Under the pieces are notes generated by a model that was not told the origin of the DNA, did not search any database, and worked only from the letters and a program-made list of their open reading frames with translations. The translations under genes and the position numbers were made by a program. From Natronococcus sp. AD-5 (lineage in GTDB: Archaea > Halobacteriota > Halobacteria > Halobacteriales > Natrialbaceae), in contig NZ_CP132294.1 of the NCBI RefSeq assembly GCF_030734285.1, positions 1,984,001 to 2,048,000 on the forward strand: DNA of 64,000 nt, written 5' to 3'. Below, piece after piece: positions 1-64,000 of the stretch (position 1 is the stretch's first letter; each line of letters begins with the position of its first letter).

Positions 1-277
1 GCCGCGGAAGGTCGGCGTAGAGGAGCTGCCGCGGTCCATCCGTGATACCAAGCCGCGAGTGATCGGACCGTTTACCTTCCGCGGATCGCACACGATGGCG
101 TGCTCCCATCAGGGCGAACGGAACTTCCAAGTATCGACTCTCCCGACCGATGGTCGACCCGGTACGATGCTCGTCAACGTGATCGGGCAATACGCCGATG
201 AAACGGCATTTCAAGCTATGGGAAAAAACTACCTCGTCGTTGAGGCCGACGGCGAGTGGATGATCGACCTGGAATAA
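1..277 (+). CDS. C-terminal part of a haloarchaeal hypothetical protein (5' end outside window)
   Basis: The reading frame is open from the first bases of the window and ends with TAA at 275-277, so the gene begins upstream. A GTG at 59 is internal to the open frame and is probably not the start. The 91 visible residues contain a beta-rich stretch (FTFRGSHTMACSHQGERNFQV, then MLVNVIGQYADETAF and a final VVEADGEWMIDLE). This resembles the extracellular C-terminal beta-sandwich domain found at the end of many haloarchaeal hypothetical proteins. No membrane segment is seen in the visible part. A short hairpin follows the stop codon. Function unknown; the gene itself is well supported by its acidic, GC-rich codon use. 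Confidence 0.6.
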   Translation, partial: PRKVGVEELPRSIRDTKPRVIGPFTFRGSHTMACSHQGERNFQVSTLPTDGRPGTMLVNVIGQYADETAFQAMGKNYLVVEADGEWMIDLE

Positions 278-282
278 ATTGC

Positions 283-301
283 CTCGGGGTCAAGCTCCGA
301 G
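283..301 (+). terminator. Possible hairpin terminator after the partial gene
   Basis: Six bases after the stop codon an inverted repeat can form a 7-bp stem (CTCGGGG with CTCCGAG, one G-T pair) around a TCAAG loop. No T-run follows, so a role in termination is only suggested by position. Confidence 0.25.
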
Positions 302-635
302 ACACTCTCGCTGCAATACTGTAATTCGTGTGCTGGGTCGTCCCCTCGTAGGCTGATCGCTCGAGGAGAATCGGCGAGGCAGGAGACTGCTGGACCCCAA
401 CAGTTGCCGATCGGACATTTGGAGGCCGCCGTTGTGGAGTTAGTCGTGGGCGAGCTGTGGGGAGTCGATTGGGCTGTCGTTGGTGTACGAGACGAGTCAT
501 CTCGCCGCGCGCTCATCATCTCTCCAATATGACACAATGATCGAGTGTCCTCTAGTCACTCCGACCGCTTATCCATAGTGCTCTCACGATATTTCAGCGC
601 CAACGTTTCTTATGTTACACGGACAATAGCCGGGT
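302..635. other. Gene-free stretch before the 636 gene
   Basis: I see no credible gene here. Minus-strand frames exist between 216 and 537 but are low-complexity (Ser/Thr/Arg-rich) and overlap the end of the upstream gene. The last 50 bases before the ATG at 636 hold an AT-richer segment that could be the promoter of the next gene. Confidence 0.4.
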
Positions 636-1181
636 ATGTCCAGCGACGATGATGAGGTTTCCTCCTCGACGGATTCAAACTCGGGCGTCGGTCCGTCAGA
701 AGAGCGAGTGGATCCGGACGGCACCGACTCCGAAATCACGGATGGAGCCGGTACGAACGATGGCTTCGTCCCGGCAGCGGCGACGGACGCCAGTGGGTAT
801 GGCCTCTCGCTCACACTGATTGGTGGCGTATTGCTTGCACTGGGGTACTACGGATATCTCGCCGTAACCGGCCCGCGGACACTCGGCCAGGCGATCCCTG
901 GTCCGTTTTACCTCCTCGTGTTCGCGCTCTTGTTCGTCCTCGAGTTGTTTCAGAGCCGCGAGCACGGGGCAATAGCGCTGATTCGGGCGACTGCCCTGGC
1001 GCTTTTCTACGGTGGGCTTACTGCGTTCGCGATTGAGGGCACCGTCTACCTCTGGAATAATCCCGGGGCGGCACTCAACGGATTCGCCGGAGTCACCGTG
1101 CTGGCGGTATCACTGATCGTCGCGGCTCTGGCGTACTTCCTGTACCTCTCTGTACTCGAATCGAATTCAACCGGTCGTTGA
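636..1181 (+). CDS. Small polytopic membrane protein, unknown function
   Basis: The 181-residue protein starts with about 50 residues rich in Ser, Asp and Glu, predicted to be cytoplasmic and disordered. Four hydrophobic segments follow, at about residues 55-77 (LTLIGGVLLALGYYGYL), 88-105 (PFYLLVFALLFVLELF), 117-135 and 146-172. The Arg/Glu pair between segments 2 and 3 (QSREHG) fits a short loop. The ATG at 636 begins right after an AT-rich stretch, as is usual for leaderless haloarchaeal genes. I do not recognise a named family; it resembles small conserved haloarchaeal membrane proteins. Its neighbours give no functional hint. Confidence 0.7.
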   Translation: MSSDDDEVSSSTDSNSGVGPSEERVDPDGTDSEITDGAGTNDGFVPAAATDASGYGLSLTLIGGVLLALGYYGYLAVTGPRTLGQAIPGPFYLLVFALLFVLELFQSREHGAIALIRATALALFYGGLTAFAIEGTVYLWNNPGAALNGFAGVTVLAVSLIVAALAYFLYLSVLESNSTGR

Positions 1182-1475
1182 ACTGATTGATACACTCGTT
1201 TTACAGCTCAAGGGGAACCCGCCCTCGTACCGCCATCTCGAGCGCCAGTGGGGAAATACATGCTTTGTTATAATTTAAACCCTATAACAATAGCGGGATT
1301 CGATGCGCGATCTTCGCTGGTGGTCTATCCCACTGCGCCATTCGTTCGAGAAACCGGTCCGAGCCGTCGTCGCGAACGAAGAATGGAGGGGACGGTCGGC
1401 GTCGCCGCGTTCGGCTCGCTCGAGTCTGCGCTCATACGCCCGACTGGCCCGAGATAAAAACGAGTGATCTGCCGT

Positions 1476-3095
1476 TCAGCAGCTCCGCTCGCCTGTGGGA
1501 ACAACGATCGTCACCGGATCCGATCCTGTGGTCACATAGACGGTGTGCTGGGTCTGGATCGTTTCTTGGTAGACCGCCGGTTCAAGTGGGATCGGAGACG
1601 AAGGATACTGCTGTGCGCCGACAGTCTGCCACGAGGCCTGCATGACGGTCGGACACTGGAAGTTGCCGCCGCTGTGGAGCCAGTCGTACGCTGGTTGTGG
1701 TGAGGCATCCGTCCTGTAGTAGTTACGTGCTACCCGGGTGATGTGATCGTCGCTGGTCCATGTGTCCTCTAAGGTTTCGGTCGCAAAGGTGGCGCTCGAG
1801 AACTCCTCGGACGTGGTCGTCCCCTGGTAGGCGAGCGCCTCGAGGCCGGCAAACGCCAGCGGGAGTGAGACGAGCGCACAGACACAGAGCAAGAGAGGAA
1901 GACCAACGGTGACGACGCGTTTTCGCGAGGGGTTGACCCGCCGGGCGAGCGCACAGATCGCAATGCCGGCACAGACAACAGTCGCGAGGTGAACAAACGT
2001 CTGGCCGCGGCGGGCAAAAAGGGAGTAGACCGGATCGGCACCGGCGGTGATCGCAAAGCCGGTCCAGGCGAGTGGTGCGACCAGCAGTGCGAGGACGATC
2101 GCCCGATCGCCCGTAAGTCCGGTCCCCAGCGGGAGACCCCAGACCGCCAGGGCGGCCAGTACCGTCAGCGGCGCCATATAGACGAGTAACTGGAACGGCG
2201 TTGCCGCCGTGGCGGGAAAGAGCTCCCAGATCGCGTTCGCGCCGAGGATGGCAAAGCCGCTAACGAAGACTCCGCCGATGGTGAGCCGAGTGGAACGGGC
2301 GGAACTGTTGGCCAGCCAGAGTGCACCGACAGCCATGATGACCATCCAGGCGACGAACAGCCCGGGTTTTGCCGCTACATCGCCGCTGTACGGCGGGCGT
2401 GTTAGTGCGTAGTAACCCAGCACGTACAGCCAGAACGACGCGAGTATGAGGAGCCCAGGGGTGAGTGCACGCCGCCCGTCACGGGCGACGGCCAGGGCCA
2501 CGACGCTGGTCACCGTCAGCGCGGCCATGAACGTACTAAGATGATGGGTGATCGGGAGGACAACGAGCATAGCGATGGTTGCGACACCCCACGCCGGTCG
2601 TCGCGTCCGACAAAACCGATGGGCGGCGATCGCGACGAGGGCGACGAAGAGGATCCCGAGCACCTCGTAGCTTACCGTGACGGTGCGGCGCAGGTAGAGC
2701 CCCTCGAGCGCGAGCGTCAGCCCGGCTGCCAGTGCCGCGAGGAGGATGGCGTCAGTACGGGCGTAGGGGGATGCGAGGCGCCAAACCAGCAGTACGGCGA
2801 TCACGGGTGGCACCGCACCGACGATCGCGATGATCGGCTGGGCGAGCCAGAGCGGCGCAACATCGGTGATGATAGCGGTGAGTGAGAGCAGCGTCGGAAA
2901 GATGTAGCCGTGGGGGTTGATCAGGTCGTGAGCAAGCATACCGGTCGCGATTGTATCACGCGCCGCTGCGGCGAAGCTGAACCCGTCGGGATTGAACGGA
3001 TGCGGCGTCCACAGTAGTGGTAGCAGTCGGGCCGTAATCGCTACTGCGAGGAGGATCACCGCTGTCGTACTGAGTCGTCGATGCCCCATTACCAT
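1476..3095 (-). CDS. Large polytopic membrane protein with extracytoplasmic C-terminal tail (glycan-locus family)
   Basis: The product has 539 residues and about 12-13 membrane segments across residues 1-425. A soluble tail of about 110 residues follows, with conserved-looking blocks (ITRVARNYYRT, SPQPAYDWLH, CPTVMQASWQTVGAQQYP) and ends PVTIVVPTGERSC. The early loop NPDGFSFAAAARDTIATG holds an acidic residue where GT-C type glycosyltransferases carry their catalytic acid, so a GT39/GT-C-like role in surface-glycan assembly is possible but unproven. Two broken relatives occur in this window, at 3978-4425 and 25901-26815, both on the minus strand and best preserved in the tail. This is the only intact member of the three. 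Confidence 0.7.
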   Translation of the reverse strand: MVMGHRRLSTTAVILLAVAITARLLPLLWTPHPFNPDGFSFAAAARDTIATGMLAHDLINPHGYIFPTLLSLTAIITDVAPLWLAQPIIAIVGAVPPVIAVLLVWRLASPYARTDAILLAALAAGLTLALEGLYLRRTVTVSYEVLGILFVALVAIAAHRFCRTRRPAWGVATIAMLVVLPITHHLSTFMAALTVTSVVALAVARDGRRALTPGLLILASFWLYVLGYYALTRPPYSGDVAAKPGLFVAWMVIMAVGALWLANSSARSTRLTIGGVFVSGFAILGANAIWELFPATAATPFQLLVYMAPLTVLAALAVWGLPLGTGLTGDRAIVLALLVAPLAWTGFAITAGADPVYSLFARRGQTFVHLATVVCAGIAICALARRVNPSRKRVVTVGLPLLLCVCALVSLPLAFAGLEALAYQGTTTSEEFSSATFATETLEDTWTSDDHITRVARNYYRTDASPQPAYDWLHSGGNFQCPTVMQASWQTVGAQQYPSSPIPLEPAVYQETIQTQHTVYVTTGSDPVTIVVPTGERSC

Positions 3096-3977
3096 CTTAA
3101 TTCGGTTGGAGTATCGAGTTAATGATTCCGACTTACTCAGGCAGTGATCTGTCTCGGAAGAAATGTTGTAGGATGTTCTGCGCGGAAACTCTCTTTAGGA
3201 GCGGAGGGAGTGCATAAGCTTCGTGCTTCTCCCTGCCGACAATGGCTGGGCCGGCTCCCCTCACGATTTCAAAAACCCTGGGATCGAATCTACCCCATAC
3301 CTATCAGCTCGAATTCCACACATAAAATATTATATTAGCTAATCTATGATGTTTCGTTGTACCTCCTGTTATTGGGTTCCACCGGTTCTATACGTATGTC
3401 TGTTATTTACCGACCAACCATTTTTTATTACCTTAAATGAATAACTGAATCCAGGAAGTGCGAAATACCAAAATATAGCGCCTACCATCCCAAATTATTA
3501 CAATTCGGTCCACTAGCTGCTATTTCTACCACTATATATGGGTGCTCGGAAAAAATCTTATCTGTTATATCGGGAAGAGATTACGATGCCACATTCTTAC
3601 CCATCATGACAGAAATCTAATTGGGGTATCGAATATCGTACTATGCTGTTCAACCGAAGTACCGACTAGATTACCGATCCGCGTTCGAGACGCTGCTGGT
3701 GATCAGCGGCCGCTGCACGTCAATCACTGGTAGATAGGTCCTCAAGCAATGCGACCGTATATCCCGATAACGGGCGAGTTACACGGTGTTCATGCCGAGT
3801 CGACGAGCGGGATGCGCGCTGATCTAACCGGATAGCGCCGCTATGAACGACGCAACTACCTTTCCTGACTGTCCGGTACTGGAGTTTCTCAGCGGCCCAA
3901 CAGGGATAACGCGCACAATAGCCACTCACTGGGTGCGGATGCGGAATCGAGTTAGTATATTGACTAGAAACCGTCGC
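3096..3977. other. AT-rich gene-free stretch
   Basis: This 880-base interval falls to low GC between about 3300 and 3650. Short frames on both strands have no haloarchaeal codon bias or recognisable motif. The GC-rich part (3660-3960) may be decayed coding sequence upstream of the pseudogene at 3978, but I cannot assign it. Confidence 0.4.
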
Positions 3978-4425
3978 TCAGCACGTATGCTCGCCCGTCG
4001 GCACGACGGTCATCACCGAATCCATGCCAGTGGCCGTGTAGACGGCGTGTTCGGTCGTGCTCGCCGCCTCGAACGCCGACGAGTCGATCGAGATCGGAGA
4101 CGAAGGATAGTACTGGGCACCCGCGGTCCCTCACAAGGCTTGCATGACGGTCGGATGATGGGTGATCACCGCCGTTGTGGTGAAGCGACTGTCCCGTAGT
4201 AGATTCGTGCTATGCGGGTGACGTGATCGTCGTCCAGCCACTCGGTCGTGACGGTCGCGCTCACGAGCCTCTCACTCGTCATCCTCTGGTAGGCTAGCGT
4301 CTCGAGGCCGGTGAAGGCCAACGACAATGACACGAGCACACAGACAGCGCAGTATCGGGAGGCCGACGGTGGCGACCTGTCTGTGGGATGGATCGATCCC
4401 TCGCAGACGTGACAGACCACAGGAA
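3978..4425 (-). pseudogene. Broken copy of the 1476-3095 membrane protein, C-terminal part
   Basis: Translating the minus strand in pieces gives blocks that match the end of the 539-aa membrane protein: GIDPSHRQVATVGLP (one frame), then VLVSLSLAFTGLETLAYQ and DDHVTRIARIYYGTVASPQ (second frame), then HAVYTATGMDSVMTVVPTGEH ending in Cys and TGA at 3978. At least two frame changes separate the blocks, near 4345 and between about 4100 and 4190, and the AYDWLH-to-QYP region is partly lost. Nothing of the membrane part upstream of about 4425 is recognisable. It is a decayed tandem duplicate lying only 880 bases beyond the intact gene, on the same strand. Confidence 0.75.
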
Positions 4426-4498
4426 TTCGGCAGTTGGGAACCGAAGATCGGTTTCGAGGAGACGAAGCGTATCAGCAACCCGAACGCAAAGACTGGAA

Positions 4499-4615
4499 CT
4501 AGTCCTCGTTCCGGCGCTCGCTTAGTTTTTCCCAGATCTCAACGCAGCCAGCCCCGTCTTCAAGGTCGTCCAAGTGGTCCTGCTCAGATTCGTCTTCAGT
4601 GTCCGATTTACTCAT
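4499..4615 (-). CDS. 38-aa acidic small protein (LEDGAGC-VEIWEKLSE type)
   Basis: This is a short frame with ATG at 4615 and TAG at 4499-4501. Eleven of the first 20 residues are Asp or Glu, followed by GAGCVEIWEKLSERRNED. The LEDGxGCxExWExLSE pattern resembles small haloarchaeal hypothetical proteins I have seen in other genomes, which supports it as real despite its length. One Cys and an amphipathic C-terminal helix suggest a small adaptor or metal-linked protein; no function is known to me. An AT-rich block with a TATA-like AATATTTATAC lies 20-35 bases upstream of the start. It stands alone between the pseudogene and the epimerase operon. Confidence 0.55.
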   Translation of the reverse strand: MSKSDTEDESEQDHLDDLEDGAGCVEIWEKLSERRNED

Positions 4616-4793
4616 GTACCTATGTACGTGTCTCTACTACCGGTCGTATAAATATTACTATTCTATAACATATTGATATTTATGTAAATTGAGACGTATA
4701 AATGATTGATCGGCGCCGAATTATACCGGGACATCGTCTCGTAGGTGTACCTGAAGGTGGTGGCCACGTCGAGCTACTCGACGTGATGCCTCC

Positions 4794-5801
4794 CTACGCG
4801 TCTGGAGTCGGAGCTTCCCGGTTTGCGGGTCTATGTCTACGGAGGAGCTGTCGAATCGAGTCTGTGACCGTCTGCGTAGGCGTCCATCCGAGTTCGTCGT
4901 GCGTTCGCGTCGTGTCGACGGTGAATTCGTCAACCAGCGTCTCGCCAGCTCGCGGGTTTTCGACGAGTACGACCTCGGGGCTGATCCCTAGTTCTTCATC
5001 GGCGATCCGTGCAACCAGTTGTGCCGTCTCCTGGACACTCGGATCCTCGTCGGATGCGATCGCGTACTTCTCGGCCCCCGTGTCACCACGCTCGAGTTGC
5101 TCGTGGAGCCGTTCAGCGCTTCGGACGTACGCGCGAGCGACGTCTTTGACGTGGACGAAGTTTCGCGATTGCGTGCCGGGTTCGTAGACTGTCAGCGGCT
5201 CGCCGGCCAGCGCCCGACTGACGAAGAAGTTGATGACGGTCCCTTTCGAGATACTCTCACCACCAACCTGATGCTCACCGTAGAGGTTTGATTTCAGGTA
5301 GAGATGGGCCGGGAATGCACCGTCGGCCAGCGTCTCGATGATTTGCTCACCGAGCACTTTCGTCTGGCCGTACCAGTTCAGCGGGTCGCGCGGTTGTTCG
5401 GTAGTGATCGGGAACGCATCTGGATCCCCGATGATCGCCATACTCGCCGGGAAAATCAACCCGGCGCCCTGTTGACGACAGAACCACGCGACGTTACTTG
5501 TCCCGGTGACGTTAATCGCGTGGGCAGCCTCTGCGTTCGCTTCGCAGTCGTCAACGCCGCTGAGCGCGGCGAGGTGCATGACGATATCAGCGCCTCTGAG
5601 TGCGTCCTTGAGTCGGTCTCGGTCTCGGATATCGACGTGCTCGACGGTAACGTCGCCGATTTCGCGGACAGACCCGCGATAAAAATTGTCGATTGCCGTT
5701 ATCGACCACTCGGGATGGATCTCTTGCAGACGGTTGACGACACGGCTACCGATGTATCCTGCCGCTCCGGTTACAGCGATTGTCAGTTCATTATCAATCA
5801 T
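4794..5801 (-). CDS. NAD-dependent epimerase/dehydratase (extended SDR)
   Basis: This is a 335-residue nucleotide-sugar short-chain dehydrogenase. The Rossmann motif is GAAGYIG at residues 12-18, followed by the SDR catalytic set Ser120, Tyr144 and Lys148 (WYGQTKVLGEQ) and a typical NFVHVKDVARAY substrate-domain block. The frame stays open further upstream, but the ATG at 5801 (MIDNELTIAV) is chosen because it puts the glycine motif at the normal distance and overlaps the upstream gene by only 8 bases. It is the last gene of a three-gene minus-strand operon headed by a sulfoquinovose-synthase-like gene, so it probably acts on a UDP- or dTDP-hexose in the same glycan pathway. The exact sugar cannot be read from the sequence. 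Confidence 0.85.
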   Translation of the reverse strand: MIDNELTIAVTGAAGYIGSRVVNRLQEIHPEWSITAIDNFYRGSVREIGDVTVEHVDIRDRDRLKDALRGADIVMHLAALSGVDDCEANAEAAHAINVTGTSNVAWFCRQQGAGLIFPASMAIIGDPDAFPITTEQPRDPLNWYGQTKVLGEQIIETLADGAFPAHLYLKSNLYGEHQVGGESISKGTVINFFVSRALAGEPLTVYEPGTQSRNFVHVKDVARAYVRSAERLHEQLERGDTGAEKYAIASDEDPSVQETAQLVARIADEELGISPEVVLVENPRAGETLVDEFTVDTTRTHDELGWTPTQTVTDSIRQLLRRHRPANREAPTPDA

Positions 5802-6825
5802 TATAGGTCGTTCCTCGAATAGACGCCTGTGTGGGCGGTCCGTTCGGACTCTCACCGAAGACCGATTCAGCTTCAAACCGCGCCGCAAGGTCGCGAATCC
5901 CCTCGCGGAGGGTCCACTCGGGTTCGAATCCCGTCTCCGCGAGGAGATCGAAGTCGACATGGTACGACGGCCCGGGATTCTTGTCCTCGAGATACGAGAC
6001 CTCGAGGCCGGTATCCAGTTCCTCGCGGACGAGTTCGGCGATCGTCTCGATCCGGTAGTTCTCGGCGTTCGAGCCGACGTTGTAAACGGGTGCCGACCAA
6101 GCGGCGGGGTTACAGACGGCCTGATAGTACGCTCGCGCGGCGTCGCGCACGTGGATGAACGGCCGCCAGTTGCTTCCGTCCCCGTAGACCGTCAACGGGC
6201 GATCGGTCAGCGCCTGGAAGACGAAGTGATTGACGACGAGGTTAAACCGGATGCCGGGGGCGTACCCGTAGTTCGTACTCATCCGGAGCGCCGTCCCCGT
6301 GAACGCGCCGTCGTCGACGTACTCGGCGAGGAGGCGTTCGCCCTCGTCTTTCGTCTTCGCGTACGGATTGAGGGGGGCGGTCTCGGTCGCCTCGTCGATC
6401 TCCGTACTGGTCGCACGGCCGTAGGTGTTGCACGACGAGGCGAAGACGACGTGGTCGACGCCGACTTTCCGTGCGGCGTTGAACACGTTGCGCGTGCCCT
6501 CGAGATTGACCGCCTGCGTCTCGTCGGCCCGGTCGCGGGTGCTCGCGGCACCGGTGATCGCCGCCAGGTGGACTACGCGGTCCACGTTGCGCATCGCTGT
6601 TTCGACGTCGCCGTAGTTGCGGACATCGCCGCGAACGAACTCGAGATCGTCCTCGAAGCAGGCATCGACGAGATTCGCCGGTGAGCCGCCTGCAAGCGAA
6701 TCGAGGACGGTCACCTGCGAAACCCGGTCGTCGGCCTGCAGCTGCGGAACGAGTGCGCTACCGATGTACCCACAGCCGCCGGTGATGAGGACGTGCCTGC
6801 CAGCGCTAGTCGCGTCAGTTTGCAT
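5794..6825 (-). CDS. NAD-dependent epimerase/dehydratase (extended SDR)
   Basis: The 343-residue protein has the nucleotide-binding GGCGYIG at residues 16-22, HLAAITG at 86-92, Ser131, and the catalytic pair Tyr155 and Lys159 (NPYAKTK). The sequence then continues with VYGDGSNWRPFIHVRDAARAY, as in UDP-glucose 4-epimerase / dTDP-glucose 4,6-dehydratase relatives. Its start overlaps the end of the sulfoquinovose-synthase-like gene by 11 bases and its end overlaps the next epimerase by 8, so the three genes are very likely co-transcribed and translationally coupled. It is related to, but clearly different from, its downstream neighbour, suggesting two sequential modifications of one nucleotide sugar. 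Confidence 0.87.
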   Translation of the reverse strand: MQTDATSAGRHVLITGGCGYIGSALVPQLQADDRVSQVTVLDSLAGGSPANLVDACFEDDLEFVRGDVRNYGDVETAMRNVDRVVHLAAITGAASTRDRADETQAVNLEGTRNVFNAARKVGVDHVVFASSCNTYGRATSTEIDEATETAPLNPYAKTKDEGERLLAEYVDDGAFTGTALRMSTNYGYAPGIRFNLVVNHFVFQALTDRPLTVYGDGSNWRPFIHVRDAARAYYQAVCNPAAWSAPVYNVGSNAENYRIETIAELVREELDTGLEVSYLEDKNPGPSYHVDFDLLAETGFEPEWTLREGIRDLAARFEAESVFGESPNGPPTQASIRGTTYND

Positions 6826-8053
6826 CGGACGTTAGTTCGGTGTTATTGTCGTACGCAAGTTTCTCATTCGCGGGTTCTTTCTCCCAATCGTCGAGCACGC
6901 CCGGAAGGAAGCGGTCCTCGTAGCATGTGATGGTCTCTCGGTGCTCGACGAGTGTCTCGAGGATGTTGTATATACCAGCGGCGAAGTCCTGACGCTGTTC
7001 GCCGATCAGATCCATGTAGCGCTCGTTCTCGATCTCCATCTTGTGCGTCTCGTCCTCGTCGCGCGGGTTCTCGAAGTGCTCGACCGAGACGTTAAGGTCG
7101 AACCTATCACCGACCTCCGCGATGGTGTTCGCAACTTCGACGATACTGATTGCGCGCGTCGTTTGGTTATACACGACATGGTCGTCGGGACGCTCATCAG
7201 GATCGATAAGTGCGAGACGGGCGAGTCCTTCGACGGCGTCCTCGAGGCTGATGAAGGGTTTTCGCTGCTTTCCTTTCCCGTACACGGTCGTGGGATAGCC
7301 GGCGATCGCCTGAGCGCAGAAGCGATGCGCGACGACGCCGAAGTAGTAGTCAAAGTCGAATCGGGTGCTCAGTCGGGGGTCTGCTGCCGTCTCGTCCGTC
7401 TGGGTGCCGTAGATAATGGCGGTCCGGACGTCCGAGATCGGGATATCGAACTGCTTGTGTGCGAGACGCATGTTTGCGGCGTCGTGACTCTTCGTGAGAT
7501 GGTACCACGAACCCGCCATCGCGGGGAACGGAACGTTGTCGCGCTCACCTTGATTTTCCATCGTTGCGCCGCCTTCCGGGATCGGGAACTCCGGCGCGCC
7601 GTAAACACCAGTCGTCGTCGTTTCGATGAAATGCGTATCGTTCAGATCGTGTTTGTCGAGACCCCACAGGAGATTCCGGGTCGCCTGCAGGTTATTGTGT
7701 TGCGTGTAGTTCGCGCGTTCGCCGTTGATCTGGGAATACGGCGCCGACGGCTGGGCCGCCGTGTGAACGACGGCGTCGGGTTCGTGGACCTCGAGGAGTT
7801 CGTCGACGAATGTTTTCTCGGTGAGATCACCCTCGACGAACGAGAGATTGTGGAGATCGTACACCTCTTTCGCGGCCTCGAGTCGTACCTCTGGCGTCGC
7901 GATTGGAGTCGCACTCGTGCCGCCGACTTCTTCGACCCAGTTGCGGCGGGCCAAATTGTCGACGAGAACGACGCGATCATCAGTGCGGGAGGCGATGCGG
8001 AGAGCGGTCGGCCATCCTACGTAACCGTCAGCCCCTGTGAGGAGAACTGTCAT
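6815..8053 (-). CDS. UDP-sulfoquinovose synthase-like NAD-dependent SDR
   Basis: The 412-residue protein matches the SQD1/SqdB/Agl3 architecture. It has an N-terminal Rossmann GADGYVGWPTALRIA (7-13 glycine motif), HTAAQPSAPYS at about 97-107, then Thr147 (ETTTTGVYG) with Tyr184 and Lys188 in SWYHLTKSHDAANM. That is the Thr-Tyr-Lys set of UDP-sulfoquinovose synthases, in place of Ser-Tyr-Lys. The late block GKGKQRKPFISLEDAVEGL is also family-like. These enzymes make UDP-6-sulfoquinovose from UDP-glucose and sulfite; in Sulfolobus, Agl3 feeds the N-glycan. It heads the minus-strand operon, and the divergent GT2 operon starts 235 bases away. An inferred product is a sulfonated sugar for the S-layer glycan. 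A related 4,6-dehydratase activity cannot be ruled out. Confidence 0.82.
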   Translation of the reverse strand: MTVLLTGADGYVGWPTALRIASRTDDRVVLVDNLARRNWVEEVGGTSATPIATPEVRLEAAKEVYDLHNLSFVEGDLTEKTFVDELLEVHEPDAVVHTAAQPSAPYSQINGERANYTQHNNLQATRNLLWGLDKHDLNDTHFIETTTTGVYGAPEFPIPEGGATMENQGERDNVPFPAMAGSWYHLTKSHDAANMRLAHKQFDIPISDVRTAIIYGTQTDETAADPRLSTRFDFDYYFGVVAHRFCAQAIAGYPTTVYGKGKQRKPFISLEDAVEGLARLALIDPDERPDDHVVYNQTTRAISIVEVANTIAEVGDRFDLNVSVEHFENPRDEDETHKMEIENERYMDLIGEQRQDFAAGIYNILETLVEHRETITCYEDRFLPGVLDDWEKEPANEKLAYDNNTELTSDAN

Positions 8054-8288
8054 GTGTGTTCAAACAAATGCTCAATGGACTAATTGAAAAGTTTTTCTGC
8101 TTTAAAACATATGCAATCACCGATCAGTAAGATAGAGAGAACGTTTGAAACTGGTTAGTTATATTATAATAATATTATGACATCAATGGTTTATATTTTG
8201 AAATTAGACGATAGTATTATAATCGCATGATGGAACTAACCCGTTGTATGAGCAGCCACTATTGCCGATTCGAGGCGGAGGTAGTGAA
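8054..8288. promoter_or_regulatory. Divergent AT-rich promoter region between sulfosugar operon and GT2 operon
   Basis: The region between the outward-facing genes is much AT-richer than the flanks and includes an imperfect ATATTATAATAATATTAT palindrome near 8160-8180 and a TTTATATTTTG block near 8190. Both operons must start from here. A GGAGG at about 8276-8280 sits 8 bases before the ATG at 8289, so the plus-strand transcript has a leader with a ribosome-binding site. Confidence 0.5.
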
Positions 8289-9311
8289 ATGAGTGGGACA
8301 CCGAGTATACTTCTCGGTGGTATCGCGGTCGGGATCCTCGCGTGGGGCCTCGAACGATACCGTACTCGGTTCGTGAAATCCGATCTCGCACTCGCGGGAC
8401 TACTGGCACTCGGAATACTGGTCTTCGTGGCACTTCCGGGATTCTATGATTTTATCGGCACCATGTTGAATATCGATCAGCGATTCGTGCTGCTGTCGCT
8501 GCTCGCTCATTTCACGATGCTTTCCCTCGTGCTGTATCTTTTGGCGGCGATCCGTGAGACAAACTCTCGCTTTTCGGATCTCGTCAGAAACCTCTCGGCT
8601 AATCAAGTCCTGCAGACGGACGGTGGCGAACAGACGATTTTCGTCGTGATTCCCGCGTACAACGAAGAGCAGACGATTCGATCGGTCGTCACGTCGCTTC
8701 CGGAGTCTATCCGCGGTTACGCGGTCCGGCCATTAGTCGTGTCCGACGGGTCCGCCGACGATACCGCGAAGAACGCGAAGTATAACGGCACCACGGTCGT
8801 CGAGCATCCGATAAACCAGGGACAAGGCGGGGCACTGAAAACCGGTTTTCAGATCGCACTTGAGCAGGGCGCCTCGATCGTCGTAACGATGGACGGTGAC
8901 GGTCAGCATCCGGCCGAAGAACTCGAGCAGTTAGTTTCCCCCGTGATCGACGACGAGGCGGACTATGTCATGGGTTCTCGATTCAAGGGGAACGACTACT
9001 CCGGCAACGGTCTCGTCCGCGAGAGCGGGATCGTATTTTTCACGTGGATGATCAACATTTTAACGAAGTCCGATATCACGGATTGTACGAACGGCTTCCG
9101 CGCAGTTCGGGCGTCCGCCCTCACGGAAATGCGGCTGACCGAGGAGCGATTCAGCGCGCCAGAGTTGATCATCGAAGCGCGAAAGAACGGCCTCCGTATC
9201 ATGGAGATCCCGATCACGATCGAGGGACGGAAAGACGGAATGACGAAGAAACCAAAGCTAAAGTACGCGCTCGGATTAACTCGAACTATCGTAATAACGT
9301 GGTTGAGATAG
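8289..9311 (+). CDS. DUF2304-like membrane domain fused to GT2 (dolichyl-phosphate-sugar synthase-like) glycosyltransferase
   Basis: The 340-residue protein begins with three hydrophobic segments within about residues 5-95, resembling DUF2304 (a stand-alone membrane protein usually encoded beside GT2 genes). A full GT2 domain follows with IPAYNEEQTI, VSDGSADDTA, the DGDGQHPAEELEQL metal-binding block and DCTNGFRAVRAS, as in dolichol-phosphate mannose/glucose synthases. An earlier ATG at 8244 exists, but the start at 8289 is preferred because GGAGG precedes it by 8 bases and the hydrophobic domain starts there. It probably charges a lipid carrier such as dolichyl phosphate with a sugar. The methyltransferase gene follows after 7 bases, so the two form an operon. 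Confidence 0.85.
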   Translation: MSGTPSILLGGIAVGILAWGLERYRTRFVKSDLALAGLLALGILVFVALPGFYDFIGTMLNIDQRFVLLSLLAHFTMLSLVLYLLAAIRETNSRFSDLVRNLSANQVLQTDGGEQTIFVVIPAYNEEQTIRSVVTSLPESIRGYAVRPLVVSDGSADDTAKNAKYNGTTVVEHPINQGQGGALKTGFQIALEQGASIVVTMDGDGQHPAEELEQLVSPVIDDEADYVMGSRFKGNDYSGNGLVRESGIVFFTWMINILTKSDITDCTNGFRAVRASALTEMRLTEERFSAPELIIEARKNGLRIMEIPITIEGRKDGMTKKPKLKYALGLTRTIVITWLR

Positions 9312-9318
9312 TGATATT

Positions 9319-9975
9319 ATGAGAGCAAATACAAAGCGAAGACGGCACGTCGGGAAAACGTTCGAATGCATTGAACCCCACATCCGAAACAGATCGGTCC
9401 TGGATCTCGGGTGCGTCGCCCATGATCCAGAAAAGCGGCACGGGGAAGCGTGGCTCCATGAGCTCATTCTGCGACGGGCGGAGGATGTGCTCGGCGTAGA
9501 TATTTTGAAAGACGAGATTGAATCGCTGAAGCAAGCGGGATACAACGTCACGTACGGCGACGTTCAGAATCTCAATCTCAACGAAACGTTCGACGTAATC
9601 GTCCTCGGCGAACTGATCGAGCATCTCGTCGATTTCGACGGGCTATTTCGGTCGCTCGACGCTCACCTCGTAGATGGAGGAAAACTCATCATCACGACGC
9701 CGAACGCGATGGCGGTCCACTGGACCGCGCTGCGACTTTTGAAACAGGACTTCGTAAATTCGGATCACACTTGCTGGTTCGATTCGACGACTCTGGCGCA
9801 ACTCCTCTCGCGCTACGGATTCGAACCCACACGTATCGAGTACATCGGTGATTGTCGGCTGACTCGAAACGATCCCCTGCAGATCGGTGGCTGGGCGTGT
9901 GAACGGCTCCTTCCGGATCGGATCGGAAAAAGTACGATGATCGCCGTCGCCCAACGCGAAGACCCCTCACCGTAG
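9319..9975 (+). CDS. Class I SAM-dependent methyltransferase
   Basis: The 218-residue protein carries the SAM-binding motif I VLDLGCVAHD near residue 30, an acidic end to strand beta-2 (GVDIL), motif II/III-like FDVIVLGELIEHLVD and LVDGGKLIITTPN, as in Methyltransf_11/23 proteins. It starts 7 bases after the GT2 gene and should be translated with it. In a glycan locus, sugar O-methylation is the likely role; methylated hexuronic acids are known in haloarchaeal N-glycans. The substrate is not readable from sequence. Confidence 0.82.
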   Translation: MRANTKRRRHVGKTFECIEPHIRNRSVLDLGCVAHDPEKRHGEAWLHELILRRAEDVLGVDILKDEIESLKQAGYNVTYGDVQNLNLNETFDVIVLGELIEHLVDFDGLFRSLDAHLVDGGKLIITTPNAMAVHWTALRLLKQDFVNSDHTCWFDSTTLAQLLSRYGFEPTRIEYIGDCRLTRNDPLQIGGWACERLLPDRIGKSTMIAVAQREDPSP

Positions 9976-10015
9976 CGACGGCCCAGAGATCGAGATGCCA
10001 AGCGTCGGACGAGTA

Positions 10016-11251
10016 TCAGGCGGGTGCGGGCTCGTGTACGACGTCCGATAATACGGCACCCACCTCTTCTCCGAGCGCCTCCCAGCGGTGGTTTTCGTCG
10101 ATGAATTCGACGCCTCGTTTCCCCATCGTCCGCCGTTTCTTTGAGTCGACGATGAGGTCTCGCATCGCCGTCGCTACGGCCTCCGGATCGTTTTCGACGG
10201 CGATTCCGGCCTGCGATTCGCTCGATACGAACTCGATTTCTGCAACGTTACTCGCCACGTAGGGCGTTCCGATGGCCATCGTCTCAAGCAACTTCGTCGG
10301 CCTCGCGTAATCGAGCGTCTCGTTCGTTTTGAGGGGAACGATACTGAGCGTCGACGCGGCCACCAGTTCCGGAATCTTCGTGCGAGCGACGGGACCGTGG
10401 ATACTAACCCGGTCTTCGATCTCGAGGTCGCGACAGAGCGCTCGCAGCTCGTCTCGCCGTTCTCCGAATCCGTAAATGACGAACTCACAATCGGTTTCCA
10501 ACGTACTGAAGGCCCGAAGGTACGGTTCGAAGGCCTGCCCCTCGCCGAGTTTCCCGGTGTAGATTATCCGGTTTTGCTCTTCGAGGTCGATCGAGGAATC
10601 GAACAGAGCCGCATCCACGCCGAACGGGACCGAGGTAAATTTCTCTTCGTCGATCCCGTACTTCTGCCGGTATTGGGATGCCATCGTCGGCGTAAGGGCG
10701 ATGATGTGGTCGCACCGCGTCAGTGCAAACCGTTCCATTCGTTCGATGACCTTGTAAGTGAGCGATTCCTCGTCGACGAACCCGAAGCTGGCGGCGTTAT
10801 CGAGCCACAGATCGTAGATGTCGACCACGAAGCCACAGCCGAGAAACGCTGCGGTAATCCCCGGTACGAGCGTGGTGTGGGGGCCGATCTGAACGACCAC
10901 GCAGTCGTACTTTCGACCGTGGATGACGACGTACACCGTCGCGAGAACGGTGAATATCACGTGGTTGAGGATGCGTTCGATGTTCGATCTGTTTTCGACC
11001 GGCTGGTACGTCCACAACCGCGTCACCGGGATCCCGCTGATCCGTTCGTTCTTCCAGAGTTCCCAGCTCCGATCGAATTCGCCGACCGGCACGGACGGAT
11101 GGGGGCTGACGACGCGGCAATCGAACCCGCTCGGCAAGTGCGTTACGAGCTGTTCCCACCGGTGAGCGCCCGCCATCGATTCGGGTGGAAACAACTGAGA
11201 GATGACCAGGACGGACGCCTGATCCTCCGATTGAGTGCGATGTCGTTGCAT
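10016..11251 (-). CDS. GT4-family glycosyltransferase
   Basis: The 411-residue protein shows GT-B organisation: an N-terminal domain starting VLVISQLFPPESMAGAHRW and a C-terminal nucleotide-sugar domain with IIYTGKLGEGQAFEPYLRAF and the retaining-GT motif in RPTKLLETMAIGTPYVASNVAE (about 325-345). A hydrophobic helix at about 90-112 may anchor it to the membrane. The gene follows the UDP-ManNAc dehydrogenase-type gene by 8 bases on the minus strand, forming an operon (epimerase, dehydrogenase, GT4). That suggests it transfers the sugar made by its neighbours, possibly ManNAcA. Confidence 0.85.
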   Translation of the reverse strand: MQRHRTQSEDQASVLVISQLFPPESMAGAHRWEQLVTHLPSGFDCRVVSPHPSVPVGEFDRSWELWKNERISGIPVTRLWTYQPVENRSNIERILNHVIFTVLATVYVVIHGRKYDCVVVQIGPHTTLVPGITAAFLGCGFVVDIYDLWLDNAASFGFVDEESLTYKVIERMERFALTRCDHIIALTPTMASQYRQKYGIDEEKFTSVPFGVDAALFDSSIDLEEQNRIIYTGKLGEGQAFEPYLRAFSTLETDCEFVIYGFGERRDELRALCRDLEIEDRVSIHGPVARTKIPELVAASTLSIVPLKTNETLDYARPTKLLETMAIGTPYVASNVAEIEFVSSESQAGIAVENDPEAVATAMRDLIVDSKKRRTMGKRGVEFIDENHRWEALGEEVGAVLSDVVHEPAPA

Positions 11252-11259
11252 GGGCTGAA

Positions 11260-12534
11260 TTACGGAGCGACGGGGTTTCCGACCCCGAACTGTAACAGCT
11301 GTATTCCGGCTTCTTCGAGATCCCGGCGTTGTGCCTCGAGTTCGGCAGCCGTTTCGCTGTGCGGGACCAGTTGAACTACAACGTCCGGCGATTCCGCTTC
11401 GAGTACGGATCGCAGATCGTCGTACGCCATGGTATCGACGTACCGATCGTAATGGCTCACGCGGTACCCGTCATCCCGTAAGTCGGCGACGATCTGTCGC
11501 GCCGGGCTGTTCCGACAATCGTCGACGCCGGGCTTGTACGCTCCTCCGAGCGCGACGATCGTCGGATCGGCGCAGTCGGCGATCGCCCGACGGATCTTTT
11601 TGGCGGCTACGTCGGGCATCTTGTCGTTTATCCGTCTCGCGCTCGTGATGAGGTTCGTGTGTTCGGGGTCGACCTCGTTAAGGAACCAGGGATCGATCGG
11701 CAGACAGTGACCACCGACGCCGATTCCCGGCATCAGGATGTCCACCCTCGGATGATTGTTGGCGAGGTCGATCACGTTGCTCATGTCGATGCCGAGTTCC
11801 TCGCCGATCAGGGCGAATTCGTTCGCGAGTGCAACGTTGACGTCTCTAAACGTGTTCTCCATCAACTTACAGAGCTCCGCGGACAACAGGTCGGTGTAGT
11901 AGATCTCTCCTTCGAGGAACGGCCGGTAAATCTCGGCCGCTCGGCGCTGACTCGGCTCGTCGATTCCACCGATGACGCGGTCGTTGGCGATGAGTTCCTC
12001 GAACACGTTCCCGGGAAGAATCCGCTCCGGCGAGTGGGCGAGCTGCACGTCCTCTCCGGGCGTGAATCCGGCATCTTCCAGGAACGGCACGACCGTTTCG
12101 TTACACGCGAGTGGAGGAATGGTCGACTCGATGTTTATCAGATCGCCGGGTTTCAGGTACGGGCGGATCGATTCGAGCGCATCGCGAATATACGAGAGGT
12201 TGGGGCTCTTGTTCGGTTCGGTCAACGGCGTCGGAACGGAAATGATGAACGCGTCCCCCTCCGTCGGTTCCGTTTTCGCGACCAAGTTTTCCTCGACGCT
12301 CGCTTTCCCCAGCAGTTCCTGAAGCTTTTCTTCGTCGATGTTCAGCGTCCGGTCGTTGATCGCCCGCACTAGATTCTGATCGATGTCGACGCCGACGACC
12401 TGCTTTCCGTGGTCGGCGAGCAGCAACGCCAGCGGGAGCCCGATAAACCCGGTGCCGAGTATCACGACGTCTTCGACCGGGGCGATATCCTCCGACCTGT
12501 CTACCGTAGCGGCTGGGATCTTACTCGACGTCAT
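11260..12534 (-). CDS. wecC: Nucleotide-sugar 6-dehydrogenase, UDP-N-acetyl-D-mannosamine dehydrogenase type
   Basis: The protein has an N-terminal NAD domain ILGTGFIGLPLALLLADHG, a central block ENTFRDVNVALANEFALI, and the catalytic-Cys loop GVGGHCLPIDPWFL (about residue 280), then the C-terminal UDP-binding domain with GGAYKPGVDDCRNSPA. This is the UDP-glucose/GDP-mannose dehydrogenase family; HCLPIDPWF is typical of the UDP-ManNAc (WecC) branch. It oxidises the C6 alcohol to a carboxylate with two NAD. ATGs at 12543 and 12534 are both possible; 12534 is chosen for the shorter overlap (14 bases) with the upstream epimerase. The wecB-like gene at 13509 supplies the expected substrate. Confidence 0.85.
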   Translation of the reverse strand: MTSSKIPAATVDRSEDIAPVEDVVILGTGFIGLPLALLLADHGKQVVGVDIDQNLVRAINDRTLNIDEEKLQELLGKASVEENLVAKTEPTEGDAFIISVPTPLTEPNKSPNLSYIRDALESIRPYLKPGDLINIESTIPPLACNETVVPFLEDAGFTPGEDVQLAHSPERILPGNVFEELIANDRVIGGIDEPSQRRAAEIYRPFLEGEIYYTDLLSAELCKLMENTFRDVNVALANEFALIGEELGIDMSNVIDLANNHPRVDILMPGIGVGGHCLPIDPWFLNEVDPEHTNLITSARRINDKMPDVAAKKIRRAIADCADPTIVALGGAYKPGVDDCRNSPARQIVADLRDDGYRVSHYDRYVDTMAYDDLRSVLEAESPDVVVQLVPHSETAAELEAQRRDLEEAGIQLLQFGVGNPVAP

Positions 12535-13438
12535 AGAATTCACGCATCCATTCGATCGTTTGCGGGACGCCCTCCTCGAGGGAAACGCGCTGTTCGTGGT
12601 CGAGGTCGCGTTTCGCTCGTTCGACGCTCGCCTTCTTGTTCAGCGTATTGTGCTCCTCGACGCCGCGGTACTCGACTTTGCTGTCGTCCTTTCCGAGGTA
12701 CTCGAGAACGATATCCGAGAGCTCCTTGATATTGTAGTACTCCTCCCCGGCGATATTATACACGTTACCGGGATCAAAATTCTCTACGATATTCGCCAGG
12801 GTTCGAACCGTATCGTCGATATACGTGAACGAACGGTGGTGATTCTCGTAGACGTGATACGGCAGATCGTGGAGCGCGCGGTAGCAGAACTTGCAGACGA
12901 CGCTCCGATACTCGCTGTACTTTTCTCCCGGCCCGTACGTGTTGAAAAACCGGACGCGAACCGTCTCGGTGTCGTGTCGATCGGCGGCGTTCAGGATCTG
13001 CTGTTCGTTCACCCACTTCGAGATCGCGTAATCGTTGAGCTGTCGAGGGCCGACTTCGAGCGGGACCGACTCCTCCATCACGTCATCGTAATCCCCGTAC
13101 ACTTCGCTGCTCGAGGAGAAGATCATCCGGAACCCGTGCTCGGCCTGCAACCGGAGCATGTTCTTCGTCCCGATCGCGTTCGACTTCCACATGGTCTCGT
13201 AGAAGTCCTCGCCGTTGTTTCGCCCGAACTCGGCAGCCAGATGGTACACGTAATCGAAGTCCTGATTCTCGAATATCCGCTCGAGTTGTCGATACTCGCT
13301 GACGTCACAGCGATAATACCGCTCGCGTTCGTGCCACGGTAAATCGGCGACCCACACGTCGTGTCCGCGCCGTTCTAACTCTTCCGTGAGTGGAGCACCA
13401 ACCGCTCCGAGTCCACCGGTTACGAGAATCTTCACCAT
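12521..13438 (-). CDS. NAD-dependent epimerase/dehydratase (extended SDR)
   Basis: The 305-residue protein has glycine motif GGLGAVG at residues 8-14, HLAAEFGRNNGEDFYETMW, Ser110-111 before EVYGDYDD, and the catalytic Tyr137/Lys141 (NDYAISKWVNEQ). A substrate block HRSFTYIDDTVRTL follows. It belongs to the UDP-glucose 4-epimerase / GDP-mannose dehydratase group. It is the first gene of a minus-strand operon with a UDP-ManNAc dehydrogenase-type gene and a GT4. The unusually long FGRNNGEDFYE segment is similar to that in other archaeal polysaccharide-cluster epimerases. The sugar is not identified. Confidence 0.85.
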   Translation of the reverse strand: MVKILVTGGLGAVGAPLTEELERRGHDVWVADLPWHERERYYRCDVSEYRQLERIFENQDFDYVYHLAAEFGRNNGEDFYETMWKSNAIGTKNMLRLQAEHGFRMIFSSSSEVYGDYDDVMEESVPLEVGPRQLNDYAISKWVNEQQILNAADRHDTETVRVRFFNTYGPGEKYSEYRSVVCKFCYRALHDLPYHVYENHHRSFTYIDDTVRTLANIVENFDPGNVYNIAGEEYYNIKELSDIVLEYLGKDDSKVEYRGVEEHNTLNKKASVERAKRDLDHEQRVSLEEGVPQTIEWMREFYDVE

Positions 13439-13508
13439 ACACTTAACACGACCACAGCATACAATAATTATCTTGTGATTATATTTTCCCGGAGAACGGC
13501 GTCGAATA

Positions 13509-14588
13509 TTACAGGATTACATCTAGTATCGTCGTCGCTGCCGTTCCATCACCGAACGGATTCGACCAGTCTTGCGAACGAGTCATCATCACCGTTGCAC
13601 CGTTCACGATTCCCGATGGGTCCGTTCCGACGAGTTGATTCGCGCCGACATCGATCGTCTCCGGACGTTCGGTATTATCCCGCAGCGTAACGCACGGCGT
13701 TTGTAAAATCGATGCTTCCTCTTGCACTCCCCCGGAGTCCGTAAATATAAGTCGGGAATTGTTCTCGAGATATAAAAAGTCGAGAAAGTCAAGCGGTTCG
13801 ATGAGCTGTATCCGATCTGGGATATCTAGTCCGAACTCCTCGATATTCTGCTGGGCGCGGGGATGAATCGGATAAATGGCGTCGAGGTTCGTCTGCGCTG
13901 CGAGTTCGTTTACTCCTTGGAGAATTCCTGAAAATCGGTCGCGATCGTCGACGTTCTCTGCTCGGTGTGCGGTTAGCAGGTAGAATTCGTCCGGTTCGAG
14001 ATCGTACTGCTCGAGTACCGTACTTTTCTGCTCGGCAAGGTCTACGTTCTGGTAGACGGCGTCGACGATCGTGTTTCCGGTCACGACGACGTGATCTCCG
14101 GTGATTCCCTCTGCTTCGAGTAACCGCGCCGACTGGTCGGTCGGCGGAAAGAGATAATCCGAGGCGTGATCAGCCAAGACGCGATTTACCTCTTCGGGCA
14201 TATTCCGATCGAAGCTCCGCAGTCCCGCCTCGACGTGTCCGAGCGTCATCTCGAGTTTACTCGCCGCGATGACCCCCGCGAGAACGGAGTTCGTATCTCC
14301 TTGGACGAGAACGTGTTCTGGGGATTCCTTGCGAAGTATTTTCTCGATACCCGTGATCATCTCCGCCGTTTGCTTCCCGTGAGATTGTGACCCGGCTTTG
14401 AGGTTGTAATCCGGGGCCGGAAGTTCGAGTTGATCGAAGAACACAGAATCCAGCGACTCCGAGTAGTGCTGTCCGGTGTGGATAATGATGTGGGGAATAG
14501 CCTGGTTGCGACACTCTCGGATGATGGGCGAGAGTTTGATGATCTCCGGTCGGGTGCCTAGTACGAACGCGATACGCAGCTTGGACAT
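13509..14588 (-). CDS. wecB: UDP-N-acetylglucosamine 2-epimerase (non-hydrolysing)
   Basis: The 359-residue product starts MSKLRIAFVLGTRPEIIKLSP, the hallmark N-terminus of non-hydrolysing UDP-GlcNAc 2-epimerases. It continues with HTGQHYSESLDSVFF, GHVEAGLRSFDRNMPEE, LLTAHRAENVDD and TDSGGVQEEA, all conserved UDP-binding or active-site blocks. It interconverts UDP-GlcNAc and UDP-ManNAc in the cytoplasm. The frame is open upstream to 14633, but the ATG at 14588 gives the normal N-terminus. The gene for the matching dehydrogenase lies two genes downstream on the same strand, so the locus can make UDP-ManNAcA. Confidence 0.92.
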   Translation of the reverse strand: MSKLRIAFVLGTRPEIIKLSPIIRECRNQAIPHIIIHTGQHYSESLDSVFFDQLELPAPDYNLKAGSQSHGKQTAEMITGIEKILRKESPEHVLVQGDTNSVLAGVIAASKLEMTLGHVEAGLRSFDRNMPEEVNRVLADHASDYLFPPTDQSARLLEAEGITGDHVVVTGNTIVDAVYQNVDLAEQKSTVLEQYDLEPDEFYLLTAHRAENVDDRDRFSGILQGVNELAAQTNLDAIYPIHPRAQQNIEEFGLDIPDRIQLIEPLDFLDFLYLENNSRLIFTDSGGVQEEASILQTPCVTLRDNTERPETIDVGANQLVGTDPSGIVNGATVMMTRSQDWSNPFGDGTAATTILDVIL

Positions 14589-14715
14589 TCGTATTAACGC
14601 CGTTTTACGTGGTAAATAAAGAAACCATAGCATTGAATGGTTGACTATAGTCCCATAATTTATTCTACCACACGAGGGTAGTTATGCTATTCAGGGATTC
14701 AATAGCTATTTGTAC

Positions 14716-15867
14716 TTAGTACCGCGCTCGCGCTGCCTCGTACATTTCCAGGTGTCGGTCGACGCATCGATCCACCGAAAAGTTCGTTTCCGCTCGTTTT
14801 CGCGCAGCGATCCCGCGCCGTCGTCGCTCCGTGGGAGCGTTGATTGCCTCGCAAATCGCATTTGCGATCGCGCTCGAGTTTCGAGGTGGAACGATCCATC
14901 CGTGCGTACCATCGGTGATCTGCTCGGGAACGCCACCTACGCGCGTCGCGACGATCCCTTTCTCCATCGCCATCGCTTCGAGAACGGCAATCGGACACGC
15001 TTCTTTGACGGATGGTAACACGAATACGTCGAACATCGACAAGAGGTGCGGAACGTCCGCGCGGTGTCCGACGAACCGAACCGTGTTCTCGAGTCCGAGG
15101 CGAGACCGAAGTTGGGTTACTCGCTCGAAGTATTCCCGTCGCGACTCGAGAAGCTTTCCGACGACGGGAACGGCGATCGGGCCGACCCGGTCTCGAACCT
15201 TCGCGATGGCTCGGAGCAAGTATTCGTGACCCTTAACCGGGTTCACGTTACCGACGGTTCCGACGATCGGTATTCCGTTGGCGATCCCCAACTCTTCGCG
15301 GAGCGATCGATCGCCGGGAGATACCCTTGTGGGATCGAACTCGTGTACGTCAACGGGCGGGTACACCGTCCGTGCCGGAACGGATTCGTCGAAGAAGTGG
15401 TCGTGGACCGCGTCGGCGGCGAGCGCGATTTCGTCGGCAATCGCTTGAGCGAGACGGGCGGCGCCGCGATTGATGGGCCACGGCGTTCCCGTGTCGTTGA
15501 AAAACCAAGCCAGCGGCGTATCCGTGTAGTACGCGGCGATCGAAGCTGGAAATGCGAGCGTCATACTTGCATGGACGACGTCGATGTTTCGGCGCGTAAT
15601 CATCGACGCGAGCCGGCGAACGGCCGGAAGGAAGTCCGCGGCGAACCGCGAATTCGCGAGCACATTTCGGGGTGGATACATCCGAGACGGACCGGGACGG
15701 AGGACCTCGAACCCTTCGTCGGCCGCCATGCGTTCGAACGCGTCGTCACCGTCGGGGAGGTGAAATACCGTTTCGACCCCGCGGTCGCGGAGTCCTCTTG
15801 CGACGACGAGCGCCCGTAACTGAGGCCCACCTACGCGGGGGTCGGCGAGACTGTTTAGAACTCGCAT
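14716..15867 (-). CDS. GT4-family glycosyltransferase
   Basis: The 383-residue GT-B protein has the N-terminal glycine-rich loop SLADPRVGGPQLRALVVARGL, the C-terminal IVGTVGNVNPVKGHEYLLRAI strand-loop, and the retaining motif SVKEACPIAVLEAMAMEKGIVATRVGG split over about residues 295-320, with the two Glu residues spaced as in GT4 enzymes. The start ATG at 15867 immediately precedes the Rossmann strand. The next minus-strand gene (wecB-like) ends 127 bases upstream of the start region of this one's terminus, so they may be separate units. Acceptor and donor are unknown. Confidence 0.85.
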   Translation of the reverse strand: MRVLNSLADPRVGGPQLRALVVARGLRDRGVETVFHLPDGDDAFERMAADEGFEVLRPGPSRMYPPRNVLANSRFAADFLPAVRRLASMITRRNIDVVHASMTLAFPASIAAYYTDTPLAWFFNDTGTPWPINRGAARLAQAIADEIALAADAVHDHFFDESVPARTVYPPVDVHEFDPTRVSPGDRSLREELGIANGIPIVGTVGNVNPVKGHEYLLRAIAKVRDRVGPIAVPVVGKLLESRREYFERVTQLRSRLGLENTVRFVGHRADVPHLLSMFDVFVLPSVKEACPIAVLEAMAMEKGIVATRVGGVPEQITDGTHGWIVPPRNSSAIANAICEAINAPTERRRRGIAARKRAETNFSVDRCVDRHLEMYEAARARY

Positions 15868-16091
15868 TCGTGAACCGATCGTTCGAGGGGATTCCCTATA
15901 AAATACTGTGGAAGAAAATAGGAACGCGCTTTTTCCTCACCTCGATACTCAACGGGGAGCTAGGCGTATCCAAGGTCTTGAAGTCGCTGTTCGGCATCTT
16001 CGGATTAATGATTTAAGCCTTGTAGAGAAAACATATTGATGATTTCATACCAAAATTTAAGACATTGGTTATTCAACGTATTTCTGTTCAA

Positions 16092-17234
16092 ATGCCGTCT
16101 CCCTCGATTGCAATCGTGGTCGTCGTTGAGGAGTTGGACGATGAGAACGCCGCCTATGGTGCTATTCAAAATTTTATCGACGTCTGTGAGCAGATGGTTG
16201 AGAGTATCACGATTATTGGACCAGAATCCGTTGAGATCGACGAGGAGGGTGTAGAGACCGTCCTAGTCTCGCGCCCGTCATCCCGTTTCCCATCGGCGAT
16301 AGGGTATCTTCTCTATCAACTGCGTCTGACGAAGACACTCCTGCAAGAGCGGAATCAGATCGATCTGGTCTTTTATCATATCGGTGGCAGCCTTCTTCTT
16401 GCTCCGATGCTAGTATGTACTCGGTCTCAACTCCGTTCGACCGTGTTTATCACGGGATCGATTGAAGAGGGATTTTATGCGCAAAACGGGCGCGGCCTCG
16501 TCTCGAAGCTCGTCGCACGATGCATCAGATGTGCGGAATCAATAACCTGCACGCTGGCCGATGAAGTGATCCTTCTTTCGGAAAGTATGGACTCTCCGAC
16601 GATCTACTGGCCGTTCTCCACTGATTCGCGAGCAGCGAATTTTAATTATATCGATCGCGATGTCTTCGAGAAGCGCACGCCGATCGATGATCGGCCCGTC
16701 GATGTCGTCTTCGTCGGTCGATTCGAGCCCATAAAAGGCGTTCAGAACCTCGTCTATGCGCTACCGCAGATCGCAGAGCGATATCCCGATATTCAGATCA
16801 AACTGATCGGCTCCGGCGAACAGCGGGCCGAATTCGAGCAGTTCGTTGAGCACCACGGGCTCGAGGATCATGTGACGTTCACAGGCTGGATCGATCGGAA
16901 TGATATCCCCAAACACCTCAATGATGCCCGTACGTTGCTGCTGCCATCAGTGTCCGAAGGAGTTCCGAAGGCAATTCTCGAAGCGATGGCGTGCGGGACG
17001 GTGCCTATCGCAACCCCGGTCGGTGGAATTCCCGATCTAGTCGTCGACGGTGAAACCGGCTTCGTACTTCGGAATTCAGATCCAGACGCGATCGAACGGA
17101 CAGTACTGCGAGCGCTACGGCGAGATGATCTGGATATCATCAGCGATAACGCACATCAGTCTATCCGGGATACCTATTCGTATGAGAGCGTGAAAAACAC
17201 GTATTCGGATATATTGCACGATACGGGACAGTAA
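16092..17234 (+). CDS. GT4-family glycosyltransferase
   Basis: The 380-residue protein starts at ATG 16092 (MPSPSIAIVVVVEELDDENA); an upstream TTG at 16065 is in frame but less likely. The C-terminal domain shows VDVVFVGRFEPIKGVQNLVYAL, VTFTGWIDRNDIPKHL and the retaining-GT motif around SVSEGVPKAILEAMACGTVP with both Glu residues. The N-terminal half is lower in GC and shorter in recognisable motifs. The flippase gene follows 18 bases after the stop, so the two are probably co-transcribed. A role in building a lipid-linked oligosaccharide is inferred from this pairing. Confidence 0.85.
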   Translation: MPSPSIAIVVVVEELDDENAAYGAIQNFIDVCEQMVESITIIGPESVEIDEEGVETVLVSRPSSRFPSAIGYLLYQLRLTKTLLQERNQIDLVFYHIGGSLLLAPMLVCTRSQLRSTVFITGSIEEGFYAQNGRGLVSKLVARCIRCAESITCTLADEVILLSESMDSPTIYWPFSTDSRAANFNYIDRDVFEKRTPIDDRPVDVVFVGRFEPIKGVQNLVYALPQIAERYPDIQIKLIGSGEQRAEFEQFVEHHGLEDHVTFTGWIDRNDIPKHLNDARTLLLPSVSEGVPKAILEAMACGTVPIATPVGGIPDLVVDGETGFVLRNSDPDAIERTVLRALRRDDLDIISDNAHQSIRDTYSYESVKNTYSDILHDTGQ

Positions 17235-17252
17235 CAAAAACTTTACGTAACC

Positions 17253-18785
17253 GTGAATCACAGAATCATCCGGAGTTTCTTGGCTATCTTTAGCGCTAAA
17301 GTCGGTCTGCTACTGTTGTCAATTTTCATCACCCCTCTTCTCGTTCGATTACTCGGTAGTGGGGGATACGGAGACTTCTCGTTCCTACTGTCACTGGTTC
17401 AGTGGATGGTAATTCTCGTCTATGCGGGCTCCTTCGAAGGGATTCGAAAGTACATCGCGGAAGATCGCTCCGTTGAGCGGTGGGCAGATTTCGTCTATGG
17501 ATTCTACATCAAAGTTGTCTCGAGCACCGTGCTGATGATGATACTCGGTGTGATACTCTTCGCTCATTCGGACTTCGTCACACGATATCTTGGCGAGCGT
17601 TTTTCGCTGTACTTCGCTCTTATCGCGCTTATGATTCCGTTTCGCGTCCTCTTTCGGACGTCCCGAAGTACGCTCATGGGATTCGGCCTCGAATCGTACT
17701 CAGAATCGCTCAAAATCATGGATAAACTCATCTTCTGTCTGTTAGTAATGATGTTTACCTATTTGAAGGGAAATGTCGCAGAAGTCTTGATTAGCCGGAC
17801 GATCTCCTATGCGACTGTTGCACTCCTGGCACTCGGTATCGTATCACGGAAAATCCGGCTCTCTACGGTAGTTACCCGCGTTCCGTCATCGATCCCTCGG
17901 AAAAAATTACTTACATACGGATTCTCCTCAATGGTTCTATCATTTTTGATGGTATCGCTCTATCACCTCGATATTATTCTTCTCCGAGTTCTTCTTGGCA
18001 GTAATGAGACCGGTTACTATCGAGCGGCCCTCGCTATTGCCGAATTTCTCTGGTTTGTTCCGATGGCGATACAGGTTACACTCATTCATTCAACATCCCA
18101 ACTCTGGATGAAGGAAAAGTACGCCAAGCTCACAGAAATCAGTTCTCAAGCTACACGCTATACGCTTCTGTTTTCACTACTGGCCATTTTAGGAATTGCC
18201 GGCCTCGCTCGGCCGTTGTTGACGCTATACTTCGGTCCTGAATTCGAAGCGTCTGTGGTACCACTACTACTGTTGTTACCTGGTGTGCTTGGATTCGCCG
18301 TTTCTCGACCGGTGTTCGCGATCAGCCAGGCCCAAGATAATCTCCGTGTGTTGATCCTTGCTACCGCCGCTGCCGCCTTCCTGAATGGAGTCTTGAATGT
18401 AGTACTCATCCCGCGTTACGGAATGAATGGAGCAGCGGTTGCGACGAGTATCGCGTACGGTTCAATGTTCATCTTCCACACGTGGAGTGCTCGATTATTA
18501 GGCTTCGATCCACTCGCGGACATTCGTTTCTCTCGAATAGCAGTGACTGCCATGATCGCCGCTCTTCCAATACTCGCTCTTCCCAGGTACATTTCATCGG
18601 ACATCTTTGCACTTCTTATCGTTTCGTTTGTAGGTTTTATCACATACACTATCTTTGCATTCAAAACCGGCTCTATAGACGTACAGGAAGTGCGAGTCCT
18701 CATCTCGAACGGGCCTATTTCAGTAGAACGATTAGTGACGCTTCTTCCTACAAGAATAGAAAAAAGCATTAATTCACTCAAGTAA
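17253..18785 (+). CDS. Polysaccharide/oligosaccharide flippase, Wzx/AglR type (MATE/MOP superfamily)
   Basis: The 510-residue membrane protein has about 14 hydrophobic helices. It starts (GTG) with IIRSFLAIFSAKVGLLLLSIFITPLLVRLLGSGGYGDFS, whose LLGSGGYG turn is typical of the polysaccharide-synthesis (Polysacc_synt) flippases. Later helices carry GMNGAAVATSIAYG, another family block. Such proteins move lipid-linked glycans across the cytoplasmic membrane; AglR has this role in Haloferax. It follows a GT4 gene closely and precedes a phosphatase-superfamily gene. The gene is somewhat AT-richer than the epimerase operons but is intact, unlike the second flippase at 33247-34717. Confidence 0.88.
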   Translation: MNHRIIRSFLAIFSAKVGLLLLSIFITPLLVRLLGSGGYGDFSFLLSLVQWMVILVYAGSFEGIRKYIAEDRSVERWADFVYGFYIKVVSSTVLMMILGVILFAHSDFVTRYLGERFSLYFALIALMIPFRVLFRTSRSTLMGFGLESYSESLKIMDKLIFCLLVMMFTYLKGNVAEVLISRTISYATVALLALGIVSRKIRLSTVVTRVPSSIPRKKLLTYGFSSMVLSFLMVSLYHLDIILLRVLLGSNETGYYRAALAIAEFLWFVPMAIQVTLIHSTSQLWMKEKYAKLTEISSQATRYTLLFSLLAILGIAGLARPLLTLYFGPEFEASVVPLLLLLPGVLGFAVSRPVFAISQAQDNLRVLILATAAAAFLNGVLNVVLIPRYGMNGAAVATSIAYGSMFIFHTWSARLLGFDPLADIRFSRIAVTAMIAALPILALPRYISSDIFALLIVSFVGFITYTIFAFKTGSIDVQEVRVLISNGPISVERLVTLLPTRIEKSINSLK

Positions 18786-18903
18786 TAATTCGCTATTGTA
18801 GTATATTGGTCCCCTCAGATATAATATATTCATTATTATCATCTCCCTCAAGTTATGATTTTAAATGCAATAATATAAGTATTATAACGTCAAAATATAT
18901 CCT

Positions 18904-19818
18904 ATGGCTGAATCACTTGTTGTCCTTGGGCTCGATGCTGCCGATTACGAACTCGTCCGGAAATGGGACTGTGAGAATTTGCTCTTATCATCGCATCGTG
19001 AAATCGAAACGTTTGCCCACTCGATCGAGGTGCCATCAACGCTAGAGGTCTGGCCGACGATCGCAACCGGATGCACGCCCACTGAACACGGGGTCATTCT
19101 CCATCCGGAAGACCAAGATCGCCACCCGCTTTATACCACTCTTGTACGCGCCAACCAGCTCCTTCCGGATGTAGTTCGTACCAAGATCTTAAGCCTAAAA
19201 CAAGAAACTATTGGAAGTTCGTTTCCGACGACGGACCACTCGCACGTATTCGATTCAGGAGCGGTATATAACTGGCCCGGCGTCACTGGCTGTTCAGATT
19301 GGAGTCAAGAGAGCGACTGGTTTGCTGCCGTTACAGACGGGGAAATGACCGAACAAGCTTTCCGCCAGAAGCAGTTCGGTCATGCCGGCAAAGGAGTTGG
19401 ATGGCTCGCTGGGCAGGCTACTGCCGGTGTCCCTATCGTTGGCGCCCACGTTCATTTGTTAGATCACATGGGTCACATCTATGCCAGCCGACCGGAGCAC
19501 CTCAGACGAGCATACCTCGCTGTCGACTCACTCGTCGGCTGGCTTCGCGAGCACGTCGACCGGCTTGTCATCGTCTCTGATCACGGAATGCAAACGACGG
19601 CGCTCGATGATGCCGAGCCGGGGGTTCATTCGTGGCGGGCGATGATAGCGACGACGGAGTCAGGTCCACTTCCGGATCACGTCGTTGATATCAGGGGATG
19701 GCTCGAAGAACGCCTTGAAAAGTCGGACGCCGGATCCATCACTGACCAGATGGACCGCGAATCTACTACTAGTGTAGATGCTCCGAGACAGCATTTAGAG
19801 GATCTTGGATACCTGTAA
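18904..19818 (+). CDS. Alkaline-phosphatase-superfamily (type I phosphodiesterase/nucleotide pyrophosphatase-like) hydrolase
   Basis: The 304-residue protein has the ordered metal-binding motifs of the superfamily: VVLGLDAADYEL at residues 5-16 (first metal Asp), TLEVWPTIATGCTPTEHG near 45-62 (nucleophile Thr region), HLLDHMGHIYA (Asp/His), VIVSDHGMQ (Asp-His) and EPGVHSWRAMI (His). No signal peptide or membrane helix is visible, so it is probably cytoplasmic. An AT-rich 118-base gap with a TATA-like region precedes the ATG. In surface-glycan loci such enzymes may hydrolyse nucleotide-sugar or lipid-phosphate bonds or transfer phosphate or sulfate groups; which of these applies cannot be read here. 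Confidence 0.78.
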   Translation: MAESLVVLGLDAADYELVRKWDCENLLLSSHREIETFAHSIEVPSTLEVWPTIATGCTPTEHGVILHPEDQDRHPLYTTLVRANQLLPDVVRTKILSLKQETIGSSFPTTDHSHVFDSGAVYNWPGVTGCSDWSQESDWFAAVTDGEMTEQAFRQKQFGHAGKGVGWLAGQATAGVPIVGAHVHLLDHMGHIYASRPEHLRRAYLAVDSLVGWLREHVDRLVIVSDHGMQTTALDDAEPGVHSWRAMIATTESGPLPDHVVDIRGWLEERLEKSDAGSITDQMDRESTTSVDAPRQHLEDLGYL

Positions 19819-19842
19819 CGAGCTTGGTCGTCGTCGAACTCG

Positions 19843-21588
19843 CTACCTCCTTCCGCGTGTGTGCCACGTTTGAAATTCGCCGTTCGTATAGAGGCGGTTC
19901 ACACTGGAATCATCGGCGAGTCGTGCTTCGTCTTCTAACCGATAGTGATCGACGTCATCTTTCCGATTTTCTGGAATACTGGCCGCCCAGACGCGATCCT
20001 CGCGTTTCGTGAGTAGATAACGATCAGTCGCCCATTCACCGACGGCTGTGGAATTCGCATACCCTAACCGATTCGGCAATTGTACTTCCGAATCGTGACG
20101 ATAGAACACGCGTTCGGTGGTCCTCCCGTCGGTATATCCACTGAGATACAATTCCATATTATGGGCCATATGTTGAGATATCGTCGGCTGTGACCGATCG
20201 TGATAGTCGAGATGCCAAGCGGTCCCTTCCACCGTTGTTTCCGTGAGGTGACGGTGATCCGGATAGAGGGTCGCACCGCCGAGTAGTCCGGTGATGAGAA
20301 TACACACAAAGATACCGGCGGTGAGAGCGGTCTGACCGCTCTTTGGAACACGCGCTGCAAGCGTCTCGGATCTTCCCACCCGCCAAAGGGCGATCCCGAG
20401 AAGGAAAATCGAGAACAACAGGGCAAATTGTAAGATTCGAAGCGGGTTTCGAGCGAATACCTGTGCGAGAGCGAGTGCGGAGCCAAAGACAACACCGATC
20501 CCAAATCCAGTAACAACGGTATGTTCAAAGGGGTAGAGATTGGATTTCCGCCAGCCGAGTAACAGACCAAATACGATGAGGCTACCAAGGCCGCTATATA
20601 AGATTACAGTCCCCCACTGCAGAAACACCAACTCGAGTAGTTGCCAGAGCGTTCGGTCCGTTGAACCAGCTTGTGTAACGTAGCCCACTCCTCCGCCAGG
20701 GGCGAGTTGAGCGATGAAGAACCGCCGGACCAGAATTTCGAATCGATCCAGATAGACGACCCACAATATCAGCGCGGTTGCGAGCGCGGTTGGCGCCACA
20801 AGATCGGGAAAGGAGGTGTGTCGTTGTGAGAGCCACCGCAAAACAAGCAGACCGACGACAATGAATACCGCGACTATTGCGGTCAGAATATGGTATAAGA
20901 TGAGGGCGGCGCCGATGGTCAATACCATCGTAGACATCTCCCATTGCCGCGCTTGGTCTCTTATCAGGTTTAGGAAGAGGAGCAGCGGGATGAGCGTGAG
21001 TCCGAAAAACCAAGGGTGAAATGAGATATGATGGATACCATATACAAATGGAAGAGCCGCGACGAGGATAAACGGCCCCACGGCCGAGGATAGGAACCGA
21101 CGCGTTGTGAGTACGATGCCGGAAACGAGAATTAGAGTAAAGGTTATGGCACTGATCGATTGCAGCATGATGTCCGAGAGGCCGGTGATGAGAAGAACTG
21201 TGCTGAACAACGTGTGTGGTGCCGGATAAAACAGATAGGGAATTCTCCCTTCAGATATGATATCTGAAATAATTCCCATATGAAACAGTATGTCGGCTTG
21301 TGGAGTTGCGAACAGAACGTAATTGCGGATGGCTGGAAGTGTGAGGAACACCGTATATAGTATACCGATGCCAATGATTGCACGGATCCGATAGTGGGGA
21401 GCGAGGATCGCAGTAAGAAGAGAGACGAACGCAATTGCGAATGCGGCCCACGTAAGCGGGTGATAAGCGTGAAAAAGCGATGATTCATAGCCGATCGCTG
21501 GCGGCGTCAGGAGAACACTCACAACAGCTGTGAGGAGTGCGGCTAACCCGAGAATTATCATCCTCCATGAATGACGTTGTGAAATCAT
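19843..21588 (-). CDS. Large polytopic membrane protein of the glycan locus, unknown function
   Basis: The 581-residue protein has about 14 membrane helices followed by a soluble tail of about 130 residues rich in charged and aromatic residues (ERVFYRHDSEVQLPNRLGY and DRYLLTKREDRVWAA) that ends VNRLYTNGEFQTWHTRGRR. A loop with PQADILFHMGIISDIISEG near residue 115 carries an acidic residue and His in the place used by GT-C-fold enzymes. Its layout mirrors the 539-aa and 499-aa proteins in this window. A glycosyltransferase (GT-C) or polymerase-type role is possible. Stop codons of this gene and the convergent phosphatase gene are only 25 bases apart. Confidence 0.72.
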   Translation of the reverse strand: MISQRHSWRMIILGLAALLTAVVSVLLTPPAIGYESSLFHAYHPLTWAAFAIAFVSLLTAILAPHYRIRAIIGIGILYTVFLTLPAIRNYVLFATPQADILFHMGIISDIISEGRIPYLFYPAPHTLFSTVLLITGLSDIMLQSISAITFTLILVSGIVLTTRRFLSSAVGPFILVAALPFVYGIHHISFHPWFFGLTLIPLLLFLNLIRDQARQWEMSTMVLTIGAALILYHILTAIVAVFIVVGLLVLRWLSQRHTSFPDLVAPTALATALILWVVYLDRFEILVRRFFIAQLAPGGGVGYVTQAGSTDRTLWQLLELVFLQWGTVILYSGLGSLIVFGLLLGWRKSNLYPFEHTVVTGFGIGVVFGSALALAQVFARNPLRILQFALLFSIFLLGIALWRVGRSETLAARVPKSGQTALTAGIFVCILITGLLGGATLYPDHRHLTETTVEGTAWHLDYHDRSQPTISQHMAHNMELYLSGYTDGRTTERVFYRHDSEVQLPNRLGYANSTAVGEWATDRYLLTKREDRVWAASIPENRKDDVDHYRLEDEARLADDSSVNRLYTNGEFQTWHTRGRR

Positions 21589-21837
21589 CTAGATTAGCAT
21601 CACTGCAAAGGTATAAAAATAAACCGATCACAACAACATATTTATATTATCTGTTATCCACCTTGTTGGTTTCAACACATACACTGTCAATGCCTTTAGG
21701 TTGGGAGCAGCAGATCACCACGAAATCCAATCCCTAATTTTGAACTATACAATTGATTTATGGAAGCGGTCAGTCTGTTGGAGCCGAACAATACAGCACC
21801 CACATCAAGCAGCTAGCAATGATCTTGTCAGTATTAC

Positions 21838-23337
21838 TCAACTATACACGCAGTGTGATCTATCGCAGTACACGCGATCTATATTTGAATTTCTGTTAAT
21901 TCGCTCCTCGTATGGGCCAAATGATTCGAACCGGGTCCATCCGCCGATCGCACGGACTCCGGCCTCAGATTCCATGTCAATGACTACATATGTTGGGTTA
22001 GGATCGCCACCCTCAATGACAGCTGTATAACTTTCTTCATCATGCCAGGTCCAATTAAAGTCACTGTCATGCCGTTCTTCAACCATTCGCATCTGTCCGG
22101 CCGATATCAGGTCGGTTTTAACAGTGGGTGATTCGGAGTGTGTCGCCAACCAAGCGCCGGTTGGTTCACCATTTGAATCTGAGTATTGGTCGAACTCACC
22201 TGTCTGCATTAGATATGCGAATTCAGCACCGACACATCCCAGCATCAACACGACGAATACTACTGTAATTGTAACTCGGCGCTTCTGGATTCGTGGAAGG
22301 TGACGGGCAGCGTACCATACCGCCAAAACACCGATGAGCGGCCCCATGACGAAAATAAAAAACTGGGTGAAACGATCGAGAAACGTGTATAGCGCAGTAG
22401 CAACCCCTCCCCCGATCAGCGCTGTACCGATGATATACTCATATGTCGATATTCGTGCGAGAACGTCTTTTATAGACTTTTCTTGATAGAATATATAACC
22501 AAGTGCGACCCCATATATCAGGAGTGCAAGTGCGATAAGTATGTAGAAGTATGATGTCAGACCCAATCCACTTCCCTCCGGGACGTATTCATAGGTGCTT
22601 GTGCGAGCTGTAGACTCATCTGTAAAATATCCAAAGAAAACATCTAACGGGCTGACATCCTGTAGCAGAGCCGCATATGAGACAATTGTCGTTTTAGGGG
22701 TATAAAAAATCGCAGCAAACGCCCCGAGAATGCCAATACTAGTAAGGCGGAGCGAAGATCGAAAATACGCAACGACGAGAAGTGTAACCAGCATAATGCC
22801 TGTCCATGCACTTGCGGTGTAGTCGAACAGAAATAGCGCGATGAGAAGGCTTGCCGCGGCTATTGAATGTCGGGTCTCATGCCTATTGGTGGCAATCAGC
22901 AGCACCAAGATGAGCGAAAGAAACAGAAATCCCCCCAATGAATGCACAAACATCGAGTTGTATCCCCATCCTGCCCAAGGATACAGTAGTGTTATAAGAC
23001 CAGTACTTGCCGCCAGATCAAGCCGGGTAGTGATCCGGTGGACAATCGTCCCGTAGAGGAGAGCGCGGATTGCCGCCCCAAATGGTAATGTGTGGATCTC
23101 TGCAAGTGGGATACCCGTAACAAGCGACATAATTGCCAACCATGGCTTCATTCCTGGTACATTCGATAAAATATTGATCGAGAGATGTGGTGATTGCAGA
23201 TCAGACCATAACGTGGCGACAAAGTTCCGTATGAAGAATCCAGGAGAGATTGACCCATGCCAGAGTGTACTTGTTATAACACATGCGAATGCTGCTATCG
23301 AGAGCGCGATTTTACACTGATTAGCGCGACGCATCAA
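21838..23337 (-). CDS. Large polytopic membrane protein of the glycan locus, unknown function
   Basis: The 499-residue protein has about 11 hydrophobic helices and a C-terminal soluble tail from about residue 385, with YAFNWTWHDEESYTAV-like aromatic blocks, PTYVVIDMESEAGVRAIGG and a Cys pair near the end (VYCDRSHCVYS). The first loop (HGSISPGFFIRN, DLQSPHLSINILSNVPGMKPW) resembles Wzy-like or GT-C-like membrane proteins. GC content is lower than in the sugar-enzyme genes, suggesting a different origin. It is separated by 250 bases from the 581-aa gene on the same strand. A polymerase or ligase role in the glycan pathway would be a guess. Confidence 0.7.
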   Translation of the reverse strand: MMRRANQCKIALSIAAFACVITSTLWHGSISPGFFIRNFVATLWSDLQSPHLSINILSNVPGMKPWLAIMSLVTGIPLAEIHTLPFGAAIRALLYGTIVHRITTRLDLAASTGLITLLYPWAGWGYNSMFVHSLGGFLFLSLILVLLIATNRHETRHSIAAASLLIALFLFDYTASAWTGIMLVTLLVVAYFRSSLRLTSIGILGAFAAIFYTPKTTIVSYAALLQDVSPLDVFFGYFTDESTARTSTYEYVPEGSGLGLTSYFYILIALALLIYGVALGYIFYQEKSIKDVLARISTYEYIIGTALIGGGVATALYTFLDRFTQFFIFVMGPLIGVLAVWYAARHLPRIQKRRVTITVVFVVLMLGCVGAEFAYLMQTGEFDQYSDSNGEPTGAWLATHSESPTVKTDLISAGQMRMVEERHDSDFNWTWHDEESYTAVIEGGDPNPTYVVIDMESEAGVRAIGGWTRFESFGPYEERINRNSNIDRVYCDRSHCVYS

Positions 23338-25592
23338 TTCCTACTATCACAGCTCGAGATAAAATTATTTTTATTAGCAACTATATAATCATTTGATTTC
23401 ACACCTATATGTTCTCTATTAAATAGTGAAATGTCGTTGAGATATATACTTGATTTTGATCGAGATAAACTGCCGAACTACAGTACGATCTATAAATCAC
23501 CCGACTGATATGAGAAAGCGATATGATGGTTGAATAGAAAATTACCGTTCCCCTATATAATATTTTAGTATGGATGTAGAGTCTAGTGCTTATCGTATAA
23601 GACCGCTACCGAGCGACGCCCAAACACTCTCTTTATCCTCAAGAGCGGTTCCGAGGAGACACCAGTCACGGCCTGTTTCGCCGAGTTAAGCGTCGATCTG
23701 TGCGTCGTCCAAGTACTGAACGAGGGACAGCACCGATGAATGAACCGGTGGTCTCAAGGCACTCTTTGAAATCCACTGGTGGCGACTGAGTCACGGCGAA
23801 GATCACAGACGACGCAGTATTCGACTCGGATTTAGCAATCGGGAAACCGCTGACCGACGGTACCGTCGATTGCACAGCGCTTGAGGTCGGTCATTGAAGT
23901 AACTCAGCGAGATGCTCGTCGATTAATTAGAGTGTCACCTCATCATCGTTTGCGAATCCGTATCGCTCGCGGCTACGAGGCGTCTGCAAGCCTCGAAGAT
24001 AGCGCCCCATTAGATGATGACTTGTTCAGATAGTTCAGTCGAACGTAACGCTGCGGCGTTATCCTTCGTATATCAAAACCCCTTAATTACTACCAGACGG
24101 TAAAATCTTTCTAATACATTCTATGAATATATATCTGATTGCTGTTCTGATTCCGTTTCATTCTGTTAAGATTTTTTAGGTTATATAGTTGATGTTTATA
24201 TTGTATCGGGTACAACCTGAGATACAACGTAGAACAGTGAGTTTATAACCTAGTGTGTTAGAGTGGATTTATAGTTACATTATATTAGAATCAGAGTGAA
24301 AGGCTATGTTTTTAGCAGAAAAACCAATAATAGATTACGACTAAAATTAGTCATGTGAGCCAGATCACCGGTTCAACAACCGTAGGTGATCGCGATTATG
24401 GTCACTAACCGACTGTCACTTTGTTTTCCAATTTTGACGTGATGAAGTACGAAAGTACGTCCCTTGCAAAGGTGACAGTATTCGTGAAAGTATTAATAGC
24501 AGAGATTCGGTCGAAATGTTGTACAAAGAGCCGTATCAACGGCATGGATCGTTTCTCGCTCAGGCGACTCCGACCGTGTAGCAAACACGCTCACGGACAG
24601 TTCCACTGGTGCACTCAATAAACCGGTCCTGATGTGAGAGTGGTTGATCCTCCCATTGTCGAGCGTGGATTCGACGGGTGAAACTTCAGTGATGACTCGA
24701 GTAGACGATACGACTCGAGCGACGTGTTGCCGGTTGTGAGCACGGCCGCCGACATGGAAGGGCCGCCATCGCTCGCTCAGAAACAGGAATACTGCTGAAT
24801 TACAGTAGTACTGGTGTAATTTGGAATCGTGATACTATTGCTTATAGATGAACCTGTGGAACGAAGCTTCGGTGATGAGACCTGGGACAGAATGTACTAG
24901 TTGATATATAATAATCTCTAAAATTCATAATGGAAGTTACTATATCTGGCTATAATATCGAAATTTTAAACTACCGGCAGAAGACTGTTTATTCGAGCTT
25001 TTTCAGATAAAATACTATTGAAACACCAAGCTTTGTGATTGAATATACCGCTTCTTTGCTCTATACTATCCTTCCTATCTAACAGTATCTATATGTAACT
25101 TCGGAATAGAATTATATCGGTCAAGTTAAAGTGGGAGAATTAGTACTGACTACTCGGTCTGCTCGCCGACGTCAGGAAAGTGACCGGCGTCGCAACGAGA
25201 ATGGTAGTGCTACCGGAATAGGCGGCTGAAGTATCGGCGCTATCGCCGATCTGCACCTGACACTGTCGATGGATATCGGTAACCGTCGCAGGTATCAAGG
25301 TGGGATTGAATGAGCGTACTGGCGACAACTCCCAGACTCTCACCGTTCATACTAGCCATCTTGCTGTTCCACCCGTGAGGGCCTCCCTGATCGCATAGCT
25401 GTATCATCGAGCGATGTTCAAGTGCGAAGGACATGGGTCAAGCACGAGTCCATAACGCGCTGTGCATTTTGACAGCTTCAGCGGCCGGCATTATCGGCTA
25501 TCTGTGACGGATCGACGAATGCATACGTCATCTCCGTCCTATCGGCGCAGAATACGCACTCGTCACTCGGGTCAGGCTATCACGCCACGGAG
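23338..25592. other. 2.25-kb AT-rich decayed region without intact genes
   Basis: GC is very low at 23338-23600, 24060-24360 and 24890-25140, with islands of higher GC between. The minus strand around 23880-24000 reads ERYGFANDDEVTL, stop, LIDEHLAELLQ in one frame, which looks like a broken coding sequence. Minus-strand fragments at 25140-25434 (for example VQIGDSADTSAAYSGSTTILV) look like another remnant. No family could be assigned, and no transposase motif was seen. Confidence 0.5.
24364..24390. repeat. Imperfect inverted repeat (hairpin) in the decayed region
   Basis: ATCACC-GGTT is followed by a short loop and then AACC, three unpaired bases and GGTGAT. It could fold as a 10-bp hairpin with a bulge. 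It may be a leftover transposon end or a terminator; there is no gene next to it to decide. Confidence 0.3.
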
Positions 25593-25715
25593 TCACGTCT
25601 CGATATCGCCGCCACACGCGCGACAGAGGTCCGGTTGCCACGGCACCGTTTGCTTGATCTCCTGTTCTTCCCCACAGTGTGGACAGTATGCCACGCGAGT
25701 CGATCCTTGCCCCAT
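25593..25715 (-). CDS. 40-aa double-knuckle zinc protein (CPHCG / CRACG)
   Basis: This short frame runs from ATG 25715 to TGA 25593-25595. It contains CPHCGEEQE at residues 11-19 and CRACGGD at 31-37: two C-x2-C knuckles 16 residues apart, the normal spacing for one zinc ribbon. Small proteins with CPxCG motifs are abundant in haloarchaea, and some influence motility, biofilm or stress in Haloferax. The intact frame and ideal Cys spacing inside an otherwise decayed region argue that it is a functional gene. Partner and role are unknown. Confidence 0.65.
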   Translation of the reverse strand: MGQGSTRVAYCPHCGEEQEIKQTVPWQPDLCRACGGDIET

Positions 25716-25900
25716 CGTTTCCCTTTCGAATGAGATATCACCAAAAGAGTACATATATATTGCGGGGTTGGGTTGTAATTGTCCATTCTTAGCTGAATAA
25801 TTTAACTACTGTACAAACCAATAACTAGTATGATTTCTAACCATAATTTTGGTTAATATAATAGGTTCAGAAATATCGAGGCTACGGATTTCGGTCCGGT

Positions 25901-26815
25901 TCAACACGCACGCTCGTCCGTGGGCACGACGATCGTCACCGGATCCGTTCCGGTTGTTGTGTAGACGGTGTGTTCGGTCGCGATGGTCACTTCGTACGTC
26001 GACGGATCGATCAATGTCGGTTCGGCGGGGTACTGCTGGGCGCCGACGGTCTGCCACGAGTTTTGCATCACGGTCGGACACTGGAGCTCACCGCCGCCGT
26101 GGAGCCACTCGTACGCCGGTTGGGGCGAGGCCCCGGCCTGGTGGTAGTTGCGTGCGACACGCGTGATATGATCGTCGCTGGTCCACTCGTCGATGGTGTG
26201 GGTCGCAAAGGTCGCGCTCTCGAATTCCTCGCTCGTCGTCGTTCCCTGGTAGGCCAGCATCTCGAGGCCGGCGAAGGCGATCGGGAGCGACGCGAGCGCA
26301 CAGAGACAGAGCGCCAGCGGCAGCCCGACCGCGACGACTTGTCTGCGCGAGGGATCGACTCGACGGGCGAGATCCAGGATCGCGAGCCCGGCACAGACGA
26401 CGATCGCGAGATGGACGAACGTCTGACCACGCCGAGCAAAGTCCGCATACACCGGATCGACGCCGGCGGTGAGCGCAAAGCCGATCCAGGCGATCGGCGC
26501 AGCCAGCAGCGCCAGCACGATCGCGCGGTCACCGGCGCGGCCGGTCCCTAGTGGGAGGCCCCAACTCGCCAGCGCGGCGAACATCAGCAGGGGCGCGACA
26601 TAAATGAGGAACTGCGTCGGTGTTCCTGACGTCCCGGGGAAGAGGCCCCAGACGGCGTTCGCGCCGATAATCGCGAACCACCCCAGCAAAACGGCGCCGA
26701 CGACGCTGCGGGCAGTGCGATCGCTGGCTCAAGCCAGCCATAGCGCGCCGGCGCCCATGACGATGACTCAGGCGAGAAACAGGCCCGGTTTGGCAGCCAG
26801 ATTCTCAGTCAGTGG
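25901..26815 (-). pseudogene. N-terminally truncated copy of the 1476-3095 membrane protein with two in-frame TGA codons
   Basis: Residues from 26689 down to the stop at 25901 align along their whole length with the second half of the 539-aa membrane protein (ANAVWGLFPGTSGTP, WGLPLGTG, ARRGQTFVHLA, SPQPAYEWLHGGG, CPTVMQNSWQTVGAQQYP, PVTIVVPTDERAC). Reading further upstream in the same frame continues the match (AAKPGLFLA, GAGALWLA) but crosses TGA at 26768-26770 and 26729-26731. The first replaces a Trp present in the intact relative (VAWMVIMA). Homology ends near 26815, so about 280 N-terminal residues are absent. The remaining frame has normal codon use, so decay is recent. Confidence 0.82.
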
Positions 26816-27065
26816 GTACCTCAAGATCAGCACAGGAGCGAACGCGCGTGTCGACAGACACTCCGTGAACACGGTTCGTGACCGACTTCATCCGTCTCTC
26901 CGATGTATCCGTAGTTGCTAGCAAAAGACCGTTACATCTGCCGAACGTGTAACTGAGAATTCCACTATCAAACGACACAATACCCGAATATCCCCACTGG
27001 GACTCATCCCTTATCGACTACGCCGGATCGTCTCCTCGACGGGGATCGAGCTGTACTTCCGTCGA

Positions 27066-27251
27066 TCAGTTCGTCTTCCGCTGAGCGCGTAGCTGCGATC
27101 CTCGAGTCTTGCTCGAATGGTCCACCCCACCCCCGTCGTAAAGCTCGCGGTACGTCGTACAGTCGGGACAGCCGTGAACCTCGCCGTCGACACCGAACAC
27201 CCGGATGAAATCGCGGGTGACGTACTCGCCACAGTCGCCACAGATTGGCAT
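27066..27251 (-). CDS. 61-aa zinc protein, DUF7563-like
   Basis: The protein begins MPICGDCGEYVTRDFIRVFG and continues VHGCPDCTTYRELYDGGG: two C-x2-C knuckles 25 residues apart, with the VTRDFxRVFG and CPDCxTxREL signatures I associate with the haloarchaeal DUF7563 family. The ATG at 27251 lies about 30 bases downstream of a TATA-like GGTTATTAGTAAC on the minus strand. The C-terminal 20 residues (HSSKTRGSQLRAQRKTN) are basic and probably flexible. Nearby genes are broken sugar enzymes, so it gives no pathway hint. Confidence 0.72.
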   Translation of the reverse strand: MPICGDCGEYVTRDFIRVFGVDGEVHGCPDCTTYRELYDGGGVDHSSKTRGSQLRAQRKTN

Positions 27252-27619
27252 AGGAGAATCCTTCGCATCCAGTTACTAATAACCGTGGTGACAAATGCGA
27301 TATTTCGCCATTCAGACCATCGCTATCGTGGTGAGCGCAAGCCATCCCACTCGGTTCGGGACGTCGCCGGCTCTCGGTCACCGCTTGTGGGCTCGCACGC
27401 GGGTTCGAACCCCAGTTCATCGTTGCCAATCACGGTCCTGCGAATCATAGCGCCCGGCAGAAGTCGTGATCAGGGCACTGAAAGTTGAGGATCAGCAAAA
27501 CTACACTGTCCAACAGTGCACTGACACTAACCAGACATATTTCTTCACCAGGGAGGTTCGCATGTCGTCGACCCTATCCGATCGTATGCCCGCCCGGAGA
27601 CAGCCGGCCGTCACACCGG
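27252..27619. other. Upstream region of the DUF7563-like gene, possibly structured
   Basis: No gene is credible here. The minus strand carries a GC-rich block (27340-27440) that includes a T-arm-like GGTTCGAACCC and several short inverted repeats, then an AT-rich promoter-like segment next to the start of the 61-aa gene. The T-arm-like part has only a 3-bp stem and no acceptor pairing. Confidence 0.35.
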
Positions 27620-28115
27620 CTACGACTGGCGGACCAGCGGCTCGTCCCACACCTGGATCGCGCGGTACCAGTCGATGAACTGTGCGACGCCTTTCCGGAT
27701 ATCGGTCGTCGGATCGTAGCCCAGCAGCTCGTTCGCTTTCGAGATATCGGCATGGGTGTGTTCGGCATCGCCCTCACCGGGTTCGCCGAACTCGCGGTCG
27801 AGCGAGGGGCTGATCTCATCGCGGACGACCTTGGCGAGCGTCCAAATGTCGATGTTGTCGGTCGAGCCGACGTTCAGGATTTCGCCGTCGGCGCTGTCGT
27901 CGGTGAGCAGCTGGGCGTTGACGCGCTTGATATCGTCGATGTAGCAGTTGTTGGTAGTTCGATCTCTTTATTCGGTCTGGAACGCGCAGCGAGAGCGTCC
28001 CAAGCGTAATTATGGGATCAAACTGAATAAAATTCCTGTACGGTAGATGAAACCGCGGGTCTGCGCGCCGTCACCGTAGATGACCGGCGGTTCGCCGTGG
28101 AGACACCGCAATGCG
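27620..28115 (-). pseudogene. Broken NAD-dependent epimerase, C-terminal part with internal insertion
   Basis: Reading the minus strand, 28110-28030 gives LHGEPPVIYGDGAQTRGFIY, the substrate-domain block of UDP-glucose 4-epimerase-like proteins. After about 75 extra bases, 27950-27622 gives YIDDIKRVNAQLL, NVGSTDNIDIWTLAKVV, ADISKANELLGYDPTTDI and ends WDEPLVRQS with TAG. In intact relatives FIY runs directly into a VDDI/IDDI block, so the extra bases interrupt the gene and bring stops. The first half (Rossmann and catalytic part) is missing, replaced by the gene at 28138. The retained part has good codon use, so loss is recent. Confidence 0.78.
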
Positions 28116-28137
28116 AGGACTCCTTTTGACCGAGTAC

Positions 28138-29018
28138 TCACATCGACACTGCTTTTTTCAGCGTTCTTATGTTATCTCTGTATTGCTCCGGACTGAATTC
28201 AACTGGATCCGTAAGAAATCCATCTGTATCTATAGATGTCGAATCCGGGACAAGCCCAATACTTGCAAGATAGTGGCCAACTGAAGGGGATTTTTCTGTG
28301 GTCAAGAAGGCATGGAGATCCAGATCATTTCTACCAAAACTTTTGTTGTATATCTCCTCGCGCTTCTCACACTTTATCGAAGCAGTGAATGTCCGCTTAT
28401 CTAGTAGGCTTGCGTTGGATTTGGTATACTCCCAGTCATTCCCGAACCAGCCGGGCGTTTCCAGCCCGAACTCCCATTCACCCGAGGATATCGGCAGGTC
28501 CTCTTCGATTTGGTCTCGGAACAGTGACTGGACCTTATCTGCTACTTCTGTGGGTTCTGGTTCGGAACCAAGACTCTCTATTCGAGTCACACAATCTACA
28601 CCTACTGAGCCGATTTTATAATCTCCTTTGAGACCAACACAGGCATCTTCTTTTTCAAGAGCAGGCCCTAAGTTAAGCGCTCTTCCGGCGTTGAGATGGT
28701 ACACATAAAGGCCATACGGCGGAATATCTAATCCAAGGTTTTCTCTACAGTCCTGTGCCTTCTCCTTGTGGACTACCTTGTAAGAGTCCACGACCAATCG
28801 TCTCCATCTTTCTCATCAACGCGCTTTTCGTTGAACTGGTCTACGAGATCATCATTGAGAGATACGTAGGATGGGATCTCAGGCCCTGAGGCCGTGGCAG
28901 TAGGGACTATTATGGGGCTTGCTACTGTTGCCCCGAATCCTTGGAGGAACTGTCGGCGGTCTATATCAAATTTAGAAATTCGAGACCTAAAATATACTAG
29001 GGATTATTGGTCGCCCAT
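28138..29018 (-). pseudogene. Tat-signal protein with early stop and frameshift, unknown function
   Basis: The upstream frame (28798-29003) encodes a twin-arginine-like signal: FDIDRRQFLQGFGATVAS, then PTATASGPEIPSYVSLNDD and EKRVDEKDGDD. It runs into a stop after DDWSWTLTR. The continuation lies one frame over: from about 28797 the frame reads VVDSYKVVHKEKAQDCRENL and stays open for 219 residues to 28138. One extra T in GACGATTGG would join the frames as DDLVVDSY. The nearest ATG (29018) is followed by TAA after four codons, so the start is damaged too. The mature domain has three or four Cys and no motif I recognise. It probably was an exported protein. Confidence 0.65.
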
Positions 29019-29175
29019 CAAATATTCCTACGATCAGGTATCGATAGGAACCTTCTCACGCATTTCCCTTCCCCGGACAGTGCTTCGATCCTCGTGGCTC
29101 TTACTGAATAACTGCAGCCGGAATCGGATGTACGACAAAAGTGGTCGATCGTAGTCTCGCCTTGATTCCCGGTAC

Positions 29176-30123
29176 TTAGGACGAGACCGGCGCCGCAACA
29201 TCGAGGTCCTCGAGCAGTTCCCGTGTCGCTTTGCGGACCGCCTTGTCGCTCTCGGATTCGGGTTCCCAGCCGAGCGCGTCGAGTTTCTCGATCGAGAGGC
29301 GCATCTTTGGGACGTCACCGGTCCAGCCCCGGTCGCCGCCGGTGTACTCGTAGTCGGGCTCGAGTCCGAGTTCGTCGCTGACGATATCCGCGATCCGATT
29401 CACGGAGGTGGTCGCTCGCGTCCCCAAGTTGTAGGTGGCCAGCGGCCCGTCAGCGTGTTCGAGGACGTGGAGCATCGCGTCGATGCAGTCGTCGACGTGC
29501 ATATACGACTTCTCCTGATGGCCGTTGCCGAGGATCGTTAGCGTCTCTGGATTCGCTTCGAATTTCTCGATGAAGTCGGGGATCACTGCACCCCGCAGCC
29601 GGGAACCGACGATATTCGCAAAGCGGAACGTCCGGACCGTCAGATCGTGAGAGTGGGCGTACGTCGAGCACAGCCCTTCGTCGGCGAGTTTGCTCGCCCC
29701 GTAGGCGCTGATCGGCTCGAGCGGCGCGTAGTCCTCGGGGGTCGGGCGCGGCGCCTCTCCATATACGGTCGACGTCGAGGTGTACGCGAGTTCCGAGACG
29801 CCGACCTCCTGCATCGTCTCCAGAACAGTATAGGTCATCTGGGTGTTCGCCTCGAACTGCGCACGGGGTCGCTCGCTGTTGACGGCTTTCGAGGCCGCGA
29901 GATGGAAGACGCAATCGAAGTCGTCGGTTAGGACACCCTCCAGCGCATCGGGCTCGGTAAGATCGCGCTCGACGAAGGTCGCCTCGTCGGGAACCCACTC
30001 CTTGTGGCCGTTCGCGCAGTTATCGACGACGGTGACGCTCGCACCCTCCGAAAGCAGGCGGTCGGTCAGATGGGTGCCAATAAAACCGGCCCCACCCGTG
30101 ACGAGTACACGACGATTTTGCAT
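29176..30123 (-). CDS. NAD-dependent epimerase, UDP-glucose 4-epimerase-like
   Basis: The intact 315-residue extended SDR has GGAGFIG at residues 10-16, DNCANGHKEWV, HLAASKAVNSERP, Ser117, Tyr141 and Lys145 (ISAYGASKLADEGLC), then ILGNGHQEKSYMHVDDCIDAML and VNRIADIVSDELGL. These are the signatures of UDP-glucose/galactose or UDP-GlcNAc 4-epimerase relatives. Starting at ATG 30123, it is divergent from the nucleotidyltransferase gene at 30474; the 350 bases between presumably hold both promoters. It would supply an epimerised UDP-sugar to the glycan locus. Confidence 0.88.
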   Translation of the reverse strand: MQNRRVLVTGGAGFIGTHLTDRLLSEGASVTVVDNCANGHKEWVPDEATFVERDLTEPDALEGVLTDDFDCVFHLAASKAVNSERPRAQFEANTQMTYTVLETMQEVGVSELAYTSTSTVYGEAPRPTPEDYAPLEPISAYGASKLADEGLCSTYAHSHDLTVRTFRFANIVGSRLRGAVIPDFIEKFEANPETLTILGNGHQEKSYMHVDDCIDAMLHVLEHADGPLATYNLGTRATTSVNRIADIVSDELGLEPDYEYTGGDRGWTGDVPKMRLSIEKLDALGWEPESESDKAVRKATRELLEDLDVAAPVSS

Positions 30124-30473
30124 ACCTGGTCACGGGTGGCTAGCGCGTTAAAAGATTCGACATTACTGGAACGTACAGTTTCACAGTATGTCAGTGGCAA
30201 AGCTGGATACCGTGTATCGAACGGGTCCCACACATCCGCAGCGGAAACGGCTACTACAGTCATCACACCTCCACGGATGGCGATCGGTAACCAACAAATA
30301 TTTGTAACCTGTTTAGAGAGTCTCGTTCATCAAATGGATTGGTACTGGAGGGTGCTCGTGGACTGGGATGCGGACGAAATTAGACCTACTGGAACAGTAT
30401 CTAACGCACGAAGAATGGAAGGCGCAATAGAGCAGACCGCCAATTTCTATCAAAAAAGCGGTGATCACGACGC
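30124..30473. promoter_or_regulatory. Divergent intergenic region between epimerase and nucleotidyltransferase
   Basis: The region holds moderately AT-rich sequence. A plus-strand 20-codon frame at about 30372-30434 (MRTKLDLLEQYLTHEEWKAQ) looks like a fragment of a small haloarchaeal protein but is too short to call. No clear operator is seen. Promoters for both flanking genes must lie here. Confidence 0.35.
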
Positions 30474-31451
30474 ATGAAGGCCGTTGTGCTCGCCGGCGGG
30501 TACGCGACGCGGCTGTGGCCGATCACGAAACACCGGCCCAAGATGTTTCTCCCGATCGGGGAGACGACCGTTATCGATCGGATCTTCGCCGAGCTCGAGG
30601 CCGACGAGCGAATCGACGAGGTCTACGTCAGCACGAACGAGCGGTTCGCGGCCGACTTCGAGGCGCACCTCGCCGACAGCGCGTTCGAGAAGCCACAGTT
30701 GTCGATCGAGGAGACGTCCGGCGAGGACGAGAAGTTCGGTGTCGTCGGCGCGCTCGCCCAACTCGTCGACCGCGAGGGGATTGACGACGACCTCCTCGTG
30801 ATCGCCGGCGACAACCTGATCAGCTTCGATATCGCGGACTTTCTCGATACGTTCGAAGCACGCGAGGCCCCACCGCTCGCCGCCTACGATGTCGGGTCCC
30901 TTGAGCAGGCGACGTTCTATGGCATCGTCGATCTCGACGGCGATCGTGTCGTTGACTTCCAAGAGAAGCCCGACGACCCGAAGAGCACGTTGGTCTCGAT
31001 CGCCTGCTATGCCTTCCCTCAGGAGTCGGTTCCGCTGCTCGCGACGTATCTCGAGGGCGGGAACAATCCTGACGAGCCGGGCTGGTTCATCCAGTGGCTG
31101 CAGGGTCGGGAGCCGACGTACGCCTATACCTTCGAGGAGGCGTGGTTCGACATCGGGACGCCCGAGAGCTATCTCGACGCTATCGCGTGGCATCTGGATG
31201 ACAGCCATCTTATTGCCGAAAGTGCGACGCTCGAGAACGCGACCATCGGCGAGAACGTCCACGTGATGGCGGGCGCTACGCTCATCGATGCCGACGTCGA
31301 ACACTCGATTGTGTTCCCGGAGACGACGCTCGAGGGGACGACGATTCGCCGCTCGATCATCGATGAGAAGACGCATCTCGCGGACCTCGATCTGGCCGGG
31401 GCATTGATCGGCGCACACACGCGGATCACGAACAGACACAACCAGCACTAG
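30474..31451 (+). CDS. Sugar-1-phosphate nucleotidylyltransferase (RmlA/AglF-like) with C-terminal beta-helix
   Basis: The 325-residue protein begins MKAVVLAGGYATRLWPITKH with the nucleotide-binding GGxATRLxP loop, then KMFLPIGE, VIAGDNLISFDI (metal Asp) and FQEKPDDPKS. After about residue 245, hexapeptide repeats (LENATIGENVHVMAGATLI and DVEHSIVFPETTLEG) form a left-handed beta-helix, usual for trimeric or allosteric members. It joins a sugar-1-phosphate to UTP or dTTP; AglF does this for glucose-1-phosphate in Haloferax N-glycosylation. The ATG at 30474 is the only good start. It is divergent from the 4-epimerase-like gene. Confidence 0.88.
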   Translation: MKAVVLAGGYATRLWPITKHRPKMFLPIGETTVIDRIFAELEADERIDEVYVSTNERFAADFEAHLADSAFEKPQLSIEETSGEDEKFGVVGALAQLVDREGIDDDLLVIAGDNLISFDIADFLDTFEAREAPPLAAYDVGSLEQATFYGIVDLDGDRVVDFQEKPDDPKSTLVSIACYAFPQESVPLLATYLEGGNNPDEPGWFIQWLQGREPTYAYTFEEAWFDIGTPESYLDAIAWHLDDSHLIAESATLENATIGENVHVMAGATLIDADVEHSIVFPETTLEGTTIRRSIIDEKTHLADLDLAGALIGAHTRITNRHNQH

Positions 31452-32097
31452 GCTTTAATGTCTGGTCTGAAGAGATCGATTTACACGCGAGAATCGTCAA
31501 ACCTATCTGTCATCTTATACATGTCTTTTTAAACTGTGTTGACAGACTGTTGGGCGAAGCTACCGAGATCGACAGCAACGTCGAAGTTAGTCGAACACAA
31601 CATCGCTGAGCATGCTCACCCCGGCAACGCTGCTCGGATCAAGCGGGTCCTGACGTCGGCGGTGCCCGTCGGCATGACCGACCTCTCATCTGTTGACTGA
31701 CACCATCACCGAAATTCTCGATACTGTAGCCCCTGATTCAGCAGAAAATTTCGAGCTAGCGAATGAATTATATATATATATATATATATATAATGCCATA
31801 ATTTGAGCAATTAAATAGCGTCGATAAGTAATCTAACAGTGGATATAATCTAGGCAAAATGTTCATGAAATGTTACTTTTACTTGTTCCGTCAGCTATTT
31901 ACTGTCTCTGTGAGAATGTTTTCTCGACTTGAAGATCAGCGGATGGGGATATTCACACTAATAAACGATGGGTACAAGATCAGAGATAAGAATTGGTTAT
32001 GAGGGGTAGTCATACGCTCCTTCGAGGACGTCCTGTTCAGGACGGTTTGTCGGGGGCTTCGACGGTCGCGGGGCAACACGACCGGAGGGTGCAGACG
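31452..32097. other. Gene-free stretch with a TA microsatellite
   Basis: The first 250 bases have mixed GC and no coding frame I trust. The second half is AT-rich and contains (TA)12. Frames on either strand are short and without motifs. GC rises again only after about 32000, before the small frame at 32098. Confidence 0.4.
31769..31792. repeat. (TA)12 microsatellite
   Basis: Twelve uninterrupted TA units. It lies at the left edge of the AT-rich GT2/flippase/asparagine-synthetase segment. Similar simple repeats occur at 36862-36902 and 43136-43149. Confidence 0.9.
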
Positions 32098-32295
32098 ATG
32101 AGCGAACAGACCTACGTCACGCCGGAGGTAATCGCGGAACCGGACCAGATCTGTGTCGGTGGGGCCCTCCACAGCGAGTTCCACGGGCTGCCGTTCAGCC
32201 ATTTCGCTCACGAGATGGCCGACGAGTTGGTGGTCAATAATGAGGGTGCTTTCGAAGCACAAGCGTGTGATAATTTCATCTATTGGAGGTTGTGA
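32098..32295 (+). CDS. Small hypothetical protein, possibly a gene fragment
   Basis: A 65-codon frame begins MSEQTYVTPEVIAEPDQICV, with GGAGGG about 11 bases upstream of the ATG. Codon use is haloarchaeal up to about 32240 (HSEFHGLPFSHFAHEMADEL), then turns AT-rich (NNEGAFEAQACDNFIYWRL), as if a longer gene had been cut and joined to the upstream region of the next gene. Its end overlaps the GGAGG that serves the GT2 gene at 32298. I do not recognise the sequence; it could also be chance. Confidence 0.3.
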   Translation: MSEQTYVTPEVIAEPDQICVGGALHSEFHGLPFSHFAHEMADELVVNNEGAFEAQACDNFIYWRL

Positions 32296-32297
32296 GA

Positions 32298-33347
32298 ATG
32301 GCACAAGGGACACCAACACCAACTACGAATACATTCAACGAGTCGAATGAATCGCCACGAATCGGCATCGGAATTCTGCCCAATGACGATTCTGACGCGC
32401 TATTGCACACAGCATTGCGTGCACGAAGCAACGATCTCATCGTCTATATCATCTCATCGAGCATTGATAATGAAATAATAAACTTACTCTGGAATCTTAA
32501 CATCACGGTGCTTGAGACGTCATCGGGTACTCAAGACAGAAACTACCAGATCTTCGTCGACGCTGCCAGAGAAGATGACTGTGACGGGCTGATCCTGTGT
32601 GAGGCAGGGATGGGGATTGACTTCGCGGCGAGTCGCCAGCGTATCGAGGACGCCGACGCGTTCAGCGTCGATGCAGTCTCCGCTGAGCCAGAAGCAACGA
32701 CGGGGCGGTTGGTCGGCATCCCGGCCTACAACGAGTCTGTCGGCATCGGCAGTACGGTGCTCGCAGCCCAGCAGTTCGCCGACGAAGTCGTCGTCATCGA
32801 CGAGGGCAGCGCCGACAACACGGTCGAGATCGTCGACGGGACCGATGCGACGCTCCTCGAGCACGGGACGAACAAGGGGAAGGGGCAAGCACTTCGGACC
32901 TTTTTCGAGTATGCACGCGACAGTACCCACGAGTCGTTCGTCGTCCTCGACGGCGACGGCCAACACCTCCCGGAGGACATCCCCGCGGTCGTCAAACCGA
33001 TCGAAAACGGTGAGGCGGATCTCGTCGTCGGCAGTCGCTACCTCGAGAACGGTACGGACGACGAGACGCCGTTCCACCGACGAGTCGGCCAGCAGGTGCT
33101 CGACTACCTGACGTTTGGTTCGAGCGGGACGAAACTTTCCGATACGCAGAGCGGGTTCCGGGCGTTCTCCCGGGAGGCGATCGAGACACTGTCGATCCGA
33201 ACTGATGGAATGGGCGTCGAAAGTGAGATGATCGCCACCGCCCAGGATTCAATCCATCATAAAAAGCAGTGGGTTAGTATTTTTCGGGCGGGTTTTGCAG
33301 CTCTTTCTTTTATTTCTGTCCACAGTTTTGGTTGCACAATATCTTAG
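32298..33347 (+). pseudogene. GT2 glycosyltransferase truncated at its 3' end by a recombination junction
   Basis: ATG 32298 has GGAGG 8 bases upstream. Residues 20-110 form an AT-rich N-terminal domain (IGIGILPNDDSDALLHTA); residues about 135-315 are a GC-rich GT2 domain with GIPAYNESVGIGSTV, IDEGSADNTVEIV, NKGKGQALRTFFEYA, LDGDGQHLPEDIPAV, VVGSRYLENG and DTQSGFRAFS. After SEMIATAQ (about 33245) the frame leaves the family and continues with unrelated residues that overlap, in another frame, the start of a flippase. The usual C-terminal GT2 segment is therefore lost. The gene may still make a nearly complete catalytic domain, so activity is uncertain. Confidence 0.75.
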
Positions 33348-34717
33348 TCCAGAATATTATGGTTATATATCTATTGGATTTACTATTTTTAGCATATCAA
33401 CGGTGTTATTATTGTTAGGATTTCAAGAAGGTCTAAGGAGAAATATCCCCCAAATTGATTCCATAGAAGATATACGTAATATGATACACATGTCTTTCTA
33501 TTCATCATTATTGTTGTCTATTTTGTATCCAATAATAATATATATTCTCTCCTCAAAGATAGCGGCCAATGTTTTCAATGATTCAAATCTCACCCCGATC
33601 CTGCAAGTTTTCGCTCTCACAATACCATTATTTGTTCTATTGAAATTATCGGTAGGTGCTCTACAAGGACTCAAAAATACACGTTATAAAGTTGCCAGTC
33701 AAAATATACTTTTGCCAGGGGTTCGCTTTGTAGGAATTCTTTTGGTAGCATTCTTAATCTCTGGGAATTATATTACAATAGCCTGGGCATACTTCATATC
33801 TTACTTGATGGCATCTATGATCTCCATCTACTATTTAAATAAAGATATAAAGCCCCTCCCATTCACTTATAACAAAAAATTTTAAAGGATTTAATGAAAT
33901 TCTCCACCCCCCTAATTATTACTGGATTGATGTCAAAAATACTGGCTGGTATTGATATTTTGCTTCTAGGAAATCTTTCGACAGCAAATGGAGTAGGAAT
34001 ATATAATGTAATTTACCCAATTAGTAGCTTATTGTTGATTTTTCTTACTTCTGCGTCCTATATGTATATGCCGATCTCATCAGAAATAGCTCTAGAAGAG
34101 TCATTCAATGATCTTAAAGAAATATATAAACAAACTACAGAATATATTGTATATCTTTTTTGTTCCTATTTGTAATAATTATATTCAATTCTAATGATGT
34201 TATCATGTATACTTTTAGTGCAGATTATATGGTTGGCAATATTGAGTTAATTGTTCTTCCTTCTGGATTTTATTTACATACTCTCATAGGCCCGAACTCA
34301 AAGTTGTTACTTGCTATCGGAGAAACTAGAGCAATGATGAAAGCTTCAATACAATCTGCAATTTTGAATATCACCTTGAATTATTTGTTAATTCCACAAT
34401 ATTCTATTATGGGAGCGGCTTTGGCAACTGCTGGATCATATGTGGTCCTAAATATAATATATGTTTATTATATATGGCGCAGTATTAGAATGAGTATTAT
34501 ACAAATAAGACCAATAGTGATTATAATATTTGGTGTACTATTATATACATTGGTGAATATAATTACAGGTGTCTTACAGATTAAAAATCCAGTTTTGGAG
34601 CTAATCATATGTGTATCACTTTTCTCTCTGGTATATGCCGTATTCTCAATCCTATATAGTGGTGTTTATAAATCCATAAATTATGACATAGTGAGTAACC
34701 ATTTCTACTCAGAATAG
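33247..34717 (+). pseudogene. AT-rich flippase (Wzx/MOP) gene, headless and with two frameshifts
   Basis: Three consecutive frames together spell one flippase. From about 33247 the first reads IKSSGLVFFGRVLQLFLLFL and AQYLSPEYYGYISIG, the canonical N-terminus but without a start codon. It stops at 33885. The second (33894-34175) reads KFSTPLIITGLMSKILAGID, and the third (34160-34717) FVIIIFNSNDVIMYTFSADY to the C-terminus. The shifts fall at an A6T4A3 run and at a T6 run. GC is far below that of the neighbouring genes, pointing to transfer. The 5' end was lost at the junction with the GT2 gene. TTG at 33295 is the first possible start. Confidence 0.82.
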
Positions 34718-34726
34718 CAGACCTAT

Positions 34727-36493
34727 TTAGTCAATATTTGTCTGTAGCCAGTGTTCTACGGTTGTTATTTGGGCAATCAGAGATAAATTATTTGCCCCTC
34801 TTTTATGATCTTCAAATATATCGGTAATACCGTCAGAAAAGAATTTTCGTTTGGAAGCATCTGCTACATATTCCTCTGCCCATTCTGCCACATCAGTATC
34901 TTCTCGAAGTCAAATGTCTGCAAGTTGACCACCACCATACGTTTCTTTAGAACGAAGTCGACCAATAGCTACGTTTCCAAGATATCCAGCAACATGTAGC
35001 GGATACGGATACTTTGGCGGAACTTTTGTTCTTTCATAAGTGATTTCATGCACACCGCGATTAATACGTCGGCTGAGATCTAGTTTGGCTCGAGAAGTTC
35101 CTGTTGGAATTGATGTTGTAAACGGGAGTGTACCTTTTCGATATTTTAGGGGCAAATTCGCTATCCATTCAAGAAACCTTCCATCGACAGATGGCGTTCG
35201 ACTACCAGCTACATCTCGCATTACAGTATTAGAAGCATAAGCAAGACGAGAATAGTAATTTTGAAAGTGAACGTCAAGTATTTGGCTCCAAAGTGATTGC
35301 TCCTTAGATCGTCTTGCTTCCTCTTTGAGTGTTTTGAGAGGATCTATTTCTGGGACTATCAGTGAGGAAACCGTACTAGGAGATACTGAAGCCTCACTCA
35401 TGAGATGAGATTCAATAATATTAGATGCTTTTTTAAAGTGAGATTGGAGTAAATGATCTCCTAAAAGTCCACCAGTGATATCTTCCATAAGTACAGGTGT
35501 TTTTCCCTTCACATCATAAGAGGCAGAAAGGTTTAACGCTGTATTCCATCGAACCATATCGTCGCATACGTCAATAATACGTTCAATTCGATTAGAAGTG
35601 AACGTTTTTGAGCTTAATTCAACATTCTCCTGCTCTATATCTAATTCAGTTGCGACAAGCTTTGCCAAGCGTGGGTTGTCCCCTGTAGGTGGATTTGCAT
35701 CATATGTGAACCCTGAAAAGGTTGAAAGACGATAATCTTCGGAGTCAACAGCTGTTGACATTACGGCTGATGTTGTTCGACTGTCAAGCCCACCAGAAAG
35801 CCAGATTCCAGCTTCTTCTGGAAGCGTTTTAGCTGTTCGAGTTACTGCTTCCGAGTATCTTTGCTGAAGCTCCTGAAAATACGATTCATCAACCTGCCGT
35901 TTTCCAAGAGGTGGTTTCCAGTACCTTGATTCAGACCACCCTTTTTCACCATATTCATAAATTGTCGCTGGCCGAGCAGATTTAATTTCTTTAATCAATG
36001 TCCGATTACCCCAGAGGTGTCCTAAAAGGAGCATATCGCTTATTGACTGTGTATTAATCATTGGATTTGATATGATTGGGAGTAACGCTGTAACGGAACT
36101 ACTAACATGGGGCTGATTAGAAATGTAATACGGTAATCTCGCTCCAAGCTTATCGGTAGCAAAGAAAAATCTTTCTGGACTTATAGCAACAATAAGATAT
36201 GCTCCTTCTAGGTTAGCTAATGTTTTTTCAGGGTTATCAAAGAGATCGTCTAAAAATCCCTTCTCAGATTTGTTCCTACGGTTGGTTATATATCCATATA
36301 CTATCGCAACCCGTTCACCACTAGAAAATGAATGGAGACCGTTAGGATCTAATGCTGCGGAACGTGCATTTAGCCAAAAATCATCTACTTCCTGAGCAAT
36401 TTCAAATTCTTTTCATTTTCCAGAAAGCGCTTCAGAAAAATGATTTTGATCCGATTTTGAGTAGCTGTTTTTGCCTGCTATGATTCCAGCCAT
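34727..36493 (-). pseudogene. Asparagine-synthetase-like amidotransferase interrupted by two TGA codons at probable Trp positions
   Basis: One uninterrupted frame of 589 codons runs from ATG 36493 (MAGIIAGKNSY) to TAA 34727, broken only by TGA at 36413-36415 (codon 27) and 34910-34912 (codon 528). Residues 1-210 resemble the class II glutamine amidotransferase domain, but the nucleophile Cys2 is Ala, so glutamine hydrolysis is not expected. The synthetase domain has the ATP-binding EEAGIWLSGGLDSRTTSAV loop, TYDANPPTGDNPRLAKLVA and GGLLGDHLL. Such proteins in glycan loci may amidate sugar carboxyl groups. GC is low, like the convergent flippase 10 bases away. Both stops fit TGG-to-TGA changes. 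Functional only if the stops are read through. Confidence 0.82.
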
Positions 36494-36949
36494 GATTGAA
36501 ACTCTGACTACATTATGAAAAATATAACCATGGAAATCGGATGAACCACTATTTATCATCCATAATCATACAGGAGAAGCTTCTTCTAAGAGATACCAAT
36601 TCAAGAGTGCGAAAACCCAGCGGGGTTAGTCTACTTGCCAGTTTATCCAGCGTTAGTTAATCAGCACTGAGACATCAGCAGAATGGATTCCCAAATAGAT
36701 TGAATACTTGTCTCTCAGAACTCATGGTAGATACCCTTCTGGCGACAGACTGAATGCCCGCAGTGCAAGTCCGATCAGACATAATGATCGTTAGCGAATT
36801 GTCATAGACACACAGCGTGCCATAGCATACGCGGAACGACCCATTATTTGTCAATAATAGGATTATTATTATTATTATTATTATTATGATATATATATAT
36901 ATAATATGTTCTATTAATCCGGCGGATTCATTCAAACGTCCTCATTATT
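36494..36949. other. Gene-free AT-rich stretch with microsatellites
   Basis: The first 100 bases upstream of the asparagine-synthetase-like gene are AT-rich and may hold its promoter. The middle (36590-36840) has no credible frame. A compound ATT and AT repeat follows. Confidence 0.45.
36862..36902. repeat. (ATT)8 followed by (AT)7 microsatellite
   Basis: Eight ATT units at 36862-36885, a short ATG spacer and seven AT units to 36902. It separates the AT-rich glycan island from the Csf/terminase/Orc1 module. Confidence 0.9.
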
Positions 36950-37510
36950 GAGTAGACGTTCCTACTATCACCTCAGTAAGTTCCTCGTCAGCTTTTGTCT
37001 CGACTGGTCGATCACCCGTATAGCCGACGACCTGTCTGTGATCGACAGTCTTACAGCAGTACGCAGTATTGGCCTCGATAACTTTTCCACGCGGTGACGT
37101 AGTTGCCGTTTGCCGATGTGTCACCACCACGGCACGTCCACGTCGATCGTCGCTGGCTAGTCCGGCCGCAAGACGTACGGCGTGCCGACCTCAAGGAGGT
37201 ACATTTCACTGTCGCGAAGTCGGGAGTAATCGAGCGCATCGAGATCAACAACCTGTGTGACTTTCACCGAGTTATTCCGTAGCCGTAGTAACGCTGACCG
37301 CCGAGCTGAAGCCCGTCGAGTACTGTGTCTTCAAGCGGCATCACGTCGGGGTGTTCTTTCGGTGGTCGTCCAGCCGTCCCATGATGGTCTTGTAGGCTAA
37401 CACAGGCTGACAGTGCTGAGTACGGATGTCGTGGGGAACGTTTCGTCGGCGTGCGCATGGGACTGGCCGGTCAGTTTATGCGCATCATGGCGATATGCTT
37501 TACTTATCAT
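36950..37510 (-). pseudogene. csf3: Broken RAMP protein, Csf3 (Cas5)-like
   Basis: An ATG at 37508-37510 overlaps the stop of the RAMP gene by ATGA, so a third gene once followed. Its frame stops after 37 codons. Another frame gives VMPLEDTVLDGLQLGGQRYYGYGITR, whose GGQRYYGYG is a RAMP-type glycine-rich loop. One frame on, VKVTQVVDLDALDYSRLRDSEMYLLEVGTPYVLRPD is followed by TAG, then PATIDVDVPWW, TGA and HIGKRQLRHRVEKL. A further frame ends KTVDHRQVVGYTGDRPVETKAD. At least three frame changes and two stops show decay. Position after csf1-like and csf2-like genes suggests csf3; the sequence alone does not prove it. Confidence 0.5.
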
Positions 37511-38388
37511 ATGCCTTTACTCGATTGAGTGTTGATCCGTTCCTCGAGGGCAGCGCGGACAGCCGGTCGGTAGTCGTCGGCCCACCGGTCGTCCTTCCGA
37601 CTCATTGCGTCTGTTACGCCTTTTGCCCTATCGAAAATCCGATTGAGCTCAGTGTTGCTATACAGTGGATTCAGTAGGTCACAGTCGACGATTCCGGCCC
37701 CGAAGTTTCGGGCACCGCCGAGCTGGTGCATAAATTCAGTTTGATGTTCGTTGAGGTATTCGATGGCTTCACTCACCAATCCGAGAAACGCCGGTTTCGC
37801 CTCGCGAAACGAGAGGTGCCAGCAGCCGTCCAGATTGGCGACCGCATCCAGTTCGACGTTTCGCAACGGCTCACGGTCGTCTGCGGCGTTTCGGGAGACG
37901 ACGTTCCGGTTCAATCGGCGATAGTGGCCTTCAGCCTGCCCACGTGTGTAGTCGACGCTTGCCCGCACCGGGCTGAACCGGATCGGCCGCCGCATCAGTT
38001 TTCCTGGAGTCCCCTCAAAGCCGCCGAAGAGGTCGAAGACCACACAGCCGTCGTCTATCGTCTCGAGACAGCTGCCCTTCGGGTGGTAGCCGGCGTCGAG
38101 ATCACGCTCGTAGACGTCGTCCTTCCGAAAGTTCGCGTTTGCCTCACCAGGGTGACAGGCTGTCTCGCCGTGTTCGTGGACGACGCGTTCCATCCCGTGG
38201 CGCAGCCAGCCCGACAGCGGAAACGCGGGGATGATCCCGCCGATCTGGTTCTGCGGGTCGTCGGCGTCGTAGTTGGCGTTCGAGGCGTGGTGGCGGTCGG
38301 TGAGGATCGAATCACCGACGACCAGCAGGTCACACTCGAGGCGGACGTAGACATCCGTCAGATCGTCGGTCGCTGGCTGGGCACTCAT
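37507..38388 (-). CDS. csf2: RAMP-superfamily protein, Csf2 (type IV Cas7)-like
   Basis: The 293-residue protein starts at ATG 38388, overlapping the stop of the upstream gene by ATGA. It has a beta-rich start (DVYVRLECDLLVVGDSILT), the block IGGIIPAFPLSGWLRHGMERVV at about 50-70, which is the kind of assembly helix seen near the N-terminus of Cas7/Csf2 proteins, a central FDLFGGFEGTPGKLMRRPIRFSPVRAS, and the late glycine-rich GGARNFGAGIVDCDL typical of RAMPs. Cas7 subunits coat the crRNA in effector complexes. The frame is open further upstream to 38598, but this start is favoured by the overlap. Its position between a 4-Cys protein and another RAMP matches csf1-csf2-csf3. A different RAMP system remains possible. 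Confidence 0.6.
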   Translation of the reverse strand: MSAQPATDDLTDVYVRLECDLLVVGDSILTDRHHASNANYDADDPQNQIGGIIPAFPLSGWLRHGMERVVHEHGETACHPGEANANFRKDDVYERDLDAGYHPKGSCLETIDDGCVVFDLFGGFEGTPGKLMRRPIRFSPVRASVDYTRGQAEGHYRRLNRNVVSRNAADDREPLRNVELDAVANLDGCWHLSFREAKPAFLGLVSEAIEYLNEHQTEFMHQLGGARNFGAGIVDCDLLNPLYSNTELNRIFDRAKGVTDAMSRKDDRWADDYRPAVRAALEERINTQSSKGI

Positions 38389-38789
38389 GGCGGACAGCCC
38401 TCCGTCGGTGAACTGAACGCCCGGATCTCCAATTCGGTGAGACACAACCGATGGCTGCGCGACGTGGGCAGTGTGATCATTCCGAGGCGGCTGCCGGCGA
38501 GGACTTCGGTCGTGCCAAGCGTCGGCGACCGAATTCGGTTTGGCGCGCAGCCATGACAGAACACTCGTGGAACGTCCCATTGCACGGAGTCCGCACACCG
38601 GTACGCGTACGCGAACACAACGTCGGTCTCGTGGAGCGGTGTGCCACAGCCGCTGCAGAGGGCGGTGTGGAGGTCTGGACCGACCGGGTGGCCTTGCAAC
38701 ACCTGTATCGGCGTCGCGATAACAGCTGGGCCGTTCTCGAGCGTCTCGTTCATCTCGGCGAGATGCCGGTGGACGTCGTTAATGGACAT
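38385..38789 (-). CDS. csf1: Four-cysteine protein, Csf1-like
   Basis: The 134-residue protein has CSGCG at about residues 44-48 and CHGC at 79-82, framing FAYAYRCADSVQWDVPRVF: a treble-clef or zinc-ribbon-like fold. The remainder has no named motif; it ends with EIRAFSSPTEGCPP. Csf1 of type IV CRISPR systems is a small Cas8-like subunit with a four-Cys zinc finger, encoded just before csf2, which is the arrangement here. ATG 38789 is chosen because GGTGGGG lies a few bases upstream and the 49-aa gene ends across it; a longer start at 38864 would overlap that gene widely. It is shorter than bacterial Csf1, so part may be encoded by the 49-aa frame. Confidence 0.52.
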   Translation of the reverse strand: MSINDVHRHLAEMNETLENGPAVIATPIQVLQGHPVGPDLHTALCSGCGTPLHETDVVFAYAYRCADSVQWDVPRVFCHGCAPNRIRSPTLGTTEVLAGSRLGMITLPTSRSHRLCLTELEIRAFSSPTEGCPP

Positions 38790-38928
38790 CGGCCCCACCT
38801 TTCTCGCTACGCGACGATTTGAAACACGCCAAGCAGGACAGTCGATCCCCGGTCGGGCCGACACACCAGTCGTACTCGCACGATTCAGCAGCGTTGCGTT
38901 TTTCTACGGTCAAATTCGTAGTTAGCAT
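38779..38928 (-). CDS. 49-aa Cys-rich protein heading the Csf-like operon
   Basis: A short frame with ATG at 38928 and TAA at 38779-38781 contains CEYDWCVGPTGDRLSCLACF: two Cys separated by four residues, then a C-x2-C knuckle, a plausible zinc site. Its stop overlaps the next ATG by 11 bases (GATGTCCATTAA), implying coupled translation. Codon use is haloarchaeal. It is not a part of type IV systems that I know; it could be the detached N-terminal zinc knuckle of Csf1, or a separate small subunit. An AT-rich region with TATA-like elements lies upstream, so it is probably the first gene of the operon. Confidence 0.55.
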   Translation of the reverse strand: MLTTNLTVEKRNAAESCEYDWCVGPTGDRLSCLACFKSSRSEKGGADVH

Positions 38929-39144
38929 TGCTTCTCACACCTCGAGAAGCGCAGGCGGTGTCTCCAGCACCGTCTGATTCTGCTCAGAAATCCTGCGCTC
39001 CTACGGTTACTACTCTAGCGTCCAGTCCTATATAGTTTGCTTCTCAAACTTGTATTAGGAGTTTATATTAGGAGCTGACTGACCATGCCCGAATACCAAT
39101 CAAACAATAACAAGTATGTAATGCAAGTATAGAAAGCAATCAGT

Positions 39145-39387
39145 ATGGCACTATCCGATAGCGACTTGCGCGATGTCGATCGAGATCTACTGGAATATCT
39201 ACTTAAGGGACGTGTAACACCAGTCTACGCGCGCGAACGAATGGCCGATGAAGGCCAGAGAGAGGTAACAAGTACGTATCTTGGCCAACGGCTTCAACGA
39301 CTCGAGGAGCACGGTCACGTGCGTAATCTCTATGATACTGGATTATACGAACTCATCAACGATCCACGCGAGACTGAAAATAATTGA
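39145..39387 (+). CDS. Winged-helix regulator, PhiH1-repressor-like
   Basis: The 80-residue protein has a winged helix-turn-helix: DVDRDLLEYLLKGRVTPVYA, then STYLGQRLQRLEEHGHVRNL as recognition helix and YDTGLYELINDPRE as the wing. This LxxLEEHGHVxNLxxTGLYEL signature is that of the haloarchaeal PhiH1 phage repressor family. It is transcribed away from the Csf-like operon, with 216 bases between, and toward the terminase genes on the other strand. It could control either; the AT-rich gap (38929-39144) holds both promoters. Such regulators are typical of haloviruses and plasmids. Confidence 0.82.
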   Translation: MALSDSDLRDVDRDLLEYLLKGRVTPVYARERMADEGQREVTSTYLGQRLQRLEEHGHVRNLYDTGLYELINDPRETENN

Positions 39388-39444
39388 CGTAGCAAGGGGA
39401 CCCGACCGATAGCGACGACGGCCGGTGTCGCCGCTCGCGGGGCC

Positions 39445-40971
39445 TTACGTGCTGGAGGGACCCATCACGGCGTAGCGTAGGGCGTCGAGACAGTGGTCGT
39501 TGGCGCCCGGCGCGCCGACATCCTCCTCGGTGTAGCTGAGGAACTCCAGGATCAGAGGCCGACAGCGCTCCGAGACCAACAGCCTGACCGCCGACTCGTC
39601 AGTGTTGTCTGACTCGTCGGCGTCGTCCGACTCGTCGGGGGCGTCATCCCGTCTGGGCGGTCTCGAGCGAGACCGTGGGGGAGCGCGAAGGCCCATGAAC
39701 GGCCGCCGCACCGTTCGCTTTTTCGGCGTCGGCGCGACAGACAGGTTGCCGTCGGGCTCGAGGCGCTTGCGCACCTCGGCGATCCCGGCGTCGATGTTCT
39801 TCGTCGCCTTCTCGACGTGGTAGCCCGCCCGCTCGAGTCTATCGATGTGGGCGGGGTCGTGATCGCAGTAGATCGTCCCCGTCGGGCGGTCCTCGAGCCA
39901 GTCGCGCACATCCTCGGTGTGGCTCTCGGTCTCGTAGAACACGTCGAGGACGACGAGCTGGTCGAGCGACGTCTTGCCGAGTTCGAGGACGACGCCCGGA
40001 TTCTTCCAGCCGACGTCGTGGCCGTAGAGCCGCCAGCGCTCGTCGACGCGGGCGACAGCCTCGGCGTGGGGGATGACGTGGGTCTCGCGGCTGAAGTCGG
40101 CGTACACCAGTCCCGTGGGGGCGGCAAAGCCGCCGTGGAGCGCCTGCTCCTCACGCTGAGTGTCGCTGTACTGCCGTTTGAACCGCTCGAGGACGTCGTC
40201 CTCGAGATACGGGTTGTCGAGCGTCGAGGCCCGCACCAGTTCGATCTCGAGATCGAGCGGCTCGCCGGTCGAATCCTGGCGCTTGACGAGGATCTCATAG
40301 GCCTCGTTGAAGCCGTTGCCCGTCAACGTCCAACACCGGACCTTCGGCCCGGCGACGCCGCGGAGCCGCGAGCCCTCCATCGCGAGGAGCTTGTGGAGGT
40401 CGGCCTGGTACTGGCTGGGTTCGTCGAGCCAGACCCCGCCGAACTCCGCGCCGGCGTACCGATCCCACTTGTCGGCCGAGCCGAGGACGATCACCGTCCC
40501 GTTCGTGAGCGTGAGTTCCCGGTCGGCCTTGGTGTAGTCGGCGACCAGCGGACTCCGTTCGGGGTCGGTGGCTGTGCTCTCGCCCGGGAGCTGGGCGAAC
40601 AGCTTCGTGAACGTCGAGCCCATGGCTTCTGTGAACGTCTTTCCCATCGCCAGGAAGCGGCTCCCGGGGGTGGTCAGCGCCTGGGCGAGCAGCCAGCGGG
40701 CGCCCAGTACGCTCTTGCCGGTGCCGTAGCCGCCGAGGAAGCCGACGATGTCGGCGTTGCCGCTGTTGAGCGCGGTGAGACACTCGCGCTGGGCGGCCCA
40801 GATGTCGTAGTAGAGTGTCTCCGTCTCCGGATCGTACTCTATTCCCGTCGGCCGCTCGTCGGGGGCAGCCTCGCGCCACTCGACGGTGAGGTTCGTCGGC
40901 GCGTCAGCGGGTTGTTCGCGTTTGAGTTCTTCAAGGAGGCGTTCGATCTCGCGTTTGGTGGGGTTGGTCAT
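39445..40971 (-). CDS. Phage terminase large subunit
   Basis: The 508-residue protein has an N-terminal ATPase with Walker A FLGGYGTGKSVLGARWLL (about residue 82), a coupling GKTFTEAMGSTF, Walker B-like GGVWLDEPSQYQADL and WTLTGNGFNEAYEI. A C-terminal nuclease-like domain follows with YGHDVGWKNPGVVLELG, TIYCDHDPAHIDRLERAGYHV and NDHCLDALRYAVMG. An acidic repeat insert (DESDDADESDNTDES) lies near residue 450. Terminases cut and pump phage DNA into the capsid. ATG 40971 overlaps the stop of the small gene by ATGA. No portal, capsid or other packaging gene is present, so this is a fragment of a provirus or a captured gene pair. Confidence 0.88.
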   Translation of the reverse strand: MTNPTKREIERLLEELKREQPADAPTNLTVEWREAAPDERPTGIEYDPETETLYYDIWAAQRECLTALNSGNADIVGFLGGYGTGKSVLGARWLLAQALTTPGSRFLAMGKTFTEAMGSTFTKLFAQLPGESTATDPERSPLVADYTKADRELTLTNGTVIVLGSADKWDRYAGAEFGGVWLDEPSQYQADLHKLLAMEGSRLRGVAGPKVRCWTLTGNGFNEAYEILVKRQDSTGEPLDLEIELVRASTLDNPYLEDDVLERFKRQYSDTQREEQALHGGFAAPTGLVYADFSRETHVIPHAEAVARVDERWRLYGHDVGWKNPGVVLELGKTSLDQLVVLDVFYETESHTEDVRDWLEDRPTGTIYCDHDPAHIDRLERAGYHVEKATKNIDAGIAEVRKRLEPDGNLSVAPTPKKRTVRRPFMGLRAPPRSRSRPPRRDDAPDESDDADESDNTDESAVRLLVSERCRPLILEFLSYTEEDVGAPGANDHCLDALRYAVMGPSST

Positions 40972-41303
40972 CGGGAACCACCGTCCTCGGCTTGCAGCAG
41001 CTCGAGCTCTTCGGCCATCTCGTCGAGATCCTCGTCTTTGAGCAGCTTGCGGTACTGGCCGGCGAGGTAGCCCAGCGCGCGGATCCATTTGATCTGGAGC
41101 TCCTGGACATCTGGGCTCTCGGCCTCGGCGGTCTCGATCCGCTCGTGGGTGAGCTCGATCGTGGCGGCGAAGCGGTCAAGCACTTCGTCTCTGTCTGTGC
41201 GGGGGTTGCATTTCGGTCTGGCATGTGTGGAGGGCGAAGCTACCGACAGTGCGCCACACGACAGATCGTCGGTAAACGGCTGCTCGCGTCCGTTGTGGTG
41301 CAC
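40968..41303 (-). CDS. Small helical protein upstream of the terminase (terminase small-subunit-like)
   Basis: Up to 111 residues. The convincing part is the last 75: DEVLDRFAATIELTHERIETAEAESPDV then IKWIRALGYLAGQYRKLLKDEDLDEMAEELELL, a two-helix coiled-coil-like fold. Its TGA overlaps the terminase ATG by 4 bases, so the genes are coupled. Small coiled-coil proteins in this position often act as terminase small subunits that recognise the packaging site. The N-terminal 35 residues up to the ATG at 41303 look less coding-like, so the true start may be an internal GTG or TTG. The DNA-binding HTH expected of classic small subunits is not visible. Confidence 0.6.
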   Translation of the reverse strand: MHHNGREQPFTDDLSCGALSVASPSTHARPKCNPRTDRDEVLDRFAATIELTHERIETAEAESPDVQELQIKWIRALGYLAGQYRKLLKDEDLDEMAEELELLQAEDGGSR

Positions 41304-41661
41304 CTTCCGGCGGACTTCTATGGCTCGATAGGGAGTGATGCCGGTATAAATTGCCAGGTCCGACGCCTATCGTAGCTCATAGAGCGCATTAAAATGGCGT
41401 ATATTGGGCAGCTAGCGTCCCTGTCGGGTATTTTGTGCTATTTTCGGACAACGATCCTGTTTCGAGGTCGGTACGGCCCTCGAGACGGCCCTCGATGACC
41501 TGTGGAATGTGGTCGAGATCGGCGCGCAGCACTACCTGACTTCAGTCGCTGCTCTCTTGAGACAGCAAGCACAGTGAGGTGTGAAGCATCGTCGTTTCTC
41601 TCGGCAGTAGTCAGACACTTTCTCCGTTATCTCGCAATAGGTGCGCTCGTGTCGGAGCAAG
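41304..41661. other. Intergenic region between terminase operon and orc1
   Basis: No credible frame was found. A GGTATAAATTG element near 41342 and AT-rich bases around 41390-41410 could belong to a promoter. The part next to 41661 lies 3' of the orc1 gene. I see no origin-type repeat here. Confidence 0.35.
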
Positions 41662-42850
41662 TCAGCTGTCGGGCTGGAGGTCGTCCATCCACGTCGGCTC
41701 GAACGTCGTCTCGATCTGTTTGACCCGGCCGTCGCGACCTTTGGCGTCGATCCAGGTCTCGACGAGGCCCATCGTCTCGAGGTTGCGCACGACCTCCCGG
41801 ATCGCGCGCCAGCCGAGCCGGTAGCGGTCGCTGACCGCCTCGCTCTGGAGCAGTTCGTGGATCCGGTCGGTCGTCACCGGCTGGTCGACCGTCCCGGTCC
41901 GCCGGTTCCGCCGGGCCGTGATCGCGACGAGCACGCCGATATGGGAGGCCGGCAGCCGGTGCACTTTCTCGAGGAACGCCGCCTTCTCGGTCCTCTCGAG
42001 GTTCGCCTCAATGCAGTCGTCGGTGAGCCGATCGAGACCCTGCTCACTAGCGGTCTCGCCGGCCTGGCGAAAGAGGGTGAGCGCCTTCCGGGCGTCGCCC
42101 CACCGCCGGGCCGCCTCGCGGACAGCGTCGTCGAACACACTGGCGGGCACCGCGTCCTTACAAAAGGCCCGGTCCACCCGCGGTTCAAGGATCGCGTCCA
42201 GTTCGGCCTCGCCGTAGGGCTGGAAGAAGACGGCCTCGTCGCTCATCGCGCTCTCGACGCGGCTATCGAGGCGGAGGTCGACCTCGAGCAGTTCGTTGCT
42301 GACGAGCCACACCGACAGCGAGATGTCGCGGGCGAGTTTGCCCTCGCCGCGCAGCAGCCGGTAGAAGAACTCGCTGGGGTCGTAGTTGGTATCCTGCTGG
42401 ACGTGGTCGATCTCGTCGAGCAACAGGACGGTCCAGTCGGGGTAGGCCTCGAGTGCCGTCCAGATGCCCGCGAAGACGCCATCCAATCCCTCGTAGGCGC
42501 CCTTCTTCTCGCCTGCCAGTTCGAAGAGGATCTCGTTGGCGGCGCTGAACAGCGTGCGGCACTCTTTCAGGTTCACGTACTCGGCGGCGACCCGGTCGTG
42601 GCGGGCGGCAAATTCCCGGCAGACACGTCTGGTGGTGAGGGTCTTCCCGGTGCCCGGCGGCCCGTAGATCGACACGGCTGGCGGCAGATATCCCTCATGA
42701 ACGCCGTTCAAAATCGTGGCGAGTCCGCGTTCTTGCTCCTCGCGGGCGTGACTTCTCGTCTGGTTCGGCGAGCGGGTCGAGCGCGCCCTTGTCGGCGAAA
42801 AGATTGTCGTCGGGCGCCGTTTCGTCGAAGAGGTCGTCGTACGTGCTCAT
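41662..42850 (-). pseudogene. Orc1/Cdc6 replication initiator with a frameshift near the N-terminus
   Basis: The main frame (from about 42745 to TGA at 41662) contains the AAA+ ATPase: LPPAVSIYGPPGTGKTLTTR (Walker A), WTVLLLDEIDHVQQDTNYDP (Walker B), sensor VWLVSNELL, and a C-terminal winged helix (VTTDRIHELLQ, YRLGWRAIREVVRNLETMGL). The true N-terminus lies in another frame from ATG 42850: MSTYDDLFDETAPDDNLFAD then GALDPLAEPDE, the usual start of haloarchaeal Orc1. Between them GAGAAGTCACGCC is out of phase by one base with CGCGAGGAGCAAGAA (REEQE). A one-base change would restore the gene, so it is either a recent mutation or a read error. It likely served the plasmid or provirus now integrated here. 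Confidence 0.8.
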
Positions 42851-43336
42851 ACGATCGCGATCACCGGTGGTAGTGGCATAGCCATAATGAACATATCACA
42901 CACGGAGTCCGGTCGAAGATAACGCTTGTTCCAGGCTGGCCGCTCGAGGACTATCCAGTACTACGTCGATGCGATCGGTCCTCGACTTCTAGGTCTGCTC
43001 GCGATGGTTCGACCGGGGAAGCGATTGCAGTCAGGCCCCCGCTGATCGCCGGGGACACTTTCGAATCACTGGCCGCAGTGGTGAGGTACCAGACATTATA
43101 GTTAATATATCATTTCTACTCCGTTTTAATATTCGATATATATATATATTCTGGAATCTACGTATCGAAATTATTTATAAAACCGTGAAGTCTCAGCCGC
43201 CCTCCAGATCTGGAGCCGTCCAACTGAGTATACTGCTGGCCACATTTACTAAACAATATCCTGTGTATCGGGAAACAGTCTGTATGCTGTTCTATACCAC
43301 CGAAGATTTTATCTCTAACGTCGAACAATCGTGGAT
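42851..43336. other. Region upstream of orc1 and of the dehydrogenase gene
   Basis: The 486 bases contain an AT-rich half (43090-43180) with an AT repeat and a GC-rich half. Haloarchaeal origins often sit upstream of orc1, but I could not find a clear ORB repeat. The promoter of the plus-strand gene at 43337 must lie in the right part. Confidence 0.4.
43136..43149. repeat. (AT)7 microsatellite
   Basis: Seven AT units within an AT-rich block, between the Orc1 module and the catabolic region. Confidence 0.85.
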
Positions 43337-44818
43337 ATGGTCGAACTTGAGTCGATCAGTCAGAGCGGCATAATACGCAATTACGTCGACGGCACGTGGC
43401 GAGATGTCACGGGCGACGACGAGTTGACGACCGTGAACCCGGCGACGAACGAAGAACTGGCAACGGTGCCGTTCAGTTCCGAGGCCGACGTCGACGAAGC
43501 GGTTCGCGCCGGAAACAGAGCGTTCGAAGAGTGGTCGAACCGTCCCGTTGAGGAACGAATTCAGCCGCTGTTCCGGCTGAAGACGCTGCTCGAGGAGCAT
43601 CAGGAGGAACTCGCCGAAATCCTCGTCCAGGACCACGGAAAAACGCTCGCCGAAGCTCGCGGTGAACTCCGCCGCGGGATCGAGAACGTCGAAGTCGCGT
43701 GTGGCATCCCGTCGATGATGCAAGGCGGCACGCTGCTGAACGCCGCGCCAGAGATAGACGAGAGCGCCGTTCGCAAACCACTCGGGACGTTCGCGGCGAT
43801 CACCCCGTTCAACTTCCCCGGTATGATCCCGCTCTGGTTCCTCCCGTACGCGGTTGCGACGGGGAACAGTTTCATCCTCAAACCCAGCGAACAGGATCCG
43901 TTGGTCCCCCAGCGGCTGTTCGAACTCATCGACGAGGCCGGCTTCCCCGATGGTGTCGTCCAACTGGTCAACGGCGGCAAAGATACCGTCAACGCCTTGA
44001 TCGACCACGATGGCATCGAGGGAATCTCGTTCGTCGGATCGACGCCGATCGCAAAACTCGTCTACGAACACGCCGCCGAGAACGGGAAACGCGTTCAGGC
44101 ACAAGGGGGGGCAAAGAATCACATCGTCGTTACGGAAACTGCCGACCTCGAATTCGCCGCCGAGAAGACGGTATCTTCGGCGTGTGCCTGTGCCGGCGAG
44201 CGGTGTCTCGCCAACGACGTCGTGCTGATCGAAGAATCCGTCTACGAGGAATTCGTCGATCTCGTCGTCGCCGAGGCTGAAGCGCAGGTCGTCGGAGATG
44301 GGCTGGACGAGAAGACGGATATTGGAGCACTCATCAGTGAGGATCACGAGACGAACGTCCGGAACCACATCCAGACTGGCATCGAAGAAGGAGCGACGGT
44401 CCTGCGGGACGGTCGCGACGTGACCGTCGAGGACTACGAGGACGGGAACTTCTTGGGGCCGACCGTGTTCGGCGACGTCACCGAAGACATGGTGATCTCG
44501 CAGGAGGAGATCTTCGGCCCGGTGCTCGCACTTGATTCGGTCGCGTCGGTCGACGACGCGATCGACCGGATGAACGCCAGCCGCTTCGGGAACGCAGCGA
44601 GCCTGTTTACCGGCCGCGGTGCCGACGCCCGCAAATTCCGTCACGAAGCCGAGATCGGCAACATCGGCGTCAACGTCGGGACCTCCGCGCCGATGGCGTT
44701 CTTCCACTTCGGCGGCTGGAAGGACTCGTTCTTCGGCGATCTGCACGCCCAGGGGGAGGACATGATCCAGTTCTATACGGACAAGGCAATCTATATCGAA
44801 CGCTGGCCGGAGGCCTGA
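43337..44818 (+). CDS. mmsA: CoA-acylating (methyl)malonate-semialdehyde dehydrogenase
   Basis: The 493-residue aldehyde dehydrogenase belongs to the MmsA branch: GIPSMMQGGTLLNAAPEIDE (residues 123-142), TPFNFPGMIPLWFLPYAVATG (156-176), VGSTPIAKLVY and the catalytic-Cys region CACAGERCLAND (Cys290). The general-base Glu of ordinary ALDHs is replaced in LVYEHAAENGKRVQAQGGAKN, as in CoA-dependent members. It converts malonate or methylmalonate semialdehyde to acetyl- or propionyl-CoA with NAD and CoA. ATG 43337 is preferred over GTG 43331. The aminotransferase gene begins 4 bases after the stop, so both form an operon for beta-amino-acid or valine/pyrimidine-type catabolism. Confidence 0.9.
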   Translation: MVELESISQSGIIRNYVDGTWRDVTGDDELTTVNPATNEELATVPFSSEADVDEAVRAGNRAFEEWSNRPVEERIQPLFRLKTLLEEHQEELAEILVQDHGKTLAEARGELRRGIENVEVACGIPSMMQGGTLLNAAPEIDESAVRKPLGTFAAITPFNFPGMIPLWFLPYAVATGNSFILKPSEQDPLVPQRLFELIDEAGFPDGVVQLVNGGKDTVNALIDHDGIEGISFVGSTPIAKLVYEHAAENGKRVQAQGGAKNHIVVTETADLEFAAEKTVSSACACAGERCLANDVVLIEESVYEEFVDLVVAEAEAQVVGDGLDEKTDIGALISEDHETNVRNHIQTGIEEGATVLRDGRDVTVEDYEDGNFLGPTVFGDVTEDMVISQEEIFGPVLALDSVASVDDAIDRMNASRFGNAASLFTGRGADARKFRHEAEIGNIGVNVGTSAPMAFFHFGGWKDSFFGDLHAQGEDMIQFYTDKAIYIERWPEA

Positions 44819-44822
44819 ACCG

Positions 44823-46130
44823 ATGACTGATCCGACGGACGAGACGAGCATTCCACCACAGTTCGAACGGGCGTACGAGTGCGAAACACCCCAATCTCGT
44901 GCCCTAGCGGATCGCGCTCGGTCGGTGATGCCCGGCGGTGACACCAGGTCTGTCACCTACCATCGACCGTACCCCTCGTACGTCGAATCCGCAAGCGGAG
45001 CGTGGCTGCAAACGGTCGACGGCGAAACGTTACTCGACGCGCTCAATAACTATACGCAGGGCGTTCTCGGACACGCGCCGGAACCGGTCACCGAGGCGGT
45101 GTGTGCCCGATTTCGCGCCGGGAACGGCATCGCTGCGCCGACCGAACCGGCCGTAGAACTCGCCGAACACCTCGTCGATCGAGTGCCGTCGATCCAGCAG
45201 ATCCGATTTTGTAACTCCGGCACCGAAGCGACGATGAACGCGGTCCGCGCGGCGATGGCCTGGACCGGTGAGGAGAGGATCTGCAAAATCGACGGCGGCT
45301 ACCACGGAACTCACGATGTCGTCGAGGTCGGTGTCGCGGGGGGCGGGCGAGAGCACAAGGGGATCCCGCGCACTGCCGAGCGGCGGGTCCAAACGGTGAC
45401 GTATAACGACCCGGAACAGCTGAAGGCGACGTTCGAAGCAGTCGGCGACGAGTTGGCGTGTTTGATCCTCGAGCCGATTTTGGGGGTCGGCGGCATGATT
45501 CCGCCGACCGACGGATTCCTTCAAACGGCACGGGACGTGACTGCTGACGCCGATGTACCATTGATCTTCGACGAGGTAATGTCCTTCCGACTCGCGCCCG
45601 GCGGCGCACAGGAGCGTTATGGGATCGAACCGGACCTGACGGCGCTCGGAAAACTCATCGGCGGCGGCCTGCCGATCGGTGCCGTCGGCGGCAGTGAGCC
45701 GTTGATGGAGCAGTTCCATCCGGAAACTGGAGCTATCGATCACTCCGGAACGTTCAACGCGAACCCGGCGACGATGACCGGTGGGCTCACCACTCTTGAA
45801 GAACTGGATGCCAGTTCCATCAAAGAGCTAAACCGTCGCGGTGATTGGCTCCGTGAACGTCTCCAGCAGATCGGCGACGAGTTCCAGCAACCCGTCACGA
45901 TCACCGGCGAGGGATCGCTCTTTCAGGTCCACTTCACGGATGGACCGATTCGAAATCGTCGCTCGTCCACTGCCGGGGATCCCCCCTCGAAGACCCTCTT
46001 TCACGCGATGCGCCGTGAGGGAGTCGTCATCGCCCCTAGAGCGATGGGCAATCTCTCCACAGCGATGGATGACGACGATGTTGAGGCGATCGCTACGGCG
46101 TTCAGACGGGCTCTCGAAACTCTGGACTGA
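44823..46130 (+). CDS. Class III aminotransferase, glutamate-1-semialdehyde-aminomutase-like (probable beta-amino-acid aminotransferase)
   Basis: The 435-residue PLP enzyme has RARSVMPGGDTRSVTYHRPYP, CNSGTEATMNAVRAA, the ring-stacking GGYHGTHD, DEVMSFRLAPGG and Lys277 (TALGKLIGGGLPIGAVGG), the Schiff-base lysine, then SGTFNANPATMTGGL. This matches the HemL fold, yet the gene lies 4 bases after mmsA and not near haem genes. HemL-like aminotransferases with this context include beta-amino-acid transaminases. It probably removes the amino group of beta-alanine or 3-aminoisobutyrate to give the semialdehyde used by MmsA. A true GSA aminomutase is less likely, but sequence alone does not exclude it. 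Confidence 0.85.
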   Translation: MTDPTDETSIPPQFERAYECETPQSRALADRARSVMPGGDTRSVTYHRPYPSYVESASGAWLQTVDGETLLDALNNYTQGVLGHAPEPVTEAVCARFRAGNGIAAPTEPAVELAEHLVDRVPSIQQIRFCNSGTEATMNAVRAAMAWTGEERICKIDGGYHGTHDVVEVGVAGGGREHKGIPRTAERRVQTVTYNDPEQLKATFEAVGDELACLILEPILGVGGMIPPTDGFLQTARDVTADADVPLIFDEVMSFRLAPGGAQERYGIEPDLTALGKLIGGGLPIGAVGGSEPLMEQFHPETGAIDHSGTFNANPATMTGGLTTLEELDASSIKELNRRGDWLRERLQQIGDEFQQPVTITGEGSLFQVHFTDGPIRNRRSSTAGDPPSKTLFHAMRREGVVIAPRAMGNLSTAMDDDDVEAIATAFRRALETLD

Positions 46131-46220
46131 TCCGTGTGGGTGAGAATGTTTATCTCACATAGTATCAGAAATGTATAACAAAGTATAATAGTTTGCCTTT
46201 TTTACTATTATTGGGAAACT

Positions 46221-47300
46221 ATGCAAGGGAAAAAGGAGAAAGTCGGACAAAGATTCAAGCGGAGATCGTACCTCGCGGCAGCCGGGACCACGGTGACGGC
46301 GGGGCTCGCCGGTTGTCTGGGAATGTTGAGCGGTAGCGACGACTATATTCGATACTTAGGCTGGGGAGGAAACACGCAGGATTCGGCGGCCGAAATCTTC
46401 GATCGGTGGAGCGAAGAGTCAGGCGTGGAAGTTCGGCACGAATCCGCTGGCGGTGACGTCGAGTTCATCTCGTACCTGCAGCAGAACCGAGGCGAAGTCG
46501 ATCTGTTCTTGCCGTCGTCCTACGGCATTCACCTGGCTCGTCAGGAGGACTTACTTGCTGAAGTCGATCACGAGGAGGTCCCCAACTACCAGGAAAACAT
46601 GAAAGACGACTGGCAGGACATGCCGTACATGGAAGGAGACGCCTTTTTCCGTGACGCCCTCACGCAGGGGTACTCGGTGAACGGCGACGAGGTCGACCGA
46701 GAGATGGGGTCCTGGGAGGATACCAAGGCCGACGAGTTCGACGGGGTCCTGTCGCTTCGAGACGACGCCGCGAGCCGGTTCACCAACGCCGCATTGGCGC
46801 TCGGCGAAGACGTGAACGAGATCCCGGACGACGATGGCCTCTTCGATGCCGTCGTAGAGGAACTCGAAGCACAGCACGAAAACGTGTTCGGCCTGTGGGG
46901 GTCTGGCGCGGAAGCGATGCAGTACCTTCGGGAAGAGAATGCGCTGGTCGCCGAGGCGTGGGGCGGTCGAACGCGGGCGCTCCAGCAAGACGGGAACGAA
47001 CACATCGAGTACGTGATCCCAGACGAGGGCGCGGCAACGATCACGGAGGATTACGCGATTCCAGTGCACAGTGAGAAGAAAGAGACCGTCTACGAGTTGC
47101 TCGACTTCGCCTACGAGCATGAGAACCTCGTCGACATTTCAGACATGCTTGGATATCCGGTTCCCGTCGTCGATACGCCGGACGTGATCACCGATCTTCC
47201 CGATTACGTCGACGACCCCGACAATCTAGCGTGGGTCGACTGGTCGATCGTCGATCCGGTCATTGACGACTGGCAAGAGACGTTCGACGAGATAAAGTGA
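46221..47300 (+). CDS. ABC transporter substrate-binding lipoprotein, spermidine/putrescine (PotD) type
   Basis: The 359-residue protein has a Tat-type signal with Arg14-Arg15 (RFKRRSYLAAAG) and a lipobox LAGC with Cys32, so it should be exported folded and lipid-anchored. The mature part shows PotD-like features: YIRYLGWGGNTQDSAAEIFDRW, LPSSYGIHLARQEDLL, AFFRDALTQGYSVNGDEVD, FGLWGSGAEAMQYLREENAL, and IPDEGAATITEDYAIPVHSEKKE. These proteins bind polyamines or related amino compounds. It is the first gene of a four-gene ABC operon. An AT-rich region (46150-46215) with TATA-like elements lies just upstream, fitting a leaderless transcript. Confidence 0.88.
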   Translation: MQGKKEKVGQRFKRRSYLAAAGTTVTAGLAGCLGMLSGSDDYIRYLGWGGNTQDSAAEIFDRWSEESGVEVRHESAGGDVEFISYLQQNRGEVDLFLPSSYGIHLARQEDLLAEVDHEEVPNYQENMKDDWQDMPYMEGDAFFRDALTQGYSVNGDEVDREMGSWEDTKADEFDGVLSLRDDAASRFTNAALALGEDVNEIPDDDGLFDAVVEELEAQHENVFGLWGSGAEAMQYLREENALVAEAWGGRTRALQQDGNEHIEYVIPDEGAATITEDYAIPVHSEKKETVYELLDFAYEHENLVDISDMLGYPVPVVDTPDVITDLPDYVDDPDNLAWVDWSIVDPVIDDWQETFDEIK

Positions 47301-47328
47301 CAACTCTCGATTAAAAATCTCATAAGAT

Positions 47329-48360
47329 ATGTTAGAGATAGACGGCCTCACGAAGTATTACGGAGACCTTCTGGCAGTCGACGACCTTTCGTTTTCGGTC
47401 GACGAGGGCGAGTTCGTGACGCTTCTCGGCCCGAGCGGCTGCGGAAAGAGTACGACGCTGCATACCATCGCCGGACTGATCGACCCCTCGGAAGGGACGA
47501 TCTCCCTTCGCGGCGAGGACGTCACCGCACTCCCGCCCGACCAGCGGAATATCGGGATGGTGTTTCAGAACAGTGCACTGTTCCCGCATATGACCGTCGC
47601 AGAGAATATCGCGTACGGGCTGAAGATGCATGGGCTAGACGACATCGACCGACGCGTCAGCGAGTATCTCGGCCTAGTGCAGATGTCCGGCTACGAGGAT
47701 CACCTCACGACCGAACTGAGTGGCGGGCAACAGCGTCGTATTTCGATCGCTCGTGCTCTCGCCTACGAGCCCGACATTCTCTTGCTCGACGAGCCGCTGA
47801 CTGGATTGGATCGGGTCCTTCGCGAGGAAATTCGTAACGAAATTAAAAAGATCCAGCGGGAGATCAACGTCACTACCCTGTTCGTGACGCACGATCAGGA
47901 GGAGGCGTTGTCGCTGTCGAACCAGATCATCGTCCTCAACAACGGCCAAAAAGAGCAGGAAGGGTCCCCGGAAGCACTGTACGAGCAGCCCGCGAACTCC
48001 TTCGTAGCCGAATTCATCGGAAAATCCTCGAAGTTCACGGGCCGTATCGACGAGCATGACCCGTCGATCGTTCAAAACGGATCGCTGACGTTCGTTGTCG
48101 ACTCGGATCCGAAGCTCGAAACCGATGACGCCGCTCTCTACGTGCGTCCCGAAGATATCGATATCGAACCGAACGGCAGCTACGAGAACACGTTCGACGG
48201 GACCGTCAGTCACATCGCTGACGTGGGAAGCCACAGCGAGGTCCAACTCGAACTTACGGATGGCTCCACCGTCTTGGTCGAGGCGGAACGGTTCCCCAAT
48301 TTCGAGGTTGGCGACACTACAACCATCGGATTCCGTCCGAAAGACGTGATCGCTCTATGA
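47329..48360 (+). CDS. ABC transporter ATP-binding subunit, PotA type
   Basis: The 343-residue ATPase has Walker A GPSGCGKST (residues 34-42), Q-loop MVFQNSALFPHMTVAENI, signature LSGGQQRRISIARAL (about 130), Walker B DILLLDEPLTGLD and the switch His in LFVTHDQEEA. A C-terminal TOBE domain from about residue 245 (VRPEDIDIEPNG, VQLELTDGSTVLVEAERF) is as in CUT1/PotA importers. It energises the import of the substrate bound by the 46221 lipoprotein. The gene starts 28 bases after it, and its last 4 bases overlap the permease start (ATGA). Confidence 0.93.
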   Translation: MLEIDGLTKYYGDLLAVDDLSFSVDEGEFVTLLGPSGCGKSTTLHTIAGLIDPSEGTISLRGEDVTALPPDQRNIGMVFQNSALFPHMTVAENIAYGLKMHGLDDIDRRVSEYLGLVQMSGYEDHLTTELSGGQQRRISIARALAYEPDILLLDEPLTGLDRVLREEIRNEIKKIQREINVTTLFVTHDQEEALSLSNQIIVLNNGQKEQEGSPEALYEQPANSFVAEFIGKSSKFTGRIDEHDPSIVQNGSLTFVVDSDPKLETDDAALYVRPEDIDIEPNGSYENTFDGTVSHIADVGSHSEVQLELTDGSTVLVEAERFPNFEVGDTTTIGFRPKDVIAL

Positions 48361-49199
48361 TCGTGAGAAACCTCACCGCGCCTGCATGGATACGCGACCG
48401 CGCAACACCCGCCTATTTCGTCGCGTTCGGTCTCGGATGGCTCACACTCTTTTTCGTCATCCCCCTCCTGATCCTCGTCTGGCAGAGTCTCGGAGTGGGG
48501 TCGAACGAACCGCTTGCGGCGTACGAACAGGCGCTCTCCGGATTGTACATCTGGGCCATCCTGAGATCGTTCTATTACGGGATCGTCACGACGGTCGTGA
48601 CCCTGACGCTCGCGTACGCGTTCTCGTACTTCCTGGTCTTCTGGGCCGACCTGAAGCGGTTTTTCCTCGTGCTCGTCGTGCTTCCGCTCTGGATCGCGTA
48701 CATTATTCGCTACCTCGGCATCCAGCTGCTTTTCTCGCCGACGGGGCCGTTCGTGGGCGTATTCGGGACCGATTTCGGGTTCCTGTTCTCGACGAGAGGC
48801 GTGATCATGGGGTTGACCGTCGCGTACCTTCCGTTTGCGATCCTTCCGATCTACAACTCGATGAGTGCGATCGACCGGTCACACATCCACGCGTCTCGAG
48901 TACTCGGCGCCGGCCAGCTACGCACGATCTATTCGGTTATCTTCCCGTTGAGCATCTCCGGCGTCGTTGCGGCCGGGCTGATCGTCTTTATTCTGGCATC
49001 CGGATCGTTCCTCGCACCGGCCGTTCTCGGCAGTTCTGACAACTTCATGATTGCAAACATGATCGAGCGATCGTACACCGAACTGTACAATCTCGAGCTC
49101 GCGGCAGCCCTGTCGGTGATCTATACGGCCGTTCTCCTCGTGTTGATCGCCGGCTTCAACTCGTACGTTAATCTCGGCGAGGTGTTTGAAAGCCTATGA
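48357..49199 (+). CDS. ABC transporter permease, PotB type
   Basis: The 280-residue membrane protein has about six helices. The EAA-type cytoplasmic loop appears as SHIHASRVLGAGQLRTIYSVIFPLS (about 178-200), which docks the ATPase. The first helix (FGLGWLTLFFVIPLLILVWQSL) and a long first external loop are typical of PotB/PotH proteins. Start overlaps the ATPase gene by 4 bases and the end overlaps the next permease by 4, so the three genes are translationally coupled. Confidence 0.9.
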   Translation: MIVRNLTAPAWIRDRATPAYFVAFGLGWLTLFFVIPLLILVWQSLGVGSNEPLAAYEQALSGLYIWAILRSFYYGIVTTVVTLTLAYAFSYFLVFWADLKRFFLVLVVLPLWIAYIIRYLGIQLLFSPTGPFVGVFGTDFGFLFSTRGVIMGLTVAYLPFAILPIYNSMSAIDRSHIHASRVLGAGQLRTIYSVIFPLSISGVVAAGLIVFILASGSFLAPAVLGSSDNFMIANMIERSYTELYNLELAAALSVIYTAVLLVLIAGFNSYVNLGEVFESL

Positions 49200-49975
49200 A
49201 ACTCTACGAGGCGGCAGAGCGGTTCACAGCCTGGTTGGTTGCGACCGTCGTGCTTGGTCTGCTGTTATTCCCGATCGCAATGATCGTTCTCACCTCGGTA
49301 ACACCGGCGAACTTCCCGACGATTCCGAGCGATGAGATCAGCTTTCGGTGGTATGTTGAGATGGCCGCGAACGCCGAGCTGCGACAGGCACTTCTCACCA
49401 GCTTTGTAGTCGCGTTTTTCGCGGCAGTTCTCGCTGGGATCGTCGGTACGGTGACTGCTTTCGGCTTCGTCCGAAGCGACATCCCCTACCGCGAGGAGCT
49501 CGCGACCGTCATGCTGTTGCCACTGATGATTTCGCCAGTGATCACGGGGCTAGCACTGATTCAGTTCGCATCCCGTATTGACCTCTCGAGCGGTTACCCG
49601 ACACTCATCCTTGGACACTCTATTCTCACGCTTCCGTACGTGTTCCTGATCGTTCGGTCGCGTCTGGTCACCTTCGACGAGGAGCTAGAGGCCGCGTCGC
49701 GTATACTTGGTGCAAACGGCCTCGAGACGGCACTCAACGTGACCCTCCCGGTCATCTCGCCGAGTATGATCTCGGCAATGATTATCGCGTTCGTCGTTTC
49801 CTTCGGCGAGTTTACCGCCACACAGTTTTTGATCTCACCTGATGCGACTACCGTTCCGGTGATCATCTATACAATGCTCCGAGCAGGGCTCAGTCCCGAA
49901 ATCAGCGCTCTCTCGACGGCGCTGATCGCCATCATGCTGCTTGGAGCCCTCGTCAGCGGCGCGCTCTCGAGATAG
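49196..49975 (+). CDS. ABC transporter permease, PotC type
   Basis: The 259-residue membrane protein has six predicted helices and the EAA loop ELEAASRILGANGLETALNVTLPVI at about residues 163-187. N-terminal helix VATVVLGLLLFPIAMIVL and the VTAFGFVRSDIPYREEL block are usual in PotC/PotI permeases. It completes the heterodimeric channel with the product of 48357. It is the last gene of the operon; a 176-base AT-rich gap separates it from the next aminotransferase gene, which may have its own promoter. Confidence 0.9.
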   Translation: MKLYEAAERFTAWLVATVVLGLLLFPIAMIVLTSVTPANFPTIPSDEISFRWYVEMAANAELRQALLTSFVVAFFAAVLAGIVGTVTAFGFVRSDIPYREELATVMLLPLMISPVITGLALIQFASRIDLSSGYPTLILGHSILTLPYVFLIVRSRLVTFDEELEAASRILGANGLETALNVTLPVISPSMISAMIIAFVVSFGEFTATQFLISPDATTVPVIIYTMLRAGLSPEISALSTALIAIMLLGALVSGALSR

Positions 49976-50151
49976 CTTCGGGTGGCTTTCGCCCAACCAA
50001 CTTATGCGGTGAACTGATACATAAAATATATCCTAATCGAGGAGAAAGTACGTACACTATGCCGTGACTCTGCTTATCTTAGAAATACTATCCGGATAAA
50101 ACCGGAATGATCCAAAGATTAATCAACACTCGGAGACAGGTATTGGGATAG

Positions 50152-51492
50152 ATGTCAGAGCAAGAGCCGCCAGTCGAATCCAGCTTGAACGAGATCGAGC
50201 GATCCGACAAAGAGTACGTGTTCGGAACGTGGTCGTACCAGAACGAAGTCAGTCCGACCCAGGTCGTCGATGCAGATGGCGTCCGATTCACCACCGCGGA
50301 CGGAAACGAGTATATCGATTTCTCGAGCCAACTTATGTGCTCGAACCTCGGCCACTCAGCCGACGCCGTCGTCGACGCGATCGCCGAGCAGGTCCGGGAG
50401 ACGGCCTACGTCGCGCCGAGCTATACGACGGAAGCGCGTTCCGAACTGGGAAAGAAACTCGCGGAGGTGACACCCGGCGACCTCTCGAAGACGTTCTTCT
50501 CGACCAGTGGAACCGAAGCTGTCGAAGCCGCGATCAAGATCGCGCGGTTCTACACCGGGAAACAAAAAATCATCTCGCGGTACCGATCCTACCACGGTGC
50601 GACCTACGGGTCGATCAGCGTCACCGGTGATCCTCGCCGACTGATGGCCGAACCCGGCATTCCCGGAACGATCAAGGCGCCCGATCCGTACGCGTACGGG
50701 TCGACCCTCGATCCGATGGAGAGCGTCGAATACATCGACGAAATGCTCGAACTCGAGGGTGATACGGTAGCCGCGATTCTCGTCGAGCCGATTGTCGGGT
50801 CGAACGGGATTTTGGTTCCTCCGGAAGAATACCTGCCCCGTCTCAAAGAGGTCGCTCACAAGCACGACGCTCTGCTCATCTGTGACGAGGTGATGGCCGG
50901 GTTCGGACGAACCGGTGAATGGTTTGGTTGTGACGTCTTCGACGTCGAGCCCGATATTATGACGATGGCCAAGGGGCTGACCGGTGCCTACCAGCCCCTC
51001 GGTGCGACGATCGTCAACTCCGACATCGCAGCCCACTTCGAGGAGAACATGTTCTGTCACGGGCATACCTATGCAGGCCACCCTGCTGCGGTTGCTGCTG
51101 GGCTGGCAACGATCGAAACCTATCAGCAAGAGAACCTCATCGAGCGGGCGAGCGAGATCGGTGAGTATCTCGGTGACCGGATCGACGACCTCGCGGAGAA
51201 GCATCCCAGCGTCGGTGATACGCGCGGGGTCGGACTGTTCCGCGGTATCGAACTGTCGAAACACCCCGAAAAGCGCGTTCCATTCGGTGCCCGTGAGGAC
51301 AAGATCGATACCGGCACCACCGTCGTTGACGAAGTTTCCGCGACTGCCGGAGAGCACGGGACCTACGTCGCAAACATGATTAATACGTTGATCATCGCAC
51401 CACCGCTCACCATCACCGAAGACGAAATCGACGAAGCGATCGAGGCGATCGATGCCGGTCTCGACGTCTCTGACCGGGCGATGGACGCTTAA
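50152..51492 (+). CDS. Class III aminotransferase (omega/beta-alanine:pyruvate type)
   Basis: The 446-residue PLP enzyme shows DFSSQLMCSNLGHSADAVV, FFSTSGTEAVEAAIKIAR, YRSYHGATYGSISVTGDPR (ring-stacking aromatic), ICDEVMAGFGRTGEWFG and Lys274 (TMAKGLTGAYQPLG), then HGHTYAGHPAAVAAGLA. This order and spacing is that of beta-alanine:pyruvate, GABA and taurine aminotransferases. It would deaminate an omega- or beta-amino acid to a semialdehyde, which MmsA can finish. It follows the ABC importer and precedes an Lrp-type regulator. Two class III aminotransferases in one locus suggest two different amine substrates. Confidence 0.88.
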   Translation: MSEQEPPVESSLNEIERSDKEYVFGTWSYQNEVSPTQVVDADGVRFTTADGNEYIDFSSQLMCSNLGHSADAVVDAIAEQVRETAYVAPSYTTEARSELGKKLAEVTPGDLSKTFFSTSGTEAVEAAIKIARFYTGKQKIISRYRSYHGATYGSISVTGDPRRLMAEPGIPGTIKAPDPYAYGSTLDPMESVEYIDEMLELEGDTVAAILVEPIVGSNGILVPPEEYLPRLKEVAHKHDALLICDEVMAGFGRTGEWFGCDVFDVEPDIMTMAKGLTGAYQPLGATIVNSDIAAHFEENMFCHGHTYAGHPAAVAAGLATIETYQQENLIERASEIGEYLGDRIDDLAEKHPSVGDTRGVGLFRGIELSKHPEKRVPFGAREDKIDTGTTVVDEVSATAGEHGTYVANMINTLIIAPPLTITEDEIDEAIEAIDAGLDVSDRAMDA

Positions 51493-51576
51493 CAATTCAT
51501 CTGACAGCTCTCAAACATCATGACGGAAATCAACCGATAAAAAAGGATTCTTAGCATAGAGTGTTTATTATTGGAT

Positions 51577-52095
51577 ATGAGTGACCCACGTCAATCGGAT
51601 CTGGACTTCGACGAGATCGATCTTGCGATCCTCGAGCGAGTTGAAACCGACTTCGACGTCAGCCTTGAGACACTTGCCAGCGAACTCGACGTCTCGAAAT
51701 CTGCGGTTCATTACCGGCTGAACAAGTTCAAAGAAAACGGCGTGATCGAAGGGATCACTGCAGATGTCGATCCACTCGCGCTCGGCTTAGAAATGGTCGC
51801 GATCACCGACGTCTCGGTTACCCACGAAACGGGATACTCCGAGGACGTCGGCGAGGAATTGATCGCACTGAAAGGCGTTGATCAGGTCTACTACACGATG
51901 GGTGACGTGGACTTCGTCGTTATCAGCCGCGTTCAATCCCGTGATCAACTGAACGATCTGATCGATCGCATCATCGCGATCGAGTCCGTCAACGAGACGT
52001 CGTCGAAGTTCGTGATGCAGGAGTTCAAGAACGACCGCGGCATCTCAGCGAACCTCACCGACGAAGCGCGTGAGATCGTCCTTGGAAACGAGTAG
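51577..52095 (+). CDS. Lrp/AsnC-family transcriptional regulator
   Basis: The 172-residue protein has an N-terminal helix-turn-helix (DEIDLAILERVETDFDVSLE, then LASELDVSKSAVHYRLNKFKENGVI) and an AsnC-type ligand-binding domain (MVAITDVSVTHETG, GVDQVYYTMGDVDFVVISRVQ). ATG 51577 is preferred over the TTG at 51571. Haloarchaeal Lrp proteins often control adjacent amino-acid genes. It lies between an aminotransferase and a carbamoylase-type gene, both on the same strand, so it is the best candidate regulator of this catabolic region. Likely octameric, by family. Confidence 0.9.
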   Translation: MSDPRQSDLDFDEIDLAILERVETDFDVSLETLASELDVSKSAVHYRLNKFKENGVIEGITADVDPLALGLEMVAITDVSVTHETGYSEDVGEELIALKGVDQVYYTMGDVDFVVISRVQSRDQLNDLIDRIIAIESVNETSSKFVMQEFKNDRGISANLTDEAREIVLGNE

Positions 52096-52166
52096 CCGTC
52101 AGCGCTCGCCCGACGACAGACGCTCTCCAACCAGTAGCATGGATACAGTTTTCACCGTCCTAGAAA

Positions 52167-52178
52167 GGTTTAGAAACC
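52167..52178. promoter_or_regulatory. 12-bp palindrome over the core promoter of the carbamoylase-type gene
   Basis: GGTTTAGAAACC is a near-perfect inverted repeat 21-32 bases upstream of the ATG at 52200. In leaderless haloarchaeal genes the TATA box lies about there, so a dimeric regulator bound here would block transcription. The adjacent Lrp-type gene is an obvious candidate; that link is an inference. Confidence 0.4.
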
Positions 52179-52199
52179 GTACAAGAATTACAGAGTGTA

Positions 52200-53429
52200 A
52201 TGATTAAACTCGATCGTGATCGATTCATCGAACTGATGGTTGAACAGTCGGAGATTGGGGCGACGGACGACGGCGGGCTTCACCGTCTCGCGCTGACCGA
52301 CGCAGATCGACAGATCCGCGACTGGTTTCGTGAGAAAATGGAGGATGCAGGACTCGACGTCCGAATCGACGAATTCGGAAATATGTTCGGTCGATACGAG
52401 GGGGCCGAGCCGGACGCCGCACCCGTACTCGTCGGGTCGCACCTCGATTCACAGCCCAAGGGCGGGAGTTACGACGGCGCGTTGGGCATCATCGCGGCCC
52501 TCGAACTCGTGCTGACGCTGCACGACAACGAGATTCGGCCGACGCGCCCCATCGAGATTGTCAACTGGACGAACGAAGAGGGATCACGGTTTCAACCCGC
52601 GATGCAGGGCAGCGGCGTTTGGGCTGGCGAGCACGATCTCGAAACCGAGTATACAAAAACCGATAGCGAGGGAACCACCTTCGAAGACGAACTCGACCGG
52701 ATCGGGTACAAAGGTGACGTCCCCGCAGAGCCCACAGAAAACTACGACGTGTATCTCGAGTTACACGTCGAACAGGGCCCGTACCTGGAGGACGCAAACG
52801 CTGATGTCGGTGTCGTAACTGGGATCGTCGGGTTTTCATGGGGTGAACTGACGTTCACTGGCGAGTCGGATCACTCCGGGCCGACCCCGATGCACTACCG
52901 GAGTGACGCACTCGTCGCCGCTGCCGACGTGATCACGCGGATCCGACGCATCCCCGGAACGCTGGGCGAGCGTACCGTCGGTACTGTCGGCTACATCGAT
53001 GCCACACCGAACTCGGTGAACGTTATCCCCGGGGAAGTAACGTTGACGTGGGGATTCCGCGACCCGGACGACGCGGTTGTGCAACGCGCGTACGAGAACG
53101 TCGTCCGCGAGGCGAGAGCGGCAGCCGAGCGCGAAGGGGTCGACGTAGAATACGAAGAAACGATGCGCGCTTCCAGCGTGGAGTTCGCCCCCCGATGTAT
53201 CGAGACGATCCAGTCCACGACGACCGATCTTGGATACGACAGTGAGCGGTTGATTTCCGGTGCGGGTCACGACGCGACACACCTCGCCTCCGTCACCGAT
53301 ACGGGAATGGTGTTCGCCGTCAGCGAGGACGGGAAAAGCCACTCGCCCGAGGAATATACGAGTTGGGACGATTGCTACGCGGCCGCCATGACGCTCTCGA
53401 ACGCCGCGGTCCGGATCGCGACCGAGTGA
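52200..53429 (+). CDS. Zn-dependent amidohydrolase, N-carbamoyl-amino-acid hydrolase / beta-ureidopropionase type (M20 clan)
   Basis: The 409-residue enzyme has the carbamoylase-type metal motifs: VLVGSHLDSQPKGGSYDGAL (His and Asp), VNWTNEEGSRFQPAMQGSG (Glu pair), LELHVEQGPYLED (His), and SGAGHDATHLA late in the protein; the dimerisation lid reads FSWGELTFTGESDHSGPTPMHYR. Family members release CO2 and NH3 from N-carbamoyl amino acids, or hydrolyse allantoate or N-acyl bonds. In this context conversion of N-carbamoyl-beta-alanine to beta-alanine is attractive, feeding the aminotransferases and MmsA. Dihydropyrimidinase is not in the window. The stop is convergent with the M20 gene at 53580. 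Confidence 0.87.
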   Translation: MIKLDRDRFIELMVEQSEIGATDDGGLHRLALTDADRQIRDWFREKMEDAGLDVRIDEFGNMFGRYEGAEPDAAPVLVGSHLDSQPKGGSYDGALGIIAALELVLTLHDNEIRPTRPIEIVNWTNEEGSRFQPAMQGSGVWAGEHDLETEYTKTDSEGTTFEDELDRIGYKGDVPAEPTENYDVYLELHVEQGPYLEDANADVGVVTGIVGFSWGELTFTGESDHSGPTPMHYRSDALVAAADVITRIRRIPGTLGERTVGTVGYIDATPNSVNVIPGEVTLTWGFRDPDDAVVQRAYENVVREARAAAEREGVDVEYEETMRASSVEFAPRCIETIQSTTTDLGYDSERLISGAGHDATHLASVTDTGMVFAVSEDGKSHSPEEYTSWDDCYAAAMTLSNAAVRIATE

Positions 53430-53579
53430 GGTGGTGTCACCAGCCTCCGGATCTCCCGATTTCGAGTCGTCACGTGGTGTCCGTTCGTGTCTGTAGCGGG
53501 AATCGACGGGAGTAGAGGCCACACCCAGCCTGAGTGGAAGAGACCGCCCTCGGCGCGGATCGGATCGTCGCCGAAGCGA

Positions 53580-54845
53580 TCACCGTTCGGTCGGCTCGTC
53601 CTCCCCCAAGAGGTCGATCGCGGTCGTCGCCATCACCGTTGCAGCCGTGAGGATCTCATCGACGGGCACGTACTCGTCCTCTACGTGAGCCTGCTCGAGG
53701 AGCCCGGGTCCGTAGACGACACAGTTCTCGATACCGGCATCGTTAACGACGAACCGCTGATCGTCGGAGCCCGGTGAGACGACGAACTCGACGTCGTCAT
53801 GGTGTTGTTCGACGCGTCGCGCGACCGTTTGGCTCAGCGTGCAGTCGCGAGGGACCGCAGCAGGCTCTGCGAACATGATTTCCTCGTACTCGAACGTCGC
53901 ATCCGTCGCGTTCTGGGCCGTTGTGAGGAGGTCTTCGATCTCTGCCTGCACGACTGCCACCGATTCGCCGGGCACCAACACTCGATAGAACGTCGCCGAA
54001 CAGCGATCCGGAACCACGTTTTCAGAGTAGCCGGCATCGAGCATCGTGGCCGAAATGTCCGCCCGGCGTGATTCGGGTGGGATGACGGGCAGGTCGGTCG
54101 TTCGCGTATGGAGTCGCTCGCGGTAGTCGTCGATGCGGGCGAGGAAGTCCGTCATCGCCGTAATCGCGTTCTCTCCGTCGTGTGCCATACAACCGTGGGC
54201 TTTCCGGCCCTGGGATGTGACGGTGAATTTGAGGACGCCGCGATGGCCGAGACAGACGCGCGACGAGTCGAAACACTCCGTATAGAGACAGTAGTCGGTG
54301 TCAGCGAAGTACCCCTCCTCGACGAGGTAGCCTAGCCCGGTAAAGCCGCCCGTCTCTTCGTCGACGGTCATACTCTGGGTGATCGTCCCCGAGAGTTCCG
54401 CGTCGACGGCCTCGAGTGCATCGACTGCGAGGAGGCTCGCCGCGATCCCGGCCTTCATATCGCTCGTACCGCGGCCGTAGAGGTTCCCGTCCTCGAGAAC
54501 AGGCTCGTATGGGTCGTACGTCCAATCCTCCCCGGCGGGGACGACATCGAAGTGACCGGTGAAATGTAACGTCGGTCCGTCGCCGTAGTGGCGGTGTCCG
54601 AGCACGTTTACGCGCGGGTGCTCTGCTCGGTCGGGATAATGCTGCGCGACGACGTCGCGCGGCACGGTGACTTCTTCGACGTCGTATCCACGGTCGGTTA
54701 GCGCTTGCTGGAGGAACGTCGCCCCCTCGGGATACGCGCGGCCCGGCGGGTTTTCCGTCGGGATCGAGACGAACTCGGAGAGGAATTCGACGATCTCGTC
54801 ACGTCGGGCTTCAACCGCCGCGGCCACCGCTTGTGACGACGCCAT
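53580..54845 (-). CDS. M20 family metallohydrolase (ArgE/DapE/CPG2-like)
   Basis: The 421-residue protein carries FTGHFDVVPAGEDWTYDPYEP (metal His and Asp), YGRGTSDMKAGIAAS, VDEETGGFTGLGYLV (catalytic and bridging Glu), a dimerisation domain with LKFTVTSQGRKAHGCMAHDG, and a final metal His in YGPGLLEQAHVEDEYV. M20 enzymes cleave N-acyl or peptide bonds. It is the second gene of a two-gene minus-strand operon: its ATG shares one base with the stop of the SDR gene. The tight pairing with an oxidoreductase suggests sequential use of one amide substrate. Substrate unknown. Confidence 0.88.
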   Translation of the reverse strand: MASSQAVAAAVEARRDEIVEFLSEFVSIPTENPPGRAYPEGATFLQQALTDRGYDVEEVTVPRDVVAQHYPDRAEHPRVNVLGHRHYGDGPTLHFTGHFDVVPAGEDWTYDPYEPVLEDGNLYGRGTSDMKAGIAASLLAVDALEAVDAELSGTITQSMTVDEETGGFTGLGYLVEEGYFADTDYCLYTECFDSSRVCLGHRGVLKFTVTSQGRKAHGCMAHDGENAITAMTDFLARIDDYRERLHTRTTDLPVIPPESRRADISATMLDAGYSENVVPDRCSATFYRVLVPGESVAVVQAEIEDLLTTAQNATDATFEYEEIMFAEPAAVPRDCTLSQTVARRVEQHHDDVEFVVSPGSDDQRFVVNDAGIENCVVYGPGLLEQAHVEDEYVPVDEILTAATVMATTAIDLLGEDEPTER

Positions 54846-55588
54846 CAGATATCTCGCCCCCCGTCAACCTCGAGCGCCGTGCCAGTGATCATCGCCGCGT
54901 CGTCACTCGCCAAAAATACCGCTGCTTCGGCCACATCTCGGGGTGTTGCCAGCCGTCCCATCGGAATGGTTGCCGCCATGCTTTCGACACTCAGTTCGTC
55001 TCCCGCGAACTCGTCGAGCATTGGGGTATCCGTTGCGACAGGACAGATGGCGTTCACACGGATCGTTGGCGCGAGTTCGTACGCCAATTGCTTGGTCAGG
55101 GCGACCATCCCTCCCTTCGAAGCAACGTATGCAGACAGGCCCGTTCGGGGGCGAATCGCAGCCGTCGAGGCCGTGTTGAGAATAACCCCTTCGCTCTCTC
55201 TGAGGTGCGGAACCGCATATTTCGCTCCGAGAAACGCGCTCTTGAGATTGACGTCGAGAATCCGATCCCACGTCGCTTCTGTAACGTCTTCGACCGGCGT
55301 CCCCTCCTGAGGGATGCCCGCATTATTGTGCAAGACATCGAGCCGACCGAACGCCTCGACGGTACGGTCGATCATCGTTTCGACGTCCGTGGCGTCCGAG
55401 ACGTCCGCTTCGATCGCGATCGCATCGCTGGATTCGTCTCGGATCTCCGCGGCAGTCGTCGTTGCGGCGTCGTGATCGAGATCGACACATGCGACTGCAG
55501 CACCGTGTGTCCCAAATCGGCGGGAAACTGCGCGTCCCATGCCGGACCCAGCGCCGGTGACGATCACAACGTTCTCGGAGTGATTCAT
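54845..55588 (-). CDS. Classical short-chain dehydrogenase/reductase
   Basis: The 247-residue SDR has the cofactor motif VTGAGSGMGRAVSRRFG (TGxxxGxG at 11-18), CVDLDHDAATTTA suggesting NAD(H) use (acidic residue after beta-2), HNNAGIPQEG (NNAG), Ser about 140, and catalytic Tyr-Lys in SAYVASKGGMVALTKQLAYE. The C-terminal AVFLASDDAAMITGTALEVDGG is the usual ending. The frame is open upstream to 55723 but ATG 55588 gives the standard N-terminus. It is the first gene of the operon with the M20 hydrolase, divergent from the aldehyde dehydrogenase at 55751. Probably oxidises an alcohol or hydroxy acid. Confidence 0.9.
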   Translation of the reverse strand: MNHSENVVIVTGAGSGMGRAVSRRFGTHGAAVACVDLDHDAATTTAAEIRDESSDAIAIEADVSDATDVETMIDRTVEAFGRLDVLHNNAGIPQEGTPVEDVTEATWDRILDVNLKSAFLGAKYAVPHLRESEGVILNTASTAAIRPRTGLSAYVASKGGMVALTKQLAYELAPTIRVNAICPVATDTPMLDEFAGDELSVESMAATIPMGRLATPRDVAEAAVFLASDDAAMITGTALEVDGGRDI

Positions 55589-55750
55589 GCAGCTTGATAC
55601 TGTCCCACATGCAATGAAACTTAGGTCAAATCGGAAATAGCAGACTGCTGTTTCTGGAAACTCGGTTTCGATAAAATATAGTTCGGAATCGAAGACGGTT
55701 TTGTAGATAATGACCAGTATCATTTCATAGGATCAGTCCGTTGTCGATGT

Positions 55751-57226
55751 ATGAACCATCCTGATATCGATTTCGAAGACGAGTACGACCTTCACATCGA
55801 GGGGGAGTTCATCTCTCCGGAAGGTGGTGAGTATCAACCCGCGGTCGATCCTGCGACCGGCGGCCCGTTCACGTCCGTCGCAGTTGGGACGCCCGCCGAT
55901 ATCGATCGCGCGGTGTCCGTTGCACGTACGGCTGCGGCTCAGTGGCGGGACGTTCCGGCAGCCGAACGCGGACGCCTCGTCCACCGCGTTGGCGAACTCA
56001 TCGACTCGCATGCCGAGGAACTCGCCGCGATCGAAAGCAAAGACCAGGGAAAACCGCTCTCACAGGCACGCAGCGACGTAGCGGGTGCTCAACGGTATTT
56101 CGAGTACTACGCGGGCGCCGCCGACAAGCTCGAAGGGCGGAGCGTGCCCGCCGGCCCCGACCAGGTCGATTTCACGGTTCGTGAACCGTACGGCGTAAGC
56201 GCTCAGGTGACGCCGTGGAACTTTCCAGGGAATCTCTTTGCACGTGGCGTTGCACCGGCACTGGTCGCCGGAAACGCGGTTGTCGTCAAGCCTGCGCCAC
56301 AGACGGCACTTTCGACGCTGTCTCTCGCGGAGCTGTGTACTGAGGCCGGACTCCCGGATGGCGTCGTAAACGTCGTTACTGGACCCGGTGATTCAACCGG
56401 TGAAGCACTCGTTTCACATCCCGATGTGGATACGATCACGTTCACCGGGAGTGTGGACACCGGCCAGCGTATTATGAAAGAAGCGGCAGAGACCGTGACA
56501 CCGGTGACGCTTGAACTCGGGGGGAAGAATCCGGCAATCGTGTTTCCGGATGCCGATCTCGACGCGGTCGCGGATCACATCACGACCGCCATCTTTACGA
56601 ACGCCGGACAGGTGTGCTCGGCAGCCGATCGACTGCTCGTCCATGAAACGGTCCACGACGAACTGCTCGACCGGATAGTCGCTATCGCCGAAAGGTACGA
56701 TATCGGTCCTGGTTGGAGCGATCCAGATCTCGGACCGTTGGTTTCAGAAGCCCACTTCCACCGCGTCCGAGAATATATTGAATCGGGGCGGAACGAGGGT
56801 GCAACGCTTCTCACAGGGGGTGAAGCGCCAGAACGACCGGGATACTTCGTCGAACCAACGGTGTTCACCGACGTCACACCTGCAATGCGGATCGCCCAGG
56901 AGGAAATTTTCGGGCCGGTCCTCAGTGTGTTTCGCTTCACCGAGGAACAGGAGGCGATCGAACTCGCTAACGGAGTCGATTACGGGCTCACAGCAGGTGT
57001 ATTCACGAACAATCTCGCCCGAGCACACCGTCTGACCCGGACTCTCGAGGCTGGAACCGTGTACGTGAACACCTGGTTCGGCGACACGACGCAGACGCCG
57101 TTCGGTGGATACAAACAGAGCGGCATCGGCCGCGAGAAGGGACTCGAAGCGCTCGATTCCTATCTCCAAACCAAGAACATCGCTATCGGGCTCGAAGACG
57201 AGACGGATAGTCTTCCCGGAGCATAA
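55751..57226 (+). CDS. NAD(P)-dependent aldehyde dehydrogenase
   Basis: The 491-residue ALDH has TPWNFPGNLFARGVAPALVAG at 155-175, VKPAPQTALSTL, FTGSVDTGQRIM, Glu255 in LELGGKNPAIVF and catalytic Cys289 in NAGQVCSAADRLLV, then EEIFGPVLSVFRF and PFGGYKQSGIGREKG. The complete catalytic set indicates a normal hydrolytic ALDH such as betaine-, aminobutyr- or succinate-semialdehyde dehydrogenase. It is divergent from the SDR/M20 operon with 162 bases between, and precedes another M20 gene. Oxidation of an aminoaldehyde or semialdehyde from the same catabolic route is the likely role. Confidence 0.9.
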   Translation: MNHPDIDFEDEYDLHIEGEFISPEGGEYQPAVDPATGGPFTSVAVGTPADIDRAVSVARTAAAQWRDVPAAERGRLVHRVGELIDSHAEELAAIESKDQGKPLSQARSDVAGAQRYFEYYAGAADKLEGRSVPAGPDQVDFTVREPYGVSAQVTPWNFPGNLFARGVAPALVAGNAVVVKPAPQTALSTLSLAELCTEAGLPDGVVNVVTGPGDSTGEALVSHPDVDTITFTGSVDTGQRIMKEAAETVTPVTLELGGKNPAIVFPDADLDAVADHITTAIFTNAGQVCSAADRLLVHETVHDELLDRIVAIAERYDIGPGWSDPDLGPLVSEAHFHRVREYIESGRNEGATLLTGGEAPERPGYFVEPTVFTDVTPAMRIAQEEIFGPVLSVFRFTEEQEAIELANGVDYGLTAGVFTNNLARAHRLTRTLEAGTVYVNTWFGDTTQTPFGGYKQSGIGREKGLEALDSYLQTKNIAIGLEDETDSLPGA

Positions 57227-57353
57227 CGATAGAGTTGGATAAAATATCTATATAGCCTCTTTGTAAGCATTCTTTCCTGTTAGAGGCGTCTTCTATTGGA
57301 AATTATTCTCCTATACCGGAACAGTTTTCACTTATGACACTGTGCGTGAGTAT

Positions 57354-58523
57354 ATGACTAACACGGGGAAAGACGAGTTGGAGACGCTCATTGGGGAATT
57401 GGTCGCGATCGAGACGGAGAATCCACCGGGTAACGAGGGTACGTGTGCGGAGTATATCCAGGAGTGGTTCGCTGACCGCGGTATCGACGCTGACCTGCTT
57501 GCCGAACCCTATTCCGACCGTCCCCAACTCGGGGTACGAGTAGGCGACGGTGATCCAACGCTCGTTCTGAACGGACATATTGACGTCGTCCCTGCCGGAG
57601 ACCGGAATCAGTGGGAGTACGACCCATACGGCGCAGAGGTCGCCGACGGAGCGTTATATGGTCGGGGGAGCGTGGACATGAAAACGGGCGTCGCGATCGG
57701 AATGCTTGCCACGGCGCAGTTCGCCGACGAAATCGAGTCCGGCGAGCTCTCGGGATCAATCGTCTTTCACGCTGCGATCGGCGAAGAAACCGCCGAGCCA
57801 GGGACGAAAACGCTGTTGGAGCAGGGGTACGACGGTGATTATGCTGTCGTGCTTGAGCCGACCGATCTCCGAACGGCGACCAGCGAGAAGGGGCTCGCCT
57901 GGTACGAGATTCAGATCGACGGTGATCCGTCGCATGCGAGTCGACCGGATCAGGGCGCGAACGCGATTGTCCGCGCACAGTCCGTCCTCAACGCGCTCGC
58001 GGAGTACGACGAAACCGTTCGAGAGCGGACCGACGAGCTCGTGGGCCAGGCATACTCGACGGTAACCATGTTCGAGGCTGGTACCAAAGAGAACGTTGTC
58101 CCGGAACGTGCCACGGTCACGATCGACCGGCGGTTCTTGCCCAGGGAAAACATCGAGGAGATCGACGCAGAAATCGATGCGTTGCTGGCCGACGTCGAAT
58201 CGGAGTACGATATCCGGACCTCGTGGGAACGGACCCGAACGTACGAATCCGCTGCGATCGATCCGGACAGTCCGTTGGCGACGGTCTTTCAGCGTCACTC
58301 CGCAGCAATCGCCGACGTCTCGACGGAAGCGTGGGGCATCAACGCTTCCACCGATGTTCGGAATTTCGTAAACGACGCCGATATAGAGGCGATTACGTGG
58401 GGGCCGGGCGATATCTCACAGGCACACACCTATGACGAGCACGTCTCCCTCGAGGCCGCCGCAACCGGTCTCGACGTGTTGCTTGAGGCTGGTTGGGTGG
58501 TCCTCGCAGACGGTCTCGAGTAA
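57354..58523 (+). CDS. M20 family metallohydrolase (ArgE/DapE-like)
   Basis: The 389-residue protein shows LVLNGHIDVVPAGDRNQWEYDP (metal His/Asp), YGRGSVDMKTGVAIGM, IGEETAEPGTKTLLEQG (Glu pair), SHASRPDQGANAIV and TWGPGDISQAHTYDEHV (last metal His). It is a close paralogue of the 62314 gene: both share GEETAEPGTKTLL, FEAGTKENV or LEAGTKENV and DRRFLPxENIxEID. An upstream in-frame GTG at 57342 exists, but ATG 57354 is preferred. It lies between the aldehyde dehydrogenase and the symporter genes on the plus strand. Probably an N-acyl-amino-acid or dipeptide hydrolase. Confidence 0.88.
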   Translation: MTNTGKDELETLIGELVAIETENPPGNEGTCAEYIQEWFADRGIDADLLAEPYSDRPQLGVRVGDGDPTLVLNGHIDVVPAGDRNQWEYDPYGAEVADGALYGRGSVDMKTGVAIGMLATAQFADEIESGELSGSIVFHAAIGEETAEPGTKTLLEQGYDGDYAVVLEPTDLRTATSEKGLAWYEIQIDGDPSHASRPDQGANAIVRAQSVLNALAEYDETVRERTDELVGQAYSTVTMFEAGTKENVVPERATVTIDRRFLPRENIEEIDAEIDALLADVESEYDIRTSWERTRTYESAAIDPDSPLATVFQRHSAAIADVSTEAWGINASTDVRNFVNDADIEAITWGPGDISQAHTYDEHVSLEAAATGLDVLLEAGWVVLADGLE

Positions 58524-58694
58524 CGCACACCCCGGTATCACTCCTCGTCAGTGATCGTTTCCGGAGACGTTCATGCTGAATGGATGATCATTGATGGCAT
58601 ATATGCGGCTTTTGCTTGAACGCGTTCGCCACTGTTCCCTCTTTATTGGACAATAGACGAAATTTTTATTGTGTATGGTTTTGACATACGTGTT

Positions 58695-58865
58695 ATGTCA
58701 GTACTTGGCATGCCAGTGGAGATGTTCCTCGTGTTCGCGGCGACGCTCACCGCGGGGAGTCTTGGAGCGATACACTTCCTGATCGTACACGTCGTCATGG
58801 GGCGACCGATCGACGAACACATCCGCGAGGAGTCGCCGGCAGACAGAGGTGGGAAGAATGTCTAA
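58695..58865 (+). CDS. 56-aa single-helix membrane protein paired with SSS symporter
   Basis: The protein starts at ATG 58695 (MSVLGMPVEMFLVFAATLTA), with one membrane helix at about residues 8-30 and a short charged tail (GRPIDEHIREESPADRGGKN). Its stop overlaps the symporter start by 8 bases (ATG inside AATGTCTAA), so the two are translated together. Some solute:sodium symporters have a small accessory membrane protein encoded just upstream; this fits that pattern. Upstream, a TATA-like AATTTTTATTGTG and an ACAAT/ATTGT inverted repeat (58650-58672) form the promoter region. Confidence 0.7.
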   Translation: MSVLGMPVEMFLVFAATLTAGSLGAIHFLIVHVVMGRPIDEHIREESPADRGGKNV

Positions 58866-60360
58866 CCCAGCCGATCTTGGTGTCAGTTCGCTGGTCCTTC
58901 AAACGGCCGAGGGTGGGGATATCAATCCGGTCTACCTCGGGATTTTCGTCGTGTACCTGTTGCTCGTTCTCGCGATCGGTGCGTGGGCATACCTCGAGAC
59001 CGATGACGTCAACGATTTCTGGGTGTATGGAAAGCGGTTGGGCCCGTGGCTCGCGACGTGGTCGTACGTCGCCAACTTCGTGAGCGCGGTCAGCGTGATT
59101 GGCTTTATTGGCGCCGTCTACGGGGACGGTTACTCGATCATGACGGGCATCATCTTTGGCCTGATGCTCGGCGTCAGCGGTCTGTACTTCGTGGTGCACA
59201 AAGTTCGAGAACTCAACCACGTGACGTTCCCGGATATTATCGCTGAACTCACGGGAACCGAGGTAGCTAGACCGATTGCCGGGTTCGTCCTGCTCGCGAA
59301 CGCCTGGGTGTACCTGATCATGCAGCTCGTGGGGGCCGGACTGTTGGTAACGGTAATCACGGGCGTTCCGTACGAGTACATGATTTGGGTGATCGGCGGC
59401 GTATTCATCCTTTACACGGTGCTAGGGGGCTTAGTTAGTGTCGCGTGGACGGACCTCGTGCAGGGAACTCTGATGGTGGCGACGGTAGCGGTTGCCCTCG
59501 TGTATATAACTCTGGATCTCGGCGGAATCGTGACGATCAATCAGCAGTTCGCTGCGCTTGACTCCGGCTACGTCGCCCCGCTCGGTGACGGAACGTACAC
59601 CGGACTGGCCGTTCTCGCCTCGATCGTTGCGTTCTTCGGGACGATCTTCACGTCTCAAGCGACGATCATCCGGATCAATGCGACCGACAGCATCCGGACC
59701 GCAAAGATCCACCTCGCGGCTGCAGGGGTCATTCTGGCGGTGTTCTACACCATGCTGATCATGCTGGGGGCCGGAACTACCGTTGCGCTGACCGACGCCG
59801 GACTGACCGTCGACAACGTCGACATGGCGTTCCCGGTACTCATCACCGAGTACGTCCCGACGACCATCGGGACGGTCATTATCGTGGCGATCCTCAGCGG
59901 CATTCTCTCGACCACCGACACCCGGTTGCACGCCTGCGGAGTCACCACGGCCCGGGATATCTACGACTACTTCACCGGCGGCGAGGCGAGCGACGAGAAG
60001 TTGATGCGCGTTTCCCGTCTCTCTACGATCGGGTTCGGCATCGCTGCGACTGCCATTGCCGTCAACCCGCCGGGAACGATCATCGGGTTGTACGAGTGGC
60101 GAGCCGTCTTGCTGACGAGCGCGCTCCTCATCCCCGTGTACGTCGCGTTGTACTCGCGTGATACGCCCGGGAAGGCGGTGCTGCTCTCGATCATTCTCGG
60201 TACCGCGTTTGGACCCGGATGGGAAGCGTTCGGCGCTCCGTTCGGCGCTCCGCCGACGTTCATGGGCGTCGGCATGGCCCTGATCGGGCTGACGATCGGT
60301 CACTTAGTCTTGAAAGGCCAGAAGGAGACGCCGGCCGAGACGGCAGTGGGTAACGACTGA
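58858..60360 (+). CDS. Solute:sodium symporter (SSS family)
   Basis: The 500-residue membrane protein has about 13 helices. Typical SSS features are DDVNDFWVYGKRLGPWLATWSYVANFVSAVSVIGFIG split across residues 40-80, the VGAGLLVTVITGVPYEYMIW and GGVFILYTVLGGLVSVAWTDLVQG blocks (helices 5-6) and SGILSTTDTRLHACGVTTARDIY late in the protein, with the Ser/Thr pair of the sodium site. Family members import sugars, amino acids, pantothenate or carboxylates with Na+. ATG 58858 is preferred since it overlaps the small membrane gene. Substrate probably an amino or N-acyl compound broken down by the neighbouring hydrolases. Confidence 0.92.
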   Translation: MSNPADLGVSSLVLQTAEGGDINPVYLGIFVVYLLLVLAIGAWAYLETDDVNDFWVYGKRLGPWLATWSYVANFVSAVSVIGFIGAVYGDGYSIMTGIIFGLMLGVSGLYFVVHKVRELNHVTFPDIIAELTGTEVARPIAGFVLLANAWVYLIMQLVGAGLLVTVITGVPYEYMIWVIGGVFILYTVLGGLVSVAWTDLVQGTLMVATVAVALVYITLDLGGIVTINQQFAALDSGYVAPLGDGTYTGLAVLASIVAFFGTIFTSQATIIRINATDSIRTAKIHLAAAGVILAVFYTMLIMLGAGTTVALTDAGLTVDNVDMAFPVLITEYVPTTIGTVIIVAILSGILSTTDTRLHACGVTTARDIYDYFTGGEASDEKLMRVSRLSTIGFGIAATAIAVNPPGTIIGLYEWRAVLLTSALLIPVYVALYSRDTPGKAVLLSIILGTAFGPGWEAFGAPFGAPPTFMGVGMALIGLTIGHLVLKGQKETPAETAVGND

Positions 60361-60466
60361 GCTATCCGTCCCATCCACCGTTTGCCGCCGTATTTAGTCA
60401 CAACGCCAGAATTCTGGCCACACGAGGGCTGAAAACACTTTTTATGATCTAGTGAGTCCTGAGTTT

Positions 60467-62131
60467 ATGGGCGCAGACATTGCACTGATTGATGGTACCG
60501 TAGTGACGCTCGACCAAGACGTCCCCGACGCCGAGGCGCTCTCGGCCCGTGCGGGGCGCATCGAAACGGTCGGTTCGACGGATGAGGTGCTGGCGGACGT
60601 GGACCCGGAGACGACCGTGATCGATCTCGACGGGCGAGCAGCACTACCCGGATTCATCGACACTCACCTCCACGTTCCAATGGGCGGCGTGCGGATGAAC
60701 CACGTGAACTGTCGGGCGCCGCCCAACGAATCGATCGCCAACGTCCAGAGTCGGATCCGCGAGCGGGCTGCCGAGATCGCAGACGGCGAGTGGATTATCT
60801 GCTCGGGGTACAACCTCGGTCTCGTCTGGGAGGAGGAAGGTCGACATATCGATCGGTGGGATATCGACGAGATCGCCCCCGACAATCCGGTCCAGATTAA
60901 CAGTGTCGGGGGCCATACCGGGAGTATCTACAACTCGGCGGCGCTAGAACTCGGTGGTATCGGCCGCGACACGCCGGATCCGGAGCCGCCAGCGATCATC
61001 GAGTGTGATGCGGACGGCCGTCCGTCCGGGCTGGTCAGCGAAGACGCTGAACTTCCCTTGCACGAGGCAATCCCCGACGAGACCGACGCCGACCGACGTG
61101 CGAACATCGAGTGGGCCATCGACCAGTTGCTCGAATGGGGTATCACGACCGCCCACGACGCGAAGACGACGCCGACGGATCTGCGGCTCTATCAGGAACT
61201 CGAACGCGAGGACGGGCTTCCGATTCGATTAGGGATGATGATCCAGGGCGATGCGGGTCCGGATCTGGGCGCGGAAGGAGTTGATCTACTCTCCCATCTC
61301 TCGACGACCGGGATCCAGACCGGGTTTGGAAGCAACCGATTGTTCGTTGTCGGGGTGAAGTACTTCATGGACGGGGCGTTCACCGGCCGGACTGCCGCCA
61401 TGTCCGAACCCTACGAGGGCGAGCCGGTACCGGAATCGTCGCCGCAGTACGACGGCGTCCTCCACGTGGATCCGGAGTACTTCGCCGACCGCGTCGAACG
61501 CGCCAGCGAGGCCGGACTGCGGGTCTGTGTCCACGGACAAGGGGACCGTGCGATCGACTCCATTCTCGACGCCTACGAACGGGCGCTTGACCCCGAAGAC
61601 GATCACCGCTTTCGGATCGAGCACGCAGGGTTGACCTACCCCGAGCAGCTCGACCGGATCGCCGACTTGGGCGTCTGCGTCTCGTCGTCGATCAGCTTCC
61701 TCGGGGCCGACGTCTCACGGAACTGGGTGTACTGGGGCGAAGAGCGCATGAACTGGACCTACGCAGTGGCCGCCCTCCAGGAGCGGGAGATCCCGACAGG
61801 TGGGAACGGCGACTGGCCGGTCGCGACGGGCGACCCCCGCGTCGCTCTCGAGACAGCCGTCACCCGCGAGACTGTCACCGGGGAGATCGTCGGCCCGGAT
61901 CAGCGTGTCGACGTCGAGGACGCCCTTCGGCTGTACGGGCCCGACGCCGCCTACCTCGAATTCGCCGAGGACGAGAAGGGAACGCTGACGCCGGGGAAGC
62001 TCGCTGACATAACCGTCTTGTCGAGGGATCCGCGGGCGGTCGCCCCGCCGACGCTCACCGACCTTGATGTAGAGAAGACAATCGTCGGAGGTGAAATCGT
62101 GTACGACGCCAAGCGCGGCCATGTGTATTGA
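60467..62131 (+). CDS. Metal-dependent amidohydrolase, YtcJ-like
   Basis: The 554-residue protein has the amidohydrolase entry motif ALPGFIDTHLHVPMGGV (HxH metal site) near residue 64, QINSVGGHTGSIYNSAALE, GITTAHDAKT, VKYFMDGAFTGRTAAM (the carboxylated-Lys position), VCVHGQGDRAID, RIEHAGLTYPEQ and a closing GTLTPGKLADITVLSRDP. These are characteristic of the YtcJ/AtzF-like subgroup, which hydrolyses amides, formamides or ring C-N bonds. A GTG at 60452 is an alternative start, but ATG 60467 is favoured. AT-rich TTTTTATGATC lies about 25 bases upstream of it. In this locus it may open a cyclic or N-acyl amide. Confidence 0.88.
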   Translation: MGADIALIDGTVVTLDQDVPDAEALSARAGRIETVGSTDEVLADVDPETTVIDLDGRAALPGFIDTHLHVPMGGVRMNHVNCRAPPNESIANVQSRIRERAAEIADGEWIICSGYNLGLVWEEEGRHIDRWDIDEIAPDNPVQINSVGGHTGSIYNSAALELGGIGRDTPDPEPPAIIECDADGRPSGLVSEDAELPLHEAIPDETDADRRANIEWAIDQLLEWGITTAHDAKTTPTDLRLYQELEREDGLPIRLGMMIQGDAGPDLGAEGVDLLSHLSTTGIQTGFGSNRLFVVGVKYFMDGAFTGRTAAMSEPYEGEPVPESSPQYDGVLHVDPEYFADRVERASEAGLRVCVHGQGDRAIDSILDAYERALDPEDDHRFRIEHAGLTYPEQLDRIADLGVCVSSSISFLGADVSRNWVYWGEERMNWTYAVAALQEREIPTGGNGDWPVATGDPRVALETAVTRETVTGEIVGPDQRVDVEDALRLYGPDAAYLEFAEDEKGTLTPGKLADITVLSRDPRAVAPPTLTDLDVEKTIVGGEIVYDAKRGHVY

Positions 62132-62313
62132 CGTGGGGCAACCGAGCCACAGTGTCGCAAGGGTTTGTCAGTCCCGGCGTGAACCAACCGGCGATTTCAC
62201 TACTCTGTCGCTGGCGATTTCGCCGGTGCCCGTTGCTGCGCCTGCGCTCGAGGGGTTGTTCGTCTGGTGCAAGTCGCCCTATCTTTTAAGTTGTCCCGCT
62301 GCAGTTGAAAGAT

Positions 62314-63489
62314 ATGGTGGATGGGACCATCCAACACGACGTGACGGAAGCGGAGGCGGCCGACCTTCTCTCAGAACTCGTCGCACGCGACTCACAGAAC
62401 CCTCCGGGTCGCGAACGGGCGTGCGCGGAGTTTATTGTTGAAACTCTCGAGGAGTGGGGTCTCGACGCACAGCTCGTCGAGGAGCCCTATGAGGACCGGC
62501 CGCAGGTAGTCGCAGAGACGGGGGCTGGATCTCCCGAGAGCGGTGATCTCGTTCTGAACGGCCACATCGACGTAGTCCCGCCTGGCGACCGAGAACAGTG
62601 GTCGGTGGACCCGTTTGAGGGCGGCGTCGACGGCAATCGCGTGTACGGACGCGGCGCCAGCGATATGAAGAGCGGCGTCGCGGCAGGCATGTTCGCGCTG
62701 CGGGCGGCCCACGAACACGGCGTCGATGGCCGAGTGACCTTGACCTGTGCGATCGGTGAGGAAACGGCGGAGCCGGGAACGAAGACGCTGCTCGACAACG
62801 TCGGCGGTGACTTCGGCATCGTCCTAGAGCCGACGGAGCTAGTCGTCGACACCGTCGGCAAAGGCTTGGCTTGGTACGAGGTAGAACTGCGCGGCGAGTC
62901 GAGTCACGCAAGCAGCCCCGACCTGGGGCTGAACGTCCTCGACGGGTTGTTCTCGTTCAACGACGAACTCACCGCTTACCGCGAAGAGCTCGCCGAGCGC
63001 GAACACCCCTTGGTCGGATCCTCCCTGTGTACACCGACGATGCTCGAGGCTGGGACGAAGGAGAACGTCATCCCCGACTCCGCAACCCTCACGTTTGACC
63101 GGCGGTTTCTTCCCGAGGAGAATATCAAGGAGATTGACAAAGAGATCGACGACCTCGTCGAGCCGCTTCGCGAGCGCGGATTCGAGATTTCAGTCACCCG
63201 AACGCGGACGTACGAGGCGGCAGAGATCAACGCGGACAGGGAGATCGCGACGGTCGTCCGCCAGCACTCTCACGACATCGCGGGCGTCGACACCGCTCCG
63301 CACGGAAAAAGCGCCTCGACCGACCAGCGGAACTTCGTCAACGACGCGGGTATCCCGGCGATAATCTGGGGGCCCGGCACGAGCGCCCAGTCCCACACGG
63401 TCGATGAGTGGGCACGAACCGATCTCCTCGTCGACGCTGTCGAAGTCCTCTGTCGCACCATCGAGGAGCTCTGTGTCGAGCGCCGGTAA
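62314..63489 (+). CDS. M20 family metallohydrolase (ArgE/DapE-like), paralogue of 57354 gene
   Basis: The 391-residue protein has DLVLNGHIDVVPPGDREQWSVDP, YGRGASDMKSGVAAGM, IGEETAEPGTKTLLDNV, SHASSPDLGLNVL and GPGTSAQSHTVDEWA, giving all M20 metal and catalytic residues. The similarity to the 57354 product extends over the whole length. TTG 62305 is in frame, but ATG 62314 is the better start. It follows the YtcJ-like gene after 182 bases and precedes a C45-type acyltransferase, and so may act on an N-acyl amino acid. Confidence 0.88.
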   Translation: MVDGTIQHDVTEAEAADLLSELVARDSQNPPGRERACAEFIVETLEEWGLDAQLVEEPYEDRPQVVAETGAGSPESGDLVLNGHIDVVPPGDREQWSVDPFEGGVDGNRVYGRGASDMKSGVAAGMFALRAAHEHGVDGRVTLTCAIGEETAEPGTKTLLDNVGGDFGIVLEPTELVVDTVGKGLAWYEVELRGESSHASSPDLGLNVLDGLFSFNDELTAYREELAEREHPLVGSSLCTPTMLEAGTKENVIPDSATLTFDRRFLPEENIKEIDKEIDDLVEPLRERGFEISVTRTRTYEAAEINADREIATVVRQHSHDIAGVDTAPHGKSASTDQRNFVNDAGIPAIIWGPGTSAQSHTVDEWARTDLLVDAVEVLCRTIEELCVERR

Positions 63490-63567
63490 TCCCGTCCGAA
63501 AAGATCGCATGACCCTGATTGTACACATCGAGTGCGCTGCAGACCAACTACATGACCGAACCCACCT

Positions 63568-64000
63568 ATGATCCAGATCCCACACATAACGGTTTCAGGA
63601 TCGCCCTACGAGCGCGGACTGGACCACGGAAAAGCGTTCGAGGAGGAAATTCGAAACAACATCTCGACGTACATAGATCGGTTCGCCCAACATGGTGCAG
63701 CAGAGGAGACGGTTCGCGACCGAGCCGCCGAATTTCGTTCGCGACTCGAGGAATGGCATCCGGCCTACGAGGCGGAGGTCCACGGTATCGCAGAGGGAAG
63801 CGGACTCCCGATTGAGGAGATCGTCCTGCTCAACGTCCGTTACGAAATCCTCTACGCAGCATACGTCGCAGAGTCGACGGCGGCGGGAAGCGACGGCTGT
63901 ACGAGCTTCGGCCTCCTTCCCGGAGTGACGGAAACCGGTCACACCTACCTCGGACAAAACTGGGACTGGGCCGCACCCATCGAATCGACGCTTACCGTGA
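63568..64000 (+). CDS. C45-type autoproteolytic N-acyltransferase/hydrolase, N-terminal part (cut by window end)
   Basis: From ATG 63568 the frame reads MIQIPHITVSGSPYERGLDH, with GSPYERGxxHG typical of acyl-CoA:6-aminopenicillanic-acid-acyltransferase-like proteins, then GIAEGSGLPIEEIVLLNVRYE and GSDGCTSFGLLP. In this family the chain is cleaved before the Cys of the DGCTSF motif (about residue 113), which becomes the N-terminal nucleophile. YLGQNWDWAAP follows, as in relatives. The gene continues beyond 64000. These enzymes hydrolyse or transfer acyl groups on amines, in keeping with the amide-hydrolase neighbourhood. It begins 78 bases after the M20 gene. Confidence 0.82.
   Translation, partial: MIQIPHITVSGSPYERGLDHGKAFEEEIRNNISTYIDRFAQHGAAEETVRDRAAEFRSRLEEWHPAYEAEVHGIAEGSGLPIEEIVLLNVRYEILYAAYVAESTAAGSDGCTSFGLLPGVTETGHTYLGQNWDWAAPIESTLTV

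Follow-up and report, generated by a model that had tools for sequence, protein, structure and literature searches.

A probable beta-amino-acid catabolic module with a BarR-like regulator in Natronococcus sp. AD-5

Which substrates are served by a haloarchaeal locus that combines a semialdehyde dehydrogenase, two class III aminotransferases, an ABC importer, an Lrp-type regulator and a carbamoylase? The original prediction, made for a 64,000-nt stretch of the Natronococcus sp. AD-5 genome (the window), was a single locus taking N-carbamoyl or free beta-amino acids to acyl-CoA, with reductive pyrimidine breakdown in the background. The first part of this interpretation, one locus with a logic leading from beta-amino acid to acyl-CoA, is supported by sequence and by the conserved neighbourhood; the second, the whole of reductive pyrimidine breakdown at this place, is not. 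We consider the locus to be a beta-alanine/beta-amino-acid (or N-carbamoyl amino acid) catabolic or assimilation module with a BarR-like regulator and putative substrates (probability roughly 0.6).

Gene content and extent of the locus

All genes named in the prediction were found at 43337-53429 as open frames on the + strand. Open reading frames and family models indicate that these nine genes, given here in their order, are real and correctly read (scores are followed by model cut-offs):

43337..44818, + strand: mmsA, CoA-acylating (methyl)malonate-semialdehyde dehydrogenase (TIGR01722)
44823..46130, + strand: HemL-like (GSAM-fold) class III aminotransferase, probable beta-amino-acid transaminase (from fold relatives, residues and neighbours)
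46221..47300, + strand: solute-binding protein of the importer, PotD-like (best model PotD, 66.4 bits, cut-off 582)
47329..48360, + strand: ABC transporter ATPase, PhnT2/PotA-like (PhnT2 346.2, cut-off 457.7; PotA 324, cut-off 482)
48357..49199, + strand: ABC transporter permease, PotB-like (124.4, cut-off 348)
49196..49975, + strand: ABC transporter permease, PotC-like (136.8, cut-off 326)
50152..51492, + strand: AT2, class III aminotransferase, probable beta-alanine transaminase (nearest model PRK06062)
51571..52095, + strand: Lrp/AsnC-family regulator, Grp/BarR-like (Pfam AsnC_trans_reg, the AsnC/Lrp ligand domain)
52200..53429, + strand: M20-family N-carbamoyl amidohydrolase of the hydantoinase/carbamoylase family (TIGR01879)

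The mmsA frame opens with a GTG at 43331; the start given for the locus, 43337, is an ATG two codons further in and in the same frame. The carbamoylase frame closes at 53429. Intergenic gaps from mmsA onward are 4, 90, 28, -4, -4, 176, 78 and 104 bases; the first bears out the predicted spacing between mmsA and the HemL-like gene. The grouping goes beyond chance, as these genes lie close to one another in other haloarchaea too. The recurring neighbourhood runs past 53429 to ~60.4 kb, with further genes that some other genomes also have in the vicinity of AT2 or the carbamoylase:

53580..54845, - strand: M20 deacylase/peptidase (TIGR01910 279.9, cut-off 217.6), near AT2 in some relatives
54845..55723, - strand: SDR oxidoreductase (family search and neighbourhood survey)
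55751..57226, + strand: aldehyde dehydrogenase (PF00171, 588.7 bits)
57342..58523, + strand: M20 deacylase, ArgE/DapE-type (TIGR01910 264.2, cut-off 217.6), with a counterpart no more than 10 kb from AT2 in 10 of 22 genomes (window included)
58849..60360, + strand: sodium:solute symporter (PF00474, 129.4 bits)

MmsA and the M20 carbamoylase

MmsA passes TIGR01722 (522.3 bits, cut-off 448.5), with 1t90 as the nearest solved chain; as a member of this family it would make acetyl- or propionyl-CoA from malonate or methylmalonate semialdehyde. The carbamoylase passes TIGR01879 (425.5, cut-off 204). Its solved relatives include 4wjb, 8c46 and 1r3n, the last two named as beta-ureidopropionase (PydC), and its motifs GSHLDSQ, YDG, NEEGS, LHVEQG and SHS (residues 79, 91, 125, 188 and 380) are presumably metal sites. 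In a clade comparison it groups with copies that adjoin dihydropyrimidinase in relatives. Its predicted substrate is an N-carbamoyl-beta-amino acid, with N-carbamoyl-beta-alanine the likeliest, from which it would remove the carbamoyl group.

AT2 and the Lrp regulator

AT2 falls just short of PRK06062 (465 bits, cut-off 472). Its nearest solved chain is taurine:2-oxoglutarate aminotransferase 6jix and, since its closest solved relatives include taurine, polyamine (polyamine:pyruvate) and omega-amine transaminases, we leave its specificity wide. AT2 was found in 21 other genomes among 146; 16 of the 21 have mmsA, and 17 an Lrp gene (18 of 22 with the window), at a distance of up to 3 kb from it. 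The five genomes without mmsA in that range count against a beta-amino-acid module. Its neighbours and the precedents of Sulfolobus BarR and Haloferax gabT6 suggest that AT2 is a probable beta-alanine transaminase, with a putative substrate, that would produce malonate semialdehyde.

The Lrp protein has 2efq and 2e7w as best solved relatives, the closest being StGrp; PMC10201364 puts the identity between StGrp and BarR, a regulator of beta-alanine genes, at 69%. BarR itself was compared through its relative StGrp in PDB only. As in the Sulfolobales BarR regulon, the Lrp-type gene of the locus stands beside an aminotransferase gene (PMC4977709 and PMC10201364); in that regulon mmsA too lies beside the Lrp-type gene (PMC6801745). 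The BarR-like protein may sense beta-alanine and control the genes of the locus. A motif scan of the locus for AAAGACTAART, a motif to which a regulatory role has been ascribed as a proposal in Haloferax, found no match, an observation that speaks against the module; one match with one mismatch lies elsewhere in the window, at 60302 (0.6 expected by chance).

The HemL-like aminotransferase

Both aminotransferases of the locus belong to PF00202 (323 and 191.7 bits, cut-off 30.5). The prediction took the HemL-like enzyme for a beta-transaminase and not for an enzyme of haem synthesis, and both its sequence and its conserved neighbourhood argue for that choice. Its best solved relatives are 6k8h (StoTA) and the beta-transaminase 2yku (MesAT), with beta-phenylalanine aminotransferase 4ao9 also among them. 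R42 and R406 align with two arginines of MesAT, and Arg42 with R36 of StoTA, a residue that PMC10589169 suggests as a possible holder of the substrate carboxylate. Both arginines are missing from the two solved glutamate-1-semialdehyde aminomutases (GSAMs) shown in the alignment; StoTA is without the second. The protein thus shares a carboxylate-site arginine with these three GSAM-like beta-transaminases; unlike them, it is archaeal, is only moderately similar and is tied by gene order to mmsA and sometimes to the importer.

We see next to no chance that this gene encodes the organism's GSAM. The best curated models are indeed GSAM models, but the protein stays below their cut-offs (329.8 bits on TIGR00713, cut-off 527.3), the same genome has a better hemL candidate at C1:3539992 (449.5 bits, in a match split in two, and likewise short of its cut-off), copies at E<=1e-110 occur in only 14 of 392 genomes of the order, and the beta-transaminase arginines are in place. 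A haem role was rejected on these four grounds, and the protein looks like a beta-transaminase with a putative activity.

Copies at least 75% identical were found in five other genomes of the 392, in all five directly behind mmsA; in two (G291 and G362) the importer follows. G291 has AT2, mmsA, the HemL-like gene, importer and carbamoylase within ~12.5 kb; G226 keeps carbamoylase, Lrp, AT2, mmsA and HemL-like genes together without the importer. In G199 (60% identity) the HemL-like gene, importer and AT2 are clustered without mmsA. The enzyme would transaminate a second beta-amino acid; because its gene directly follows mmsA, one would first think of 3-aminoisobutyrate, which would give methylmalonate semialdehyde.

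Among eight copies at 54-63% identity, none adjoins mmsA, which weighs against the module, and six have no mapped gene nearby. For bacterial relatives, 12 of 14 loci were mapped (blastp, E<=1e-10; several on short contigs); neither mmsA nor a carbamoylase was found in the 12, which showed weak similarity to ALDH (34-36%) and AT2 (30-32%), and transporter ATPases in one. A Pfam check of ten ORFs, six of them from bacterial HemL-like loci, gave no beta-amino acid link.

The importer and rival substrates

The 'polyamine-type importer' of the prediction holds only as a family resemblance: the solute-binding protein has putrescine/spermidine-binding proteins as best solved relatives. Membership in PotABCD does not follow, with all four proteins below the Pot cut-offs and the ATPase scoring highest, still below cut-off, on the aminoethylphosphonate-transporter model PhnT2. 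These weak matches also count against the module, in which the predicted cargo of the importer is a small amino acid or an N-carbamoyl amino acid.

Could the locus serve amines instead, with import of putrescine-like amines (or aminophosphonate), deamination by AT2 and aldehyde oxidation by the dehydrogenase at 55751? The resemblance to PotABCD and PhnT2, the polyamine:pyruvate transaminase among the relatives of AT2 and the closeness of that dehydrogenase speak for it, yet the scores on polyamine and aminophosphonate models all fall short of the cut-offs. The importer stands beside AT2 only in the window among the 22 AT2 loci of the first survey, and where a wider survey found it near AT2 (G291, G362 and G199), a HemL-like gene was always present; moreover, we know of no role for MmsA or the carbamoylase in polyamine use. 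We therefore regard amine use as improbable. Scavenging of purine nitrogen (allantoate or ureidoglycolate) by the M20 enzyme is equally hard to credit. The two best NCBIfam models of this enzyme, both above cut-off, do carry the name allantoate amidohydrolase, which also stands against the beta-amino-acid module. However, a second carbamoylase of the same genome, on C2 and 50% identical, has a higher score than the window copy with one such model (498 against 458), and it is the C2 copy that adjoins xanthine-dehydrogenase-like and allantoinase-like genes; the window copy falls in a different clade and lies beside beta-amino-acid genes.

The question of uracil breakdown in this organism

It is also unlikely, if less so, that the organism has the whole reductive pyrimidine pathway, with this locus as its lower half and with dihydropyrimidinase and reductase encoded elsewhere in the genome. 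In favour of this reading, 6 of 15 other genomes have a carbamoylase of the same clade and a dihydropyrimidinase no more than 10 kb apart, and C2 encodes both an allantoinase-like hydrolase and a reductase of the luciferase family that shares 50% identity with that of relatives; this C2 pair, however, sits in a purine-related-looking cluster. No dihydropyrimidinase orthologue was found in this genome (G000) at E<=1e-80, while 25 of 146 genomes have one, and its best matches to TIGR02033 stay below cut-off. The top match, C1:1508180, was rejected as a dihydropyrimidinase: it is probably pyrC, because it passes the dihydroorotase family model (335.8, cut-off 279.05; also allantoinase, 372.4, cut-off 357.85) and lies <100 bases from the genome's sole full-length DHO_dh gene. 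A search for dihydropyrimidine dehydrogenase (DHO_dh-type PreA/PydA, Fer4_20) gave only that one DHO_dh and no PF14691 match. Since neither a dihydropyrimidinase nor a recognisable dihydropyrimidine dehydrogenase was found at the thresholds applied, the full uracil route is unsupported in this organism, and the missing genes suggest that the route would begin at the (carbamoyl-)beta-amino acid.

Comparison with known systems

The prediction called reductive pyrimidine breakdown poorly known in haloarchaea. This needs a qualifier: a route from uracil through beta-alanine to acetyl-CoA was proposed in 2019 for the pHV4 cluster of Haloferax volcanii from transcripts and homology (PMC6801745). Under that proposal the cluster, HVO_A0293-A0307, would lead from uracil/dihydrouracil and from beta-alanine to acetyl-CoA. 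Like our locus, it groups a Pot-type importer, the amaB2 carbamoylase, mmsA, the class III aminotransferase gene gabT6 and an Lrp gene (same source). Two of its genes, dpyS and the luciferase-family gene, are missing from the window, where mmsA is followed immediately by the gene of a HemL-like aminotransferase; this enzyme is the variant here relative to the proposed route. By analogy, the bacterial reductive pyrimidine (Pyd) pathway may share the roles of carbamoylase (PydC-like), beta-alanine transaminase and semialdehyde dehydrogenase, but no PydA-type or PydB-type orthologue was found in this genome.

If our reading is right, haloarchaea use a modular gene set to recover the carbon and nitrogen of beta-amino acids and ureido acids, with front ends that differ among species (pyrimidine-type genes, importer or HemL-like transaminase) and back ends that perhaps differ too (MmsA or aldehyde ferredoxin oxidoreductase).

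A candidate F420-dependent step in relatives

Carbamoylases of the same clade were surveyed over a 10 kb range in 15 other genomes. Besides dihydropyrimidinase, nucleobase-type permeases lie nearby in four and an F420-type luciferase-family reductase in five. Four of the 15 loci have no mapped gene within 10 kb and two have the luciferase-family gene (LLM) alone, observations that count against the beta-amino-acid module. Because this reductase adjoins the carbamoylase and markers of the known dihydropyrimidine dehydrogenase are absent from the ten relatives' genomes checked, the data suggest an F420-dependent first step in the relatives' apparent uracil route.

At E<=1e-10 the luciferase-family protein matches seven distinct solved sequences, all F420 enzymes. 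The first 29 structure matches of its model are F420 enzymes as well, followed by luciferase-like monooxygenases; we thus rejected a RutA-type oxygenase. The model is of moderate quality (mean pLDDT 74.6), so F420 is favoured over FMN as predicted cofactor rather than settled. As the protein is below Mer model cut-offs (180.8, cut-off 276), it is by sequence Mer-like rather than Mer.

We tentatively propose, at somewhat less than even odds, that carbamoylase, AT2 and MmsA of the relatives finish a reductive uracil pathway begun by this Mer-like F420H2-dependent reductase, not by a flavin/iron-sulfur dihydropyrimidine dehydrogenase, and that its sister on C2 acts at the corresponding point of a reductive urate pathway. 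If true, F420-dependent dearomatisation of pyrimidines and purines would be a haloarchaeal theme, and HVO_A0295A, the luciferase-family gene of the pHV4 cluster, would gain a candidate role in a genetically tractable host. In addition to the second carbamoylase, the C2 sister adjoins xanthine-dehydrogenase-like subunits, a deaminase of the SsnA/guanine-deaminase kind, an aminoacylase-like amidohydrolase, the allantoinase-like hydrolase and a PLP lyase-like protein.

Gene content of the locus

The coordinates and gene calls of the original prediction for positions 43337-53429 proved right. We list the genes discussed here together with other features of the window.

43337-53429 (+): locus of nine genes, from mmsA to the carbamoylase gene
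44823-46130 (+): HemL-like class III aminotransferase, 4 bases after mmsA
50152-51492 (+): second class III aminotransferase (AT2)
53580-63489: M20, SDR, ALDH, M20, SSF, Amidohydro_3 and M20 genes
39445-41088 (-): large subunit of a phage-type terminase (phrog_2, 94 bits), close to the locus on its upstream side
29176-33347: nucleotide-sugar epimerase-like and GtrB-like glycosyltransferase genes

The mmsA product exceeds the cut-off of the curated CoA-acylating methylmalonate-semialdehyde dehydrogenase model, and the last of the nine genes that of the hydantoinase/carbamoylase family model. Between them lie the HemL-like gene, a four-gene importer (solute-binding protein, ATPase and two permeases), AT2 and an Lrp/AsnC regulator. 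Judged from sequence, catabolism of beta-amino acids, as originally predicted, appears to be the best interpretation (probability about 0.6), the substrates being putative. A related cluster has been proposed before in Haloferax volcanii; the locus here is a variant of it that pairs the HemL-like transaminase with mmsA and lacks the pyrimidine front end. Other haloarchaea carry several of the genes at 53580-63489 near AT2 or the carbamoylase; the 53580-63489 genes possibly form a feeder route for N-acyl or peptide-bound amino acids.

Conservation of the grouping

Single-protein searches in 146 genomes of the order (own genome included in every count) detected the carbamoylase in 37 (E<=1e-100), MmsA in 36 (E<=1e-120), AT2 in 22 (E<=1e-130) and the HemL-like protein in 6 (E<=1e-80). 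Loci were taken from all 22 AT2 genomes and from all 16 carbamoylase genomes at >=63% identity, the window belonging to both sets; neighbours were mapped by tblastn (>=45% identity, 40% for Lrp, half coverage), some loci being shortened by contig ends.

With the window excluded, Lrp lies within 3 kb of AT2 in 17 of 21 genomes and mmsA in 16 of 21; the distance from mmsA to AT2 in the window is 5.3 kb. AT2 of one genome, G065, had no mapped neighbour. Within 10 kb of the carbamoylase (15 genomes, window again excluded) we found AT2 in eight, Lrp in seven, dihydropyrimidinase in six, a luciferase-family, F420-type reductase (LLM) in five, mmsA in four and a nucleobase-type permease in four (NCS2 in three, NCS1 in one). 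LLM was the only mapped gene within this distance in G116 and G045, and no mapped gene was found there in G140, G073, G121 and G115. In G108, M20, SDR, ALDH, M20, SSF, mmsA, AT2, dihydropyrimidinase, LLM, carbamoylase and NCS1 permease genes fall within ~15 kb.

An aldehyde ferredoxin oxidoreductase gene is situated within 3 kb of AT2 in G117, G057 and G040 and within 10 kb in G041 (L094:3489-5330, L090:3794-5644, L089:5236-7098 and L096:13554-15404). Since no MmsA was found in G057 and G041 at E<=1e-120, this enzyme may replace it at the semialdehyde step in these two genomes; G040 has both.

HemL-like aminotransferase

A wider search found the HemL-like protein in 14 of 392 genomes (E<=1e-110, own genome included); neighbours were mapped at the 13 others, among which that of G383 comes from a contig of 9 kb and those of G189 and G244 lie close to a contig end. 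All five copies at 75-80% identity (G189, G291, G071, G362 and G226) have mmsA immediately upstream, whereas none of the eight copies at 54-63% has it adjacent; the pair is thus conserved in close relatives, not family-wide. The importer follows in two of the five (G291 and G362). Nearly the whole set of the window (AT2, mmsA, HemL-like, importer and carbamoylase) occurs within ~12.5 kb in G291, with the AT2 match in two pieces and no Lrp seen, while G226 has carbamoylase, Lrp, AT2, mmsA and HemL-like genes and no importer. Among the eight distant copies, that of G199 (60%) is clustered with the importer and AT2, and G244 has AT2 nearby; the remaining six have none of the mapped genes nearby.

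A role as glutamate-1-semialdehyde aminomutase (GSAM) in haem synthesis was rejected: the protein is below the GSAM model cut-offs, and the genome has a higher-scoring hemL candidate at C1:3539992, itself likewise below the strict cut-off. Among solved structures the HemL-like protein comes closest to 6k8h (StoTA) and the beta-transaminase 2yku. In the alignment Arg42 matches R36 of StoTA, which may hold the substrate carboxylate according to PMC10589169, and Arg406 matches a second arginine of 2yku, which StoTA lacks; neither is present in the two aligned GSAM chains. Arg42 is invariant across 11 HemL-like proteins and Arg406 is variable.

Carbamoylase and regulator

In a tree of 24 carbamoylases (support values not given) the window copy groups with dihydropyrimidinase- and LLM-linked copies; a separate group, ~50% identical to it, includes the second carbamoylase of this genome, on C2. 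The allantoate amidohydrolase model scores 498 for the C2 copy and 458 for the window copy. For the latter, sequence settles the family but not the substrate.

The best solved relatives of the Lrp regulator are 2efq and 2e7w. According to published work, 2E7W is StGrp of Sulfolobus tokodaii (PMC6801745), Grp is 69% identical to the beta-alanine-responsive Lrp protein BarR (PMC10201364), BarR activates a beta-alanine aminotransferase gene (PMC4977709), and synteny of Lrp, gabT6 and mmsA is common to Haloferax and Sulfolobus (PMC6801745). The regulatory motif proposed in PMC6801745 had no match in the locus.

Proposed pyrimidine front end in relatives

For the 'dihydropyrimidinase' of relatives the best model was TIGR02033 (cut-off 393), on which the three proteins scanned score 330-336; its nearest solved relatives are D-hydantoinases and dihydropyrimidinases. 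The closest model for the NCS2 protein is that of a xanthine permease, with a score under the cut-off, so uracil is a putative substrate. A protein of ~159 aa is encoded between the NCS2 permease and carbamoylase genes in G093 and G077 (L085:8244-8720 and L086:11380-11853); the L085 copy had no Pfam match at E<=1e-5.

Dihydropyrimidine dehydrogenase was sought in 10 genomes, nine of them with dihydropyrimidinase. Each has one full-length DHO_dh (252-276 bits), other matches reaching <=37 bits (<=41.6 with pieces of one frame summed), and PF14691, a domain of this enzyme, was found in none of the 10 versus 9 of 14 control genomes. The known reductase therefore looks absent.

LLM was detected in 17 of 146 genomes. 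Six copies, G108 included, are 77-100% identical to the G108 query; in five of these LLM is <=15 bases from the carbamoylase gene; in the sixth, G006, separate contigs carry the two genes. Eleven copies are 49-51% identical, ten with a carbamoylase within 10 kb (nine by search coordinates, G020 by neighbour mapping); none was mapped in the remaining genome, G005. In G035, ~1.6 kb separate the LLM gene from a radical SAM gene encoding a C-terminal CofH-type domain, a domain of F420 chromophore synthesis (L149:3253-4668 and 6247-7281).

Solved relatives of LLM at E<=1e-10 are F420 enzymes in 7 of 7 sequences, and the first structural match of its model (moderate quality, mean pLDDT 74.6) is the F420-dependent Mer. 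On these grounds we propose that LLM would reduce uracil with F420H2. Printed support may be seen in the available parts of two papers: in mureidomycin biosynthesis, genetic evidence points to a putative F420/FMN oxidoreductase reducing the C5-C6 double bond of a uracil moiety, its activity having escaped detection in vitro (PMC10714638), and in Chloroflexota urate clusters a putative F420-dependent luciferase-family protein replaces known reductases (PMC12507026). We found no report of an F420-dependent uracil reductase in haloarchaea in the open literature, judged mostly by titles. The Haloferax luciferase-family gene HVO_A0295A is induced (log2 5.6) on L-alanine versus ammonium, with no role given in the accessible text of PMC6801745. 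This reductase of relatives is the most interesting lead.

Probable lack of uracil breakdown, and a second cluster, in Natronococcus sp. AD-5

Reductive pyrimidine breakdown, mentioned in the original prediction, is not supported for this organism: a dihydropyrimidinase orthologue, present in 25 of 146 genomes, is absent from this one at E<=1e-80, and the organism probably does not degrade uracil by this route. Its two best hydantoinase-model matches are both below cut-off. The first exceeds the dihydroorotase family and allantoinase cut-offs and has the only full-length DHO_dh gene <100 bases away, and is thus probably pyrC; the second, on C2, is allantoinase-like.

A second cluster (L148, C2:440000-459500) contains genes for two XdhA-like molybdenum subunits, a deaminase, the second carbamoylase, an aminoacylase-like Amidohydro_3 protein, a Mer-like LLM reductase, a threonine-synthase-like PLP enzyme and an allantoinase-like hydrolase. 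The whole is similar to the pathway of reductive urate breakdown in PMC12507026, here with an F420-type reductase; that source mentions such a reductase for Chloroflexota, the word archaea being absent from its main text. The nearest model of the L148 deaminase is 5'-deoxyadenosine deaminase, above cut-off, with the SsnA and guanine deaminase models below theirs.
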